A stretch of DNA of 64,000 bases from Agarophyton chilense (Eukaryota > Rhodophyta > Florideophyceae > Gracilariales > Gracilariaceae), in contig JARGXX010000068.1 of assembly GCA_030374765.1 (NCBI GenBank), positions 2,480,001 through 2,544,000 of the forward strand. The letters run 5' to 3'. Positions 1 through 64,000 of this stretch are shown here, piece by piece. Below the pieces are notes generated by a model that did not search any database, was not told where the DNA came from, and saw only the letters and a list, made by a program, of their open reading frames with translations. Position 1 is the first letter of the stretch. Each line of letters begins with the position of its first letter. Both the position numbers and the translations under genes were made by a program.

Positions 1-33
1 CACGGCCCACCGCACGGCGGAAACTGCCCACCA

Positions 34-537
34 ATGGGAACGCTGCATGCTGCAAATCAAGCGGAGGCCTCCGGCGAACCGTCACCAAGACGGAAGGACC
101 CCCGCAAACTCGCGGTAAGAGCGGACTTCAGGGAAGCCCCTACCGCCCAGCGGAAACACAACGCGGCCGCGCCGGCAACTTCCGCGAAGCTGTACGGCAG
201 CCCCGGCAACCTGGAAACCACCGCAGAGCAGAATGACAAACCGGGTGACCCGGAACAGGCGACGACGAGCCCAGCACCACGCGGCGCTGAGCCTCGGGTC
301 ACCACCACCCGGCAAGGCCGGCAAGTTTACGTGCAGGAGTACGTCCTCGACCGGATCGTCGGACATAGCTACGATGAGCACGGGGTGCTCCAGTACCGGA
401 CCCGCTGGTACGGATACGGGCCGGAGTGGGACACCCCGGAGCCCATCAAGCACCTCCCGCGCTCCGCGGTAATGCGATACCACCGCCTTGCGGGGACCGC
501 ACTCCCAGCCACGCTGGTAAACGCCCAAGAGGGATAA
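34..537 (+). CDS. Chromodomain-bearing C-terminus of a Ty3/gypsy polyprotein (partial)
   Basis: The reading frame is open from the left part of the window to a TAA at 535-537. The last ~60 residues form a chromodomain: a VLDRIVGHSYDEHG strand, then YRTRWYGYGPEWDTPEP and a C-terminal helix. The usual TWEP of canonical chromodomains is DTPEP here, so the third aromatic cage residue is missing, as in the noncanonical chromodomains of many chromoviruses. The upstream part is basic, proline-rich and low-complexity. In chromoviruses this domain follows integrase and guides insertion; that role is family knowledge. The 5' end is outside the window, so the true start is not visible. Confidence 0.85.
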   Translation: MGTLHAANQAEASGEPSPRRKDPRKLAVRADFREAPTAQRKHNAAAPATSAKLYGSPGNLETTAEQNDKPGDPEQATTSPAPRGAEPRVTTTRQGRQVYVQEYVLDRIVGHSYDEHGVLQYRTRWYGYGPEWDTPEPIKHLPRSAVMRYHRLAGTALPATLVNAQEG

Positions 538-870
538 ACCGTGAACACGGAATGGAATGGCTGATGGCGCCACGCGCCACCTCCGTCCATGCCCCAACGC
601 GGGGAAGGAAGCAACCGCTCACGCTATCCCAACGTCGTTGGTGGTCGTGCCAGTTACCTGGTTCGCGCGCGAAGCGCCCACCGTTAAACACGGAACTCCC
701 AGCTAGGCTGGTTCCCTGCAACGCCGGAACCCCGGTTGAAGGCCGGTACCACGCAAAGAAAGAAGTGGACTTGGGAAAGGGCGTCGGAAAGGCGACCCTC
801 TTCTTTTTATTTCTCACTACTGGCAAGGGCACCCTAGTGGCGCCGCCCTACATTCTACCGGAAGCTCCAG
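538..870. other. Spacer between convergent pol end and antisense ORF
   Basis: A 333-bp gap with no convincing coding. It separates the chromodomain stop (+) from the stop of the antisense ORF (-). It contains a short pyrimidine tract near 800-815 and is repeated almost unchanged in element B (19891-20225). Element C has a spacer of similar size in the same position. Confidence 0.7.
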
Positions 871-2646
871 TCATTCCTCCGCACGAGGTGGACCCCCGCC
901 CAGGCGGTTGGCTAAGGCATCCCGCATGGCGGCCACATCACTCGAGATCTCGGAAGGGCGAAGCCCCACCTCCCGAAGGAAGCGCGCGATGACCTCGCCC
1001 TGCTCCGCGCCAGCGGCAGTTGCGCGCGGGCCCGCCACCGATGGAGTCGGATAGGAATCCGTTCGTACGGCATCAGCAGCCCCGGATGGAACCGCACCAC
1101 CGTATTCAAAGGACTCCTCACCGGCCTCGCCGGACTCTTCATCCTCCGTCGGAGCGTAACCCGGATCCTCCGGTTCGTTGTCGACCATCGGGTCACCATC
1201 CGCATAGCCACGGTAATAGTCGCTCGAGTGGACATACCCTCGCCGGTTGTCGGCCGGGACTTCACGCGGCGCATGCCGGTTGGCTTCCGCTTCCTCGCGG
1301 CTGATCTCGTGGTACTCCGAGGGGTCGAAGTAGATGAAATCCCCCGCTAGCGCGATATTCTTCCCGAATCCGGGGCCATACCCGCGACGCGGTTGAATGC
1401 GTTGGGAGTTCTCCAGCGGGACCTCATCCCACTGGACCCCCTCCACAAAGTCGAGGAGGCCCAGCATCTCTTCTTCGTTCGCCTCGCCCCCGAGGGGGAT
1501 GCGCATGTCCAAACGGCGGATCGCAGCCCGTACACGCGGTGGCACGTACCACAATCGGTAGTGGTCGTACGCCTCAGCGAGGATAAAAGCCGCAGTGCGG
1601 ACGGCCCATTTGCTTACCACGACGGACCACCACCCCGACTGGGGATCGTTCAAGAACGACGACCATACATAGGTGAAGACTGGGTGCAGCTCAATGAAGC
1701 AACCCCAGCACGCCTCCAAGGAGGACCACCAGTCTGGGACACTGACGTACTGACCACGTCGGTGAGCAGGCGCGATGCGCTCAATCTCCGTGTTCTGGTA
1801 CGGTACGAAATACCGGGTCCGGGCCCGCCAACGCCGCTCATCGCGGATGAAGTTCTGAAGGAAGTTCGAGCGCGACTGCCGCGGTTGGTAGCGGAACTCT
1901 GCCAGAAGAATCGGTCGTCCCCAGCAAAGGGCTTCTTGCCGAGCGATCGGTGTGTCCCTTCAAGCGAGGGTTTCCAATCCGTTAAGACGGTCACAGTACG
2001 ACATTTCCCCGCGAGTGCGGTAAAGGTGGACGTCGAATTCGACCTCTGGCGGTATCGGGAACTCGAAAGGCGCCCGATGGTGCCTGAGATAAGCGATCCG
2101 CACAAGCGCGGCCTGAGCCTCCGCAGAAGATTCACCGCGTCGGCGGAGTATGTGGTGCACCGGGATGGCGATACGATTACGCCAATCCCAGGATATGTTC
2201 ACCACGCCAGGCAGGTCGCCCGGGAGCATCTCCGAATTATCGGTGTAGGAGTGGATCAAATCCTCGTCGCGGACAGCCAATGGGTGAAACCAAGGTGCAT
2301 ACCGCAACATCGCGGAGCCATGCCGAGTTTTCGGATTTGCACCCACAAGGGCGTCGTAGGTCGGCCACTGCGGTGGGTCCGCCTGTCCGCGAAAGCGGGC
2401 GCCAATACGGCGGTCTTCGTACGCGAGGTTGGTAACATCCCCAGGGTGGGGCGCGGACCGGAAGCCGGTGTAACCGCCAAGGGCGGGAGTCGCGGGTGTG
2501 TTATGACGGTCGGGGTTGGACATGGTGCGTATTGGTGTGCTGTGGTTGGAATCGGATGCGAAGAGCTTGCGTGGGATCCTTGGTGAAGGTGTGTTGGTTT
2601 CCGGAAACCCGGTGTCGGACGCGCTCTTATCATGACGAGCTGCCAT
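871..2646 (-). pseudogene. Antisense ORF (aORF) of element A, one nonsense codon
   Basis: A long frame on the strand opposite to gag-pol, starting at ATG 2644-2646, 47 nt from the 3' LTR, and ending 333 bp from the chromodomain stop. The same frame is open on both sides of a single TGA near 1957-1959; element B has TGG there, so this is a G-to-A nonsense change. Motifs shared with the element C and F copies include PWFHPLAVRDED, RPILxAEF, a WW..EACWGCF block and WAVRTAAFIL. The C-terminal quarter is acidic (DNEPEDPGYAPTEDEESGE) and ends in a conserved GEVIARFLREVGL segment. I do not recognise the family. It has no RT, integrase, protease or gag zinc-knuckle signature and no clear signal peptide or membrane segment. 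Its position next to the LTR suggests transcription inward from the 3' LTR; that is inference. Confidence 0.75.
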
Positions 2647-2680
2647 GCCGACTTCCTCTTCGACGTGTTCGCCCTGTCTT

Positions 2681-2692
2681 AAGGGGGGGATA
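2681..2692 (+). other. Polypurine tract of element A
   Basis: AAGGGGGGGATA sits directly 5' of the 3' LTR start (TGAAGAGC). This is the expected place for the plus-strand primer of an LTR retrotransposon. Element B has the same tract with one or two extra G. Confidence 0.8.
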
Positions 2693-3556
2693 TGAAGAGC
2701 AACGTCCTCCAGGGAGGTTTTTGGGGACTTAAGCTTTTTCCGGAGCCTCCGGCGTGCAACCTCGTTATGAGTAGGAGTAATCCGTTTTCACGGCGATGGC
2801 CGGAACGCCGGTGATGCACCGGCGGGACTGGGTGCCATACACGTGGCCGCAGCGCCCGCGCGACACGTGGCCGCCAGATTGGCCCCTTTGTTAGACGGAC
2901 ATTTAGCTATTTAGGATAGACTTTATTTATTCTATTCTACGGTGACTACAGTACTTAGGCCGCCGGCCTCGCGGCCGCCGGTCCAGTAAAGTCTCCCCAA
3001 CAAGGGTGATCTTGGTCTTCCAGATCTTGGCTCTGGGTCGAACCGCCTGCGCGGATATACAACTCCTTACGGAGGGATTTCCCGTGGTGCACGGCTTCCC
3101 AACCCTCTTGGACGTTCAAGCAGCCTTCGTGTGTTGAGTATCTATTCCCGCTTTCGTGGTTCCGCCCGTGTATACGGTTTACTACACCCGGCAGTGCCGG
3201 CTATTCCCGAGTCCCCTCTTGCGACTCGTGGTCAACCTCGCCCTCTTGCCTCCGTTCCCATTTTCCTTCCCTTTTCCTCCCCTTCATTGGGCAATTCCCG
3301 CTCTTGCGGCTCGCACTGACACCTGTCGTGCTCGCCACTCTCATGGGTTTTGCCTCCTCAGAGGATACGCAAGCACCGCTTCGGCGGATATTCTCGGCTT
3401 CTTTCACCCTTTCCGCGCCCGTCGCGACGGTTCGGCTCCGGCTTACACCCGGCATTGCGCGCCGATCCCTGGGAGGGCTCTACCGCGCCGGTTACCTCGT
3501 GAGAGGAAGATCCGGACGTCTTCGTAGGTTTTCCCCCTTGGGGGCATTGTCCTACA
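2693..3556 (+). repeat. 3' LTR of element A (864 bp)
   Basis: Begins TGAAGAGCAACG and ends GGCATTGTCCTACA. It matches both LTRs of element B over the whole length. Two CACGTG palindromes lie at 2840-2845 and 2864-2869. The flank changes abruptly at 3557 to the integrase reading frame of element D, which fixes the right boundary. Confidence 0.93.
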
Positions 3557-5306
3557 AGTTTGTCAACGACAACAAGGATTGAACGCATTCCATCTTTTGT
3601 TTTTGGTAGATCAAATATGAAATCCATCGATATGACTTCTCATTTCTTAGTTGGTGGAGGAAACGGCCGTAGAAGTCCCATCATTTTTTGATTTGTACTT
3701 TTGGCTGCTTGGCATTCTGGACAACATCTAACAAATTCTTTTATATCCTTATTCATACCAGGCCAAAAGAAATCTCTTTTCATTAATGATATTGTTCGTT
3801 GGATTCCTCTGTGAGCTCCAAGTAATGACTTATGGTTGTCATCTAATAGTTGTTGTTTCAGATCTCCTTCAGGGATACAAAATCTATTCTCGAAATACAA
3901 TCTTTTATTATGCCAATGAAATGCATCTTTCATATTTTCTATAATGTCTTTGAAGAATTTATCTTCCTTATATTTCTCTTTTAATTCGTTCAGAATATCT
4001 TCTTTACTTTTTATAGTTGTAACGCTTAGGAGTTTTCTGATTATCTCAGAGGAAACTTTTTCTAGACCTTTATGTTTTCGTGATAATGCATCTGCAACCT
4101 GATTATTTTTCCCCTTTATATATTTTATTTCATAATCGAATTCTTGCATGAATTCCACCCATCTTGCTTGTTTTCTTGAAAGCACTTTTTGCGATTCAAG
4201 GTATTTTAGTGGATGATGATCAGTATAGATAGTAAACTCCGATCCATGCAAATTAGACCTCCAAATTTCTAGAGCGTATAAAATAGCTAATAATTCTCGT
4301 TCATGAGTGGAATAGCCTTGTTCCGCACTTGATAACTTTCTTGAGGCATAAGCTACTGGTCTGGTTCCTTTCTCATCAGTTTGAGTAAGAACTGCACCTA
4401 TTCCGATTTCGGATGCATCAGTAGTTAATTCGTATGGCTTTGTCGGGTCTGCGCATCTTAGAACGGGTGTATTACTTAATGCCTCTTTAAGATTGTTGAA
4501 AGCTTCTTGTTGAGGCATTGACCATTGAAAGGGAATAGCTTTCTTTGTCAGGCCAGAAAGTGGTGCTGCTATTCGCGAGAAGTCTTTCACAAATCTTCTG
4601 TAATAGTCACACAAGCCAAGGAAGCTTTGTACTTCCGTAACATTCGAAGGTATTTCCCAATTCCTAATAGCTTCAGTTTTCTTTGGATTAACTTTAATTC
4701 CGTCTGATTTTATAATGTGTCCAAGGTATTCAATGGAGTCTTTCATGAAGTCACATTTGAACAACTTTCCATAAAGTTCATTCTTTTTGAGTATTTGGAA
4801 TGCTCTTTTTAGTTGTTTTAGATGTTCATCTCTCGTCTTACTATATATCAGTATCAGTATATCATCAAGATAAACGAGTATGAAATCATCTTAATATTCT
4901 CTGAATAACATATTCATATAGGTTTGGAAACATCCCGGGGCTCCTGTGAGTCCAAAAGACGTAACAAAATATTCAAACTGCCCATATCTTGTTCGGAAGG
5001 CGGTTTTTTTATATCGCCTTCTCTGACTTTTATTTGATTATAGCCGGATCTTAAATCAATAAGAGAGAAGTATTTTGCACCTCCTACTTGATCCCATACT
5101 TCATCAATTCTTGGGAGAGGTACTTGATTCTTAATGGTCTGTTTATTTAGTGCTCGATAATCGACACACATTCTTAAACCTCCATTTTTTTTCTTTGTAA
5201 ATAGAACTGGGCTTCCCCAAGGACTTATACTTGGTCTAATAATGCCATGCGTTAAGAGTTCATTTAGCTGCTTCTTCATTTCATTCAGTTCTATCTTAGA
5301 TAACTT
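3557..5306 (-). pseudogene. Element D pol: reverse transcriptase, RNase H, integrase N-terminus
   Basis: RT begins near 5279 with [21 protein letters not shown] and [15 protein letters not shown]. The frame breaks at a run of T around 5005-5012 and resumes with an intact YLDD catalytic box near 4870-4885, preceded by one in-frame stop. From 4764 down come YLGHIIKSDG, the RNase H block (TDASEIGIGAVL, YSTHERELLAI, YTDHHPLKYL, VADALSRK) and the integrase HHCC zinc module ending CCPECQAAK. The core domain starts MDFIFDLPKTKDG near 3627 and is cut at 3557 by the LTR of element A. A TAG near 5304-5306 separates it from protease in the same frame. Confidence 0.9.
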
Positions 5307-6005
5307 CTAGATTGGTCCCATCTTAGGATTTTCTCCTTCTTTGAGATCAATTCTCATCTCTACCTCTCTATCCGGGGGTAGTTTCTTAGGCAACTCTTTC
5401 GGGAAAACAATTTGATATTCACTTAATAATTTTCGTAATTGGATATCCTCTTCTTCTTTGATACCCGAATTTAACTTGGGATCGACTTCATCTCTATTTG
5501 ACTTAACAATAATATGGTTTACCATTCTCTTATTTTTTCTTACAAGTCTCACAAACTGCTTACTGGTAAGTAAAAAACTCGGCCGGGATGTTAAACCGTA
5601 CCTACCAGGCTCTGCGTCCAGAGTAACAAACTTATCTCTTACTTTGACTTGCATTCGATTCGACTGCCAATCAATAAGTGGATTTATTTCTGATAGCCAT
5701 GACTTACATAGGATGACGTCAAAAGAAATCAGATCCACTACATATGGTCTTATGTCGAAACTTAGCTCACCAATTTTTAGAGATAGTTCTTTTGAACTTA
5801 TGTCCATGGGGACAAGAGTTCCATCCCACAATTCTGCTTGTAACTTTGATTTACTTATTTGCAGATTCAACTTTTCTGCAAACTCTTTTGAGATAATTAT
5901 CTCCTCACAACCACTATCCACTAGAACATTGCATGCGTGTGGTACTTGAATATCAATTTTCCCTTTGAACACCAACATAGGTGATCTCTTCAACTCATTA
6001 CTCAT
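5307..6005 (-). CDS. Element D retropepsin-type protease region
   Basis: ATG at 6003-6005. The active-site motif NVLVDSGCEEIIIS is visible near residues 25-40, a DSG form of the D-T/S-G aspartic protease triad. A second hydrophobic block (SFDVILCKSWL) follows, as in Ty3/gypsy proteases. The C-terminal part reads toward the RT entry segment (EVEMRIDLKEGENP). In the element this would cleave gag-pol. The reading frame is continuous with RT except for one TAG stop. It lies 141 nt downstream of gag in another frame. Confidence 0.85.
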   Translation of the reverse strand: MSNELKRSPMLVFKGKIDIQVPHACNVLVDSGCEEIIISKEFAEKLNLQISKSKLQAELWDGTLVPMDISSKELSLKIGELSFDIRPYVVDLISFDVILCKSWLSEINPLIDWQSNRMQVKVRDKFVTLDAEPGRYGLTSRPSFLLTSKQFVRLVRKNKRMVNHIIVKSNRDEVDPKLNSGIKEEEDIQLRKLLSEYQIVFPKELPKKLPPDREVEMRIDLKEGENPKMGPI

Positions 6006-6145
6006 TTATAAAGATGTAAAGGTACATATTTTATCTTTAGTTTTCTGTGTATCATCTTTTATAGTTTTTGTGTCTTTTTCTGTATTATTGCATTCATTAC
6101 ATAAATTACATGGGCGCGCTAACATACAGTCGGCTAGCGCGGTAT

Positions 6146-7012
6146 TTAGTTTTTTAGGTTATGCGCCCTTTCAAACTTATTTCTATAGTGATTCTTGGCG
6201 ACACAACCTTTCTTTTTGCAAACGAAGCATAAGTTGTTTTCAAAGCAACGTTTTCTCTCTGTAGGTGACACAAATGGAATTCTTCTCGTAATAATGTTTC
6301 CTATTTGCATTGGTGTTGGTCCTTGATTATTACCCGAATTGCTATTTCCTGAGCGATTATAATTCCAACTATCGCTACGGAATATATTGTCGAGTTTGTC
6401 CGCAATTTTCATTGCTTCCTGAATATTCGATGGATCTGCTCTTTCTACTTCAATTCTAGTTCTGGTTTTTAAGCCTTGGCTGTAGTGAAACAATTGTTCC
6501 GCTCCAGACATCGTAGGAATTTGTAGTAACCATCTTGTAAATTCATGATTATGGGATCTTACATTACTAAACGTTCCAATTTGCTTTATTTCGCATAATC
6601 TTCTTCTTTCTGTTAACTCTCTATTTACTGGTTCAAAGTATTGTAGTAACTGATCTTTGAATATTTTAAATACTTCTGGTTTACTCTCATCTATGGTGAC
6701 TAGTTCCCACCATTGTAAGGCATCTCGGCTCATATAACTGACAGCATATTTTGTTTTCTGTTCCTCAGTTGGGGGAGTGTTCATACTTTGAATTGTATTT
6801 TCAAGACCTTTAATCCAACTTCGTGCATTCTTCCCGTGAAACTTTTCGGGTTTACCTACTTTTAATGTAGTATTAGGTTGGTTATTATTAGAAAAGCTAA
6901 TAAATGCTTGGTTGGCATTGTTCAACTGAGTTTTCAATTGAACTACTTGTTGCTGCAATTCTTGTATGGCTTGCACACTTTGCTGAAATGATGGTTGAGG
7001 TGGAGTAGACAT
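6146..7012 (-). CDS. Element D gag
   Basis: I take ATG 7010-7012 (MSTPPQPSF) as the start; the open frame reaches slightly further up. A glutamine-rich coiled-coil-like N-terminus (QELQQQVVQLKTQL) is followed by the retrotransposon gag core (KPEKFHGKNARSWIKGLE, YMSRDALQWWELV, RELTERRRL). The C-terminus has one zinc-knuckle-like cluster, CFVCKKKGCVAKNH. This reads C-x2-C-x4-C-x4-H, with the last two ligands swapped relative to the usual CCHC. Gag should package the element RNA. The frame is intact over 288 codons. Confidence 0.88.
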   Translation of the reverse strand: MSTPPQPSFQQSVQAIQELQQQVVQLKTQLNNANQAFISFSNNNQPNTTLKVGKPEKFHGKNARSWIKGLENTIQSMNTPPTEEQKTKYAVSYMSRDALQWWELVTIDESKPEVFKIFKDQLLQYFEPVNRELTERRRLCEIKQIGTFSNVRSHNHEFTRWLLQIPTMSGAEQLFHYSQGLKTRTRIEVERADPSNIQEAMKIADKLDNIFRSDSWNYNRSGNSNSGNNQGPTPMQIGNIITRRIPFVSPTERKRCFENNLCFVCKKKGCVAKNHYRNKFERAHNLKN

Positions 7013-7043
7013 TTTAAACAATAATAATCAATTAGAATTTTAT

Positions 7044-7268
7044 TCAATGCTTAGCTTTAAAGTAATTATTTACTTGACTAATTGTGTCAACCGATTCCTT
7101 TGGGGTCCTTGTAATGGGAGTAATTGGCTCACCGTTCGGTAACGTGGCCACGGAAGCGTATTCAAGGAATGCCCTCACACGAAGCTGATGTTCTTCTGTC
7201 AGCGAGTGATGACAGTAAGCTAGGACGTCTTTACACCACAAATCGCACAAGTGGCAAGGAATCTTCAA
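7044..7268 (-). CDS. Small C2H2-like zinc-finger ORF upstream of element D gag
   Basis: The frame is open for about 74 codons, stopping 31 nt before the gag start. It shows CHLCDLWC followed by HH and TEEH, i.e. C-x2-C-x11/12-H-x5/6-H, which resembles a matrin/U1-type C2H2 finger. There is no ATG at its left edge, and the open frame continues a few codons upstream without one. It may be a decayed N-terminal extension of gag rather than a gene. Confidence 0.35.
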   Translation of the reverse strand: MKIPCHLCDLWCKDVLAYCHHSLTEEHQLRVRAFLEYASVATLPNGEPITPITRTPKESVDTISQVNNYFKAKH

Positions 7269-7651
7269 CTTGAATGACGGGTTGTCAGCGGAGCGTACTT
7301 ATCGTCGTAAATAGGTAAGTAGCTCGACTGATTCTTAAATAGCCTTGGTTGCCGTACCGGCCTCGGGAGCCGATGAATCAATGGCTTTCTAATCCGATCT
7401 CTCGTCAACGTGGCAACTTTCTGTAATTGTTTGCTGCCACTTACACAATCTGCTTCCTGATTGGTCGATGTAGATCTTTCAGAAAGGTTCTGTGTTGACT
7501 AATTTTTTGGGGTCCACTTGGCAACTTCTGATTGTTTTCCGGTTGAACAATTGGCGGTTTCTTATTAATCAGAGACTCTACCTTGCTGGCACCTTTGCCA
7601 GGCGAACACTTGTCCGCTGAAGTCACGGTTTTTTTTTTGTTAGTACTGTAA
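7269..7651 (-). other. Leader of element D between PBS and first ORF
   Basis: Non-LTR internal sequence with a 74-codon open frame (7665-7441) rich in K, P, S and Q. That frame begins on a non-ATG codon inside the primer-binding site, so I do not call it a gene. No other recognisable signal. Confidence 0.4.
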
Positions 7652-7665
7652 AGCGATACTACCAA
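7652..7665 (-). other. Primer-binding site of element D
   Basis: On the minus strand, two nucleotides (AT) after the LTR end comes TGGTAGTATCGCTT, which would pair with a tRNA ending ...AAGCGATACTACCA. It differs from the PBS shared by elements B and C. I could not assign the tRNA. Confidence 0.65.
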
Positions 7666-7666
7666 T

Positions 7667-8032
7667 TGTAGGAATTGGGGTTTCAGGTATGTATTTATCT
7701 TACTAATTACTGTGATGGTTCAATCATGCAAGTAATTATATTAAAAGGATTCAATTCTTTTATCAACAGGTGCTTCTGTGGGGGAGGCACTTCTGGGCAC
7801 TCTTTCCGATCTGCACTTAGCAAGGGAGGAACAGAGTGCCAGTGCGACTCCAGAAGCGCTCATATAGACTTTTGAGATATAAAGTAGGCGTACTGCATTA
7901 GGTAGTTATAGTACTTAGCAGTTACACCGAATAGTCCAACAATAAAAGCCTACGTTATTCTACATCACTATATTCCAGCAAGTCCAAATTCTAAACAACA
8001 ATCAATAAAAGGATCAATATACAATTCCTACA
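7667..8032 (-). repeat. 5' LTR of element D (366 bp)
   Basis: Bounded by the inverted termini TGTAGGAATTG (7667) and CAATTCCTACA (ends 8032). The PBS lies just inside it on the minus strand and gag follows, which identifies it as the 5' LTR. The partner LTR is outside the window, so no identity can be given. Confidence 0.82.
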
Positions 8033-8072
8033 AAAAGTTCCTTCCATGCAATTATATCAACTCATAACACGG

Positions 8073-8195
8073 GGAGTAGGCCCCAGATGTAATTTTCTGG
8101 AAGTGTCCCGGCCGTCTCGACGGCGGCGGTGGGATACAAATATGCTACGGCGCTGCCGCTCGCGTCTTCCTTGCTCGGTATGTCTATTTCCCTGC
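8073..8195 (+). repeat. Left terminal direct repeat of the YR retroelement
   Basis: From GGAGTAGGCC to TCTATTTCCCTGC, about 93% identical by eye to 23120-23242 in the same orientation. It contains the palindromic core CCGTCTCGACGG. The repeat lies 76 bp upstream of the gag-like start codon. Confidence 0.8.
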
Positions 8196-8271
8196 TCACA
8201 GTACAATTCCCCTACGACAAGGCGGTGACATCTTCTACCGAGTACAACAAGAGAGAGTACTCCAGAGTGTA

Positions 8272-9141
8272 ATGGAGCGCAACAACCAATCCCTGTCACC
8301 AGTCGGCGCTGACGGTGCCGCACAGGCGCCGGTTCAAGATCCGCCCGCCTCCAACTCCGTTCGAACGGCGTGGGCGACAACCAAACCGCAGCGCAAGCAG
8401 TATGCGGAGGTTGTTCAAGAGCTCAGCACCCTGTCGTTGGTAGGTGAAGGAAGCATCTTCAGTGGAGGACCTCATGTCCCTGCAACCCACATGGCCTTCT
8501 TCAAGCCGCCGGTTGATGCCTTCTATACGACCCTCAAGAGTAAGGACCGATGATCGGCTAAGGAATGGAAGTATATCAACGCCGCCTGTGTATGGACTGA
8601 CATGGCCATCACGGCACTGACATGGCCATCACGGCACTGACATGGCCATCACGGCACTGACATGGCCATCACGGCACTGACATGGCCATCACGGCACTGA
8701 CATGGCCATCACGGCACTGACATGGCCATCACGGCACTGACATGGCCATCACGGCACTGACATGGCCATCACGGCACTGACATGGCCATCACGGCACTGA
8801 CAACGGCAAAAGTGGAAGGCGGGAATCTAGAAGATCTCGCTGGACGCTTCTCCCTCGCCGAAGAAGCGGGGAAGGATGTGGGCAAAATGCTGAAGATGCG
8901 CGCACAGTACTTCAAGATTACGGTGACCGACATAGACATGGTTAGGCAAATATCTTTCTTAGTGGAGCAAAGAAACGATGGCGTGTTCTCTGAGGCTCAT
9001 CGCTCAGAGCGAGACACCTTGAATGCCACGATTGAGACCAAGGCTGATAAGACTACGGCTAAGGCCCGTTTAAAAGCCGCCGGTAAGAGAAAGAAGAAGA
9101 GAGCCGGTAGTGCCGCTGTCGAGAGTGGCCAGTCAGAGTGA
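8272..9141 (+). pseudogene. Gag-like ORF1 of the YR retroelement, with TGA stop and minisatellite
   Basis: ATG 8272 opens 93 codons (proline/alanine-rich, then AYATTLKSK-like sequence) to a TGA at 8551-8553. The same frame continues through a 20-bp tandem array and resumes at 8782 with a helical, charged C-terminus (GRFSLAEEAGKDVGKMLK ... AAGKRKKKRAGS) to the stop at 9139-9141. The two halves stay in one frame because the nine extra repeat units add 180 bp. DIRS-like elements have a nucleocapsid-type ORF here; the assignment rests on position and basic C-terminus, not on a zinc finger, which is absent. Confidence 0.6.
8598..8802 (+). repeat. 20-bp minisatellite inside ORF1 (10 units)
   Basis: Ten head-to-tail copies of TGACATGGCCATCACGGCAC, essentially identical, plus a 5-nt partial unit. 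Because 20 is not a multiple of 3, every frame meets the TGA in the unit once per 60 bp, so the expansion itself blocks translation. Confidence 0.97.
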
Positions 9142-9174
9142 CTGGCTCCACGACGGTGGCGTTGACGCCACCTG

Positions 9175-9620
9175 TGTGAAAAAGCGATAATAAAGGTTGA
9201 GCCCGGTTAGCCGCCGGGCTCTGAAGGATCTTGCAGGTGACACGTGTACGTTTCGACCTCAGGTGGACTCATATAGATTATTCATTTAATGTAATTAGTG
9301 TAGTAGATTAACACTACAGTGCCAGGGAGATCTCAGCGCCTCGCCAATACTATTTACTTGGCTCGAGTAACGCTTTTCCCTTAGCGTACGGTAGGCACCG
9401 TCAGGATACTAAATGATCCCCTTTGGTATATTAGTTCCACCCTTTGGTCTTCAATTTATCGTTTCCGTAGCTCCAACCTCTAGGAATACGCAGTAAACGC
9501 CAGCCCATTGCACCAATTACTCTGGGAGTGCCGCCGTCAAGGATTAGAACCTTGAAACCCGCTCTACCACGCTATCACCGGTCGAGACCCGTACGATAAC
9601 TTACCCCGTCATTGCGTTAC
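9175..9620. repeat. 447-bp-class LTR, copy 1, with a tRNA-like segment; interrupted at its last base
   Basis: TGTGAAAAAGCG ... GCGTTAC; the final base(s) reappear at 10510-10515 after an inserted solo LTR. It is homologous to 61248-61694 and to 47002-47346 plus 59066-59202. The flanks ACCTG (9170-9174) and AACTG (10516-10520) are a 4/5-matching target duplication. It carries a B-box-like GGTTCTAATCC (minus, 9541-9551; one mismatch) and one CACGTG at 9241-9246. It lies between ORF1 and RT of the YR element. Confidence 0.8.
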
Positions 9621-10509
9621 TGTAGGACAACGCTTGGAGCGGAGACACCACGAAGATGTTTGGGATCTTCCTCTCTTGAGAGACACGCCTCAGGCGGAGG
9701 AGTCGCGTCCCAGCAGAGCACAGAAGCAGAGCCACTCTGTAAAGGCACGACGGAGTCGGGTGTAAGACCGAGGCCAATCCGGCGGGATATACCTAGAGTG
9801 TTTAGGTGAGCACGGCACAGTCCGGGGTGTGACCAATCCTAGGCGGAGCGGTATCACGGCGATTGTCGGAAAATGAGCGAGGAAACACTCGTATGAGGGG
9901 GACGAGCGGGGTTAGTGAGGCGGCCACTCACGAGAGCCAAAAAGGAGAACAAGAGGAAAGCGGGGGCGAAACCCTATACAGGGGCAAGACTACGACAAGT
10001 GTCGGCGATTAAATATGAGCCCACGGTGGTCGTAGCACTCTAGTCGACAGAGGGGTGGATGAATTAACGTGCAACGGGCGCTCACGCAGTATGCGGTGAA
10101 GACGCGCCGAAGGCGAAAAGCTCAGAGCCGAGACCACCCTTCTTGGGATATCCCAAGAGGGTGCTTACTGGGGAGCAGTGCTCAACCTCCTAAGTAGTGT
10201 GGCGCGCGGCCCCTGACAGTGGGCGCCCGCCCGAAAAATAGACACTAAATAGCGATAGCGTAGCTAAATTAATACTAAAAAATACTAAATAATACTAACC
10301 ATTAGGTAGAATCCGGGCCACGTGTGGCACGCCTCGCACTCGAGCGTCAGCATCCGTGCAGTCCACGTGTTCCACCTGTGTGCACCTCCGGTCCTAACCG
10401 GCCGTCGGCACGCAATAGCGGTATAGCTTGTCATAGACCAAGCTAGTCCTCAAGCGAGCGTAATCTCTAAGTCCTGGGAAGAAACCCCCTTGAAGGGCAT
10501 TGCAATTCA
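9621..10509 (+). repeat. Solo LTR of another retrotransposon family (889 bp)
   Basis: Starts TGTAGGACAACGC and ends CCCTTGAAGGGCATTGCAATTCA. Start and end resemble, but do not match, the LTRs of elements B and C. Flanks GTTAC (9616-9620) and GTTAA (10510-10514) are a 4/5 target duplication. Two CACGTG motifs at 10319-10324 and 10364-10369 repeat the pattern seen in all the large LTRs here. No internal coding is attached, hence solo. Confidence 0.7.
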
Positions 10510-10515
10510 GTTAAA

Positions 10516-11476
10516 AACTGGTGCGAAGGGCGAGAGAGGACGCTCTTTGTGGAGAGAGATGGCATTGAGGGCCGACCGCTGGTCGTCGGTTCTTTGCGCC
10601 TCAGGATACTTGACGCAGGTAATCCGCTATGGTGTGCGCGACATGCCGAGCGTGCCGTTCACGGAGGGCTTAGTATTGCCTGCAATCCACCAGACAGAAG
10701 AAGACCGGTGCTTTGCCCGCGCCGATCTACATTTAGGAAAGGAGAATGCAGTATACGCGGAAGTGACGGAGGCGTATGCTCGAAGGCAAGTGTCGATCGG
10801 ACATATCGTTTCGTCTTCCTTCGTGGTGTGGGAGGGAGATGGCGAAGATCGGAAGGGGAGGTTTGTAATCACCCTCCATCGTCAGAGCAAGCACTGGCCG
10901 CACCGAGGGGTCAAGATGGAGAATCTGTCTTCATTCGCAACGGAGGTGGAGGCCCGCGATTACCTGATGTCGTGGGATATACGGAGTGGCTACCGGCATC
11001 TTCGTCTGCACCCGGACATGCGAGATATGTTTCTGTTCCGGTACGAAGGACGGTTCAACAGATGCATAGCGCAGCCTTTCGGGTGGGGGCCGTCGCCACT
11101 CTGGTTCACCAAGATTTTGCGACCGGTAGTGCGGTTCATAAAGGAGAAGTGGTCCTGGCGCGTCCTTTCGTACCTGGAAGACTTCTTCCTGGCGCCGTGG
11201 CCGCCCGGAAGGGAAGTGACTCTCGCCTACTGCGCCTGCGCGAAGGAACGGCTGAGTCTTTTTTTCAGGCGCCTGGGATTGCAACGACATCCGACGAAAC
11301 ACTTCTGGAATGGTGTGCAATGGCTTTACCATCTCGGTATGAATCTGGACATTGTCGCAATGCGGGTGTTTGTTTCGGACAAGAAAGTGGCGCACATCGA
11401 CTCGCTGTCTCTTCGAGTGCTGCTACATGCGCAGAAGAATCGTCGGCTTGTTCCGCTGGCTTTTCTGCGACACTTC
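10516..11476 (+). pseudogene. Reverse transcriptase of the YR (DIRS-like) retroelement
   Basis: The frame runs from 10490 to 11509; the retroelement part is 10516-11476. Diagnostic RT blocks are YLMSWDIRSGYRHLRLHPD, QPFGWGPSPLWFTKILRP and the catalytic box SYLEDFF, where the usual DDF is EDF. The downstream PTKHFWNGVQWLYHLGM is typical of DIRS-group RTs. The substitution of the first catalytic Asp by Glu may weaken the enzyme. The frame is broken at 11477 by a solo LTR; RNase H resumes beyond it. Confidence 0.85.
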
Positions 11477-12143
11477 TGTAGTATTCTACTATGTCGGGGA
11501 ATCCGATAGGTTGGGTTTTCGCGAAGTGGGGGTTGGAACTCATGAGTGAGTGTTATCATCAAACTTGTGATATGAAACGGCACACCGCGTAGGATGCCAG
11601 GAGGCAGGGTACATTAGTGGAACACGTGGTATCACGAGTGGAGTGGCTTGCAACGGCGCATGTAGTGGCGATCCACGTGGAGGGCTTTACTACCCTTTGT
11701 AGCTAGACGTCCATTAGGGACCATACCCATACTGTGGTTTGGCTAAATGGCTGACAACTGGGTATTACTTATATATTTATTTGGGCACTCACACCCTTAC
11801 ACAGTATATACTGTACCAGAGGTGAGCGCAGACTCCAAGTAAAGGAGACAACATGGGCACCATGACTAATCTGTTCCTCGCTTAGGATTCCTTAACCGGA
11901 GATCCGGACGAGCTATAATAGATAGTCAGCCCCCAACCACTTCACGAGCCGTCTCGTACCTACGTTCTATCAACGTTTTACAGTTGCACTGTTCACCCTC
12001 GCTGGAGAGTAGTGGCCTTACACCCCACTTCCAGCTCGCTGGTGTTGTAGCTCTACCACCCCTTTTCCTTCGCGGCAAGCGACCCATCGGCAGTCCGAAC
12101 GCTGTCGCAGGTGTCTGCTCTCTCCGTTAGAGCGCATACTAGA
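11477..12143 (+). repeat. Solo LTR of the element F family (667 bp)
   Basis: Begins TGTAGTATTCTACTATG and ends near GCGCATACTAGA. It is the reverse complement of most of 62205-62917, the 3' LTR of element F. Flanks ACTTC (11472-11476) and ATTTC (12144-12148) are a 4/5 target duplication. CACGTG occurs at 11623-11628 and 11674-11679. It splits RT from RNase H of the YR element. Confidence 0.82.
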
Positions 12144-12497
12144 ATTTCTGCGGGGTGTGTGTTTCTTTGTCGCTGGCGTTGCCTCTCGCTCTGTTCTACA
12201 CGCGCTCTCTGTATTTAGACATGGCGAAGACAGAGAGAGAGGAGTGAGAGGAGCGAAGGAAAAGTGCGCAGCGAATGTGAGCTCTTCGAGCCGCAGCGGA
12301 GGACGAACGTGACGACCGCAAGAAGTGGGCCGGGGCGGAGCCCCGTCCGAAAATTCGGGCTCGCCCCTCCATCCACGCTTACCGCACGTCTCGCCTACGA
12401 CTGTCACGTCAATCTCGGTGGGACTTGCAGTTCTGGTGGTCACTCACAAGGGGAGAAGGGCGCGAGCTGCGTCGGCAGCCGGCCCAGATTGCCATGC
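12144..12497 (+). other. Decayed segment of the YR element between solo LTR and RNase H
   Basis: No motif can be read with confidence. It contains a purine-rich GACAGAGAGAGAGGAGTGAGAGG-like stretch near 12228-12252. Several overlapping frames are open but none matches a known retroelement block. Confidence 0.4.
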
Positions 12498-13156
12498 ACA
12501 GCGACACCTCTGACGTTGGGTACGGCGGGAAGTTTGGCTACAACATGGACGCTGGTGCGCCGGGTTCGTGAGAAGGGCAAGGTTTCTGGACGGAGATGGA
12601 CCGCCAACAATCCATCACACTTCGGGAATTCCGCGCCTTCCGCCGCCTTCTCGCGCGTTCGTTCCCGCAATTCGCCTCAAGTTGACGGACTCGTAGTCTG
12701 CTACTCCACGAGAACAACCAGGCTGTCGTGGCTGTCTTGAAAGCGATGGTATCGGCGTCCAAGCCTATGATGGCGGAGCTCCGCCGTCCACGCAAGCTTC
12801 TTCAAGCACTGGGAATTTACATCGAGGCCCGCTGAATTCCGTCAGAGGTGATTCGCTTCGCAGACTCCTTTTCTCGGACCTGGAACCCAGGAGACGTCCG
12901 CGTGTCGCGCAGGATAGTTCAATCCATCAATGAACAGCACCGCTTAGACGAAGAAGTGTTCTCGCGCCGCCCCCTCAACGAACCGTTTCCCGCCAGGATC
13001 AAGAGCATCGGTACGCAGATGCAAGACTACTGGGGAGACGGTCGAGCACGCCTATGGAATCCGCCATTCGACTTTCTACCGTTAAAGGTTCGGAAGATAG
13101 AGGCGAAAGGCGGGTGCGGGGTATTATTGGCCCCTCACTGTTCTGCTCAACCTTGA
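12498..13156 (+). pseudogene. RNase H domain of the YR retroelement
   Basis: Read over stops and a frameshift, the segment shows the DIRS-group RNase H pattern: a glycine-rich first strand, ITLREFRAFRRLL, then LLLHENNQAVVAVLKAM and a distal RFADSFSRTWNPGDV followed by LWNPPFDFLPL near 13050-13090. In active enzymes the second block has a D (EDN/DN), here N. In-frame stops occur near 12570, 12690 and 12830. Confidence 0.7.
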
Positions 13157-13248
13157 TATGAGCGCATGATCGGTCTCTCCACAAATCTCACCATCTTAGA
13201 ATCACCGAGCTCCCCGGTCTTCATCTCGGAGCGTCCTGTCAATCCCTC

Positions 13249-14121
13249 GTGGAAAATCGCCGTGGTAGAGATCGGGCCGGTGCGGACTGGGCCGCCGGCA
13301 TACAGTCAGCAGTTCTAGCTCGCACCGGTTTTGATTGTCCTACAGGAGGATCTGCCGAAGCTACTCGCCTGCTTTCTAACTACGGCTGGTCGGAAAGTAC
13401 ATGGCGCAATCTTACCAGTCAGTTACGACGTTGGCTTGCCTTCTGTGATGAGGATGAACGGTGACTGCTGCCAGCAACAGAGGGAGACGTCATGGTTTAC
13501 GTGGGATATTTGTCGTTGGAGGGTGTCATATCTTCTGTTTCTCTATCGCAGTATATCACAACGATCAACAAATACCACGAGCTTCATCATCTTCCCTCCC
13601 CTACCAAGACACCAATGGTGCACGCGCAAATCACCGCTTATGGTCGACGACAGCAATCGGAGAGCCCAATTAAGGCGACGCGTCTTGGTTGCAGCGCAAT
13701 TCTAATACGTCGTGTTTTGGAGGTCGGTTTGAGTTGTATATCTGTCTGTGACATCGGTCACTGTGCGGTTATGGTTTTCTCGTTCATTTTCCAATGCCGC
13801 TCTCTTTCCGTGCGTTACACTACGGTTGATGATATATCCATCGATGCTAATGGTATATCTGTCTTTATTAGACACAAGGGAAGGTAACTCAATCGCCGAC
13901 TGCTGCTGGCCTACCCAGAACACCTTATAGACCGTGAATCTTCCCCAGTGGCTCTTCGGCGTAAGTGGGCTCCTTTTCGACCGTAGAGTCCACGGTTCTT
14001 CGATACTCGCACTGCGATTGAGTTGGGTTCAGCTGACCTGGCATCTTCCATACGCCGTTGTTTATTGCTAGTTAAGGAATCTGCGCCCGATGGTTGCTAC
14101 TATGGATCTCATAGCCCCCGC
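13249..14121 (+). pseudogene. Tyrosine recombinase of the YR retroelement, 5' part
   Basis: The core-binding region reads SNYGWSESTWRNLTSQLRRW near 13365-13425. The first catalytic block reads FIFQCRSLSVRYTTVDDI with the conserved Arg, then a beta strand ending VFIRHKGR (13780-13886). A frameshift follows at about 13885. The H-x-x-R box appears at 14109-14121 as HSPR and is cut there by element B; it continues as IGG on the far side. Tyrosine recombinases integrate DIRS/Ngaro circles without target duplication; that is family knowledge. Confidence 0.8.
14117..14121. repeat. Left target-site duplication of element B (CCCGC)
   Basis: CCCGC directly precedes the 5' LTR, and an identical CCCGC at 22883-22887 directly follows the 3' LTR. 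Confidence 0.95.
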
Positions 14122-14985
14122 TGAAGAGCAACGCCCTCCAGAAAGGTTTTTGGGGACTTAAGCTTTTTCCGGAGCCTCCGGCGTGCAACCTCGTTATGAG
14201 TAGGAGTAATCCGTTTTCACGGCGATGGCCGGAACGCCGGTGATGCACCGGCGGGACCGGGTGCCATACACGTGGCCGCAGCGCCCGTGCGACACGTGGC
14301 CGCCAGATTGGCCCCTTTGTTAGACGGACATTTAGCTATTTAGGATAGACTTTATTTATTCTATTCTACGGTGACTACAGTACTTAGGCCGCCGGCCTCG
14401 CGGCCGCCGGTCCAGTAAAGTCTCCCCAACAAGGGTGATCTTGGTCTTCCAGATCTTGGCTCTGGGTCGAACCGCCTGCGCGGATATACAACTCCTTACG
14501 GAGGGATTTCCGGTGGTGCACGGCTTCCCAACCCCCTTGGACGTTCAAGCAGCCTTCGTGTGTTGGGTATCTATTCTCACTTTCGTGGTTCCACCCGTGT
14601 ATACGGTTTGCTACACCCGGCAGTGTCAGCTATTCCCGAGTCCCCTCTTGCGACTCGTGTTCAACCTCGCCCTCTTGCCTCCGTTCCCATTTTCCTTCCC
14701 GTTTCCTCCCCTTCATTGGGCAATTCCCGCTCTTGCGGATCGCACTGACACCTGTCGTGCTCGCCACTCTCGTGGGTTTTGCCTCCTCAGAGGATACGCA
14801 AGCACCGCTTCGGCGGATATTCTCGGCTTCTTTTAGCCTCCCTGCGCCCGTCGCGACGGTTCGGCTCCGGCTTACACCAAGCATTGCGCGCCGATCCCTT
14901 GGAGGGCTCTACCGCGCCGGTTACCTCGTGAGAGGAAGATCCGGACGTCTTCGTAGGGTTTCCCCCTTGGGGGCATTGTCCTACA
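14122..14985 (+). repeat. 5' LTR of element B (864 bp)
   Basis: TGAAGAGCAACG ... GTCCTACA, nearly identical to 22018-22882 and to the LTR of element A. CACGTG at 14269-14274 and 14293-14298. A GC-rich palindrome (GCCGCCGGCCTCGCGGCCG, near 14387) lies mid-LTR. Confidence 0.95.
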
Positions 14986-14988
14986 AAT

Positions 14989-15002
14989 TGGTCTCCCGAC
15001 TT
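14989..15002 (+). other. Primer-binding site of element B
   Basis: TGGTCTCCCGACTT begins three nucleotides after the LTR and would pair with a tRNA ending ...AAGTCGGGAGACCA. Element C has the same PBS although its LTRs are different. I could not assign the tRNA. Confidence 0.75.
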
Positions 15003-15108
15003 AGAAGTCAAGACCGCTTGTGTCCTCTCTGAGGTTCTTTTCCGTTTGACGGGTTTTCTCTGGTCTCACCGGTTTGCTTTCTATTCTTCCGTCGAGACGG
15101 TGTGGCCA

Positions 15109-17219
15109 ATGCCGAGGAAACCGCGTAGCATGAAGCCTCCTGCAACACGCAGCCGTTCCCGCCAAAGCGGTGATGCCAGGGGCACTGATGTTCCACAGAC
15201 CCTGGCTCCAACACCCCATTCCCGGGAGATACCGGTCACCGGCACTGAAGACCCGCAGCCCGATTCCGGGTTAACGACCGTCGCAACGGTGGTTTCTCCG
15301 CCTCCGCGGTTGGTCGACCAAGCGCGGATTGTACGATTGGAAGAGCAGCTCAGCTCCCTGCGGGCTGCTCACAATACCCTCTCGAGGGAGTTCACCTCTT
15401 TACGAGGAAGTCTCGCTAACCCCCCTCCAAGTGAGTTAGTCGAGGATATACGCGTATTGCGGTCGGACGTCAATACACTACTCGAGTGTTTTGGCGCTCC
15501 GTCTTCCTTCGCAGAAGATATGGAGAATCGCTTCGAGCGTCTCCAAAGCCGACTTGAGTCGGTCGAGAGGACGTTAACCTCGCCCGCGAACGCGGCTAGA
15601 CCGGTTGTCTTACATCGAGAGACCCAGTCGCGGAACCGGAAGAGCCGGAAGAACCGAGATTCTAACCGTAAGCACGGACACCCGTCCGACTCATCATCTG
15701 AGTCGGACGGTAAACCGAGTGACTCGGAGAGTTCCGTATCGTCGGTGAGCGATGACCCACAGGATCGTTATGGGCGCTCTTTCCGCTCAAAGCGGTACTC
15801 TGCCACCTACGGGGCCATCCGGTCGCGCCCCAAGGGTTGGCGACATCCAGGCCTCAAACCCTTGAAGCCCACCAACCCTCTGTACAGGACACTACTGTCC
15901 TACCGGTATTACCGGCTAGAAGATTCCTCTTTAGGTCAGACACCGCGTGACACGGGTAAAGTGAAAGACTGCATCAAGCGGATGCAGCTTTCACTTCGTA
16001 ACCAGTCGTTTACTGGGGATGATCCAATTCTGGTCTTGGATTTCCTACACCGCTTTGTAGCGGAAGCCGATATACTCGGAATGAACGAAGGACAAGCCTA
16101 CGTGGCGCTACCCTACTTTCTACGGGTGTCGCTGAAGATCATTTTTTGTCGGTTCGGGGCTCGTCGCGAGCCTCCGAAGGAGGTGTGACCTGCTGGCCCG
16201 AGGCCATGCAGTACCTCCTGCGTTCCTACGCAACCAACTCCGCGATACAAGCGGCGATACTCGCTTTGCGAGACACTCGACAACGCTCCGGCGAGCTCGA
16301 GACCGATTACTCGGTACGCCTGAATAAGGCTTTTTACCGTTGTGGTAATGTATACCCCGCTGGGGAACGCTGTACGATGTTCATTGATGGCTTGGATCCA
16401 GCCATCAAGACTCTTGTCGCCCGTTACAGGGAACAAGAGCCGAAGGTGACCTACCTTGAACTCGTACAGTTTGCCCGCGCAGAGGGAGATGCACTACGTG
16501 CACGCAATCCGGGAAACCGGTCGAAGGCCGTTAAGTCATTGCTGCTTGAGTCGGACTCTTCTTCACCGTCATTTGCGACGGATGGCATCCCCAAACAGGG
16601 GTATGACAATATGAATGTCATCCATCACGATGGTTTATCTATTCCGACAACGGAATAACCGTCTACGACGGATGGCTCGGTTGACTCAACCGCAACGGAC
16701 ACGGAGAACGGGCAGGTCTTTTATCTTAATGACCGCCGCACTCCGGCCCCCCGTATGCCGTACTCGAACGGAATGACACGAAGTCAGCGCCCTGGATGGG
16801 TTGGAAACCGGGAACACGGAAGATACACCGATGCTCGGAATGCCGTACCGCGAAACGCGGGAGTGACGTTGGTGTGCCACTTGTGCTACGAGCGCAGACA
16901 CACCTCCCCGCAATGCCTTTTATCGCTACGCGATATGGCGCGAGTGGTGGATAATTACGAAGCCCTCTCCCCGCAGGAGAAGGGCTCCGTGCCACTCACG
17001 TCATATCTCCGCGCGAAAACAAACTTCCCCAACGCATTGGCTCACACTCTGAATTCTCGGTACAAACCGGCTCAGCCGGCACGCGCCGCACCAGCGCCAA
17101 ACCACGCTGGTGGATCTCAACCCGCTCCTGCGGTAGCTACCGTGCAACGGAATCATGCACTCGTTGCCGAAGAAGTCGGGCCTTCGCCCGACCAGGACCC
17201 TGTACAGGAAAAAGAATAG
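15109..17219 (+). pseudogene. Element B gag, frameshifted
   Basis: ATG 15109 (MPRKPRSMKPPATRSRSRQ) starts a basic, coiled-coil-bearing N-terminus. The gag core follows with NPLYRTLLSYRYYRLED, DPILVLDFLHRFVAEADILGMNE and GVTCWPEAMQYLLRSYA. A frameshift near 16130-16150 moves to the next frame, where a TAA at 16656-16658 adds a second break. The C-terminus has a good zinc knuckle, CHLCYERRHTSPQC (C-x2-C-x4-H-x4-C, about 16880-16920). The stop is TAG 17217-17219. It aligns along its length with element C gag. Confidence 0.88.
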
Positions 17220-17225
17220 AGGGAG

Positions 17226-17241
17226 TCTCCCCTTCGGGAGA
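17226..17241 (+). promoter_or_regulatory. Hairpin just after the gag stop (candidate -1 frameshift stimulator)
   Basis: TCTCCC-CTTC-GGGAGA forms a perfect 6-bp stem with a 4-nt loop, 7 nt after the gag stop. Protease continues in the -1 frame. Element C has an equivalent hairpin at 55863-55876 in the same place. Confidence 0.5.
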
Positions 17242-17254
17242 GGCGTCCTCAGAG

Positions 17255-17950
17255 TTGAGGCTGACGACGCCCGAGGCGCCGATGCCTCGCTCCCCGGTGA
17301 AAATCCTGACAAGGAAGGACACCGCAGACGCGGACTCTAAACACCTCGGTGTGTTGCGTCGACCGTGGATACGGATTAGAAATAACCGGATCCCGGATAG
17401 AGTCTTGGTAATGGCCAAGCGTAACTACAAGGTTTACGCTGACCTTGGTCTGCACACGCAGTTTATGGTGAGATATCTCACTGTCCTGGATACAGGTGCT
17501 GGGCTGAACTTTATTGTGGAATCGGTTTTACCCCCGCCATTGCGGTCACTCATCCGTTCTGAAACGGTACCCGACGTCTCAGACGCCAATAACAACCCGT
17601 TGAAAACGGTTGGTGTGATCGACCTGGTCGTCAGGCTAGGGCGGATGGTGGTTAAACTAACTTTTATTGTGTGCCGCTCGCTGGCCGCGCCAGTTATACT
17701 GGGATGTGACTACTGCGACAGGTTTGTCGACGCCATCCGCCCACGCCTTAAGCAGGTGGAACTTGAGGACAGATCGACCGTCCCCATTGTTCGTCAACCG
17801 CTGAAGCGGGCATCGAGGAAACACGTTCCTCTACCTGCTGCGCAGGAACCCACACCGGCGAACCGGGATTCTACGAAGCTACGTGTCGCGACGAGTCGAT
17901 TTGCATTCCGCCAAACTCCCACTCTTGGGTGCGTGTCAGTTCTCGTCAGC
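17255..17950 (+). CDS. Element B protease
   Basis: In the -1 frame relative to gag. It contains YLTVLDTGAGLNFI, a clear DTG aspartic-protease active site (about 17485-17515), then VVKLTFIVCRSLAAPVILGCDYCDRF with the hydrophobic-hydrophobic-G second motif. It aligns well with element C protease, including the linker RRPWIRIRNNRIPDRV. The frame shifts near 17930-17950, after which the homologous sequence continues in another frame. The start codon is uncertain; it is expected to be made by frameshifting from gag. Confidence 0.85.
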
Positions 17951-19890
17951 ACGGTACTCGAATCGTTCGACCGATACCATCACTGTCGAACAGGCATCAA
18001 CTCGCTTTCGCGGATGGAATGGTTCACATTGAGCCCGACAAATTGTTTTGTGTATGTGTGTCCAACTCTGAAGAGAAACACCAGTATCTGGTTAGGAACC
18101 AAGTCATTGGAAGAGTTGCTCCTCACCCCATGTCTATCTTTACCCTTCAAGGGGATCGTACCGGTTCAACCGGAATGGGTCACTCTGAGGAGGGAGATAA
18201 TCTCGTCGGAGGTCCCCAGTCTACGCTGAACATATCCACACTGCCGTGTGTGTCGCCACCAGCAGTACTTGTTAAGTTATCCACTGGTTCTTGGATTGTT
18301 GTCATCGACTACCGTCGGTTCCGCACGACTGACGTCGGAAAGATACCACCTGAGTTGGTGAATTTCAAAGCCCAGCCATTGCTGGATGGGCTACCGAATT
18401 GTTCGGATCATGAGAGTTGCTGGAACTCGTGGCTTTCAGTAATGCCTTCCGCTGTTCAGCGTTCGATGGGCGGCATACGCCCAAGGCGCAGAGGAGGGCC
18501 ATGTAATAGAACTCTGGATGCTTCAGCCCCTCGCCACGAGGATGGTTCTCAGAATCCCTCGCATATTGCGGAAGTTCCTGTTTCTACGATAGGACTAATC
18601 TATCCCATCCAGATGGTTGATTTACCCGCCAATAAGCGAGTCCCGCTCTACAACCCACCCGTGGGACTCTCTGATATACCGATTCAATCGGACGCTGGCC
18701 TGAATGGCCTTTCTTCTATCACACCACTGCGCGGTGTCTATCCCAGCCAGTTGGGCGCTTCTACCACTCTCTATTTCGCTCCGTCTAAGGAGGGGGAGGG
18801 GACCCGCTCAATCGCGGAAGCATCGCCGTCGCAACGGAAGTTGAACCGGACACCCCGGGCAAGGCCCCGGAGCGGGCAACCGGCATCGTCGCCGGACACC
18901 AATCCGCTCCCGCGGGACGCGGCGGTCAACCCGACCGCCACGCAACCCCGCAAGGGGGACCAAGGCGCTCGAAGACCCGAAGCCGGGAAGCGAGACCCTA
19001 CGGACGCTCCGCACCGCGTGGAAGCAACTGAGGGCTCCCCGCACATTCGCGGTCGCACACCGAGCGTTTCGGCCGATACCGGTACTCCGGCGGGCGCGGC
19101 GCAAGCAGGTCTAGCGAGCCACTCCGTTGAGAACGGTACAAACCCCATGGGGGAAAAGGGGCGCGACGACAAGTCGAAAACCGCCTCCCTTGCCGAACAA
19201 TCGGAGCCAACCGTCCGCGACGGTCCGACCACCCATCCTCCAGGTCACGTGACCCGGGCGGGAAATCGGACCAATGGGCACCCAGCATCCCGGTCATTGG
19301 CTGACAGCCACCCCGCGGAGGAGGATCGCCGGGACGGTGAACCACTCACCGCCCACGGCCCACCGCACGGCGGAAACTGCCCACCAATGGGAACGCTGCA
19401 TGCTTCAAATCAAGCGGAGGCCTCCGGCGAACCGTCACCAAGACGGAAGGACCCCCGCAAACTCGCGGTAAGAGCGGACTTCAGGGAAGCCCCTACCGCC
19501 CAGCGGAAACACAACGCGGCCGCGCCGGCAACTTCCGCGAAGCTGTACGGCAGCCCCGGCAACCTGGAAACCACCGCAGAGCAGAATGACAAACCGGGTG
19601 ACCCGGAACAGGCGACGACGAGCCCAGCACCACGCGGCGCTGAGCCTCGGGTCACCACCACCCGGCAAGGCCGGCAAGTTTACGTGCAGGAGTACGTCCT
19701 CGACCGGATCGTCGGACATAGCTACGATGAGCACGGGGTGCTCCAGTACCGGACCCGCTGGTACGGATACGGACCGGAGTGGGACACCCCGGAGCCCATC
19801 AAGCACCTCCCACGCTCCGCGGTAATGCGATACCACCGCCTTGCGGGGACCGCACTCCCAGCCACGCTGGTAAACGCCCAAGAGGGATAA
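17951..19890 (+). pseudogene. Element B fused ORF: protease linker, RT stub and chromodomain tail across a deletion
   Basis: A single frame (open from 17929) reads the protease C-terminal linker (HIEPDKLFCVCV), then an RT relic VLVKLSTGSWIVVIDYRRF where element C has the intact SWRFCIDYRR block. After unplaceable sequence it enters the proline- and charge-rich tail and ends with the chromodomain (VLDRIVGHSYDEHG, WYGYGPEWDTPEP). The rest of RT, RNase H and integrase are absent. That the frame stays open for ~650 codons across the deletion is notable. Positions 19354-19890 match 1-537 of element A. Confidence 0.8.
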
Positions 19891-20225
19891 ACCGTGAACA
19901 CGGAATGGAATGGCTGATGGCGCCACGCGCCATCTCCGTCCATGCCCCAACGCGGGGAAGGAAGCAACCGCTCACGCTATCCTAACGTCGTTGGTGGTCG
20001 TGCCAGTTACCTGGTCCGCGCGCGAAGCGCCCACCGTTAAACACGGAACTCCCAGCTAGGCTGGTTCCCTGCAACGCCGGAACCCCGGTTGAAGGCCGGT
20101 ACCCCGGAAAGAAAGAAGTGGACTTGGGAAAGGGCGTCGGAAAGGCGACCCTTTTCTTTTTTTATTTCTCACTACTGGCAAGGGCGCCCTAGTGGCTCCG
20201 CCCTACATTCTACCGGAAGCTCCGG
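19891..20225. other. Spacer between convergent ORFs in element B
   Basis: Near-identical to the spacer of element A. No coding signal; a T-rich run (TTTTCTTTTTTTATTTC) lies near 20151-20167. Confidence 0.7.
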
Positions 20226-21969
20226 TCATTCCTCCGCACGAGGTGGACCCCCGCCCAGGCGGTTGGCCAAGGCATCCCGCATGGCGGCCACATCACCCGA
20301 GATCTCGGAAGGGCGAAGCCCCACCTCCCGAAGGAAGCGCGCGATGACCTCTCCCCGCTCCGCGCCAGTGGCAGTTGCGGGCGGGCCCGCCACCGATGGA
20401 GTCGGATAGGAATCCGTTCGTACGGCATCAGCAGCCCCGGATGGAGCCGCACCACCGTATTCAACGGACTCCTCACCGGCCTCGCCGGACTCGTCATCCT
20501 CCATCGGAGCGTAACCCAGATCCTCCGGTTCGTTGTCGACCATCGGGTCACCATCCGCATAGTCTAGTAATAGTCGCTCGAGTGGACATAACCTCGTGGG
20601 TGGTCGGCCGGGACTTCACGCGGCGCATGCCGGTTGGCTTCCGCTTTCTCGCGGCTGATCTCGTGGTACTCCCAGGGGTCGAAGTAGACGAAATCCCCCG
20701 CTAGCGCGGTATTCCTCCCGAATCCGGGGCCAGACCCGCGACGCGGTTGAATGCGTTGGGAGTTCTCCAGCGGGACCTCATCTCACTGGACCCCCTCCAC
20801 AAAGTCGAGGAGGCCCAGCATCTCTTCTTCGTTCGCCTCGCCCCCGAGGGTGATGCGCATGTCCAAACGGCGGATCGCAGCCCGCACACGTAGGCCTCAG
20901 CGAGGATAAAAGCCGCAGTGCGGACGGCCCATTCGCTTACCATGACGGACCACCACCTCGACTGGGGATCGTTCAAGAACGACGACCCTACATAGGTGAA
21001 GACTGGGGGCAGCTCAATGAAGCAACCCCAGCACGCCTCCAAGGAGGACCACCAGTCTGGGAGACTGACGTACCGATCACGTCGGTGAGCAGGCGCGATG
21101 CGCTCAATCTCCGTGTTCTGGTACGGTACGAAATACCGGGTCCGGGCCCGCCAACGCCGCTCATCGCGGATGAAGTTCTGAAGGAAGTTCGAGCGCGACT
21201 GCCGCGGTTGGTAGCGGAACTCTGCCCGAAGAATCGGTCGTCCCCAGCAAAGGGCTTCTTGCCGAGCGATCGGTGTGCCCCTCCAAGCGAGGGTTTCCAA
21301 TCCGTTAAGACGGTCACAGTACGACATTTCCCCGCGAGTGCGGTAAAGGTGGACGTCGAATTCGACCTCTGGCGGTATCGGGAACTCGAAAGGCGCCCCA
21401 TGGTGCCTGAGATAAGCGATCCGCACAAGCGCGGCCTGAGCCTCCGCAGAGGATTCACCGCGTCGGCGGAGTATGTGGTGCACCGGGATGGCGATACGAT
21501 TACGCCAATCCCAGGACATGGTCACCACGCTTGGCAGGTCGCCCGGGAGCATCTCCGAATTATCGGTGTAGGATTGGATCGAATCCTCGTCGCGGACAGC
21601 CAATGGGTGAAACCAAGGCGCATACCGCAACATCGCGGAGCCATGCCGAGTTCTCGGATTTGCACCCATAAGGGCGTCGTAGGTCGGCCACTGCGGTGGG
21701 TCCGCCTGTCCGCGAAAGCGGGCGCCAATACGGCGGTCTTCGTACGCGAGGTTGATAACATCCCCAGGGTGGGGCGCGGACCGGAAGCCGGTGTAACCGG
21801 CAAGGGCGGGAGTCGCAGGTGTGTTATGACGGTCGGGGTTGGACATGGTGCGTGTTGGTGTGCTGTGGTTGGAATCGAATGCGAAGAGCTTGCGTGGGAT
21901 CCTTGGTGAAGGTGTGTTGATTTCCGGAAACCCGGTGTCGGACGCGCTCTTATCATGACGAGCTGCCAT
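20226..21969 (-). pseudogene. Antisense ORF (aORF) of element B, frameshifted
   Basis: ATG 21967-21969 (MAARHDKSASDTG) opens 422 codons. It contains PWFHPLAVRDEDSI, RPILRAEFRYQ and the WWSSLEACWGCFIEL and WAVRTAAFILAEAY blocks. About 33 bp present in element A (around 1530-1565) are missing near 20889, which changes the frame. The authentic acidic C-terminus resumes at 20543 (MVDNEPEDLGYAP) and ends at 20226. B keeps TGG where A has a TGA, so the two copies broke independently. Function unknown. Confidence 0.75.
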
Positions 21970-22002
21970 GCCGACTTCCTCTTCGAGGTGTTCGCCCTGT
22001 CT

Positions 22003-22017
22003 TAAGGGGGGGGGATA
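22003..22017 (+). other. Polypurine tract of element B
   Basis: A run of nine or ten G preceded by AA, ending GATA, abuts the 3' LTR at 22018. Confidence 0.8.
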
Positions 22018-22882
22018 TGAAGAGCAACGTCCTCCAGGGAGGTTTTTGGGGACTTAAGCTTTTTCCGGAGCCTCCGGCGTGCAACCTCGTTATGAGTAGG
22101 AGTAATCCGTTTTCACGGCGATGGCCGGAACGCCGGTGATGCACCGGCGGGACCGGGTGCCAAACACGTGGCCGCAGCGCCCGCGCGACACGTGGCCGCC
22201 AGATTGGCCCCTTTGTTAGACGGACATTTAGCTATTTAGGATAGACTTTATTTATTCTATTCTACGGTGACTACAGTACTTAGGCCGCCGGCCTCGCGGC
22301 CGCCGGTCCAGTAAAGTCTCCCCAACAAGGGTGATCTTGGTCTTCCAGATCTTGGCTCTGGGTCGAACCGCCTGCGCGGATATACAACTCCTTACGGAGG
22401 GATTTCCGGTGGTGCACGGCTTCCCAACCGCCTTGGACGTTCAAGCAGCCTTCGTGTGTTGGGTATCTATTCTCACTTTCGTGGTTCCACCCGTGTATAC
22501 GGTTTGCTACACCCGGCAGTGCCGGCTATTCCCGAGTCCCCTCTTGCGACTCGTGTTCAACCTCGCCCTCTTGCCTCCGTTCCCATTTTCCTTCCCTTTT
22601 CCTCCCCTTCATTGGGCAATTCCCGCTCTTGCGGCTCGCACTGACACCTGTCGTGCTCGCCACTCTCGTGGGTTTTGCCTCCTCAGAGGATACGCAAGCA
22701 CCGCTTCGGCGGATATTTTCGGCTTCTTTCAGCCTCCCTGCGCCCGTCGCGACGGTTCGGCTCCGGCTTACACCCGGCATTGCGCGCCGATCCCTGGGAG
22801 GGCTCTACCGCGCCGGTTACCTCGTGAGAGGAAGATCCGGACGTCTTCGTAGGTTTTCCCCCTTGGGGGGCATTGTCCTACA
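22018..22882 (+). repeat. 3' LTR of element B (865 bp)
   Basis: Same ends as the 5' LTR and followed by the target duplication CCCGC. CACGTG at 22165-22170 and 22189-22194. Confidence 0.95.
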
Positions 22883-22887
22883 CCCGC
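22883..22887. repeat. Right target-site duplication of element B (CCCGC)
   Basis: Identical to 14117-14121. Confidence 0.95.
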
Positions 22888-22999
22888 ATTGGGGGCTTTA
22901 ACGAGCTTTTTGTTCTTTCTTTCCCTAAGGAGTGGATTTTACGCCTCCTCGATCGGGCGTCGGATACTTTGTTTCAGGTCTACATGGACTCTATGATAA
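22888..22999 (+). pseudogene. Tyrosine recombinase of the YR retroelement, 3' part
   Basis: Resumes the frame broken at 14121: IGGFNELFVLSFPKEWILR, then LFQVYMDSM near 22970-22990. The spacing from the H-x-x-R box to this Tyr fits the catalytic C-terminus of a tyrosine recombinase. TGA and TAA stops follow immediately, consistent with the end of the protein. Confidence 0.75.
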
Positions 23000-23119
23000 G
23001 TGTCACAGCCCATTCGTCGTGGTTCTTTGCGCATCAACGCCCTACGGCGTGATGCACATCTCTGTTCTCCTTTGAACTTCGTTTTATGTACACTGGTGTT
23101 TATGAGTGAAGACCAACGT

Positions 23120-23242
23120 GGAGTAGGCCGCAGCTGTAATTTTTTGGAATTGTCCCGGCCGTCTCGACGGCGGCGGTGGGATACAAATATGCTACGGCGC
23201 TGACGCTCGCGTCCTCCTTGCTCGGTATGTCTATTTCTCTGC
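23120..23242 (+). repeat. Right terminal direct repeat of the YR retroelement
   Basis: Same orientation and length as 8073-8195. It lies about 130 bp after the recombinase stop. The sequence between 23000 and 23119 is non-coding and could hold the second half of a split repeat, but I see no partner in the window. Confidence 0.75.
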
Positions 23243-25171
23243 CCTCCCACCATACTACGCTCCCTGCACCAGTGTTTCAGCATGTCTACTTCTCTTTTAG
23301 TTTGAGTAGGCGTGCTTTCTTTTCTCTCTCCTTCATCTCTCGTCATCTCATTTAGCCGATAATCGCTCTGAGAGCAATAAAGCACCCCGAGAGGTTATTT
23401 CGTCACGTCATATACGTTCAAAGTAATTAGGGGACACGCGGGTGGCTACAAACCAAGGAGATACAAGTAGTAGATATGCTCTCGAGAATACCAGCCCAGA
23501 ATAGAGCAAAGAAAATAAGTCAAAGAAAGACGACAGAAAAAAGTGAAATGGATAGAGAGTGCGAATGATAAAATGGTCAATATATATGCGGCAGCCGGAG
23601 GCAAAGGTATGAAGATGTAATATACTAAATGAAATGTGTAAAGGACTATAACACTATGTAAAGACTACATTTATATATAGCAAACGTTCTAAAAAACACC
23701 ATTGTTGTTGTTTTTGACATTTTCAGGATGAAAAAGATCTTAATAATGACCTCAGAGATTGTGAGCCTCGGAAAACTAGGTACTTTATAAACGGCACCAT
23801 AATTTTGTATCTTTGTAAAAGGCGCTTTGTAGTGCGTTTTGTGCTTTTCGACACCTTTTTGTATTGGCGCTAGCTCTGCGCTTTGACGCTGCTAACGGTA
23901 CAGCGCTTTGAGGAGAGTTAAAGAGATAGAGAACGGTGGCCCTGATTCTCACGTTGAGTAAAGACTCAAAGGATGCAACTGGCGCGCGGATTGCTAAAGA
24001 GTTTGGTAAAATATTTAGAGTCGGTGAGGGATATGACTTTATCAGTTATGCTGACCGTTTCTACTTTCAAATCGGATCTTTGCTCGCTGGAATATTCGTT
24101 CGAAGAAATTGCAGACGTTGGAGATATTTCAAAGACAGAAAAAATTCAGTACATGAACACAATACAAAAAGAGCAGTGAAAACCACTTACTCTTGAACGA
24201 ACGACAAAAGGCCGTAGAGAGTGAGCCTTACGCCGCATCACGCGGTTCTGTTACCAACAGGAGGGCCATTCTGTCCCTAATTGCACGCATTACTCGACGC
24301 AGAACACATTTGCGTTTGGTATTGAATTTGTGGTTCTAAATAAAAATTATTTCGACTATGCTTTGTCCAAGTAGTAGCCTAGTTACTATGTTATTTGAGT
24401 TGAACTGTAGAACCGACACAAGTCACACTCATTAATAAACACGAAGTGATGCGCATGTCGCTCGTGCGTTCGAAACGTCTCACAAGTACCTTTGGTACCT
24501 TTGATTACGACAGTACTAAAAACAGCAATCAAAACGGTTTAATTTGGAACAGATAGGAACTGACCAAAAATGAACCCAGTGGTTTTAGAAACGCACAAAT
24601 AAATCTCAACTGCAAGGAAACAAAAAAAGCAAAAGGCGTTATTCTGAACGTAAAAAGGTCGCACTCATTGGCTGGTCGATTACATTTTAACGAAGCGACC
24701 ACAGCGCCAAGAGTGCGTTTGCGCCTTCTGTCTGGTTTAGTTGAGCACCTGCATCACCCAGCTAGTTATAATACTCTTTCTGCGCCGTACTGTAGCTGCC
24801 CGCGGCTTCTCGTCATCCTTACACTATTTGAACAGAGATTAAACGGTTTTGTTTCCCACTGGGCTAACGAAGCGACACTGGCAACTGGTTTTTCTATTGA
24901 TGAATTCATTATCATTTTCCTTGCCCCTGTGATTCGTATTTAATTATAAACAAGGACAAAGACGATTTTCAGATGGTTTCAATAGTGTATTCTTCTTTTT
25001 ATCCAATTACATTTCGGGCGATTTTTCCGTGCTTGTTGTCATTTGGGTTTGCGATCCGCAAAGGGATTCGAATAGGTGCGCATTTCCATTACATCCTGTT
25101 GGTCGTAAGGTGTTCTTGGAGAACATTCTCAACCTTTAGCAAGGATGTTGTAGGGTTCTCATGGGACAAAT
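23243..25171. other. AT-rich intergenic stretch
   Basis: No gene I can support. Open frames at 23936-24196 and 24668-24943 lack any recognisable motif, and composition is near-random AT-rich. The 5' part (23243-23420) may still be an end of the YR element. Confidence 0.5.
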
Positions 25172-25870
25172 TTAAATACTTGAAGTTGTGGTATGTAGCT
25201 GCCTTACTTGGAAAAAGGCGTTTCGAGCAACGTATACCCTCGATTCTAGCGTTGGCGTCGGTGATTTCTGATCGTTAAGGCGTATATTTTGGAGTAGCTT
25301 CATGTTCATTGGCCACAAGCCCACATCTTTGAAACTTTCGTATACGATCTTGCGAGTTATTTGGCGATACACCGCCATAGAGAGCTTCTTTTTGAATGTC
25401 ATGTTGGCATTAGAAAACTCCCTTCTAAGAAGCAAGACGTTGGGAACTTCTCTATTTTTAGATTTGGACGTCTTCTTTACGTATGAATCGAATGGCTGAA
25501 GATGATGAGAGGTGTTGGCTGGCAGATGAATCAAGTCGGTGTTTTCCAATCGGAATATTCGAATGCATTCCGTTCCTTCTGGAAAAGTGTGTCTCTCTTT
25601 GAGAAGAAGAATAGACTTATTTGGATGAATATGTTTGCGAACAAAGGAAAAAAAATGATCCATTAAAGCGGCAAGAGATTTGAGATCCAAACAACCTTTT
25701 GGAGTGAATCTTGCGGCTGTTCCGTTCGCTATCCAGCGTTGTTGGAAAAGTTACTTGTATTTCTTTGGAAGTAAAGAGACTTTTCTTTATCAATCGTACG
25801 AATCCAAGCTAGGATTGCCTTCTCACCTGCTGCTATTAAACACGGTGGCGCAAGATATCCTGAAGCGGAT
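25172..25870 (-). pseudogene. Relic of a pogo/jerky-type DDE transposase
   Basis: At 25870-25750 an HTH-like entry reads CLIAAGEKAILAWIRTIDKE. After a break the catalytic end reads FTPKGCLDLKSLAALMDHFF, SILLLKERHTF, LIHLPANTSHHLQPFDSYV and ends near 25172. The LPANTSHHLQPFD segment is diagnostic for this superfamily. The catalytic LLLD is LLLK here, and most of the middle of the protein is missing. No terminal inverted repeats were found. Confidence 0.7.
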
Positions 25871-27997
25871 GCCGCTATCACATCTGTAAGATGTTTTTTT
25901 ATAGTCTTTGAGATTGTGGCGCTTCTCCGAGAATCGATTTAAAATGAACTGAAAACTTTCCTGTGCTTACCGTGCTGCGCATCGACACTGGTTTAATTTA
26001 AATTCTATATATCGTTTGAGTCGTCAAATAGAGTTGAACCAATGGCCTTAAAGATTTGTAGTGAGACTTTCAGAGTCCTTTCGTGTTGCGGGTTCTCACC
26101 TTCGAAGTATTTATGTTACAAACCACTCGCATGGCGAAAGGTTAGGAGTTGAAAGCCAGCACGGAAGGTACGCAATGCGTCATCAAAAGGTATTTCAATT
26201 CAGTAACGTACACGGAAATCTGCTGCAAACTCTGTCATCACAATCTTCATGGCATTTGCATTTAGGGAGATTGTTTCCCGCAGCTATCCATGCTCGTTCA
26301 ACCATTACGTTTTCTCCGGATGGCGATATCACAGTACAACTACTAGATATTTGCTTTATTTGATCAAGAAGTTTGTTTATTTCTTCCGTGTCCTTGGATT
26401 TGTGTGCAGCTAAAGTGCGGTAGGTTTTTGTTAGTGATAAAAAACAGTGAAGCGCAACTTTGCGTGATCTTTTGTCCGTCTTGAAGAGTTTAAACGCTTT
26501 GAAACGGTTTAGTTTCTATAAAGAGAGGAGTTAATTTGGTCGTTTGATGCGAGCGGTCTTCGTTCTCATTGAAAAAGGCATATTTGTTCTTTCACGAAAT
26601 GTATCTTAGTGGATCAGTGCCGTGATAAACGAAACAGAATCGTCAGCACATCGTGTTTATCAGTGATGGAAGCAAGAAAATGGATGGCTACAAAACAAGG
26701 AGTATTCGATTCTTTCAATTTAAGCCATTTTTCAAATTTAGCCGGTGTGATTGCTACCCCTTACCAGTGACAGGAAATTTGAAACGCATGATTTCGTTCT
26801 GCAGTTATAGAATTCAACGAAAACTGAAAGAAATCTAATACAGTACACCATTATTATCAAAATTTGTTGGTAAACTGCACTATTCCTACTTTTTTCCAAC
26901 TTATCGTGCTCGAGTGAGGTCGGCCGGCATCGACATTTTTTGATCTATTCTGAAGACATTATTATTCAAATAGCCGTTTTTAGTCAATCATTTCTTCCTT
27001 GTGGTTTAGACCCTCTTTTGCAGCGCATTTGTTTTTTAATTAATGGCAAAAATCGGAATAGCTTTGTTTCGTGTCAAACGTATCCTGCCGTTTACTTGAA
27101 GCGAATGCTAAGAAGGCGAAGGCTAAGACCAAGGCGATCAAACCCTGAAGCGCATCGAAAATGGATCCGACGCCTGCCGTGCTTTCTGATCAACAGATGA
27201 TACAAGGTGCCTTTCATATAGGCATGCTAGTGCAACAGAGTTTTGATACGTTATCAAGGGCAACTGTGTTCAGGTTTGCATGCGTCTGGGCTTCATGTAG
27301 AGGACGCATTTTTTGTTGTTGTCGCAAGGAAATTGATTCGTTTTGCATATTTGATGTATGAGCTCGGATAAAGCTGACGAAATGCACCAATTGCTCCCAT
27401 GTACATTGGCTCAGCTGTTGAGGTGTGATGTGCTCAATCCAACACGGCTGCCATTTGCGCAATGAGAAGGTACTGTGCCGGCGCAGGTCCTGGCAGTAAA
27501 AACACAAGTAAGAATTTAGTAGATGCCGTCGAGGCGTGCTGCTAAAACCTTGCTTCTTTGTAATTTAGGCCAGAAAACAAGAATTGTAGGTTTGCTAATT
27601 AAAAACGGGACGTTCCGAAAACGGCCCTTATTCCCGAAAATTCTGCCTTATTTAAAAAGGGCTAATGCCCATCCTTTCTCCAGGTGATGCATGGTATTTG
27701 AAATACAAAAGAATAGCCCTACAGCCCTGCAATCATTGAGTTTGTTCCTCTTCTCATGTTGTGCACATCTACACCTACCCTGCGTAGATGTTGGTAGGTT
27801 TATGGAACGGCGTGAAAGTGGGGGTTGTTTTCAAAACACAATTCTGTCATCCTTAGCTAACTCTAACTAGGAGTCAACCCGTACAAATCTAGGGGAGTTA
27901 TTCATGTGTGATATAAGAGCGACACGTTCCTTCCCTGAGCTTGTAAGCGATGGGTTCTGAGACTTTGATTATGCCCCAAGGATGGTGGGGTGGACTT
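25871..27997. other. Gene-poor AT-rich region
   Basis: Besides the Cys-rich fragment I see no supported gene. A 97-codon minus-strand frame at 27507-27214 (QQLSQCTWEQLVHFVSFIRA) is glutamine-rich and unassigned. It begins right after a possible splice acceptor (TTTTTACTGCCAG), so it could be an exon of an unseen gene, but nothing confirms this. Confidence 0.4.
26205..26530 (-). pseudogene. Cys-rich ORF fragment without start codon
   Basis: An open frame of about 105 codons ends at TGA/TAA near 26205. It reads DTEEINKLLDQIKQISSSC, then ERAWIAAGNNLPKCKCHEDC and CDDRVCSRFPC. The spacing K-C-x-C-x3-C-x4-C-x4/5-C resembles cysteine clusters seen at the C-terminus of some transposon-encoded proteins. 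There is no ATG near the left edge and no neighbouring partner. The assignment is uncertain. Confidence 0.3.
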
Positions 27998-29488
27998 CTA
28001 GGCGTGATCATCGTCCGAACAGAGGTCAACTACTATTGGTTGTGATTGTATCGGAACTTCCTTCTGACCTCGGCCTTCATCGTCATCATTACACAGATCA
28101 ATGTAATCCAAAACTTGAAATGAATCCATACGCTGCGGAGTGAGGGATGTGTTTCTCCTTGTGTTCGTGGAATAACTCACCTCAGTTTGTGCTTGCACCG
28201 TGTTTATCCGTGAGCGACATGTGCTCACATCGGGGCTGTCATTCTGGCTTAAATCGATAACGTCAATCACATGATATAGGGCATTGGGTCCCGTTTCATT
28301 CGGATTACTGTACCTGTGCTTTGTGATGTTGGTTGAACAGTCGTTCTGCTGCATAATTTGCGTAGATGTTGGATGGTTTATAAAAGATTCCACATGCAGA
28401 TGAGCATTCAATACGGGGACAGGACTGATCACTCGATTTTCATTTTCCCGAAAGCCCGGTCCGAGGGCTGTTCTTTGCAGAGGAGATTCTGTTGCACGGA
28501 CACTGGGCTCAGAACCTGTTTGGAATTGCCTGTTGTTCACGTTCTTCATCGTTGAGCATCGCTGTGTACAACTCGTTCCAGACCCCAAACCGGAAAGGCG
28601 GTCATTTAATGAAACAGTAACATTGTGGTTTGGCGAATGGTCTGCGATGGAACTCGGTTCTTGAAAGACACTTTGAGGTATATCGGCGAGATAATTCTCG
28701 CCAGCCTCACTGTCACTAAGAACCGAGCGGTTTTTTGATTCCATCTTATCGCTTCGAACAAGGCGCAATACCATTCTTGGGGGAGAGCGATTCTCCTCCG
28801 GCTCATACTCAAGTGAAGCACGGTGGTCCACTCCACAGCCACCAGTAAGACATGGTTTGGAAAACCTCACTGCATGAGGAGAAGCTGACGGCGAGTCTGC
28901 GGTTTGAGCTTCACTACCAGATTCAGAATGAGTTTCTGGAGATAAATCATACTCGGAGCGGGAATGGTAGCTTTTGTGGCAGCGAATTCGATTTTGAAGC
29001 GAGAATGGGCGCGTTTGCTCTTGAGGCATCATTTGTTCTCGATCGTCGACGTGCTCGTCGCTGTCTCCGTCCGCAATTATCGCAGCCGTCGCACGCGCAG
29101 CTTCTGCTTCGGTACGGTCTGCTTCTGTGACAACTAGTGGACCGCGGTGCGCCTCACCAGCGCTGATCTCTGTCATGGTAAGTTGGCTCAGTTTGACGGC
29201 ATCCTTTGACAAAGGCTCTACGTACGGCCTGACGGCATCGAGGAAGGACCGCGGTTTTGCAAGGCGAGAGGGACGTCTGGCATGTGGCTTCGGGGGGGTT
29301 GTTTCCTGCACGGGAGAAATGTAGCCTTCTTCGTCATCGGCATCGGCCGCAAAATCGGGGGGTGGGGAGGCGTCTGCAGAATCTGAGGAGGCGGTCCCCT
29401 CGCTTGAAGACTCGGGTTCTTCATCGGCGAGGTCGTCAAAACGAAGTCGTTTGCGAAGAGGGCGGCGAGGGCGTGATGAAATTGGCAT
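27998..29488 (-). CDS. Acidic, disordered protein with three C-terminal SUMO-interaction motifs
   Basis: I chose ATG 29486-29488 (MPISSRPRRPLRKRLRFDDL), giving 496 residues; the frame is open about 49 codons further up. The N-terminus is basic, then strongly acidic and Ser-rich (DEEPESSSEGTASSDSADAS), with no folded domain. The last 90 residues hold three hydrophobic-DL-acidic motifs: VIDVIDLSQND (~407), VLDYIDLCNDDDE (~459) and IVVDLCSDDD (~485). These match the SUMO-interaction motif pattern of tandem-SIM proteins such as SUMO-targeted ligases, but no RING or other catalytic domain is present. A role in SUMO binding in the nucleus is inference. It is divergent from the M13 peptidase gene, 469 bp away. 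Confidence 0.8.
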   Translation of the reverse strand: MPISSRPRRPLRKRLRFDDLADEEPESSSEGTASSDSADASPPPDFAADADDEEGYISPVQETTPPKPHARRPSRLAKPRSFLDAVRPYVEPLSKDAVKLSQLTMTEISAGEAHRGPLVVTEADRTEAEAARATAAIIADGDSDEHVDDREQMMPQEQTRPFSLQNRIRCHKSYHSRSEYDLSPETHSESGSEAQTADSPSASPHAVRFSKPCLTGGCGVDHRASLEYEPEENRSPPRMVLRLVRSDKMESKNRSVLSDSEAGENYLADIPQSVFQEPSSIADHSPNHNVTVSLNDRLSGLGSGTSCTQRCSTMKNVNNRQFQTGSEPSVRATESPLQRTALGPGFRENENRVISPVPVLNAHLHVESFINHPTSTQIMQQNDCSTNITKHRYSNPNETGPNALYHVIDVIDLSQNDSPDVSTCRSRINTVQAQTEVSYSTNTRRNTSLTPQRMDSFQVLDYIDLCNDDDEGRGQKEVPIQSQPIVVDLCSDDDHA

Positions 29489-29957
29489 GATGGCGTGTAA
29501 CTGGTGAGAGTGGAAGGAATTGCGGACTGCACTCTTACCTCTTTTCGGGAAGCTTTGATGTATTCTTGACCTGTATCTGCCGCTGGCACCAAGGGTATGA
29601 GGATATCGGATATCCCTCGTACAGGAAGTTACCATTGGTGCGGAGTAGCGGAAATGGCCCGTGGCCTAGAGGTCTGTGGGCAGGGGCTGCAATTTGCAGA
29701 GCGCTCTGAAATTCTTTTCCCCCGCTGTGTGGAAGGCACCAGTGCCATCGGTGACAAGCCCGGGACGTGGCTCCAGCATCATGCACTTCTCCTTTTTCGA
29801 AAGCTATCTGCTTCACTGCGACGAGCCGCACATCTCATCCGCATTATTCGCGCGACTGCGTAAAACTCGTTTCTTTCCCCGCCACTTGAAAAACATTCTT
29901 TGATCACTCCCCTATCCTTAAAAATTTCTAGCAGTGTGCTTTTCACGAAAGAGTACC
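29489..29957. promoter_or_regulatory. Divergent intergenic region (SIM protein / M13 peptidase)
   Basis: Must hold both promoters. No TATA box or repeated element stands out. It contains minor open frames only. Confidence 0.5.
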
Positions 29958-32083
29958 ATGGTTAGCATTGTCAACGGCATCGATGTGGCGAATCTAGATC
30001 GTTCTGAATCGCCGACAAAGAACTTCTATCGTTTTGCCAATGGTGGATGGCTATCCCGAAACCCCATTCCCAATGAATATTCTCGCTGGGGCGCTTTTGA
30101 AGAGCTCAATGAAAGTTGCAACAAGCAGTTGCGACAGATTCTTGACGAGTGTGTCCAGGACGAAACCATCACTGACCCCAATCGCATCGCCGTGCGCATC
30201 ATGTACGCAACCGGTATGGATGAAGAATCCTGTGAAAGGCATGGTCTTAATCCCATGAAAGATACGTTTGAACTGATAAACGATGTTAAGGAGCCTCACG
30301 AAGTGCTTTTGTTGTCTGCTACAATGCGCGCCGAGCATGGAATATCGAGCGGCCTTTTTGGTTTCTACAGTTTGCCGGACGCAAAGAACAGCTCGTGGGA
30401 AGTCATGGCTATCTCGCAGTCTCGTTCTTTGGGAATCGGAGACCGCGATTTCTACTTTAGAGATGACAAGAAGGATATTCGAGAGAAGTATATCCAGCAT
30501 GTAGCTAAAATGTTAACTATTTGTGGCTTCTGTAAGGAAGAAGTTGCTGAAGAGAAAGCCCGTCAGCATATGGATTTAGAGACCAAGATCGCAGCCTCAT
30601 GTCGTACTAAGACTGATATGCGTGATCCTCTGAAGACGTACAATAAGTTTGAGGGCGTTGAAGATCTTGTAAGGCGTACCAAGTTCGATGAAACTATACT
30701 GCCGTGGGGCCAGTTTTTCAAGCTTCTGGGTTTGCCAGAAGGGGCTACGAAAACAATCATTGTCGACAATCCTGAATTCTTTGTGAACCTTACAAAACTA
30801 CTTTACGAGGTTGAAGTAGAGACCTGGAAGATATACCTTACGTACCATGTCATGAAAGACAGTGCTGACTTTCTTACCAAAGCCGTAGAAGAAGAGCACT
30901 TTTCTTTCTTTGGGACAGCCATGACAGGGCAGCCAAAAATGAAGCCGCGATGGAAACGAGTTTTGAACTCAGGTGTCACAGGCCTTCTTGACCACTGTCT
31001 GGGGATATTATACACTGATCGTCATTTTTCGCCATCAGCAAAAACTGCGTGTTTAGAAATGGTCAACGTGTTAACCGACGTTTTATTCGAAAGAATCGAT
31101 AACTTGCAATGGATGCAAGCAGACACGAAGGAAAAAGCGAAGCAGAAACTTGCCAAGTTCCGACCCATGATTGGCTATCCAGACAAATGGGAAGTGGATG
31201 ATATACCAGAATTGATCAAGAAGCTTTCTATGCAAAATTCTTATGCCGCGAACGCTCGTGCGTGCGCGGTTCGCGGGTTTAAGTTAATGATAGAAAGAAT
31301 TGATAAGCCGGTTGACCCAGGTAGGTGGGAGATGCCCCCCACCATGGTCAATGCCTATTTTCATCCTTTGAAAAACGTTATTGTGTTCCCGGCAGCTATA
31401 TTGCAACCTCCTTTCTTTTTTCATCCTTCCCCAGAGGCACCCTATGGTGATCCCGCCGTTAACTTTTCGGCTATTGGAGCCGTCATTTGCCATGAGATTT
31501 CGTAAGTTCACATCCATTTTTTTCTTGAGAGTCGGTGCAGATCTGATGTCTTGCGAAGTACTAACCATCAGATTTCACGCCGGTTCCCTTTCACTTGTAC
31601 AGGCATGGTTATGATGACCAAGGACGAAAATTTGACTCAAATGGTGAGCTGGTGGATTGGTGGACATATGAGGACGCAGAAGAATACGAAAGACGAGCTG
31701 CCAACATGGAAAAGCTTTGCAGTGACTATCAGATATTTGGTAAGAACTTAAACGGTAAACTGTGCCTCGGTGAAAACATAGCAGATTATGGCGGTGTTAA
31801 ACTCTCATTTGCTGGATTAAAGAAATTCATGGAGAAGCACGACCGGCTTGCCGATGTAGATGGCTTCACACCAGAGCAACGCTTTTTCTTGGGATGGGCG
31901 ACTATCTGGCGCAACAACATAAGAGAAGAAAATGCTTTGCAAAGAATAATCATGGATCCACATGCTCCCGGTGAGTTTCGTGCGAACATTGTACAAGTTA
32001 TAGATGACTTTCATGCTGCCTTTGGTGTCAAAGAAGGGGACCCCATGTTTACGCCGCCCGATGCAAGATGTGAGATTTGGTAG
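29958..32083 (+). CDS. M13-family zinc metallopeptidase (neprilysin/PepO-like), two exons
   Basis: Start ATG 29958-29960. Exon 1 is 29958-31501 and exon 2 is 31603-32083, joined across a 101-bp GT-AG intron (2025 nt, 674 residues). The N-terminal M13 block is NFYRFANGGWLSRNPIPNEY. The substrate-binding NAY/F motif reads MVNAYFHPLKN. The zinc site is HEISH (His512, Glu513, His516), and the third ligand is in GENIADYGG (Glu572, with Asp576 supporting). The C-terminus ends with the family CxxW (CEIW). Length matches M13 enzymes. There is no N-terminal membrane anchor or signal peptide, unlike animal neprilysin, so the enzyme is probably soluble, like PepO. It should cleave short peptides on the amino side of hydrophobic residues (family knowledge). 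Confidence 0.95.
31502..31602 (+). other. 101-bp intron splitting the M13 HExxH motif
   Basis: GTAAGTTC ... TGTACAG. It interrupts the Ser codon of HEIS|H, so the second zinc-ligand His is on exon 2. Without splicing the frame runs into TAA at once (31503-31505). Confidence 0.93.
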
Positions 32084-32491
32084 GGAACCTATTTGGTTGT
32101 AGATGTCTTGAAACAAGTGTTGGAAGAAATACTGGCAGTGTACTTTATTGATTGGTTGTCGAACGAGTTTCATTATTTGCTTGGCCACCGAGGTGTGAAA
32201 GTCGTCATAACTAATCATTTGAAGGGCACGCAGGGCTCCTTCGGAAATCGCAGCTGCAATCATGTGTTGCTGGTAGGCGGTAGTCCGAGGCTACATGTGA
32301 AAACAGTTACGAAGTGTGCAATTTTAGTTATGAGAAGGGTACTGCGCACCCTAATGTTAATGTTTCTACTTCACATATATACAGTAGACTGAAAAAGCTG
32401 TGCTAGAAACGTCGGTTCCGCCGACCGTTAAATACTCAGGACCAATGTCTTCTTATGTCTAGGCATGTTCGCAAAACATCTAAAAATTAAC
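32084..32491. other. Convergent intergenic region (M13 / Sec20-like)
   Basis: 408 bp between two gene 3' ends; it should hold both polyadenylation signals. No coding or repeat seen. Confidence 0.6.
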
Positions 32492-35089
32492 CTAGACTAG
32501 AACTGACGAGACCTGATGAAGCTCCGAGTCTGTTCCAGGAGCCAGGCAAATGTCGTCCAGTTCATGTTCGTCTCCCTTTACCGATGCATCTAGAAGTTGG
32601 GAATATGAAACCTCGGGAACGGTGGAAACAAAAACCGAGGGTTGCCTGCGGTGTCCTTCATCTCTAACTACACCACCCATGGGCTTCGCCTCTGTAGCAT
32701 CTTCCTCGGCGACATCTATCTTCGCTTGTGAACTGATTCGTTCAATTTCTCCGGTGATTAATCTGTGACTGGTGATCTCTCCCAACGCCGATGCTTCATA
32801 CTGAACTGAATATGAAGTTTCCTTCAGGTTTTCGCCCCGTTCTTTGGTAGGTTCTTCTAGATTATGTTCTACATATTCTTCGGCGTGTTCACGATCAGTA
32901 GAAATGATAGTACTCTCTCCTATCTTTTCAACTGCATCATGCTTGTAATCACGCAGCTGTGCGGCCGTCTGTCTTTTAGGTTCAGTTAACGCATCTTCTT
33001 TACTCAAAATTCGGGTTTCCGGAGATTGATCCTCGGGCAAAGACGATATTCCCAGCACATGTTCGAGTTTTTGTTCGTGATTTGTATCTAGTAGATCGTG
33101 TTGAACGCTTTCACCCATGTCCCTGGCGTCTAAGATATCGACAGAGCTCTGTTCGGTGGCTGTAGGGTTCTCCTTGTTTCCCAATAACTCTTTTCCTTGA
33201 TCTCCGGTTTGAGCTAATGCTTCTTCCTTTCTCATATTTTCTGATTCTGAATGTTGATTCTCGGACGGGATGGTGGTTTGCAACAGAGATTCCAGCCCTT
33301 CTCCTTTGAGTTCCGCTTGTTCTTCATATTGAATCCTTTTTTCGATATTCTGAGTATTGTAAGAAATAATACTGGAAGGATTCTGACTTGGATCTATCCC
33401 GTCATCTTCATCTTTCAACGGATCGCTCTCTTTTTGTGCTCCAGTTTCAAGAAAGGAACTTTCTGTCTTTTTTAGTGACGACGCAGTTTGATTCTTGGGT
33501 GACAGTGGGATTTCCAAAAGTTTCCCAAGCTGTTGCTCATCGCTTTCCCCTTCTAGCCCTGGCTCAACCACTTTCCCGGTGTCTCCAGCATCAAAAGACA
33601 CGGCGGGACTCTGCGTTGCGACTGTCTCATTTTCCTTTCTCTCCCTTGACGTTAGTTCTATGGGCTCTGAACGTTCGGGATCAGATTTTCCTGCAGAAAC
33701 GTCCGCATACTCCAATGATTCATGCTCAGATGTTGGTGTATCCCGGATGGCATCAACATTACGCTCGACAGTAATTGCTTGCTCGTCTTTTTCCAAACTG
33801 TTTTCAGCAACTTCTGCATCGGTCGCATCGAGAAAGCCATGCTCAAGGCTCTCATCACTATCTCGATCTACACTGGCAGTTGGATCGGTTTCTTTCTTTT
33901 GATTCCCGACACCAATTTCCTCAACCAGGTGTTCTGAAAGCGCGACAGTCTTTTTGCCTTCAAGTTCTTGCTTCCGAAATTGAGACGGATTCGAAGTCTT
34001 CAGGGCAGTCCAAGTTTTATCGGTCTGAGTGGGCTTCTGAGCTTTTGAGCGCGCATTTTCCACCACATCATTATCAAGTTCAACCCTTGCATAAGAAGGC
34101 TGGTTTGGATCTTCTCTCGCTCCATCGACAGCCTTAATTCGTGAATGAGACGAAGCTTGCTCTGTATGATGAACTGCAACGCTTTTCTTGGCCGTGTCGT
34201 GGAGTTTTTCGGATTGTGATACGTTGAGCGGCTTCTGAATCGCTGCGAGCGACTCGTTACCTCGCGATTCATGATCTTGCGCGCCATCTGAAAAGATCTG
34301 AGGTGGGGTCGATGGTGTGGTCGGGGGTGTTCTGTGGCCAATACGTACAACATCTGGCTGGTCGGGAGCCATTGGCGTTTGCGAAGGTGCGGATTGATAG
34401 TCTTGAGCAGAAAAGGAGGACTTGAAAAGCCAAGCAGTCACCCTTAACGGAAGTGATGCGACTTTATAGGTGGGTCTGACGACAAATGTGGCAATGTTAC
34501 TGTTTTGCAACCTTCGGTTGGCAACGTACGCTGCGACAACAAAAAAGAGAGCGAAACAAAGAACAAGCACAAGGTTTGCGAGAAGATCAGTTCTTCGAAT
34601 CGATTTGAGAGTGGAACGACCGGAAACAATATCGTCAGCAAAAACAGAATGCTGGTCGCTTGTCATTTTCAACCTTCTGGTGGATTCGTCGACGACATCG
34701 CCCGCGACTCTTGAGCGCTGTATCTCCTCGTTAACGACGGCCGCAGTTGCGCGCAAAGCATCATTGATCTCGGCGGCGAGTCTTCCGGCTGTGCCTTGCG
34801 ACTCACTTTGTTCGAGAGTCGGGGGCTCTATGAGGGCGGCACGATCGGCTTTCAGCGCGGCAGCTCGCGCGTTTTTTCGCGCAGTGCTGACAGCCAGACG
34901 AGCGCGCTCAATGTACGAACTGAGTTGAGTGGATAACGATGGATCGGTAGTCTCCTCGCACACCAGGTCAAGATCATCAGCTGCACGGGCAACGGCGCGT
35001 GCGAAAGAGGCTAGATCGGTAGAAGTTGTGGCAGTCTGCAAACGATCCAGAGCTTTCATGAGCGTTGGGACCTCTGTCGGGAGCGCCAT
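32492..35089 (-). CDS. Sec20-like Qb-SNARE with a ~670-residue acidic C-terminal extension
   Basis: ATG 35087-35089, 865 residues in one exon. Residues 1-~165 look like the Sec20 cytosolic part: helical, with a SNARE-like helix (RSRVAGDVVDESTRRLKM, SDQHSVFADDIVSGRSTL). They are followed by DLLANLVLVLCFALFFVVAAYVANRRL (~168-194), the membrane anchor with the RR that typifies Sec20/BNIP1. Sec20 works in Golgi-to-ER retrograde fusion with Use1 and Ufe1 partners (family knowledge). Residues ~195-865 are unusual. They are low-complexity, Glu/Asp/Ser/Lys-rich (EDGIDPSQNPSS, DDEHELDD-like runs) and without a recognisable fold. By Sec20 topology this tail would be in the ER lumen. There is no HDEL-type retrieval signal; the protein ends SSVLV. 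It is divergent from the ubinuclein-like gene. Confidence 0.75.
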   Translation of the reverse strand: MALPTEVPTLMKALDRLQTATTSTDLASFARAVARAADDLDLVCEETTDPSLSTQLSSYIERARLAVSTARKNARAAALKADRAALIEPPTLEQSESQGTAGRLAAEINDALRATAAVVNEEIQRSRVAGDVVDESTRRLKMTSDQHSVFADDIVSGRSTLKSIRRTDLLANLVLVLCFALFFVVAAYVANRRLQNSNIATFVVRPTYKVASLPLRVTAWLFKSSFSAQDYQSAPSQTPMAPDQPDVVRIGHRTPPTTPSTPPQIFSDGAQDHESRGNESLAAIQKPLNVSQSEKLHDTAKKSVAVHHTEQASSHSRIKAVDGAREDPNQPSYARVELDNDVVENARSKAQKPTQTDKTWTALKTSNPSQFRKQELEGKKTVALSEHLVEEIGVGNQKKETDPTASVDRDSDESLEHGFLDATDAEVAENSLEKDEQAITVERNVDAIRDTPTSEHESLEYADVSAGKSDPERSEPIELTSRERKENETVATQSPAVSFDAGDTGKVVEPGLEGESDEQQLGKLLEIPLSPKNQTASSLKKTESSFLETGAQKESDPLKDEDDGIDPSQNPSSIISYNTQNIEKRIQYEEQAELKGEGLESLLQTTIPSENQHSESENMRKEEALAQTGDQGKELLGNKENPTATEQSSVDILDARDMGESVQHDLLDTNHEQKLEHVLGISSLPEDQSPETRILSKEDALTEPKRQTAAQLRDYKHDAVEKIGESTIISTDREHAEEYVEHNLEEPTKERGENLKETSYSVQYEASALGEITSHRLITGEIERISSQAKIDVAEEDATEAKPMGGVVRDEGHRRQPSVFVSTVPEVSYSQLLDASVKGDEHELDDICLAPGTDSELHQVSSVLV

Positions 35090-35580
35090 GGGTGGGGCAA
35101 GGGAGGGCTATTGAGCAATCAACCCTCGAGGGCGGTTGATGAAGATGCTTTAGTTGACGGCCGGCAAACACGAAGAGAAGCAATTCACAAGTCGTGAATC
35201 ATAGAAATCAGCTAAACGCAGAATTTTTGATGAATTATGTAGGAAGGTAGCAATCGAAGTCTTTGCTTGGTTTCTTGTTAGCTAGCTAGCTCTAGCTCTA
35301 GTAGTAGAGATGGCAGTAGAGATAGCAGTTAGATGGCTTTGCAAACGGCCATGGCAGGGCAGTGCGGATTGCGGTTCAAACCAGCGGGGTGGCTCAAACG
35401 CTCGATCAAATTGTAAACTGTGCAGTCGCGAGCGACTGGCGGGCGGCGGCGCCTGCGAATTTGCTCGCTACAGAGCGCTAACGTACGGCCGCGGCGTCGC
35501 GCTGTGCCAACCGAAACGCCGCCGAAGCGCAAGCGCACACTTTCCATTCGCCGCTCGCCGCCACACGCACGCAAAACCGA
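35090..35580. promoter_or_regulatory. Divergent intergenic region (Sec20-like / ubinuclein-like)
   Basis: 491 bp shared upstream region. It has a simple repeat of TAGC/CTAG units (TAGCTAGCTAGCTCTAGCTC, about 35279-35298) followed by AGTAGAGAT/GGCAGTAGAGATAGCAG copies to 35330. The right half is GC-rich. No TATA box is evident. Confidence 0.5.
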
Positions 35581-37377
35581 ATGCAAAGCGGCGTGCGAAT
35601 TCGTCTCAATCCCCTGGGCGGCAACCAGCTCAACATCCGTGAGGCTCTGCGGCTGTGCTTGCCAACCTCTGCCGCGCCGTCTGTCAGCGAGGACGACGAC
35701 GACCAGCCTTCGTCGCCGGCCTCACAGCCGCGCGCCCGCACGCGCGCTGTCGCTGACGATTACGACTACGACGATGACTTTATCGATGATGGTGACGTCG
35801 ACCAACTCGACGACGATGACAAGCAGCAGTCCGATTTTGTCGGCTTCGGCGGCTTCTGGGTGGGTGCAGACGACGCTGCAAACAGTCATCCAGTGGTAGA
35901 TGGCAATCGGCTGGGAAACGTGGTGCTTGAAAGACTTCCTGCGCAACACACCAGTGGTTCCTCTCAGCCGAGCGCCCAGTCTCTACCGGGTGCCCCCACT
36001 GCAAACGGCAGCACAGCTGCTCTAGAACAAGCCCCCACTAACCCCAACCCTACAAACGCTAAAAGCGCTCAGCAGCACCCATTACCCTCTGGAGCCACAG
36101 CAGCGCCATCGGCTGTGGCTCCCAGTATATCACCGAATGCTCTCAACACAAATACTTCGGCTGCTGGCTCCACTGCGGGCGCCCTCACAAAAACCGCGTC
36201 ACATGCGGTTCACCCCACGCCAGTTGCGCCACAAACGGCGCCAAAGCCAAGCAAGGCGCGGCAAATGGAGCATCATGCCAACCAAAAGCGGGGCATTGCA
36301 CCGACGGCGGTGGAATGCAGTAGGGCCCCCAACTCAAAGGGCGCACCATCGAGCACTACAAAAGTGCGAGCAACGGCGAGTGGTGCTGCAGCAGGTAAGG
36401 CGGGCAACGCCGATGTGAAGGCAACAACCGCGGCAGCGAAGGCGGGTACGGCGCTGGGCGGCAGTGGTACAGGCAGTGGTACAGGCACAGCAGCAATAAC
36501 AAAGACATCGACGGCGTGGGGCTGCAGCAAATCGGCGCAAGCTTTGACAACTGCACTAAATGCATTGGAGCAGTTTTGCACAGTCAAGTTGAACGACAAG
36601 AAACCGCGATTGAATGATCCTCAAGTGCAAGAGCATTTGCATACCCTGCTGGGTGCAGCGATTTCTGCCGGAGAGGCTAAGCTGTATTCGGACATTGCGA
36701 GGGAGAAACGAGTGGTGGCGCTGAGCGATGAGTTGTGGGACGTAGTGGGCAAATGGCTACGAGCCAAACGAGCGAGCGTGGAGACACTGGGGCACGCGCT
36801 AATATGGGGCTCGCGCGAGAAGGTCCGCGAGAAGGAAGTAGGGCGCGTGGAGGAGGTTGTGAAAGGGTATTTGCAAGCGAAGCGGGGCGGGGCGGAAGCA
36901 ATGCGGGTTGAATGGAGCGACGAATTGGGTGAGATGCTTTACGAGTGGTTTTGCAAGAAGAAGGAGCTTCTGGCGGCGCGCAATCAGTTGGGAAGCCGGG
37001 TGAAGAGCGTGAAGAAAAGCGTGAGCGGGTGGGTAGCGGCGCTGAAGAAGAGCGCGTTTCAAGGGTTCTCGGTCGCGGAGGAGGAGATGATTCGGGCGTT
37101 CCGGGCGGTAGAGGAGAGAAACAAGGCGAAGAAAAGGAAACGGGATGAGCAGCGAGGAATGCAGAAAAAGCTGAAGAAGGACAGCGGGACGGCGGGGGCG
37201 GCGGGGGCGGCAAGAGCGGCGGGGGCGGCAAGAGCGGTGGGAGCGGCAAGAACGGTGGGAGCGGCAAGAACGGTGGGAGCGGCAGGACCGGCCAGAGCAT
37301 CAGGAGCGGCGGAAGTAGCAGGAGTAGCGCGAGTGACAGGAGCAGCTGCCCGCGGCGAGGTGATCGAGCTGGACTGA
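35581..37377 (+). CDS. Ubinuclein/HPC2-like subunit of the HIRA histone-chaperone complex
   Basis: ATG 35581, 598 residues, one exon. After a Ser/Asp-rich start, residues ~58-66 read DDYDYDDDFIDDGDV, the signature of the HUN/HPC2-related domain that binds HIRA. A Pro/Ala/Thr-rich linker follows. A helical middle region (~310-500) holds WDVVGKWLRAKR and WSDELGEMLYEWFCKKKELL, the pattern of the ubinuclein middle domain. The C-terminus is lysine-rich (KKRKRDEQRGMQKKLKK), likely nuclear, then a degenerate GAARAVGAARTVGAA repeat encoded by 18-bp units (~37191-37360). In other eukaryotes the complex deposits histone H3.3 independently of replication (family knowledge). The HUN match is strong; the middle domain is a weaker match. 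Confidence 0.8.
   Translation: MQSGVRIRLNPLGGNQLNIREALRLCLPTSAAPSVSEDDDDQPSSPASQPRARTRAVADDYDYDDDFIDDGDVDQLDDDDKQQSDFVGFGGFWVGADDAANSHPVVDGNRLGNVVLERLPAQHTSGSSQPSAQSLPGAPTANGSTAALEQAPTNPNPTNAKSAQQHPLPSGATAAPSAVAPSISPNALNTNTSAAGSTAGALTKTASHAVHPTPVAPQTAPKPSKARQMEHHANQKRGIAPTAVECSRAPNSKGAPSSTTKVRATASGAAAGKAGNADVKATTAAAKAGTALGGSGTGSGTGTAAITKTSTAWGCSKSAQALTTALNALEQFCTVKLNDKKPRLNDPQVQEHLHTLLGAAISAGEAKLYSDIAREKRVVALSDELWDVVGKWLRAKRASVETLGHALIWGSREKVREKEVGRVEEVVKGYLQAKRGGAEAMRVEWSDELGEMLYEWFCKKKELLAARNQLGSRVKSVKKSVSGWVAALKKSAFQGFSVAEEEMIRAFRAVEERNKAKKRKRDEQRGMQKKLKKDSGTAGAAGAARAAGAARAVGAARTVGAARTVGAAGPARASGAAEVAGVARVTGAAARGEVIELD
37191..37360 (+). repeat. GC-rich coding microrepeat in the ubinuclein-like C-terminus
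   Basis: Imperfect tandem copies of GGCGGGGGCGGCAAGAGC-type 18-bp units, later drifting to GGGAGCGGCAAGAACGGT. They encode Gly-Ala-Ala-Arg-Ala/Val/Thr repeats. Confidence 0.85.
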
Positions 37378-37651
37378 TGGGGAGGGATGCGGAGGCGTGA
37401 TGCGGAGGCGTGATGCGGAGGTGCAAGTGTCGGCACGGGCGACAACGCGACTGTAAGCGGAGGAAAGGGGAATGAGGGCTCGGCGAATGGGCGCGTTGAG
37501 TGAAGGCGCGAGAATCGGAGGCGTGTGAATGGGCGCGCGACGGTCAGTAGGCTGGCGACGGGGGAGGACGGAGGGGTATTGGCGAGAAGGCGGGTGGTGG
37601 TAGCGGCGGCCGATGTGCAGCGGGCGACGGCAGTGGCGCTTTGCGGGAGCG

Positions 37652-39055
37652 ATGGACGGCACGTTCCGAAGGCGGCGCTTGAGCGCGATGGTGGCGGCGG
37701 TGGTGGTGTTGGTGGCGGGTGTGGTGGCGGCGGAGATGACGGCGACAACGACGTTGTGGGTACGCGACGAAGAAGCGCTTCGCCGAACGCTGCCGCGGCT
37801 ACGCGCGGGGCGCACGGAGACGTTTCACGTACGCTCCACGGCGTGGGACCACGTGCTGCTAGCGGAGGTGCACCTGGCGGCGTTCCCGCTCGCGCACTCA
37901 AACGGCGCGCGTGCGCTGCTCAGCGTAAGCTCGCGTAGACGCACGCGGCGCGACGACCGCGGTCGGCGCCGAGCACAGTCAGTGCTGTTCGCGGCATTGC
38001 GCGTGCGCGCGCATCACAACGCCACCGTGTCGCTCAGCGTCGTTGCCGCACCCGCCGCCGAGCGCGACGGCGCGATGCTGTTCGTGCGCCGTGAGCGCGA
38101 CGCCGCCGCGGCGTGCCCCGGCCGCGCCCCACCTGGCCTGCGTGTGTGCAACGCGCGCGGCAGCTGCCGTGTCGCCGACGGCGGCCGCGACAACAACGAC
38201 GACGACAAACCCGACGAAGATGACGACGACGACAAACCCGACGAAGATGACGACGACGACAAACCCGACGAAGATGACGACGACGACAAACCAGAAGAAG
38301 ATGACGACGCCGACGATGACGTCGCCGCCGTCGCGCGCTGCCGCTGTCAAAGCGACGTGTATGGCGACTTCTGCAACGAGCAGCTGAGTGCGCCGCCGCG
38401 CCCCACGCAGCGCCCCCGCTGGAGCGGCCGCGTCGCCGCGCTGCCGCACAGCGCCGTCGTGCGCCTCCGCGACGGCCAGTTGTACGCCTTCGCGTGGCGC
38501 TCCGCCGGCACCGCCTTCGCTCGCGTGCGCGTGCTGCAGGGTGCGTTCCCGCGCGACCACCCCCGCTATCCCGCCCTCTCCGTCGACGGCGGCGGCGGCG
38601 TCGTCGACATGGCGTGCGCCTCCCTCGCCGCCGGCGAGCTGCCGTCCGTCGCGCGCGGTGCCGTCACTCCCACCGTGCTGCGCCCGCACGCCGCCGACCC
38701 CGCCGTGATCGAGCTGCTGTGCCAGACGCCGCCGCGCGTGCGCCGCGGCGAGTGGGTCGTGTCGCTGTCGGCGCGTGGTGGACAAGCCGCTATTAGCGTG
38801 CAGCTGCGCGCCTGCGGTCAGCGCGCTCAGCCGCCATGTCCGCTGCAACGCTCAGCCTTTCCGTGGGGCGCCGTCGTCGGCGCCGTCTGCGCTGCTGTCG
38901 TCGTCGTCGCCGTCATCATCGTCCTTGTTTTCGCGAAGCACGCCCGTCGTCGTAACCGTCTTGAGGCATCCCGCTCCGACGCGTGGCAGTGGCAGCGCGT
39001 CGGCTTCATCCGCGTTCCCAGCCGCCGCGCTGTGCACTCCACACCGCAGCACTAA
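37652..39055 (+). CDS. Single-pass membrane protein with split EGF-like motif and acidic repeat
   Basis: I take ATG 37652 (467 residues); an in-frame ATG 13 codons upstream is possible. RRRRLSAMVAAVVVLVAGVVAA is a signal peptide or anchor. The ectodomain has an EGF-like cysteine set, CNARGSC ... CRCQSDVYGDFC, whose halves are separated by about 50 residues of (DDDDDKPDE) repeats. A C-terminal membrane helix (WGAVVGAVCAAVVVVAVIIVL) is followed by a basic 40-residue tail. It is laid out like the ectodomain of the RING-H2 gene starting 73 bp downstream, so the two look like tandem paralogues; this copy has no RING. Codon use is extremely GC-rich. Ligand and function unknown. Confidence 0.75.
   Translation: MDGTFRRRRLSAMVAAVVVLVAGVVAAEMTATTTLWVRDEEALRRTLPRLRAGRTETFHVRSTAWDHVLLAEVHLAAFPLAHSNGARALLSVSSRRRTRRDDRGRRRAQSVLFAALRVRAHHNATVSLSVVAAPAAERDGAMLFVRRERDAAAACPGRAPPGLRVCNARGSCRVADGGRDNNDDDKPDEDDDDDKPDEDDDDDKPDEDDDDDKPEEDDDADDDVAAVARCRCQSDVYGDFCNEQLSAPPRPTQRPRWSGRVAALPHSAVVRLRDGQLYAFAWRSAGTAFARVRVLQGAFPRDHPRYPALSVDGGGGVVDMACASLAAGELPSVARGAVTPTVLRPHAADPAVIELLCQTPPRVRRGEWVVSLSARGGQAAISVQLRACGQRAQPPCPLQRSAFPWGAVVGAVCAAVVVVAVIIVLVFAKHARRRNRLEASRSDAWQWQRVGFIRVPSRRAVHSTPQH
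38195..38313 (+). repeat. 27-bp acidic coding minisatellite
   Basis: About four copies of a 27-bp unit (GACGACGACGACAAACCCGA followed by CGAAGAT) encode DDDDDKPDE. All are in frame and sit between two cysteine pairs of the EGF-like motif. Confidence 0.92.
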
Positions 39056-39128
39056 AAAAACGCTACTGCGCCTCCCCCCCTCAGCTCGCGCTCATCTGCA
39101 GCTTCCCCCTCTGCCCTCCCCCTTCCCC

Positions 39129-41109
39129 ATGGTGCTGCCGCAGCCTCTGTTGCCGTTGCTTCTGCTGCTGCTATCGCTGCTGCCGCCGCCCGTGCTGTCG
39201 CGCGAGTCACCGGAGACCCTCCAGCCCGGCTTGCCCCTGCGCATCTCAGTCCCCGGCGACGAACTCTTCACCGTTGACCTCGAATCATACCTCAGAGCCC
39301 CCGCCAACCTTTCTGTTGACTTCGCCTTCGACCCGCCCGTCGTCGAAAAAGGCCACCACTTGCCGCGTCCCATCGCCCTGCTGCACAATACCTCTGCCTC
39401 ACCGTCTTCCGACAATCTCACAGCGCTGCTTCCTCCGTCGTTTTCTCAACTCCCACACAACTCCGACCTTTTCCTCTCCCCCGCCTATATCCGTTCCTAC
39501 AACGCCCGCCTGCTGCACACCGGCTTCGTGTCTACTGTGCGCCACAACAACCAGTCCGTCACTGTGTACAACGTCGCCGCTTTCAACAACCCCTCAACCT
39601 TTCCAGACGCCTACCTCACCCTCACTTGGCTGCAGGAGCAGCCCGCCTGCGCCGGTTACTTTGACAGCGCCCAGCCGGCCAGCCGGCCCAGCCCATGCAA
39701 TTCGCGCGGCACGTGCGATCAATCATCGCACTGCGCCTGCCAGTTGTCGTTTACCGCCCCGCTTTGCACCGAGTCCTTGAGTGTCTTTTCGAAGGGCGCA
39801 AGCAACACCCCCTACAATGAGAGCGATTTTGAAGTGAAGCCGTCTTTTCTGCACGACCGTTATGTCGCTGTTGTTCAACCGTTGCGCACCGTCTATGTTG
39901 CGTTTAACTACTCGCAACTCTCTATCAACCAAAGCTACACCTATTACTTCTTGGTGCACATCTTGAAGGGGGCTGCCCTTCCCCACATCAACGATTCATT
40001 GCAATGCGAGCTAGCTTCCTCTCCCCAGGACAACAGCAACACCATGCCCGTGTGGCAATCTGATTCTCACGCGTTCAAACAGCTTGATGCCGCGCCTGGT
40101 GGTCCTTTTTTCGAGGCCAATATCTCATTTAAACCAAGCGGATCCCGCTACATCGTTGCTCTTTTCGCGAATGCCACACATGCTTCTACCACTGCATCGT
40201 CGGATGACTACGCTGCCTTTGCCATTTCCGCTCCGCGTCGTATTCATCATCCGATTGCAAAGCCGTCGCCCATTTCTACGCAAAGGTTTCTGCCAGAGGC
40301 TATGCTGCCTGTTTGCTTATCGCTCATTTTCGTTGCTGCGCTTGCGGTTTTGTTGGTGTTCTGGCTTGACCGACGCTCTGGGCGACGCAAGATGGTCGAT
40401 CGATTGTCGGAAGCTGAGCTGCTTAGAATGTACCCTGCGTATCTGGCGGACGATGACGAGGGCGAATGCCCAATTTGCCTGGGTGACATGCAGCGTGGAG
40501 ATACACTGCGAGCTCTTCGTTGCGAGCATCACTTTCATGCTCAATGTCTGGATGTAGGTTATATTTACGCGCCACTCCGCTCGTGTTTTTATGTTAACGG
40601 ATTTGATTTGCTAACGAGCTCAATTTGTTTGTTTTTTTGCTCCTACTCTACAGCCGTGGGTGTGTGGCACCAGAGCCACGTGCCCAACATGTCGGGCAAG
40701 TGTACGCGTGGAACATCTTTCGGACAACCGTCACGAGTCGGTTTGCTCGCGCCCTCGCTCTTGTTGGTCGCTTGTATTTTGTTTGTCGCGTGATGGAGAA
40801 GCAGGGGATGGGCCGGATGGAGCGCAATCTGATCTGCAAGACGAACAGCAGCGGTCGCTGGAGCCGCAGCGTGAGCAAATACACACCGGTGGCAGAATTG
40901 TGTTTCCGGACCGGGTCAACTGGCCGCTTCCGGTGAGAACGGCGTCTAGCACGCCTCGCACTCGATCGACGGCTCACACGTCTGAGGCAGGTAGCGAAAG
41001 CACCTCTATGCACACTGCACTGGACTTGTCGTTTAGCAGTCGCTCGCATCAACAGCGAGAACAAGCAGAACAGCGACTTTCCAGCGTTCTGGATGACCCA
41101 GCGCCATGA
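39129..41109 (+). CDS. Membrane RING-H2 E3 ubiquitin ligase with EGF-like ectodomain, two exons
   Basis: ATG 39129. Exon 1 is 39129-40553 and exon 2 is 40654-41109, joined across a 100-bp phase-0 GT-AG intron (626 residues). A strong signal peptide (PLLPLLLLLLSLLPPPVLS) is followed by an ectodomain with several N-glycosylation sites. An EGF-like set CNSRGTC ... CACQLSFTAPLC lies near residue 195. A membrane helix lies at ~389-414. The cytosolic RING-H2 is CPIC ... CEHHFHAQC on exon 1 and W..C...CPTC on exon 2. It resembles PA-TM-RING-type ligases in layout, but the ectodomain is not a PA domain I can recognise. It should ubiquitinate membrane or endosomal cargo (inference). The C-terminus is Ser/Gln-rich. 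Confidence 0.9.
40554..40653 (+). other. 100-bp intron inside the RING-H2 domain
   Basis: GTAGGTTATATT ... CTCTACAG. It lies after CLD and before PW of the RING, in phase 0. Unspliced reading continues but loses the last zinc-binding cysteine pair. Confidence 0.9.
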
Positions 41110-42180
41110 GGCGAGGCCACAAGCCGATGGGGTCGGGGTAGGAGGGGGGCTGTGAAGTGCCAGTTGGTGTTTTGTTATCTTTATTGTACAGCATGTTGCG
41201 GTGAGAGCAGCTGTGTGGTTTTGTTTGTGTTTTCCGCGCCGATGTGAGCTTGCGTGGATTGTCGCCACGTAAGTCAGATCTGGACACAAGTCAGCCTGTC
41301 CGTGTCCGTGTAGCCCGGCGGCCGCTGCTGGCAGCCACACAAGGTTGCACGGTACTAATTGCGATGGGCGGGACCTGGGGCAAACTGATTAAGAAGTGCG
41401 GGAGGATCAAGCACGCGACTGTACTTGGATTGGCACGTCGCTCAGAAGGCTGGAGATTGGCGTGAGGTGCAGCACGCTCACAATGTGCAATCATACCGCA
41501 TAGACCAAGCATCGTGGATGCTGGTCGCGCCACGTATTGAAAATTACAAAGGCTTTCACTGTGAGCCATGACGTCATACGATTTGCTTTCTGATGGATAT
41601 TTGCTCTCAACGAGATTCCTCTGCTTTTAGGATGTTGCTCGAGCGCCGTGGAGCCTTTGTCGTCATCCATCGCGCGCTTCCTTGTACTGTATGCAATGCG
41701 GCTGGTTGCCTTCAATTGTTTCGTGACAAACCTCACGCTCTCTACAGATAAGTTATCAACAATCCCACACACGTCACACGCACATGAATCCCATCTCGGT
41801 CCCGAGCATCATATATATTCTCTCTAGAAGATAGGAACAACGTTAGATACGGTCATTTCGCGATTACGAAGGGTACTTCAATAGGGAACACCGCTTATGG
41901 TTTCTGCGAGAAGGGGGCGTTATGCGAAGTCGGTATTATGGCTTGCCTCGTCCCGTAGCGGCCAGCATAATAGTGTCGAGATGTGTACCGCTCCAAATGC
42001 ACGCGGCGTGACATGCTCAAGCGTATCCAAAATTTTCGTCGCTACCTCGCACCCGTTGGACTTTGACGTCCCACTTCTTGCCGATATCTGCGAGACTGGG
42101 AGCAAGCTGTCGTGAGTTTTCAGATGCTTCCGTCGCATTTTCTCGTACCACTGTGTGTGACACATGAACCCAACCTTTTG
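41110..42180. other. Intergenic region between RING-H2 gene and NUDIX gene
   Basis: 1.07 kb between convergent genes. Small frames at 41244-41465, 41897-42115 and 41772-41491 show no motif. No repeat or RNA gene recognised. Confidence 0.5.
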
Positions 42181-42924
42181 TTACCGAGGCGACAGCCCCA
42201 GTCTGAGCCCGACTGCAAGTGTGGAAACAGCGTGCATCACTATCACACCTTCCGTCTTCACCATGTGGTCCAACGCCTCTTCGAGCCTTTCCAGAGGTGC
42301 ACTCACAACTTCAATGTTCTCACTTCCATCAAGTGCCTGTCCGTCAGTGGCTCCCTCAATATCTACTTCAATCAGCGCCACATTCTCCGCACTCAGCCCC
42401 GGTGACAGAGCGGCGCCCGAATGCACACGACAAACACGGCCTCGAAACCCAGTTTCCTCTCTCAACTCCCGCAATGCCGCCTGTTCAACTGTTTCTCCTT
42501 TATCCACCAGCCCAGCGGGTAGTTCCACGCAAACAGCATTCAGCGGCGGTCGAAACTGCTTCACCAACAACACCCGAGGAACCCCGTCCGCCAAGCACAG
42601 TCGCGCCAGCACCACAACAGCGTCGACGCCAACCCCCGTGCGCGTCGTGCGATTTGCCACATCCCAACGCCGTGGAAATCTATTCGCCTCGTCATGCTCA
42701 AATCGATAGCACAATGTCTCAAGCTTGAGCCATCTTGTACGTGCAAGAGTTTCTCTATGAGTCAAATCTATGGTGCCCCGAACGCATGCGTGCGTCCTGG
42801 CCTCTCGGCGTATCAGAGAAGCGATCGGCGGTTCTGATACGCCCGATATGCTCGACATGCTTTCTGTGAATGCGTTTCGAACGTTAGGGGTTGCTGTCAA
42901 TCGGATCGGTGTGAATAGACGCAT
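42181..42924 (-). CDS. NUDIX hydrolase, ADP-ribose/ADP-sugar pyrophosphatase type
   Basis: First ATG is 42922-42924, 247 residues; the frame is open upstream on a GTG. The Nudix box GLVDKGETVEQAALRELREETGF (~138-160) fits G-x5-E-x7-R-E-U-x-E-E-x-G-U completely. VLLVKQFRPPLNAVCVELPAG before it is typical of NUDT5/ADPRase enzymes, which contact the substrate with a conserved QxR..... region. The enzyme should hydrolyse ADP-ribose or related nucleotide sugars to AMP and a sugar phosphate using Mg2+ (family knowledge). The N-terminal ~50 residues are basic and Ser/Thr-rich and could be an organelle transit peptide; that is uncertain. Confidence 0.92.
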   Translation of the reverse strand: MRLFTPIRLTATPNVRNAFTESMSSISGVSEPPIASLIRREARTHACVRGTIDLTHRETLARTRWLKLETLCYRFEHDEANRFPRRWDVANRTTRTGVGVDAVVVLARLCLADGVPRVLLVKQFRPPLNAVCVELPAGLVDKGETVEQAALRELREETGFRGRVCRVHSGAALSPGLSAENVALIEVDIEGATDGQALDGSENIEVVSAPLERLEEALDHMVKTEGVIVMHAVSTLAVGLRLGLSPR

Positions 42925-43048
42925 CACTAACGTTATGAATGCAAACCTCAAAACCTTTTTTTGAGGGTGATTGCGACGTTTTCTCGCATGGGACGGCACG
43001 GATCACTCGAGCTTCTGTGTAATGTTCTGTAGACAGCTGGACAACGTA

Positions 43049-44348
43049 AAGTCTGTTTCAAAATCATATCCCTCGCGCAAATTTTCCAAAAATCGACGTT
43101 TTGGCTACAGTAAAACTAACAAAATCAGTGTGAAAAAATTTTCAAGTAAAAAAACTGTTTCAAAATCATAACCTTTATTGCATCCTTTTTATTCTAACGC
43201 GAGTTCAGTAGTTTATTTTTGCTCCTTTAGCCTGTATAACACTTATACAACGCTTTGGCATTGATTCTATAAAAGGATTGATAGCATTACAGTCAATCTT
43301 TTCCCAGCAATCTTTGATACAATTTTTCAGATCAAAAACTGTATCAAATTGCCTTCCTTGCCCATAAACCATTCGGGCCAACATTCCCCAAATGTTTTTG
43401 ATAGGGTTGAGGTCAGGAGAGCGCGCAGGCCATTCCATAACCAACATATTTAGACTATTGAACCACTGTTTCATAAAATTAGACTTATGCACAGGTGCAT
43501 TATCTTGCTGAAAAATGAATTCTTCTCCGTGCATACAGTATGAAAAAGGTAAATGATAGTTTTCTAGAACCTCAGCATACTTCTCAGAGTTCATTGTAGT
43601 TTCAACAAAAGCCATATCAGTTGCTCCTTTAGTGGAGATTCCAGCCCAAACCATTACTGATGCGCCTCCTGAATGCCTACTCACAAATTCCTTCTTTTCT
43701 TTTCGTAGATCATGCCAATAAAATTTATAGCAATCTGGACCATCAAGGTTAAACTTTTTTTCGTCGGAAAAGATAACATTATTCCATTCAGTTTTCCAAT
43801 AAGCCTTTTGAGCACACCATTCAACTCGACTTTTCTTGTGATTATCTTTTAAAAAAAAAGTTTTCCTCATTTTTGTGTACTTGAACAAATTTTGACGGTT
43901 GACTTCACGCCATATTGTAGATCTTGATAGAGGCAAATTTAGGTTTTTGACAATTTTCCCGCAAGATGAAGTGTTGCGACATAGTTCTCGCTTAATTCCG
44001 CGCTTATCGGCCGGGGATAGTGCCGTAGGACGGCCGGTTGAACGCTTTGTTCCGTATGTAGCGGGGTTTTTGATGAAGTTGCTGATTGTTTTTGGGCTGC
44101 GCTTGAGTTTTCGGGCTATATCTGCTGGAATCATACCCTGACCTACTAATTCCATGATTTCCAGCTGTTCAGAGCGTGTCAGAGGTGCGCCACGAGCCAT
44201 AATTGAGCGAATGATTGTATAAAGGATATACTTTTGAAACAGTGTTATTGACTTAGTGGTTTTTATTTGTTGTGAAATGTGCTCTACAGTACGTGAAATG
44301 CCTTTTTGGCGCAGTTTTTGTAAAGGGATATGTTTTTGAAACGCACTG
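43049..44348 (-). mobile_element. Tc1-like DNA transposon with IR/DR ends (1300 bp)
   Basis: Flanked by TA at 43047-43048 and 44349-44350. Each end holds two copies of a GTTTCAAAA..ATATCC motif. On the left these are outer 43053-43073 and inner 43155-43175; on the right they are inner 44221-44242 and outer 44324-44344, inverted. This is the IR/DR arrangement known from Sleeping Beauty-type Tc1 elements. One transposase gene fills the centre. It inserted between the NUDIX gene and a pogo-like element. Confidence 0.9.
43205..44200 (-). CDS. Tc1-like transposase with third catalytic residue changed to Lys
   Basis: ATG 44198-44200 (MARGAPLTRSEQ), 331 residues, uninterrupted; the frame is open further upstream in the terminal repeat. 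The N-terminus has two HTH regions (IPADIARKLKRSPKTI; LSRSTIWREVNRQNLFKY). The catalytic blocks are VIFSDEKKF (Asp146), FQQDNAPVH (Asp233) and SPDLNPIKNIWG. The last block normally reads NPIE and supplies the Glu of DD34E; exactly 34 residues lie between Asp233 and Lys268. GAA to AAA is a single transition. The protein should therefore bind DNA but not cut it, unless the transcript is altered. The ORF is otherwise intact. Confidence 0.93.
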   Translation of the reverse strand: MARGAPLTRSEQLEIMELVGQGMIPADIARKLKRSPKTISNFIKNPATYGTKRSTGRPTALSPADKRGIKRELCRNTSSCGKIVKNLNLPLSRSTIWREVNRQNLFKYTKMRKTFFLKDNHKKSRVEWCAQKAYWKTEWNNVIFSDEKKFNLDGPDCYKFYWHDLRKEKKEFVSRHSGGASVMVWAGISTKGATDMAFVETTMNSEKYAEVLENYHLPFSYCMHGEEFIFQQDNAPVHKSNFMKQWFNSLNMLVMEWPARSPDLNPIKNIWGMLARMVYGQGRQFDTVFDLKNCIKDCWEKIDCNAINPFIESMPKRCISVIQAKGAKINY

Positions 44349-44378
44349 TACAATTTGTATGAAATGCTACTGCAGCTA

Positions 44379-46418
44379 CAGGTGAACACTGCAATTAGTG
44401 TGGGTGCACAAATAGTGTAGAAACCTATTTAGTGTGACCCACACTAATTGGTGTGTGAGCTCCCAGCGTCCTCACAAAAATAGTGAGGGTCTTCATCAGA
44501 TTGCGCGCCAAACCAATGCGTTTGAATTGACCTGTATATAATTCCATACAAAGACCAACCATCAGTGCCTCAGCAGGCTCTCAAGATTGGAAAACTGTCC
44601 CTCTATGCTTCCTCACTTCTGAGCGCTTTTTCTGAAATGGCTGCATCGCCTCCCGCAGCAGCCCAGTCTTCAGCGGAGCAGGCATCTCATCACCCAAATG
44701 ATTCTCCAACACCTATAAAACTCACACAAACAGAGGCTATCTACTAAAACCTTGTCAGCAGAGCCAAGAGATTCTCTCAAATTGTGCAAACAAATATACA
44801 TAGAGCAGTGATTGTCAAGTGAATTATCTAAGACGCCTCGACCAATGGTGTTAAACATTTTTAATCTCGAGCTGTTCGAAAGTTTTCTATGCTTTTCAGA
44901 TGTAGCTACAAAGCAAACCTACAGCTTTCCAGTCGATACCAGAAGAATTAAACAGATTTACTTGTAGGTCGTGACCGAACGCAAAATAACAATCACGTAT
45001 AGTTTGTTCGGATTACTGGAAATCGTGTTAAGCACGCCTACAAAAAAAACATAGAAATGAACTTCTTGTGGCTTTATGGGCTGTTTTTCTACAGAACTAT
45101 TCACTAATATAATTTTACAGAGTGAGACAAGCAGAAGTGAAGTTTCGAAGGTGCGTTCTTCGTCTTTTAGCGCTGCGGTCGGTCGCAAACAGTACAACAG
45201 CCATGGTAAGCTCCACTATGATTCACGTACAGAATAGCTCCTACATATGAGATCGAATTACGGGCAGGTAGTTACAGTCATTAAATGAGAGATACCTAAT
45301 AAAGAGCCATGCTCAGTGCGTTAAACTAACGATATTACCGGCCAAGCAGAAACAAATCGAACGGGAGGTGGCTTGTCATTTAGGTCAACTCGCTCGCGAT
45401 TTTCGTTTCAACGCCTTGATGGCAGAAGATGTATTTAACGCAAAGGAAAGGCATTTGTGCATAAACATGGATAAACATGAGACATGGGCGTTAGTCGGAG
45501 ACAGTCACGTTCGCTACGTAGATGTTGTGACAGGAGATGAAGGGATGACCCTGATGGTATTTATGTCAAGAGGGCCGAATGCTTGTCTAGAAACACCCAT
45601 GTTAATCTTCAAGAATGCTGACAAACATTACCCCATTCGGAGTCTTTCAAATGATGTTCCTGGAGTCTTTAACCGTACCAAGCCAACAATGTAGATGTAG
45701 CAGAGCTTTTTGGAATGGTTGTTGGAGCGTAGAGTGTTTAGACCACTGCCGAATGATAGAAAACGTGTGGTATATGTCAATACTTTTAACACTCATGACG
45801 TCACTGTAGATGTCAAAGCGGCCCTGCAGAAAACCAATACGGAGCTGCGTTTATTATTCTGTAACAAGACACGTCTAGTGCAACATGCTGATAGTTTTGT
45901 TATTCAGAAGTTGAAGACTTATTGGAGGAATTAGTGGGATGATATCAAGATGACAATTTTCGATATTGGATTGTGGGTAGATGGGCAAAGAGCGTCGGGA
46001 AAGTTATCCTATCCAGAAAACCGTCACTTTTTGAAAATTGCAGCTGGATCTGTTCGCGCAGTTACTTAAGAGAGACGTGGATGGTGTTTCATATGTTAAG
46101 AATGCAATTATTAGGTGTGGCATGGGCTTGAACTTGAACGGGCGTTGTAAGGAAAGCCAGCTCTTCCCGGAGTTGCAAGCAAATATCTCGAAGTATTGGG
46201 AAACTTTGAAGGAGCAGAGGTAGGACTCATTTCTTCGAGCTCGGCTGTAGAGAACACATTATAACTGTGACTACATACTAGTGTGCTCAACACTAGCGAA
46301 GATTGTCGTGGACTATTGTGGATACAGATTTAGTGTGGTTCACGCTAATTCATGTGAGGTCATCGAGATTTAGAGCTTTTTAATTAGTGTGGCCCACACT
46401 AATTGCAGTGTTCACATG
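44379..46418 (+). mobile_element. pogo-like DNA transposon with long TIRs (2040 bp)
   Basis: TA at 44377-44378 and 46419-46420. Inverted ends start CAGGTGAACACTGC (left) and CATGTGAACACTGC (right, complement) and continue AATTAGTGTGGG. Additional palindromic ATTAGTGTGG..CCACACTAAT copies lie inside both ends (44431-44455, 46332-46355, 46382-46405). It holds a decayed DDE transposase. It is separated from the Tc1 element by only 28 bp plus the two TA sites. Confidence 0.85.
45340..46222 (+). pseudogene. Decayed pogo-like DDE transposase
   Basis: Pieces in order are EVACHLGQLARDF, HLCINMDKHETWALVGD, VDVVTGDEGMTLMVF, LIFKNADKHYPIRSL (45368-45694), then VVYVNTFNTHDVTVDV and HADSFVIQKLKTYWRN (45710-45934). 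The last piece is SGKLSYPENRHFLKIAAGSV and KNAIIRCGMGLNLNGRCKESQLFP, up to 46222. The architecture matches a pogo-like family I associate with oomycete genomes. The expected NMDE and VDN catalytic acids are replaced (NAKE; VNTF), and frameshifts and stops occur near 45693, 45934 and 46066. It is clearly inactive. Confidence 0.8.
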
Positions 46419-46420
46419 TA

Positions 46421-47001
46421 CCGTGGTAGCAATCCCTGCACCCTTTGTACCTTGTTGACCGTTCTTCGGAAGTGCCAGACCGCTCACACGCAGCACACGT
46501 CGAGTCGAGATCTAAATAATAGCAGGAGGTCTTCACCTCCGCCGGATGTAAAGTGAGAGACACCTTCCTCGTCACAGGTTATGGGACCCACAATACGCTA
46601 ACCATACACAGCCCCCTGTATCGCCTCACTCTCCTCTACCATCCTTCTCTCGTTATCCTCCTTCTCCATCTCCTTCCCCTCTACCACCAATTACAACTCC
46701 CCCTGAACCTTTATAACATCGATCTCGATTACATAGTTTTCCAAAACTGCCAGCCCAGTGCCTCGCTCCGAACGCTTTAGGCTTAGACAGAATACACTCG
46801 ACTATATATACATCAAACCCAAATTTTGGTACAATGTCTGCCTTAGTGCTCTCTACATTACTCTTTCGCAAGATACTATATAACAAAAAACTTCTATAAC
46901 GGAAAAAAATATAATGTCTCAGACTTGGATCGCAACAACCCGTCCTTCTGGAAAATGTCGATTGAATCTAACGCAACAACTCTTGATGCACTAGACGATG
47001 C
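46421..47001 (+). mobile_element. Left fragment of a copia-like element (probable leader and gag start)
   Basis: Non-coding leader with pyrimidine-rich CTCCTTCTCCATCTCC (~46655), then an open frame near 46914-47001 (SDLDRNNPSFWKMSIESNAT). The latter resembles a copia gag entry with an invariant Trp. The frame is cut at 47002 by an LTR. It probably belongs with the copia-like coding at 59203-61936, but continuity is inferred. LTR limits were not found. Confidence 0.4.
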
Positions 47002-47346
47002 TGTAACGCAATTAATGGTAGGTCAGCGTAGTACGCTAACTTAGCAGTCATCGTGTTCCGGTAGTACTGGTATCAACCGGTGGTAGCGTGGTAGACCGGG
47101 TCCTAAGGTTCGAATCCTTGACGGCGGCACTCTCAGAGTACTTTATGCAATGAGCTGGCGTTTACTGCGTAGTCCTACAATTCAAAGCTACGGAAACGAT
47201 GGCTTGAAGACCAAAGAGTGGAACTAATATACCAAAGAAGGTAATTTAGTATCTTTACGGTGCCTACTTTACTCTAAGGAAGAAGCGTCACTCGAGCCAA
47301 GTAAACGGCAATGGCGAGGCGCTGGGATCTTCCAGGCACTGTAATG
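47002..47346 (+). repeat. 447-bp-class LTR, copy 2, first part (tRNA-like segment)
   Basis: Starts TGTAACGCAATT. It carries a tRNA-like stretch at about 47076-47131: TGGTAGCGTGGTAGA (A-box-like) and a perfect B box GGTTCGAATCC at 47107-47117, followed by ACGGCGGCAC. It is cut at 47346 by element C and continues at 59066-59202. Confidence 0.85.
47342..47346. repeat. Left target-site duplication of element C (TAATG)
   Basis: TAATG is repeated exactly at 59061-59065. Confidence 0.95.
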
Positions 47347-48260
47347 TGTGGAGCAAAACCCGGCGACGGGAATTGCTCTCGAGGTGTTCGAAGCCTTGCT
47401 CCCTGGGGGAGGCAGACTCAGAGACAGAGCCCTCCGTTCCACCCGTAGTGTGGGGTGTAACTCCCACGGGGGATTCCGGCAGTACCGACGGAGGTGAGGG
47501 GTAGAAACCGTTGGATCGGGAATGGGTATGGGTATCCCAAAGAATGGGGAACACCCGGCGAAGAGGAAAAACGGGGCGAGGGTCGGGCACTAACAGGTAC
47601 CGGACCCGAGAACCAGAAAAGGGGCGAAACAACAAAAGAAACCCAATACAGGGGCGAAAACCTGTCCTCGAAAGGAAACACAAAAAGCACGCAACAAGTA
47701 AGCAGAACCCCCACGGGGTATCGTGCACGCAGGTCGTCTGAGCCGTCCCAAGGGGGTGGTTGCACGGAACCCAAACGTGGGCACTCTCCAAGTGGAGTCG
47801 TGTCCCTACGCAGGCGTTTCTAACCAGAGCCCGTTCCGGGTTGTAAGGCCAAAACGATGGCGACGAAGAACCTCTAAAGGTATCGAAGACCAACCTTGGT
47901 TACCATTTACTTTGAGCTTCGGACTGTCAGATCTCGTCTCCCTAAGTAGGGCCCACTAACTAAACTCTACAGTAGTGCACACCTGCTCAAAGCCATACAC
48001 GTGGAGATCCAACTGTCAGGGCCCAAAAGTCCAACGTTCTAACAAATAATCGAAAATCGGTGCCAAAATTAAGCCACGTGTATCACGGGGCCAATCCAAC
48101 CATGGGCCATCCGAATCTTCTCTTATAGGCGAATTCTAACCAGAAAACAGTGCCACCTCAGCACACCTTAGAGGGGATCATAGTCATAACCCTCGGAGGG
48201 TTCAATCCTCATTCTATGAGTTGCATATTCAATTATCCCCTAACTGGGCGTTGCTCTACA
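47347..48260 (-). repeat. 3' LTR of element C (914 bp)
   Basis: In sense (minus) it reads TGTAGAGCAACGCCC ... GCTCCACA. CACGTG at 47998-48003 and 48075-48080. It matches 58146-59060 except about 16 changes. Confidence 0.95.
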
Positions 48261-48276
48261 TCTCCCCCTCCTTAAG
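48261..48276 (-). other. Polypurine tract of element C
   Basis: On the minus strand AAGGAGGGGGAGA directly precedes the 3' LTR start TGTAGAGC. Confidence 0.85.
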
Positions 48277-48341
48277 ACGAGGAAGAACATTCCGAGCCGC
48301 GGGTGTCTAGCTCTCCGGTCACTATACATACTTCTCTCCCA

Positions 48342-50198
48342 ATGGGGTTCTTCACCACTTCTGAGGATCGCCACAAAACCGGCACATCGGTACAACTTTC
48401 TTCTACTCCTCCGACTTTCGGCGAAAAGCAACTTCTCGCAACAGCAGTCTCAACCAGCCCTCTTAAGGGAATGAACCCATACGTCCTCAACCCACTCTCG
48501 GGGCCATCGGCCTCCGCGCCGGCGGACAACGAAGCTCCCCAGCAGGGTGGATATTTCTCCGGTTTGGATGCGGCTCCGTCAGGTACCGAACCTTCCGCCT
48601 CGGCGAGCAACCGACATCCTCAGGAGGATTTGGACATTAACGCGGTGGCGTGGAACTCCGCTCATGCGATGCCCTTGGTAGCAAACTCCAGAGGTTGGAT
48701 CTCAAACGAATCCTTTCGAAGGTGGAGTCCCCTTACCGATCCGGTGATATATTCCCGCGCTCCGTGGTTCCATCCGACAGCGGTTCGCGACGATGAGCTC
48801 ATCGACTCCTACGTGGAGGACGGCTTATTGCCGGGTGGCCTACCTGTCGAGGTTGTACGTTCTCCCGATTGGAGGGCGCGGGTAGCCATAGAGCCTCAGT
48901 ATCTATACCGCAGTCGCGGGGAGTCCCTGGACAAGGCGCGCGCAGCGATGGCGGCTCTGGCCTACCAGCGATTGGAGAGGTCACGATTTAACCATTTGGT
49001 TCCCCCGGAGTACGGGTTCGATGTCGCCTATTACCGCACGTACGGTGAGGTCTCCTACGGGGATAACCTGGCAGCCTTTCCCGAAGCCGAGTTCCGCGGA
49101 CCGGGTTTTCCTCTCCGAGAAGATATGCTCCAATGGATTCGTCCCATCCTTCGGGCTGAATTCAGGTACCTTCAACGGCAGTTTACCCAGAATGGGTTCG
49201 ATCGACGCGTGCGCTTCGAGCGCCGCTCGCGCTCCCGTTTCGGGTTCCATGTCCCGTATCCTCACGTGGAACTGGAGCGTATCCATAACACGGCGAAGGT
49301 TGGGCGATTCGTGCCCCTTCTAGCTTGGTGGAGTAAGGTCGAGGTCCCCCGAGGGTGCTTTGCTGAACTGTTCCCATGCATCTACTATATCGGGTCTCGA
49401 TTGATGCACGACCCGAACTCGGGATACTGGGCCCTCGTTGCAGCCGAGTGGTCAGCCCGCGTAGCGGCGCACCTCCTCTGGGATGCTCATGACCATTTCC
49501 GTATCTGGTATATTCCTCCGATGCTACGGACCATCATGCGTCAGATCGACCTTGTCCCAGCGTTGGGTTCGGCCAGCAGCGTGCAGGACCTGTATCAAAT
49601 CTTGGACGTGATCGACAACACCCAATGGGATCGAGTTCCAGTGGAAAATCAGCTCCCAGGGGAAGGATCCGCGCGAGACAAGTCTCCTGGCCGGTACGAT
49701 CCGGGCTCCGGTAACTGGGTCTATTACAATCCCTTCGAAGGGGTTCGCATCAGCGCGGCGCAAGCACGGGCGCTGATGGACTCGCCTCGACCGATGCCGG
49801 TGGGACACCCGACGGGGTTCATTTATACCGAAGATTACGAGTACGAGCCTCCAGTAGACCTGGACGATCCAGCGTTGGATAACGACATGCCAGCTCCTAG
49901 TGGAGTACTCCCTGTGGAGCCATCTGCACCCTTCCAACCAGTGGGAACGACCTCAGCTGCGGCGGCGAATGCATCCGGTGGCGGTCCATCTGCTCCCCCC
50001 GGGTGGGGTGTGAACACCCTTGCGCAGGCGCCGGTTGCCACTCCGCAAGCGGATAGTGTGCGACAAGGCCTCGTGAACGCGGGCATTCCGATTCCCCCGG
50101 GTATGACGGATGTGAGCCAGATGTTGGCTTTCGCCTCGGCGTACCATCAGGGTCAGAATCCCAACGGTGGGGCGGGTCTCTCCTCGGGCTTTCCGTAG
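48342..50198 (+). CDS. Antisense ORF (aORF) of element C, intact
   Basis: First ATG 48342 gives 618 residues; the open frame starts on a GTG at 48303. It runs opposite to gag-pol and ends 363 nt from the chromodomain stop. Conserved blocks shared with A/B and F are PWFHPTAVRDDELIDSYVE (~145), GESLDKARAAMAALAYQRLE, RPILRAEFRYLQRQ, VPYPHVELERI, and WWSKVEVPRGCFAELFPC with ARVAAHLLWDAHDHFRIWYI. The region after residue ~400 is predicted loop: Asp-rich with YNPFEG and FIYTEDYEYEPPVDL, then a Pro/Ala/Gly linker and a short terminal helix (MTDVSQMLAFASAY). No known domain, signal peptide or membrane helix. That this frame alone stayed clean while pol collected stops suggests selection or chance; a codon test would decide. 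Function unknown. Confidence 0.85.
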   Translation: MGFFTTSEDRHKTGTSVQLSSTPPTFGEKQLLATAVSTSPLKGMNPYVLNPLSGPSASAPADNEAPQQGGYFSGLDAAPSGTEPSASASNRHPQEDLDINAVAWNSAHAMPLVANSRGWISNESFRRWSPLTDPVIYSRAPWFHPTAVRDDELIDSYVEDGLLPGGLPVEVVRSPDWRARVAIEPQYLYRSRGESLDKARAAMAALAYQRLERSRFNHLVPPEYGFDVAYYRTYGEVSYGDNLAAFPEAEFRGPGFPLREDMLQWIRPILRAEFRYLQRQFTQNGFDRRVRFERRSRSRFGFHVPYPHVELERIHNTAKVGRFVPLLAWWSKVEVPRGCFAELFPCIYYIGSRLMHDPNSGYWALVAAEWSARVAAHLLWDAHDHFRIWYIPPMLRTIMRQIDLVPALGSASSVQDLYQILDVIDNTQWDRVPVENQLPGEGSARDKSPGRYDPGSGNWVYYNPFEGVRISAAQARALMDSPRPMPVGHPTGFIYTEDYEYEPPVDLDDPALDNDMPAPSGVLPVEPSAPFQPVGTTSAAAANASGGGPSAPPGWGVNTLAQAPVATPQADSVRQGLVNAGIPIPPGMTDVSQMLAFASAYHQGQNPNGGAGLSSGFP

Positions 50199-50561
50199 TT
50201 CCGCCTTCGGGCAATTGTAGAGTCCCTAGCTTGGCGACAATAGTAAACTTCTGATATTTGCATAACTTCTTTTCTTCTTCCTTCTTAGGATCTTCTTCAT
50301 CTTCGTCTTCATCTTCTTCCCTTCCTAGGGTCCAATCTTCTTCTTAATCTTCTTCTCCACTTCGTGGGTCTTCTTTTCCTTTTTTCATCATAAACTGTCC
50401 CGATAACCGGTGCTGTGTTCCCCGGTTAACGGCGCTAGGCCGAGGGCTAGTAGACATTCCCTCTCAATACGTGTTCTTCGGGATACTCTCCTCAATTCCT
50501 CTTCAGAGGTCCAACATCTTCCTCACTTCGAGGTCGCATCCACACCAGTTCCCGTGGTGGC
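50199..50561. other. Spacer between convergent ORFs of element C, with (CTT)n tract
   Basis: No gene. 50262-50398 is almost pure pyrimidine on the plus strand (CTTCTTCATCTTCGTCTTC-like), i.e. purine-rich on the sense strand of the element. It lies exactly between the two convergent stops. Confidence 0.85.
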
Positions 50562-50852
50562 TTACCCGACTTGGGCACGATCCAGATTTGGAGGCAAGGT
50601 TACCCGAGCGCGTCGGTGATAGGATAAAACCTTAGACCTCGGAAGGTGCTCAATGGGTTCCACTGTATCCTCATCAGGCGAGAATCCGTACCATCGGACT
50701 TGGTAGCGGACTTCTCCCTTGGAGGTGTAGATGTGACGCACGATGCGATCGATAAGGAATTCCTGCGGGTACACTTTTCCCTGTTCGGGCTTCTCTCCCA
50801 TCTTGGAACGCTCTAGTTCCCTTGAGGGTGTCAACGTAGGGTCTAGACACAC
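50562..50852 (-). CDS. Element C chromodomain (C-terminus of pol, out of frame)
   Basis: FLIDRIVRHIYTSKGEVRYQ, VRWYGFSPDEDTVEPIEHLP and a final helix form a chromodomain with DTVEP in place of TWEP. The frame differs by one from integrase, and about 500 nt without clear coding lie between, so it is detached from pol by mutation. No ATG of its own is expected. Confidence 0.85.
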   Translation of the reverse strand: MCLDPTLTPSRELERSKMGEKPEQGKVYPQEFLIDRIVRHIYTSKGEVRYQVRWYGFSPDEDTVEPIEHLPRSKVLSYHRRARVTLPPNLDRAQVG

Positions 50853-51351
50853 CCCGGTGGGTTCTTTTCCGTGTTGCGAGCGGGTCTCAGCACTTCGTCC
50901 AAACGGCGCCGAGTGGCCTGTGGGCTACGTTGTAACTTCCGTCTACGGAGTCAAAACGGCCCAGTTTTGGGTTCTTCTTAAAGCTGAGATCTTCCCGATA
51001 ACAACGTTGTTCTTAGATTCCGTGACGGTTGAGAAACCGCGACGCGGTAGCGTCTCCAATCTCAGGGGGGTAATACTTCAACGTCAACCCGAGCTACGGG
51101 GACGAAGGTTGCTCTTGTGCAACGCGCCGTGCGACGGAGGCGGTTTGTGCGACGGTTGGTCGTCAGAGCCTTTTGATTGGCTCGGTGCCATTCGACGTGT
51201 GCCACATAAATGCGCGGAGGCCGGTTGCCACTCCGCAAGCGGATGTGAGGTGGCGCTTTGGACACGCGCTAGCACTCTCCTGAGCTGTCCCCGACGGGTC
51301 TCACTCATTTCTTTCCCATTCCTGAGGGTTCCAGTGTCTCCATAGGAGTTC
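50853..51351 (-). other. Decayed tail of element C pol between integrase and chromodomain
   Basis: No clear frame. A 25-bp segment at 51223-51247 (GCCGGTTGCCACTCCGCAAG...) is also found at 50031-50055 in the aORF. Confidence 0.5.
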
Positions 51352-52947
51352 CTATTCCCATTCCATAACGGAGAGCCAAATTTGGTCAACCTCGTCGTCG
51401 AGATCTTCCCCGTGCGAGTCTGCTGACACAGCTCGTTCCCGAGAAAGCGGGGTTTGAGTGTGCGACACCTCAGTATCTCGTCCGCGGCAGCGAGTGATCT
51501 TCGGCTCTGTAGGCGTTCCGGGTGCGGAGTTCTCCACACGACTCTCTCTAGGCGGGTTTTCGTCATCTTTTCTGACGTCGTGCTCCGCTGGGTCGGCGGT
51601 GATGTCGCTACCCATACGCTGGGGTTGTGACTTCTCTGTCGCCGGCTCGGTCGGGCTCGCCGTCTCACTGTGAGAACTAGATTCCCTGTTAGGGCGACTG
51701 GCTGACGCCGAAACATCGTCCTGCGAAGGAACTAAGTCCTCCTCCCCCTCCTTAGGCGGAGAGCCAGGAGGCTTGATTACCTCCGGTGGGAGAGTAACTC
51801 TGTAAGAGTTCGTTGACTGGGCCCTTGAGGGAGCAGGCCCAGGTTCGGGGGTATCCAAAGTTTCCGGTAGGTCGGTTAAACCACGTTCCGGGTGCGGAAG
51901 TATAACGGGGTGGGTGTTCGAATCTCCGCCTGACTGGTTAACTTCCGTTGAATCATCCCCTGTGGAGGGCGTTGGTGCCGACACCACTTCCACATTTGGG
52001 TTGGGCGCTCGTGTGATGTGGTCCCTGGAGATCCGTTCGTGGCGGTTAGCGATATCCAATACCACCGTGTCCGAGTCTACAGAAACCACCCGATAGGGTC
52101 CCTCCACAATTGGCGAAAGCTTGTGCCTACGTTCCTTTTCAGGATTGTAGAATTCCTTTCGAAGGAAGACGAAGTCGTCGGGCTCCACCTGAGGTAGAGG
52201 TTTGCGAACCCGATTGTCAAAGTCCTTCTTGTAGGCGCGTTGAGCTTTGTCCATTGCTTTCCGGGCTATCGGCACCATCTTCGTAAGCCACTCCTTCCAG
52301 GCTTCTCGGTACAATCCCGGTGACGGGTACGTCGACAGCGTCGGTTGAGCCTCAATGGCGACCGGCGGCGGTGTCCTTGACAGTACCAGTTCGAATGGGG
52401 ATAACGATGTAACCCGATGTACCTGGGTGTTGTATGCATACGTGATAGCGTCTGTGTACAAGTCCCAATTTTTGGGGTGATCCGCAACATACGATCTCAA
52501 AGCGTTGAGTATCGTGCGGTTAAACCTCTTCACCTGGCCATTCCCCTGAGGGTGATGCGTAGTAACAAATAGATTCCTTACATCAAGGATTCGACATACA
52601 TCCTGAAAGAACTTTGATGCGAATTGCCCTCCGTTGTCGGATAACAACTGCACCGGCGGTCCATATACGAACAGCCAATGGGTCACGAACGCTTGCGCAA
52701 CGGTAGCGGCGGTGATCCGCTTCAGCGGCACAGTTCTCGTTAGCTTAGAGAATCTGTCAGAAATGACAAGCAGATACCGATGACCTCGGGGCGTCCTGAT
52801 AAACTCCCCTAGGATGTCTATGGCCACGAATTCGAGTGGAGCCCGTGCCGGGAACAGCGGCAACTTCTTAGAGTGCTTCCGAAGTTTGACGTCATTCTTG
52901 GCGCAATTGGCGCAGGCCCGTCTGACGGCGTAACAATCGAATGCCAT
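51352..52947 (-). pseudogene. Element C integrase, catalytic Glu changed to Lys
   Basis: The zinc module ends CANCAKND. The core shows VAIDILGEF (first Asp), QLLSDNGGQF (second Asp) and HHPQGNGQVKRFNRT, where the third catalytic residue is Lys rather than Glu (AAG for GAG). NTQVHRVTSLSPFELV and a GPYRVV chromo-barrel-like region (VVSVDSDTVVLDI) follow, then a long Pro/Ser/Glu-rich tail. In frame with RNase H except for a TAA near 52952-52954 (RDF*WPAM). With the Glu lost it should not integrate DNA. Confidence 0.9.
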
Positions 52948-52956
52948 TGCCGGCCA

Positions 52957-54768
52957 TTAAAAGTCCCTTCTCAACGTGAGGTACAGTTTTCTTCCCCCGG
53001 GGTGGGCGCTAACCTTCACATAGTGAGTGAGGTGTAATACCCTCTGTTGTAGGGTGTGCGGCACCACTATCCTCGGGCGAGGTCCAACGGTCCTGATTAG
53101 GTAACCCTGATCGTCGTCCTCGAAAGGTAACTGAAATCCTCCGTTGAGGCGAGCCCGAATCCGTGTACAGAATGGGTCGAGCTGTTGCTCGCGTATCATC
53201 TCCTCTAAAGAGATAGGTATAAAAGAGCCGGTCGGCGAATCCAGACTCTCGTTGACGAGTATATCGTCACAAACATCATCCGTCAGCGGTTGAGCTTCTC
53301 CCTCGAGGTCCGATACCATAAAGCGTGGGATGTCATCGTCCTCGTAGAGTTCCGTTTCCGCTGTGGTTCCCAAGCGGGATAGTGCATCAGCCTGAGTGTT
53401 CAGCTTCCCTTTCTTGTACAGGATCTCAAAGTCGAATTCCGACAGTCGGAGACGCCAGCGCATAAGGCGGCCCGAGGGTTCGGAGATCTCCAGGAGCCAA
53501 CGCAAGCATGCGTGGTCCGTATGGACTTTGAAACGAGTACCCATCAGATAGAGGCGAAGTGTAGCTAAGGCCCACACAACGGCTAAACATTCTTTCTCGG
53601 AGACCGAGTAGTTCCTTTCATGGACATTCAGGGAACGTGACCAGTACCCAATAGGGTGACGTTCACCATCCTCAGAGGAATGGAACAGTGCACACCCTAC
53701 TTGGTTTGCACTAGCATCGGTGTCCACTTCGTAAGGGAGCCCAGGATTGGGTAGAGCCAAGATTGGCGGTGATGTTACGGCATTCACCAGTGCCGTGAAG
53801 GCAGACGCTTCCGCGTCGCCAAAAGGTTCCAGTTCAACTGGTTGTCCCTTCGTCAGGAGCCTGTTGAGGGGGGTGGCAATATCCGCAAAGTTCGGGACGA
53901 ATCGGCGATACACGTTACACAGACCTAAAAAAGATCGCAACTCCGTTTGAGTTTTCGGCTGTTTTGCTTCCTTCAAGGATTTCACTCGTACTTAATCGAT
54001 TGAAAGCTGTCCGGGACGGATGATATGACCCAGATACTTAACCGAATCGGTGAAAAACTCGCACTTCTTGAGTTTCAAGGTGATTCCCGCGTCGCGGAGT
54101 ATCTTCATTACGTCCCTGACGTGTTCGAGGTGGTCATCCAGGTTGTTGGAGAAGACAATAATGTCGTTTAAATACACTAGACACGTCCTCCGCTTGAAGG
54201 GAGCCAACAGAATGTTTATCGCCCGTTGAAACGTTGCGGGGGCATTTGTCAACCCAAAAGGCATCCTCCGGAATCGGAAAAGTCCTTGATGACACACGAA
54301 CGCCGTTTTGTCTCGATCTTCCTCCCTAATAGGGACTTTCCAGTAGCCCGAATTGGCGTCGAGGGTAGAAAAAACAGTAGCGCTCCCAAGGGAGTCGATG
54401 TATTCGTCCATCCGAGGGATCGGGTACACATCCTTAATGGTTACCTCGTTCAGGCGTCTGTAGTCGATGCAGAAACGCCACGATCCATCCGGTTTCGGAA
54501 CTAACACCACTGGTGAGGCCCAAGCGGACTGGGCAGGTTCAATTACGCCCGCTTTAAGCATCTTCTCCACCTGAGATTTCTCCTCTTCTCGAGCTTTCGG
54601 TCCAGCCCTGTAAGGGTGTTGGGCAATAGGCCGAGTGTTCGGTAACAAGTCGATGCGGTGTTCTGTAATCCCAATAGTTCCAAGGGAACCATCCCACATG
54701 GGTGTAAATTAACGAAGCATGTGCCTCAGCTTCTCCCGATGAGATGCAGGTACATGGTTGAGATCCCA
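52957..54768 (-). pseudogene. Element C reverse transcriptase and RNase H, YLDD changed to YLND
   Basis: RT blocks are SPVVLVPKPDGSWRFCIDYR, VFSTLDANSGYWKVPI and FRFRRMPFGLTNAPATFQRA. The catalytic box reads VYLNDIIVFS (AAC for GAC) near 54165-54190. RNase H follows with DTDASANQVGCALF, YSVSEKECLAVVWAL, TDHACLRWLL and QADALSRLG. In-frame stops are TAA near 54711-54713, TAA near 53989-53991 and TAA near 52952-52954. All pieces are in one frame with protease. Confidence 0.9.
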
Positions 54769-55884
54769 CTTCTACAATTCCTGAACAGGATCCGCCTGGT
54801 CTGCTCCTGTGATAGGGGCCGTAACCTTCTGAGGTTTAAAGTGTTCAGCGTGTGGGGCTGCAGTCGTATGCTCACCGTCTTCCGCGATTTCGGCAGTGCC
54901 CTCCCCCTCCTTAGGGTCCGCCACACCAAGGACCTCTGCGATAGAGATCTTTGTAGGTACGACCGCATGCGGGTGTGGAAGAACAGAATCCAGGATCTGG
55001 TGTTTGACCAAATGCTGCGTTGTCTTTCCAAAGTTGGCTACCAAAACCTTGAAAGGTTTATCCGGTTCCACGGAGACAACCCCATTCGCAAGGGCGAGTT
55101 GACGCGGCGTATACAGAGACGGGTTCGGTTGTACCACATGCACACCAATTTGCTTGGTAACAACTGTGACCCAAACCTGGGTTTCTGGCGGGATAGCCAC
55201 TGACTTCGCAACCTTTACCCGTGTAGACACCGGGTCCTTCTTCACAGATTCCTGCGCGACAGGGAGAGGAACGCGTGTTCGCGCTGCTCCCTGTAAGGGT
55301 TTACGAACGATTGGGATCGTAGACCCGTCTTCGAGTTCCACAGTTCTATTCCGAGGACGGATGGCTTCCACGAAGCGGTCGCAAAAGTCACAACCCAGTA
55401 TGACTGGTGCTGCAAGTGACTTGCATACAATAAACTCTAGTTGAACGAGATAGGAGCCTAACCTCACCATGAGGGAAATTGTTCCCAGTGTCCGTAGCGG
55501 GTTGTTGTTTGCATCGGCGATATCCAAACGTGGACCGGTACGAACTTGAACCCGGAGCAGCGGGGGTAACAATTCAACATGAATTAAGTTAGGAGCGGCT
55601 CCTGTATCCAGGACAGATATTTGACGAACCATAAACTGGTTGGACAGGCCGAAGTCGGCGAATACTTTATAATTCCGCTTGGCCATTACCATAACTCGAT
55701 CCGGAATACGGAGATTACGGGACCGTATCCACGGGCGACGGAGGACACTAAAGTATCCCGAGTTAACGTCGGTGTCAGCCGTTCTCCTTGAAAGGATAGT
55801 CACAGCTGGGGAGCGAAGCTGGAGCGCCTCGGGCGTCTTCAACTCCGGCTTAGAAGACGCCCCTCCCGCAGGGGAGACTCCCAA
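54769..55884 (-). CDS. Element C protease
   Basis: Opens in the -1 frame two nucleotides past the gag stop. SVLDTGAAPNLIHVE gives the DTG active site, and LEFIVCKSLAAPVILGCDFC is the second structural motif. The linker RRPWIRSRNLRIPDRVMVMAK matches element B. It ends at a TAG (54769-54771) in the same frame as RT. It has no ATG start in a plausible place, so it is presumably made by frameshifting from gag. Confidence 0.88.
55863..55876 (-). promoter_or_regulatory. Hairpin after the element C gag stop
   Basis: On the minus strand CTCCC-CTGC-GGGAG, 10 nt past the gag TAA (55889-55887), at the same relative position as the hairpin in element B. The last gag codons read TCG AAA AAC TAA, an A-rich site suitable for slippage. 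Confidence 0.5.
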
Positions 55885-55886
55885 GT

Positions 55887-57918
55887 TTAGTTTTTCGAAG
55901 CGGACCCCACCGAATTCGGTGCAGCTGCCTCGAAGGGGACCGGTTGTTCCCCGTTCGCGGGTACAAGTTCTGTATCTCTGTCAGCAAGGTGAGCTCGGAG
56001 TATCCTTTGTTCCTCATAGGACCTACTCGGGACTCGAGCTTTCTCCTCAGGGGTCAGAGCCTTGTACTGAGCGATAATTCGTGAACCCTCCCGCAGGGGA
56101 AATGTGCAGTCTGGTGCTTTGTGACCATGAAGGTAACACAAATAGCAAATCAGCTCTGCCGGGTTCGGTTGTGGACGTGAATCCACGCGACGTGGTGCTG
56201 TATCCCTCCATCCGGGGCGAGAGAACCGAGCAGCGGTATTCGCAAAAGGTAGCGATGCGGGCTGGCACCCTCCGTCCGTGGGTATATAGCGCAGGGTCTT
56301 CATCCGTAGTCGGAGCGGATGTCGATCGCAACTCAGACGTACCCATAGATTCGGGGTTACTTCCCATGAAGTGAATGTTATCATTGACCCCCACAGGGGC
56401 AGGGCCTCCTGCGCGTGACAAAGACGAGTTACCTCCATCGGCGAGGAGTGCACGTGTCGGCCGACTCTTTCGGTTCTGCCGGGCACGGAGAGTATTCCCC
56501 TCAGCCTGGGCGTACTGAACCAGTTCCAAGTAGGTCAGCTTGCGCTTCTCTTCCCGATGTCGGGCAACCAATGCCCTTATCGAGGGGTCCAAACCATCCA
56601 CAAACATGGAGCATCTCTCGTAGGCGAGGAATACATTCCCGCATCGGTGAAACGCTTTATTCAAGCGAGTTGAATACACCGTTTCGGTTTCCATCGGCTT
56701 CTGCCGCGTATCCCTTAATGCAAGGATTGCTTCCTGAATCGCATTTCCAGTAGCGTATGACCTCAAGAGGTACTGCACCGCTTCGGGCCAGCACGTGACT
56801 CCCCCTTCCGAGGCTCGGGATGATCCACGGACGGAGTTGAACTGGTCTTCAGCCATCCCCTTTAAGAAATAGGGTAATGCAAGATACGCTTGCGCTTCAC
56901 TCATACCGAGGATGTCAGCCTCCTGGACGAACCTCGCAAGGAAATCGAGCACCAGAATTGGGTCTGTTCCTGTGAGCTCCCTCTTCTGTAGGGTGATGCT
57001 CAGCCTTTTGATGTAGTCCTTGAACTTACCCGTTCCGCGGGATGTTCGATCTCCCGAAGGGTTATCCAACCGGTAATAGCGGTACGATAGCAGCTTCCGA
57101 TAGAGAGGATTCGTCGGTTTCAGCACCCTTAATCCAAGGTGTTTCCTACCCTTCTTCCGGGTACGGATTGCCCCTTGAGAGGTGTAAGTAGCCTTCGACC
57201 GAGTCGCCCGGGATGACCGGCGTCCATCTTCACTATCCGAAGATTCGGAGGACGAACTCGATGACAAGCGATTTGGATCGGAATCCGATAAATCCTCTTG
57301 GAGGTGAACGCTCTTCTTTGACTTGCGGCGGTCGCGTTTAGCGGAGCGGTGTTCTTCGTCTTCCGAAACGTCGTGTTTATTCTTCGAGGCTTCTGTGTCT
57401 CCGTCCATACGGATAATGGCCTCGAGGGTGTCCAGCCGAGCTCGGAAGCGTTCCGCTTGCACGCGGTGTTCCTCCACGAGGCTCCGGTACTCCTGGATAA
57501 AGACCCCAAAGGTACCAAAGCTTTCCAAAAGGGAGTTCACATCCCTCCTCAGGGTACGAAGGTCATCGGCGACTCCCCGCACCTGGGCGTCCTCCACCCT
57601 GAGGCGGAGGGTTGTAACCTCCTGAAGGAGCTCGACGTGAGCCGCGTTGGCGATATCGATTCGAGTCTCCAGGCGCTGTGATTCAGGGTCGGCCCGACTT
57701 CGGGGTGCTGCTGAGGGGGTCTCCACCACTGGAGCTGGGCCCACAGCCACGACCTCTCGAGGACCTGAAACCACTGAGGGTGCTCTCCGAGTGTCCAGAT
57801 CGATACCGGAATCGTTCCAACCTTCGGGAATTGAGCTCTTCGGCCTAGGCGGGGCTGGGGGCACTGAATCCGCTTGACGGTTCGATCCAGTCCTGGAACC
57901 ACGGGTAGGCGGCGACAT
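55887..57918 (-). pseudogene. Element C gag
   Basis: ATG 57916-57918 (MSPPTRGSRTGSNRQ). After a Pro/Ser-rich N-terminus and a heptad-rich coiled coil (VELLQEVTTLRLRVEDAQ) comes an acidic/Ser stretch, then the gag core (NPLYRKLLSYRYYRLDN, DPILVLDFLARFVQEADILG, GVTCWPEAVQYLLRSYA). At about 56241-56250 the homologous reading moves to the frame that contains the zinc knuckle CYLCYLHGHKAPDC (C-x2-C-x4-H-x4-C), so the gene has a frameshift there or a mutation of one base. Stop at 55887-55889. Element B also breaks its gag frame, but at a different site, so a programmed event is unlikely. Confidence 0.88.
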
Positions 57919-58130
57919 GCTGCAGACACGACACCGACGATTCGGGGTAACGATGAAATTCGATCACGAGGTTCCCGGAGAACGGATGACGTAACACAAA
58001 ACAAAAATAAAAACCAATTCCACCCTTTCCAAAGGGGACCACTACAACAAATCTTCACGACGGTGCTTCCTCTTCCAAGAGATATTCCAACACGTGGATG
58101 ACCAACCCAAAAGTCCGAGAACGGCTTCTA

Positions 58131-58143
58131 AGTCGGGAGACCA
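58131..58143 (-). other. Primer-binding site of element C
   Basis: On the minus strand TGGTCTCCCGACT follows the 5' LTR after two bases. The PBS is identical to element B for at least 14 nt. Confidence 0.75.
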
Positions 58144-58145
58144 AT

Positions 58146-59060
58146 TGTGGAGCAAAACCCGGCGACGGGAAGTGCTCTCAAGGTGTTCGAAGCCTTGCTC
58201 CCTGGGGGAGGCAGACTCAGAGACAGAGCCCTTTGTTCCACCCGTAGTGTGGGGTGTAACTACCACGGGGGATTCCGGCAGCACCGACGGAAGTGAGGGG
58301 TAGAAACCGTTGGATCGGGAATGGGTATGGGTATCTCAAAGAATGGGGGAACACCCGGCGAAGAGGAAAAACGGAGCGAGGGTCGGGCACTAACAGGTAC
58401 CGGACCTGAGAACCAGAAAAGGGGCGAAACAACAAAAGAAACCCAATACAGGGGCGAAAACCTGTCCTCGAAAGGAAACACAAAAAGCACGCAACAAGTA
58501 AGCAGAACCCCCACGGGGTATCGTGCACGCAGGTCGTCTGAGCGGTCCCAAGGGGGTGGTTGCACGGAACCCAAACGTGGGCACTCTCCAAGTGGAGTCG
58601 TGTCCCTACGCAGGCGTTGCTAACCAGAGCCCGTTCCGGGTTGTAAGGCCAAAACGATGGCGACGAAGAACCTCTAAAGGTATCGAAGACCAACCTTGGT
58701 TACCATTTACTTTGAGCTTCGGACTGTCAGATCTCGTCTCCCTAAGTAGGGCCCACTAACTAAACTCTACAGTAGTGCACACCTGCTCAAAGCCATACAC
58801 GTGGAGATCCAACTGTCAGGGCCCAAAAGTCCAACGTTCTAACAAATAATCGAAAATCTGTGCCAAAATTAAGCCACGTGTATCACGGGGCCAATCCAAC
58901 CATGGGCCATCCGAATCTTCTCTTATAGGCGAATTCTAACCAGAAAACAGTGCCACCTCAGCACACCTTAGAGGGGATCATAGTCATAACCCTCGGAGGG
59001 TTCAATCCTCATTCTATGAGTTGCATCTTCAAGTATCCCCTAACTGGGCGTTGCTCTACA
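58146..59060 (-). repeat. 5' LTR of element C (915 bp)
   Basis: Same ends as the 3' LTR. CACGTG at 58798-58803 and 58875-58880. Followed by the target duplication TAATG (59061-59065). Confidence 0.95.
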
Positions 59061-59065
59061 TAATG
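59061..59065. repeat. Right target-site duplication of element C (TAATG)
   Basis: Identical to 47342-47346. Confidence 0.95.
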
Positions 59066-59202
59066 CTAACCTATTACACTGATTAAAATAAAATAATTAT
59101 CTGAATGAGCCCAACCGAGGTCGGCCAATTCACATGGCGTCTGTAAGATACCTCGGGCGCCGGCAGATTACAGAGCTCAACCGTTATCGTTGCTCCTATA
59201 CA
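59066..59202 (+). repeat. 447-bp-class LTR, copy 2, second part
   Basis: Continues the LTR interrupted at 47346, ending CTCCTATACA. Its CACGTG equivalent has decayed to CACATG near 59132. I found no clean target duplication for this copy (GATGC on the left, CATAT on the right). Confidence 0.8.
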
Positions 59203-59451
59203 CATATCACCAGCAATCTATTAATTCCCAACGATCATGCGCTAACAACAGAACACAATTAGAGAAAGTACAAGCTGCGCGCACTCATTCTTTGCACAGT
59301 TTCTTGGGATATCCTCAACTTTCGCAGCATCAGACACGATCCGTCACCGAAAAACTTGGTGACTGCCGTTCTCGAACACCTGAAACCCAACGCGGCTAGC
59401 GACAACAAATAACTCAATTCTGAAGCTGAGCACTTACGCCTCGCGAGTGGC

Positions 59452-60006
59452 ATGATTTTTCAGGACTATGTTACCAAACACAAATCTCTAAGTGCGCCCA
59501 TGATTGCCTCAAAATTTCGCAACATTACCGATGAAACAACGTCAGTGGATTTTATGATTGACGGACTTTTCTTCGATCCTGACAGTATAGATATTGGCCG
59601 TCAACTACTGGCCATCAACCCCCCGACCGTCAAAGACTTTCTACACCATTTTCATTGTTTAAAGTCGTACACCATGACTGCACCCTTCCTTCCAACATCA
59701 AACATCTACCAGCATATAAGGTGTTTTCTGCAAGGCCCAGCACAGCCAGATTACCAGCCCCAACCACCACCGCGCAGACCACAGTACAATGCCGGCCCCG
59801 TCCCACCACAAAGGCATCGAGCATTTCGCCCCTGCTCCTTTCACCAAAATTTCGTGAGAATCTCACCGAACAACACTAATGGGTATTGCCGCGAAACGAA
59901 ACACCACAAATTTAACCGCCCGGAGGCACCCGCTAGAGCATACCCCGTGGGCCCAAACGCAAATCAAATTGCGGCTTACAACGCTCATGACCAAGCCCAT
60001 TCGTGA
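59452..60006 (+). CDS. Copia-like gag
   Basis: ATG 59452 (MIFQDYVTKHKSLSAPM), 184 residues. The helical gag core (MIASKFRNITDETTSVDFMI, LLAINPPTVKDFLHHFHCLK) is followed by a Pro/Gln-rich linker. A Cys/His cluster (CSFHQNF ... GYCRETKHH) sits where copia gag carries a zinc knuckle. The open frame extends upstream, so the true start may be earlier and interrupted by the LTR at 47002-59202. Confidence 0.6.
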   Translation: MIFQDYVTKHKSLSAPMIASKFRNITDETTSVDFMIDGLFFDPDSIDIGRQLLAINPPTVKDFLHHFHCLKSYTMTAPFLPTSNIYQHIRCFLQGPAQPDYQPQPPPRRPQYNAGPVPPQRHRAFRPCSFHQNFVRISPNNTNGYCRETKHHKFNRPEAPARAYPVGPNANQIAAYNAHDQAHS

Positions 60007-60297
60007 ACGCCAGCCCCGCACCCTTCCCGCCTGTCATTCCATGTAATTGGGCACACGCGCCACACCCGATGGATCCACAGGCCTACGAACAAGATCATCA
60101 CATTCAGCAACATGCCGACAATAATGTAGAAGCTATGTTCACTTTCGAGTCAGCTGCCCATCCAAAACACATTCACATACCCCCGCCACCCTCCCCCGCA
60201 CCTCTAGTTTGTCCAACCGTACCGCTGGAAACAATATTACTCCATGCACCAATGCTGGAACCAGTCAGATTTGCCTGCACAATAATCATCCTCCACT

Positions 60298-60666
60298 ATG
60301 AGTACCATGCGTGGACACAAACTCCATTCATTCCAACTTCTTTCTGTGCGCGATACTATCGCGCACAGAAAGTACGAACAGCAAGGCACCGTATTGGAGG
60401 GCAGTAGTACTGCTCTCGAATACGGTGTCGTGCTCTTCATACCACGACACGGCTATATACTCACCCTTTGTAAGCGCCACAAGCGCTTCGTAGTATCTAT
60501 AGCTTCATGGGATAAACACAGATACACTCTGCACTCCTTAAAGCTCGTTTCGCAATATAATGCGTTCGGAGTCCGTACTATTGTCTCCGAAATTTGCAAA
60601 TCAGCAATACCACAACAATCACACCCACCGCCCACAAAGAACAGTCCACCTCCAATTCTGCGATAA
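60298..60666 (+). pseudogene. Copia-like protease region (C-terminal part)
   Basis: The frame reads TVLEGSSTALEYGVVLFIPRH and GYILTLCKRHKRFVVSIAS, a layout like the distal half of copia proteases (..VLYVP....NLISV). The expected D-[TS]-G-A is not visible; the place where it should lie is occupied by a perfect hairpin (60340-60372). Confidence 0.45.
60340..60372. repeat. Perfect 16-bp inverted repeat (hairpin)
   Basis: CTTTCTGTGCGCGATA, one central C, then the exact reverse complement. It lies inside the copia-like protease region. Confidence 0.97.
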
Positions 60667-61247
60667 ACTCCAGCATTGCCAGCAAAATGACACGAACAAC
60701 CGTTAATCACCCCGAGATTAAGCCACATACTCGCCCATCATGGAACCTTACCACCGAACTCTACTGCCCAATCGTTCTTTCACTGGCATGTCGTTCTCAA
60801 TCACGCAAACCTACTGAAACTCCAGCGAATGGTGCTGAAAAAAATAGGCTACCCATATTATCCAAGACTCTTCGATCCCATACCTCGCTGATCACCTGCT
60901 CCACTTGCCCCACTGCGAAGCAAAGGCCACACCCCATCACTTGTCGACGACACTCGTACTTCGTTGGTTCCTACATAAGCAGGGACACATGTGGGCCAAT
61001 GATCCCACGATCCCGCCATGGGAATCTTCACTTTGTCATATACTTAGATGCACACAGTTGCTACCTCATCGTTTTCTTTATCCCCGATTTGTCCTTTGTC
61101 AAACACACCACACCATCGGCAATGACATTCATCACTGCACAAGACGGAAAATCACCCATTATTTACCGTTCGGACAACGCCTATGTGATTCAAAGCAACG
61201 CTATGGACAACCTTTACAATCTCCATGATATTCAATACCGCTCCAAC
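60594..61247 (+). pseudogene. Copia-like integrase, first part
   Basis: CSTCPTAKQRPHP, then ISRDTCGPMIPRSRHGNLHF with the first catalytic Asp and IYRSDNAYV with the second, as in Ty1/copia integrases. The frame is cut at 61247 by an LTR after IQYRSN. The catalytic Glu is on the other side. Confidence 0.75.
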
Positions 61248-61694
61248 TGTGAAGGAGCGATGAGAACGGTTGAGCCCTCTAAGCCGCCGGGCCCTGAGGT
61301 ATCTTACAGGCGACACGTGGACGGGTCGACCTCAGGTGGACTCATGTAGATTATTATTTTATTTTAATTAGTGTAATACATTCGCATTACAGTGCCAGGG
61401 AGATCCCAGCGCCTCGCCAGTACTACTTACTTGGCTCTAGTGACGCTTCTCCTTTAGAGTAAGGTAGGCACCGTTAGGATACTAAATAACCCCCTTTGGT
61501 ATATTAGTTCCACCCTTTGGTCTTCAAGCCATCGTTTCCGTAGCTCCGACCTGTAGGACTACGCAGTAAACGCCAACCCATTGCACCAAGTACTCTGGGA
61601 GTGCCGCCGTCAAGGATTCGAACCTTGGGACCCGCTCTACCACGCTACCACCGGTCGAGACCCGTACGCTGATCCAACCCGTCATTGCGTTACA
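61248..61694. repeat. 447-bp-class LTR, copy 3 (complete, TSD CCAAC)
   Basis: TGTGAAGGAGCG ... GCGTTACA, flanked by CCAAC at 61243-61247 and 61695-61699. The exact limits are confirmed because the integrase frame on both sides fits together without it. On the minus strand it holds a perfect B box (GGTTCGAATCC, 61614-61624) and an A-box-like TGGTAGCGTGGTAGAGCGG (61632-61650). One CACGTG at 61314-61319. TG..CA ends and a 5-bp duplication point to an LTR, not a SINE. Confidence 0.88.
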
Positions 61695-61699
61695 CCAAC

Positions 61700-61936
61700 A
61701 CTCCTCACCAGCCGCAAGAAAACTCCCTTGCTGAAAGGGTAAACGAAACCATCTTCACCGCTACCCGAGCTGCACTACACCACTCTCACCTTGACGACTC
61801 CTTCTGGGAAAATGCCATGCGGGACGTCATATTCGAGTGCAACCTCACCATTCACCACACTACCGGAGTATCCCTTATCAACTATGGAACAAGCACATCC
61901 CTATTATCCCACAACTTTTTGTTTCGGACATGTTAG
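61700..61936 (+). pseudogene. Copia-like integrase, second part
   Basis: TPHQPQENSLAERVNET supplies the third catalytic acid (Glu in QEN) of the DDE integrase. SFWENAMRDVIFECNLTIHH, the conserved W..A...A.Y.LN-like block, follows. It ends at TAG near 61934-61936. No RT follows. Confidence 0.75.
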
Positions 61937-62204
61937 AACTATTCCTAACTACCACAGTGTAGTATATTGAGCTACACCAAGGAGGTAGTGATGCCATGTG
62001 TTGGACCTGGATGGTTGTCGTTATGCGCGGTGTACTACAGTGGTTTCGTTAGCAATTAGTTCAGCTTTTCGCTAATAAATTAGATAGATTGGGTGTCGTA
62101 GGTAGGGAGGCACACCTCCAGTGTGTATTCTGCACTGTCGAAATACCGATGGAAGATTTTTTTGGTTAAGTATAATGATACTCATAAGTGAGTGCAACGG
62201 CTAG
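61937..62204. other. Unassigned 268-bp segment before element F
   Basis: AT-rich, non-coding. Could be remaining copia-like sequence. GCTAG (62200-62204) would be the left target duplication of element F if its other end, outside the window, is followed by the same five bases. Confidence 0.4.
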
Positions 62205-62917
62205 TGTAGTATCCACTCTAACGGAGAGAGCAGACACCTGCGACAGCGTTCGGACTGCGTATGGGTCGCTTGCGGCGAAGGAAAAGGGGTGGTAGAGCTA
62301 CAACAGCGAGCTGGAAGTGGGGTGTAAGGCCACTACTCGCCAGCGAGGGTGAACAGTGCAACTGTAAAACGTTGATGGAACGTAGGTACGAGACGGCTCG
62401 TGAAGTGGTTGGGGGCTGACTATCTATTATAGCTCGTCCGGATCTCCGGTTAAGGAATCCTAAGCGAGGAACAGAATAGTCATGATGCCCATGTTATCTC
62501 CTTTACTTGGAGTCGGCGCTCACCTCTGGTACACTATATACTGTGTGCCAGGGTGAGTGCCCAAATAAATATATTAATGATACCCAGTGGTCAGCGACTT
62601 AGCCAAACCACTTTATGGGTATGGTCCCTAATGAACGTCTAGCTACAAAGGGTAGTAAAGCCCTCCACGTGGATCGCCACTACATGCGCCGTTGCCAATA
62701 TGGCATTCCCCTAGGAAGGGTCGCAACTATGCGCGCGCCGTGGTAAGCCACTCGACCCATGACTCCACGTGTTCCACTAAGACATTCTGCCTCTAGGCAT
62801 CCTATGCGGGATGCCGCTTCATATCACAATGCTGATGATAACATTCACTCATGAGTTCCAACCGCGACTTCGCGAAAATCCAACCTATCGGATTCCCCGG
62901 CATAGTAAAATACTACA
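62205..62917 (-). repeat. 3' LTR of element F (713 bp)
   Basis: Ends TGTAGTATCC (62205) and ATACTACA (62917) are an 8-bp inverted pair. CACGTG at 62666-62671 and 62766-62771. It is the reverse complement of 11477-12143 over most of its length. Confidence 0.85.
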
Positions 62918-62930
62918 CACCCCCCTCGTT
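62918..62930 (-). other. Polypurine tract of element F
   Basis: On the minus strand AACGAGGGGGGTG abuts the LTR start TGTAGTAT. This fixes the orientation of the element. Confidence 0.75.
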
Positions 62931-62941
62931 AAGTGCGAACC

Positions 62942-64000
62942 ATGGGGGACGCAAGAAGCGTTTATACGCAGTCGGACCGGTGTTCCGGGTACTCATCGTC
63001 ATCACGAATTCCTCGCCACCCGACCATCTCTTACAGGTCTCAACAGCATTCTGTTCCTCACCGCTCTTCAGCTCGATCTCTCGCGATGGATCCGAACGCC
63101 GGGTCCAACCCGTTCCAGCCCTCCTCTGAGGATGTGCCTTCTGGGGCTCCGTCCAACACTGCTGGTTATGCGTCGCAGCCTACTGCTCAACTCGGTCCAT
63201 ACCGTTCGTTCCTCACACCGTACACCGGATTCCGGTCGGTACCGTTACCTCAGCCAAACGTGTCTCCGATGCCGAACGTGGCTTACGTCGCCTCTGCGGG
63301 TGTGATTCGAGCTCCTTCTCGTCGTGCTCAGCGGAGCTACGCGCACCCTGCGGATTTCTATGGACGAGATCTTCTCTACAACGTTGAACTTTTCGCGCAA
63401 ACGCCCTGGTTTGATCCAGGTGCTATCCGCGATGACGCGTTGATACAAGAGTATGTACACGGTGGGTACTTCCCTGACGGTATTCCGGAACACGTGATTT
63501 ATAGCGACGACTGGGCGAGCCATATTGCATTGCCATACAACGCGATTGCGCGATATTCAACGGAAACCTTGTCCGAAGCCCGTACGCGGTTCACCAAGCT
63601 GATTTACTAGCGTCTTCACCGATTCATCAATAAGGTTCTCCTCCCGCAGGACTGGGAACTAGATACCTGGAAAGCCCGTACCAACGGGGAAGGTTACTCG
63701 TATATCGAGACAGTCGTTGAAGTCAATGTTAGCGGTTGGCGCGGTGTGCGCGGTGTGCGTGATGCAGCTCTCTGCTTTCAACAACCTCTTATCCGTGTGG
63801 AGTTCCACTTCCTTCGAAAGCGTGACATTCCCCATTGGGATTATCCCCGTTGGGAACGTCGTACTCGATCACGTTTGGGCTGTTTGGTGCCGTATCAAAT
63901 GATCGAGATTGACCGCATCCGGCGGAATGCGCGCTTCGGGCGCTACATCCGTATTCCGGAGCATTGGGCGGCGATCGAGAGTCCTCGTCGTTGCCCTGTG
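62942..64000 (+). pseudogene. Antisense ORF (aORF) of element F, one stop, runs off the window
   Basis: ATG 62942, 25 nt from the LTR. The frame is open to a TAG at 63608-63610 and continues in the same frame to the window end. It aligns with the element C aORF: PWFDPGAIRDDALIQEYV, GYFPDGIPEHVIYSDDW, TLSEARTRFTKLIY, then after the stop DWELDTWKARTNGEGYSYIE, RVEFHFLRKRD and VPYQMIEIDRIRRNARFGRY. Identity to A/B and C is low but collinear. The TAG replaces a residue between two conserved positions, so it is probably a simple nonsense mutation. Function unknown. Confidence 0.75.

What the first reader, a model, noticed from the sequence alone, without database searches (positions are those of the whole stretch)
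48342..50198. A conserved antisense ORF carried by three different LTR-retrotransposon families
Elements A/B, C and F have unrelated-looking LTRs. Each encodes, on the strand opposite to gag-pol, a long protein that starts 25-82 nt from the 3' LTR and runs toward the end of pol. Where the end is visible the two stops are 330-365 bp apart. The proteins are collinear (PWF[HD]P.A[VI]RD[DE], RPILRAEF, VPY...E[IL][ED]RI) although DNA similarity between families is low. In element C the aORF is uninterrupted (618 codons) while pol has four stops. Additional antisense ORFs are known in some plant Ty3/gypsy elements, but I do not recognise this protein. It could be a regulator, an envelope-like or accessory factor, or a host-directed antagonist.
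Basis: partly seen in the sequence, partly recalled or inferred. Interest (0 to 1): 0.88.

Follow-up and report, generated by a model that had tools for sequence, protein, structure and literature searches.

The report
Backward accessory gene in algal retrotransposons
A red seaweed's jumping genes carry an extra protein gene written on the opposite strand to their normal genes; its central part is conserved between distant families and matched nothing described in the libraries searched, so it is probably a real accessory factor, of a kind already known from flowering plants and fungi.

Summary
Element C (47347-59060) is a Ty3/gypsy chromodomain retrotransposon on the minus strand with a 5-bp target duplication. 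Between pol and its 3' LTR lies a plus-strand ORF (48342-50198, 618 codons). Families A/B and F carry homologues in the same place, 24-81 nt from the 3' LTR. DNA-guided comparison of the core shows codon-phase conservation (A-C identity 64/72/40% at positions 1/2/3) and dN/dS about 0.3-0.4; LTRs and spacers do not align. At least 276 copies were scored in this genome (79.8 Mb, probably Agarophyton chilense). Relatives occur in Gracilariopsis chorda and unnamed records. The protein has no Pfam or PDB-sequence match; its helical core (pLDDT 74) had no structural match in the searches completed. Conserved antisense ORFs at this position are known from plant Retand, Grande and RIRE2 and fungal Boty. 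This is a new protein family of that class, in red algae, on a chromodomain backbone. Best reading: an accessory, probably nuclear or regulatory, protein made from antisense mRNA started in the 3' LTR. Coding is well supported; transcription and function are untested.

The parts
47347..59060 (-). Element C, a Ty3/gypsy chromodomain LTR retrotransposon, sense strand minus
   Evidence: LTR pair 98.3% identical; 5-bp target duplication TAATG at 47342-47346 and 59061-59065; flanks joined with one TSD align without gaps (415 columns, 86%) to an uninterrupted repeat near 61248-61667
47347..48260 (-). 3' LTR of element C; presumed to hold the antisense promoter of the aORF (inferred)
   Evidence: promoter not tested
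48261..48280 (-). Polypurine tract beside the 3' LTR, which fixes minus as the sense strand; lies in the aORF 5' leader
   Evidence: sequence
48342..50198 (+). aORF of element C, 618 codons, antisense to gag-pol
48759..49841 (+). Conserved helical core (about residues 140-500)
   Evidence: conservation profile; AlphaFold2 model of window 48690-49860, pLDDT 73.7, pTM 0.75
50043..50147 (+). C-terminal helical hairpin, weakly conserved, behind an acidic low-complexity linker
50199..50561 (.). Spacer between the converging stops of aORF and pol, 363 bp
   Evidence: no match between families
50613..50753 (-). Chromodomain at the C-terminus of pol
   Evidence: Pfam PF00385, E 3.7e-08
51352..52947 (-). 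Integrase part of pol
   Evidence: Pfam rve E 7.4e-10
52957..53985 (-). RNase H part of pol
   Evidence: Pfam RT_RNaseH
53992..54699 (-). Reverse transcriptase part of pol
   Evidence: Pfam RVT_1 E 5.1e-40
54772..55884 (-). Protease part (weak match)
   Evidence: gag-asp_proteas E 0.013, below its cut-off
56047..57918 (-). gag (by position and homology)
   Evidence: 39-57% identical to the corresponding ORF of family A; no Pfam match
58125..58145 (-). Primer binding site, nearly identical to that of family A
   Evidence: sequence
58146..59060 (-). 5' LTR of element C
14122..22882 (+). Element A, TSD CCCGC, chromodomain-like pol end, apparent internal deletion in pol
   Evidence: Chromo E 2.5e-4, below its cut-off
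20226..21969 (-). aORF of element A, frameshifted near 20890
871..2646 (-). aORF of element B (element cut by the window start), interrupted
62207..62917 (-). Presumed LTR of element F (a related copy at 11477-12141)
   Evidence: boundary approximate
62942..64000 (+). aORF of element F, with a stop at 63608; the frame continues about 765 bases past the window (L031 to 2765)

Best explanation
The ORF is a genuine accessory gene of a red-algal chromodomain Ty3/gypsy lineage, acquired before families A/B, C and F split and kept since. It would be expressed from a separate antisense mRNA that starts in the 3' LTR, reads through the complement of the PPT and ends near the short spacer before the pol stop. 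The product is a soluble protein of about 600 residues: a low-complexity, probably disordered N-terminus, a conserved Arg/Trp-rich helical core, and an acidic tail ending in a short helical hairpin. Most likely it acts in the nucleus on the element's own cycle (LTR transcription, RNA fate or integration), as proposed for plant antisense aORFs and known for HTLV HBZ. Shown here: coding constraint on the core, position, architecture and occurrence in three families and another genus. Inferred: antisense promoter, translation and the nuclear or regulatory role.
For: Homology of the proteins is certain (E 9.8e-155 to 3.8e-67; further relatives). DNA-guided alignments, not steered by amino acids, are mostly in codon phase (A-C 700 of 748 columns, A-F 239 of 290, C-F 213 of 273) and identity falls at position 3: A-C 148/233, 168/234, 94/233 (chi-square p 8e-12), A-F p 5e-7, C-F p 0.009. 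dN/dS 0.29 (228 codons), 0.32 (77) and 0.43 (69). LTR and spacer do not align between families beyond 38 bp. Comparing the 70 aORF hits with the 81 integrase hits gave 19 neighbouring pairs, all 19 convergent and 1143-1287 bp apart. The aORF stays open about as well as integrase: 42 of 70 copies stop-free, 37 stops, against 55 of 81, 31 stops over a somewhat shorter query; counted by hand from the tables. Core isoelectric point 7.2-9.1 and tail 4.1-4.8; core model. Class precedent: PMC7264820 (parts 1 and 2 of 3 read), PMC11963269 (passages, some from its abstract).
Against: No transcript, promoter or localisation evidence was available. No recognised DNA-binding domain and no clear nuclear signal by simple motifs. 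Within families the constraint signal is weak (C rough omega 0.5-0.8; codon positions nearly equal in A), as expected if most copies decay neutrally; ranking by protein score also biases those samples. Full-length amino-acid-guided comparisons are not decisive: true-frame identity of 32-36% compares with 23-29% for codon-shuffled controls and 24-34% for other frames, the mirrored antisense frame reaching 31-34%. The aORF core changes faster than pol (pN 0.40-0.46 against 0.23-0.39, same kind of alignment). A structural role in the particle is not excluded.
Confidence: 0.45

Rival explanations
1. The protein is a particle or trafficking component (second structural protein, movement or nuclear-entry factor) rather than a regulator.
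For: Large size, conserved helical core and retention beside gag-pol in three families.
Against: No similarity to gag by profile comparison (probability 0.1 per cent scale of hhalign, only 3 gag sequences); no viral fold match; no strongly hydrophobic stretch in 5 of 6. Antisense expression is an odd way to make a stoichiometric structural protein.
Confidence: 0.25
2. The antisense RNA matters (dsRNA or interference with pol) and the protein is secondary.
For: Convergent layout with pol; proposed for plant elements (PMC7264820).
Against: Codon-phase conservation with fast-changing third positions in the core and lack of DNA similarity in LTR and spacer show selection on the protein.
Confidence: 0.12
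3. A host gene was captured and is carried passively (transduction), or a nested element inserted there.
For: Its origin is unknown; capture is a known process (PMC7264820).
Against: Same position and orientation in three diverged families and similar stop-to-stop spacing in the two measured; constraint between families. None of the 11 relatives found could be shown to be a host gene, but their genomic settings could not be read, so this is not excluded as an origin.
Confidence: 0.08
4. The frame is an open-frame artefact of base composition or of pol on the other strand.
For: None beyond the usual caution with antisense frames.
Against: It does not overlap pol (stop at 50562); 640 open codons against a maximum of 415 in 1,000 random sequences; homologue in another genus.
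Confidence: 0.02

Closest known systems
Retand lineage antisense ORF with TRP28 (PF04195), plants (PMC11963269)
   Same: Antisense ORF between pol and 3' LTR, present in nearly all clusters, of unknown function, thought to be regulatory
   Different: No Pfam match at all in 7 of 7 aORF members scanned at E up to 10; host is a red alga; the element has a chromodomain, whereas Retand is described as non-chromovirus
Grande gene23, RIRE2, PvRetro13 (plants) and Boty (fungi) antisense ORFs (PMC7264820)
   Same: Same position and orientation; Grande gene23 is reported to be transcribed antisense and its protein to be nuclear
   Different: Their sequences were not held here, so homology was not tested directly; all are known to me only from that review
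HTLV HBZ (antisense gene with promoter in the 3' LTR)
   Same: The transcript layout is the model invoked
   Different: No bZIP or other Pfam match; much longer protein (recalled); no transcript data here
Gracilariopsis chorda hypothetical protein BWQ96_10156 (P0002)
   Same: Homologue over the core and C-terminal motif, 41% identity
   Different: Named only as a hypothetical protein; its genomic setting could not be read here

Membership tests
LTR retrotransposons with antisense aORF between pol and 3' LTR (aORF-3R) | ORF between pol and 3' LTR, antisense to gag-pol | tested here: met
   PPT and PBS fix the sense strand; stops 363 bp apart; 19 of 19 neighbour pairs convergent
LTR retrotransposons with antisense aORF between pol and 3' LTR (aORF-3R) | Present in many copies and conserved | tested here: met
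   70 C, 99 A and 107 F matches scored, lower bounds; dN/dS 0.29-0.43 over the core; pol changes more slowly
LTR retrotransposons with antisense aORF between pol and 3' LTR (aORF-3R) | Antisense transcription from own or LTR promoter | not testable with these tools
   No RNA data. Short Agarophyton records holding aORF protein (P0005-P0008, contigs of 702-2243 nt) could be transcripts; unverified
Retand / TRP28 (PF04195) | TRP28 domain in the antisense ORF | tested here: not met
   0 of 7 members match any Pfam family at E up to 10; P0009, P0003 and P0001 none at E up to 1
Retand / TRP28 (PF04195) | Non-chromovirus pol | tested here: not met
   Chromodomain in C (3.7e-08) and F (6.3e-09); A 2.5e-4, below cut-off
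Ty3/gypsy chromovirus | PR-RT-RH-INT order with C-terminal chromodomain | tested here: met
   (protease match weak)
Ty3/gypsy chromovirus | Placement in the chromovirus clade of an RT tree | not tested
   No tree was built
Envelope-like ORF | Sense orientation and transmembrane segment | tested here: not met
   Antisense; maximum 19-residue hydropathy 0.82-1.33 in 5 of 6 proteins, 2.15 in P0003 near its N-terminus
HBZ-like retroviral antisense regulator | bZIP domain | tested here: not met
   No Pfam match
HBZ-like retroviral antisense regulator | Antisense mRNA initiated in the 3' LTR; nuclear protein | not testable with these tools
   Needs RNA and localisation data
Plant mobile domain proteins (PF10536, accession recalled) | PMD domain | tested here: not met
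   No Pfam match in 7 of 7 members

The most novel reading that the evidence does not exclude
Red algal chromoviruses evolved, independently of angiosperm, fungal and retroviral elements, a dedicated antisense gene whose product has a fold of its own and controls the element from a transcription unit started in the 3' LTR; antisense accessory genes would then be a recurrent, convergent solution of LTR retroelements across eukaryotes.
Probability: 0.3. Interest if true: 0.75.

Novelty: new variant of a known kind. Interest (0 to 1): 0.56.

Why it matters
Antisense genes of retroelements are described from deltaretroviruses, flowering plants and some fungi, and their function outside retroviruses is unsolved (PMC7264820, PMC11963269). 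A separate red-algal family on a chromodomain backbone, with no relative found by sequence or fold in the libraries searched, points to repeated origin of the same layout. The large number of copies makes antisense transcription and selection easy to test. It also warns that such element proteins enter databases as ordinary hypothetical or unnamed proteins (Gracilariopsis chorda BWQ96_10156; Agarophyton records).

Tried and rejected

Led nowhere: viral contigs and prokaryote genome contigs gave no relative. Querying the own genome with P0001, P0002 and P0003 gave no further family among the scored hits (capped lists). The full-length model was poor (pLDDT 49). Within-family selection tests were weak. 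My first codon comparison was amino-acid-guided; its controls showed inflation, so I rely on the DNA-guided alignments, which cover only part of the core (228, 77 and 69 codons).

Papers: PMC7264820, parts 1 and 2 of 3 read; PMC11963269, PMC10388701 and PMC12502185, found passages only; others seen as search listings. Searches in which a red-algal antisense ORF could have appeared; none of the listed titles or abstract starts describes one. Only listings were seen, and subscription papers are not held.

Full report
What is there. Element C occupies 47347-59060 with its sense strand on minus. Its LTRs are 98.3% identical. It is flanked by a 5-bp duplication, TAATG, and the joined flanks align without a gap (415 columns, 86%) to an uninterrupted copy of the target repeat near 61248-61667. 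The primer binding site follows the 5' LTR and a polypurine tract precedes the 3' LTR on the minus strand, so orientation is not in doubt. Pfam recognises RT, RNase H and integrase, and weakly the protease; a chromodomain ends pol.

The antisense ORF. On the plus strand, 81 nt from the 3' LTR, an ATG at 48342 opens 618 codons, with the stop codon ending at 50198. The longest open frame in 1,000 first-order Markov sequences of the region was 415 codons, against 640 observed stop to stop. It does not overlap pol: the pol stop is at 50562, 363 bp away. In family A the spacing is 335 bp.

Conservation. tblastn finds the protein in the A, B and F elements of the window. Amino-acid-guided codon comparison gave low third-position identity (0.29-0.34), but controls showed that such alignments inflate positions 1 and 2: true-frame amino-acid identity was 32-36%, codon-shuffled controls 23-29%, other frames 24-34%, with the mirrored antisense frame at 31-34%. 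I therefore used DNA-guided alignments. Of 748 aligned columns between A and C, 700 are in the same codon phase, with identity 148/233, 168/234 and 94/233 at positions 1, 2 and 3 (p 8e-12); A-F gives p 5e-7 and C-F p 0.009. dN/dS is 0.29 (228 codons), 0.32 (77) and 0.43 (69). LTRs and spacers do not align between families apart from a 38-bp LTR match. The aORF core changes faster than pol (pN 0.40-0.46 against 0.23-0.39).

Within families the signal is weak. In C, diversity at codon positions 1/2/3 is 0.024/0.021/0.033, and rough omega is 0.76 for singletons, 0.53 for changes in 2-4 copies and 0.78 for those in 5 or more (27 of 30 loci). In A it is 0.031/0.031/0.038 (12 loci) and in F 0.055/0.046/0.060 (20 loci), with F spacer at 0.11. 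Most copies are probably dead and drift neutrally, and the loci were chosen by protein score, so these numbers are biased and add little.

Copies. The genome searched has 79,762,974 bases in 135 contigs. Scored matches were 70 for C, 99 for A and 107 for F, lower bounds by the tool's note. By hand count from the tables, 42 of 70 C copies have no internal stop (37 stops), and 55 of 81 integrase copies have none (31 stops). Comparing the two hit lists gave 19 neighbouring pairs, all 19 convergent and 1143-1287 bp apart.

Which organism. Records of Agarophyton chilense match at 86-96%, and the published G. chilensis assembly is 76.07 Mb in 138 contigs (PMC10388701, passages). I infer that the window comes from this species or one very close; no tool named it.

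Relatives. Three protein searches, each scoring about 8,000 candidates, found 11 proteins in all: P0001 (48%), P0002 of Gracilariopsis chorda (41%), P0003 (37%), fragments P0004 and P0010 (62-65%), Agarophyton P0005-P0008, and the distant P0009 (648 aa, 24-29%) and P0011 (27-29%). P0009 keeps the order of core and C-terminal motif. P0006 lacks 69 nt which, in the window copy, begin with GT and end with AG (49567-49635). That would fit a spliced transcript or a predicted intron, but the source of the record is unknown.

How it probably works. The protein can only be made from antisense RNA. With 24-81 nt between LTR and ATG, that RNA most likely starts in the 3' LTR (inferred). The plant literature reports antisense transcription and nuclear location for Grande gene23 and suggests a regulatory role by comparison with antisense genes of retroviruses (PMC7264820; PMC11963269). 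By analogy, and because the protein looks soluble with a neutral-to-basic core and acidic tail, I favour an accessory protein acting in the nucleus on the element's own cycle. Confidence: real coding gene about 0.95; regulatory or nuclear role about 0.45.

Comparison. The layout is that of the known aORF-3R class. The protein does not match TRP28 or any other Pfam family, and the backbone carries a chromodomain where Retand does not. None of the listings from eight searches describes such an ORF in red algae. Hence a new variant of a known kind.

Noticed in passing
43205-44389, minus strand: Open frame of 394 codons that looks like a Tc1/mariner-type transposase (recalled resemblance, no search); a pair of 40-nt inverted repeats, 78% complementary, lies near its ends (43148-43187 and 44210-44249).
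   Followed up: no
8596-8802: 20-bp tandem repeat array (ACTGACATGGCCATCACGGC), about 10 units.
   Followed up: no
29934-31505 and 32492-35089: Likely host genes: peptidase family M13 (plus) and a Sec20-domain protein (minus).
   Followed up: no
61248-61667, 9175-9620, 47064-47346: Copies of another repeat family; element C inserted into one copy, leaving a clean empty-site comparison.
   Followed up: yes
49567-49635: 69-nt GT...AG stretch inside the aORF that is missing from Agarophyton record P0006; possible intron.
   Followed up: partly
50240-50400: Purine/pyrimidine-biased tract in the spacer between aORF and pol of element C; possibly a terminator or an internal polypurine tract.
   Followed up: no
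14986-22017: The element A copy appears to lack most of RT and integrase but keeps the chromodomain end of pol.
   Followed up: no
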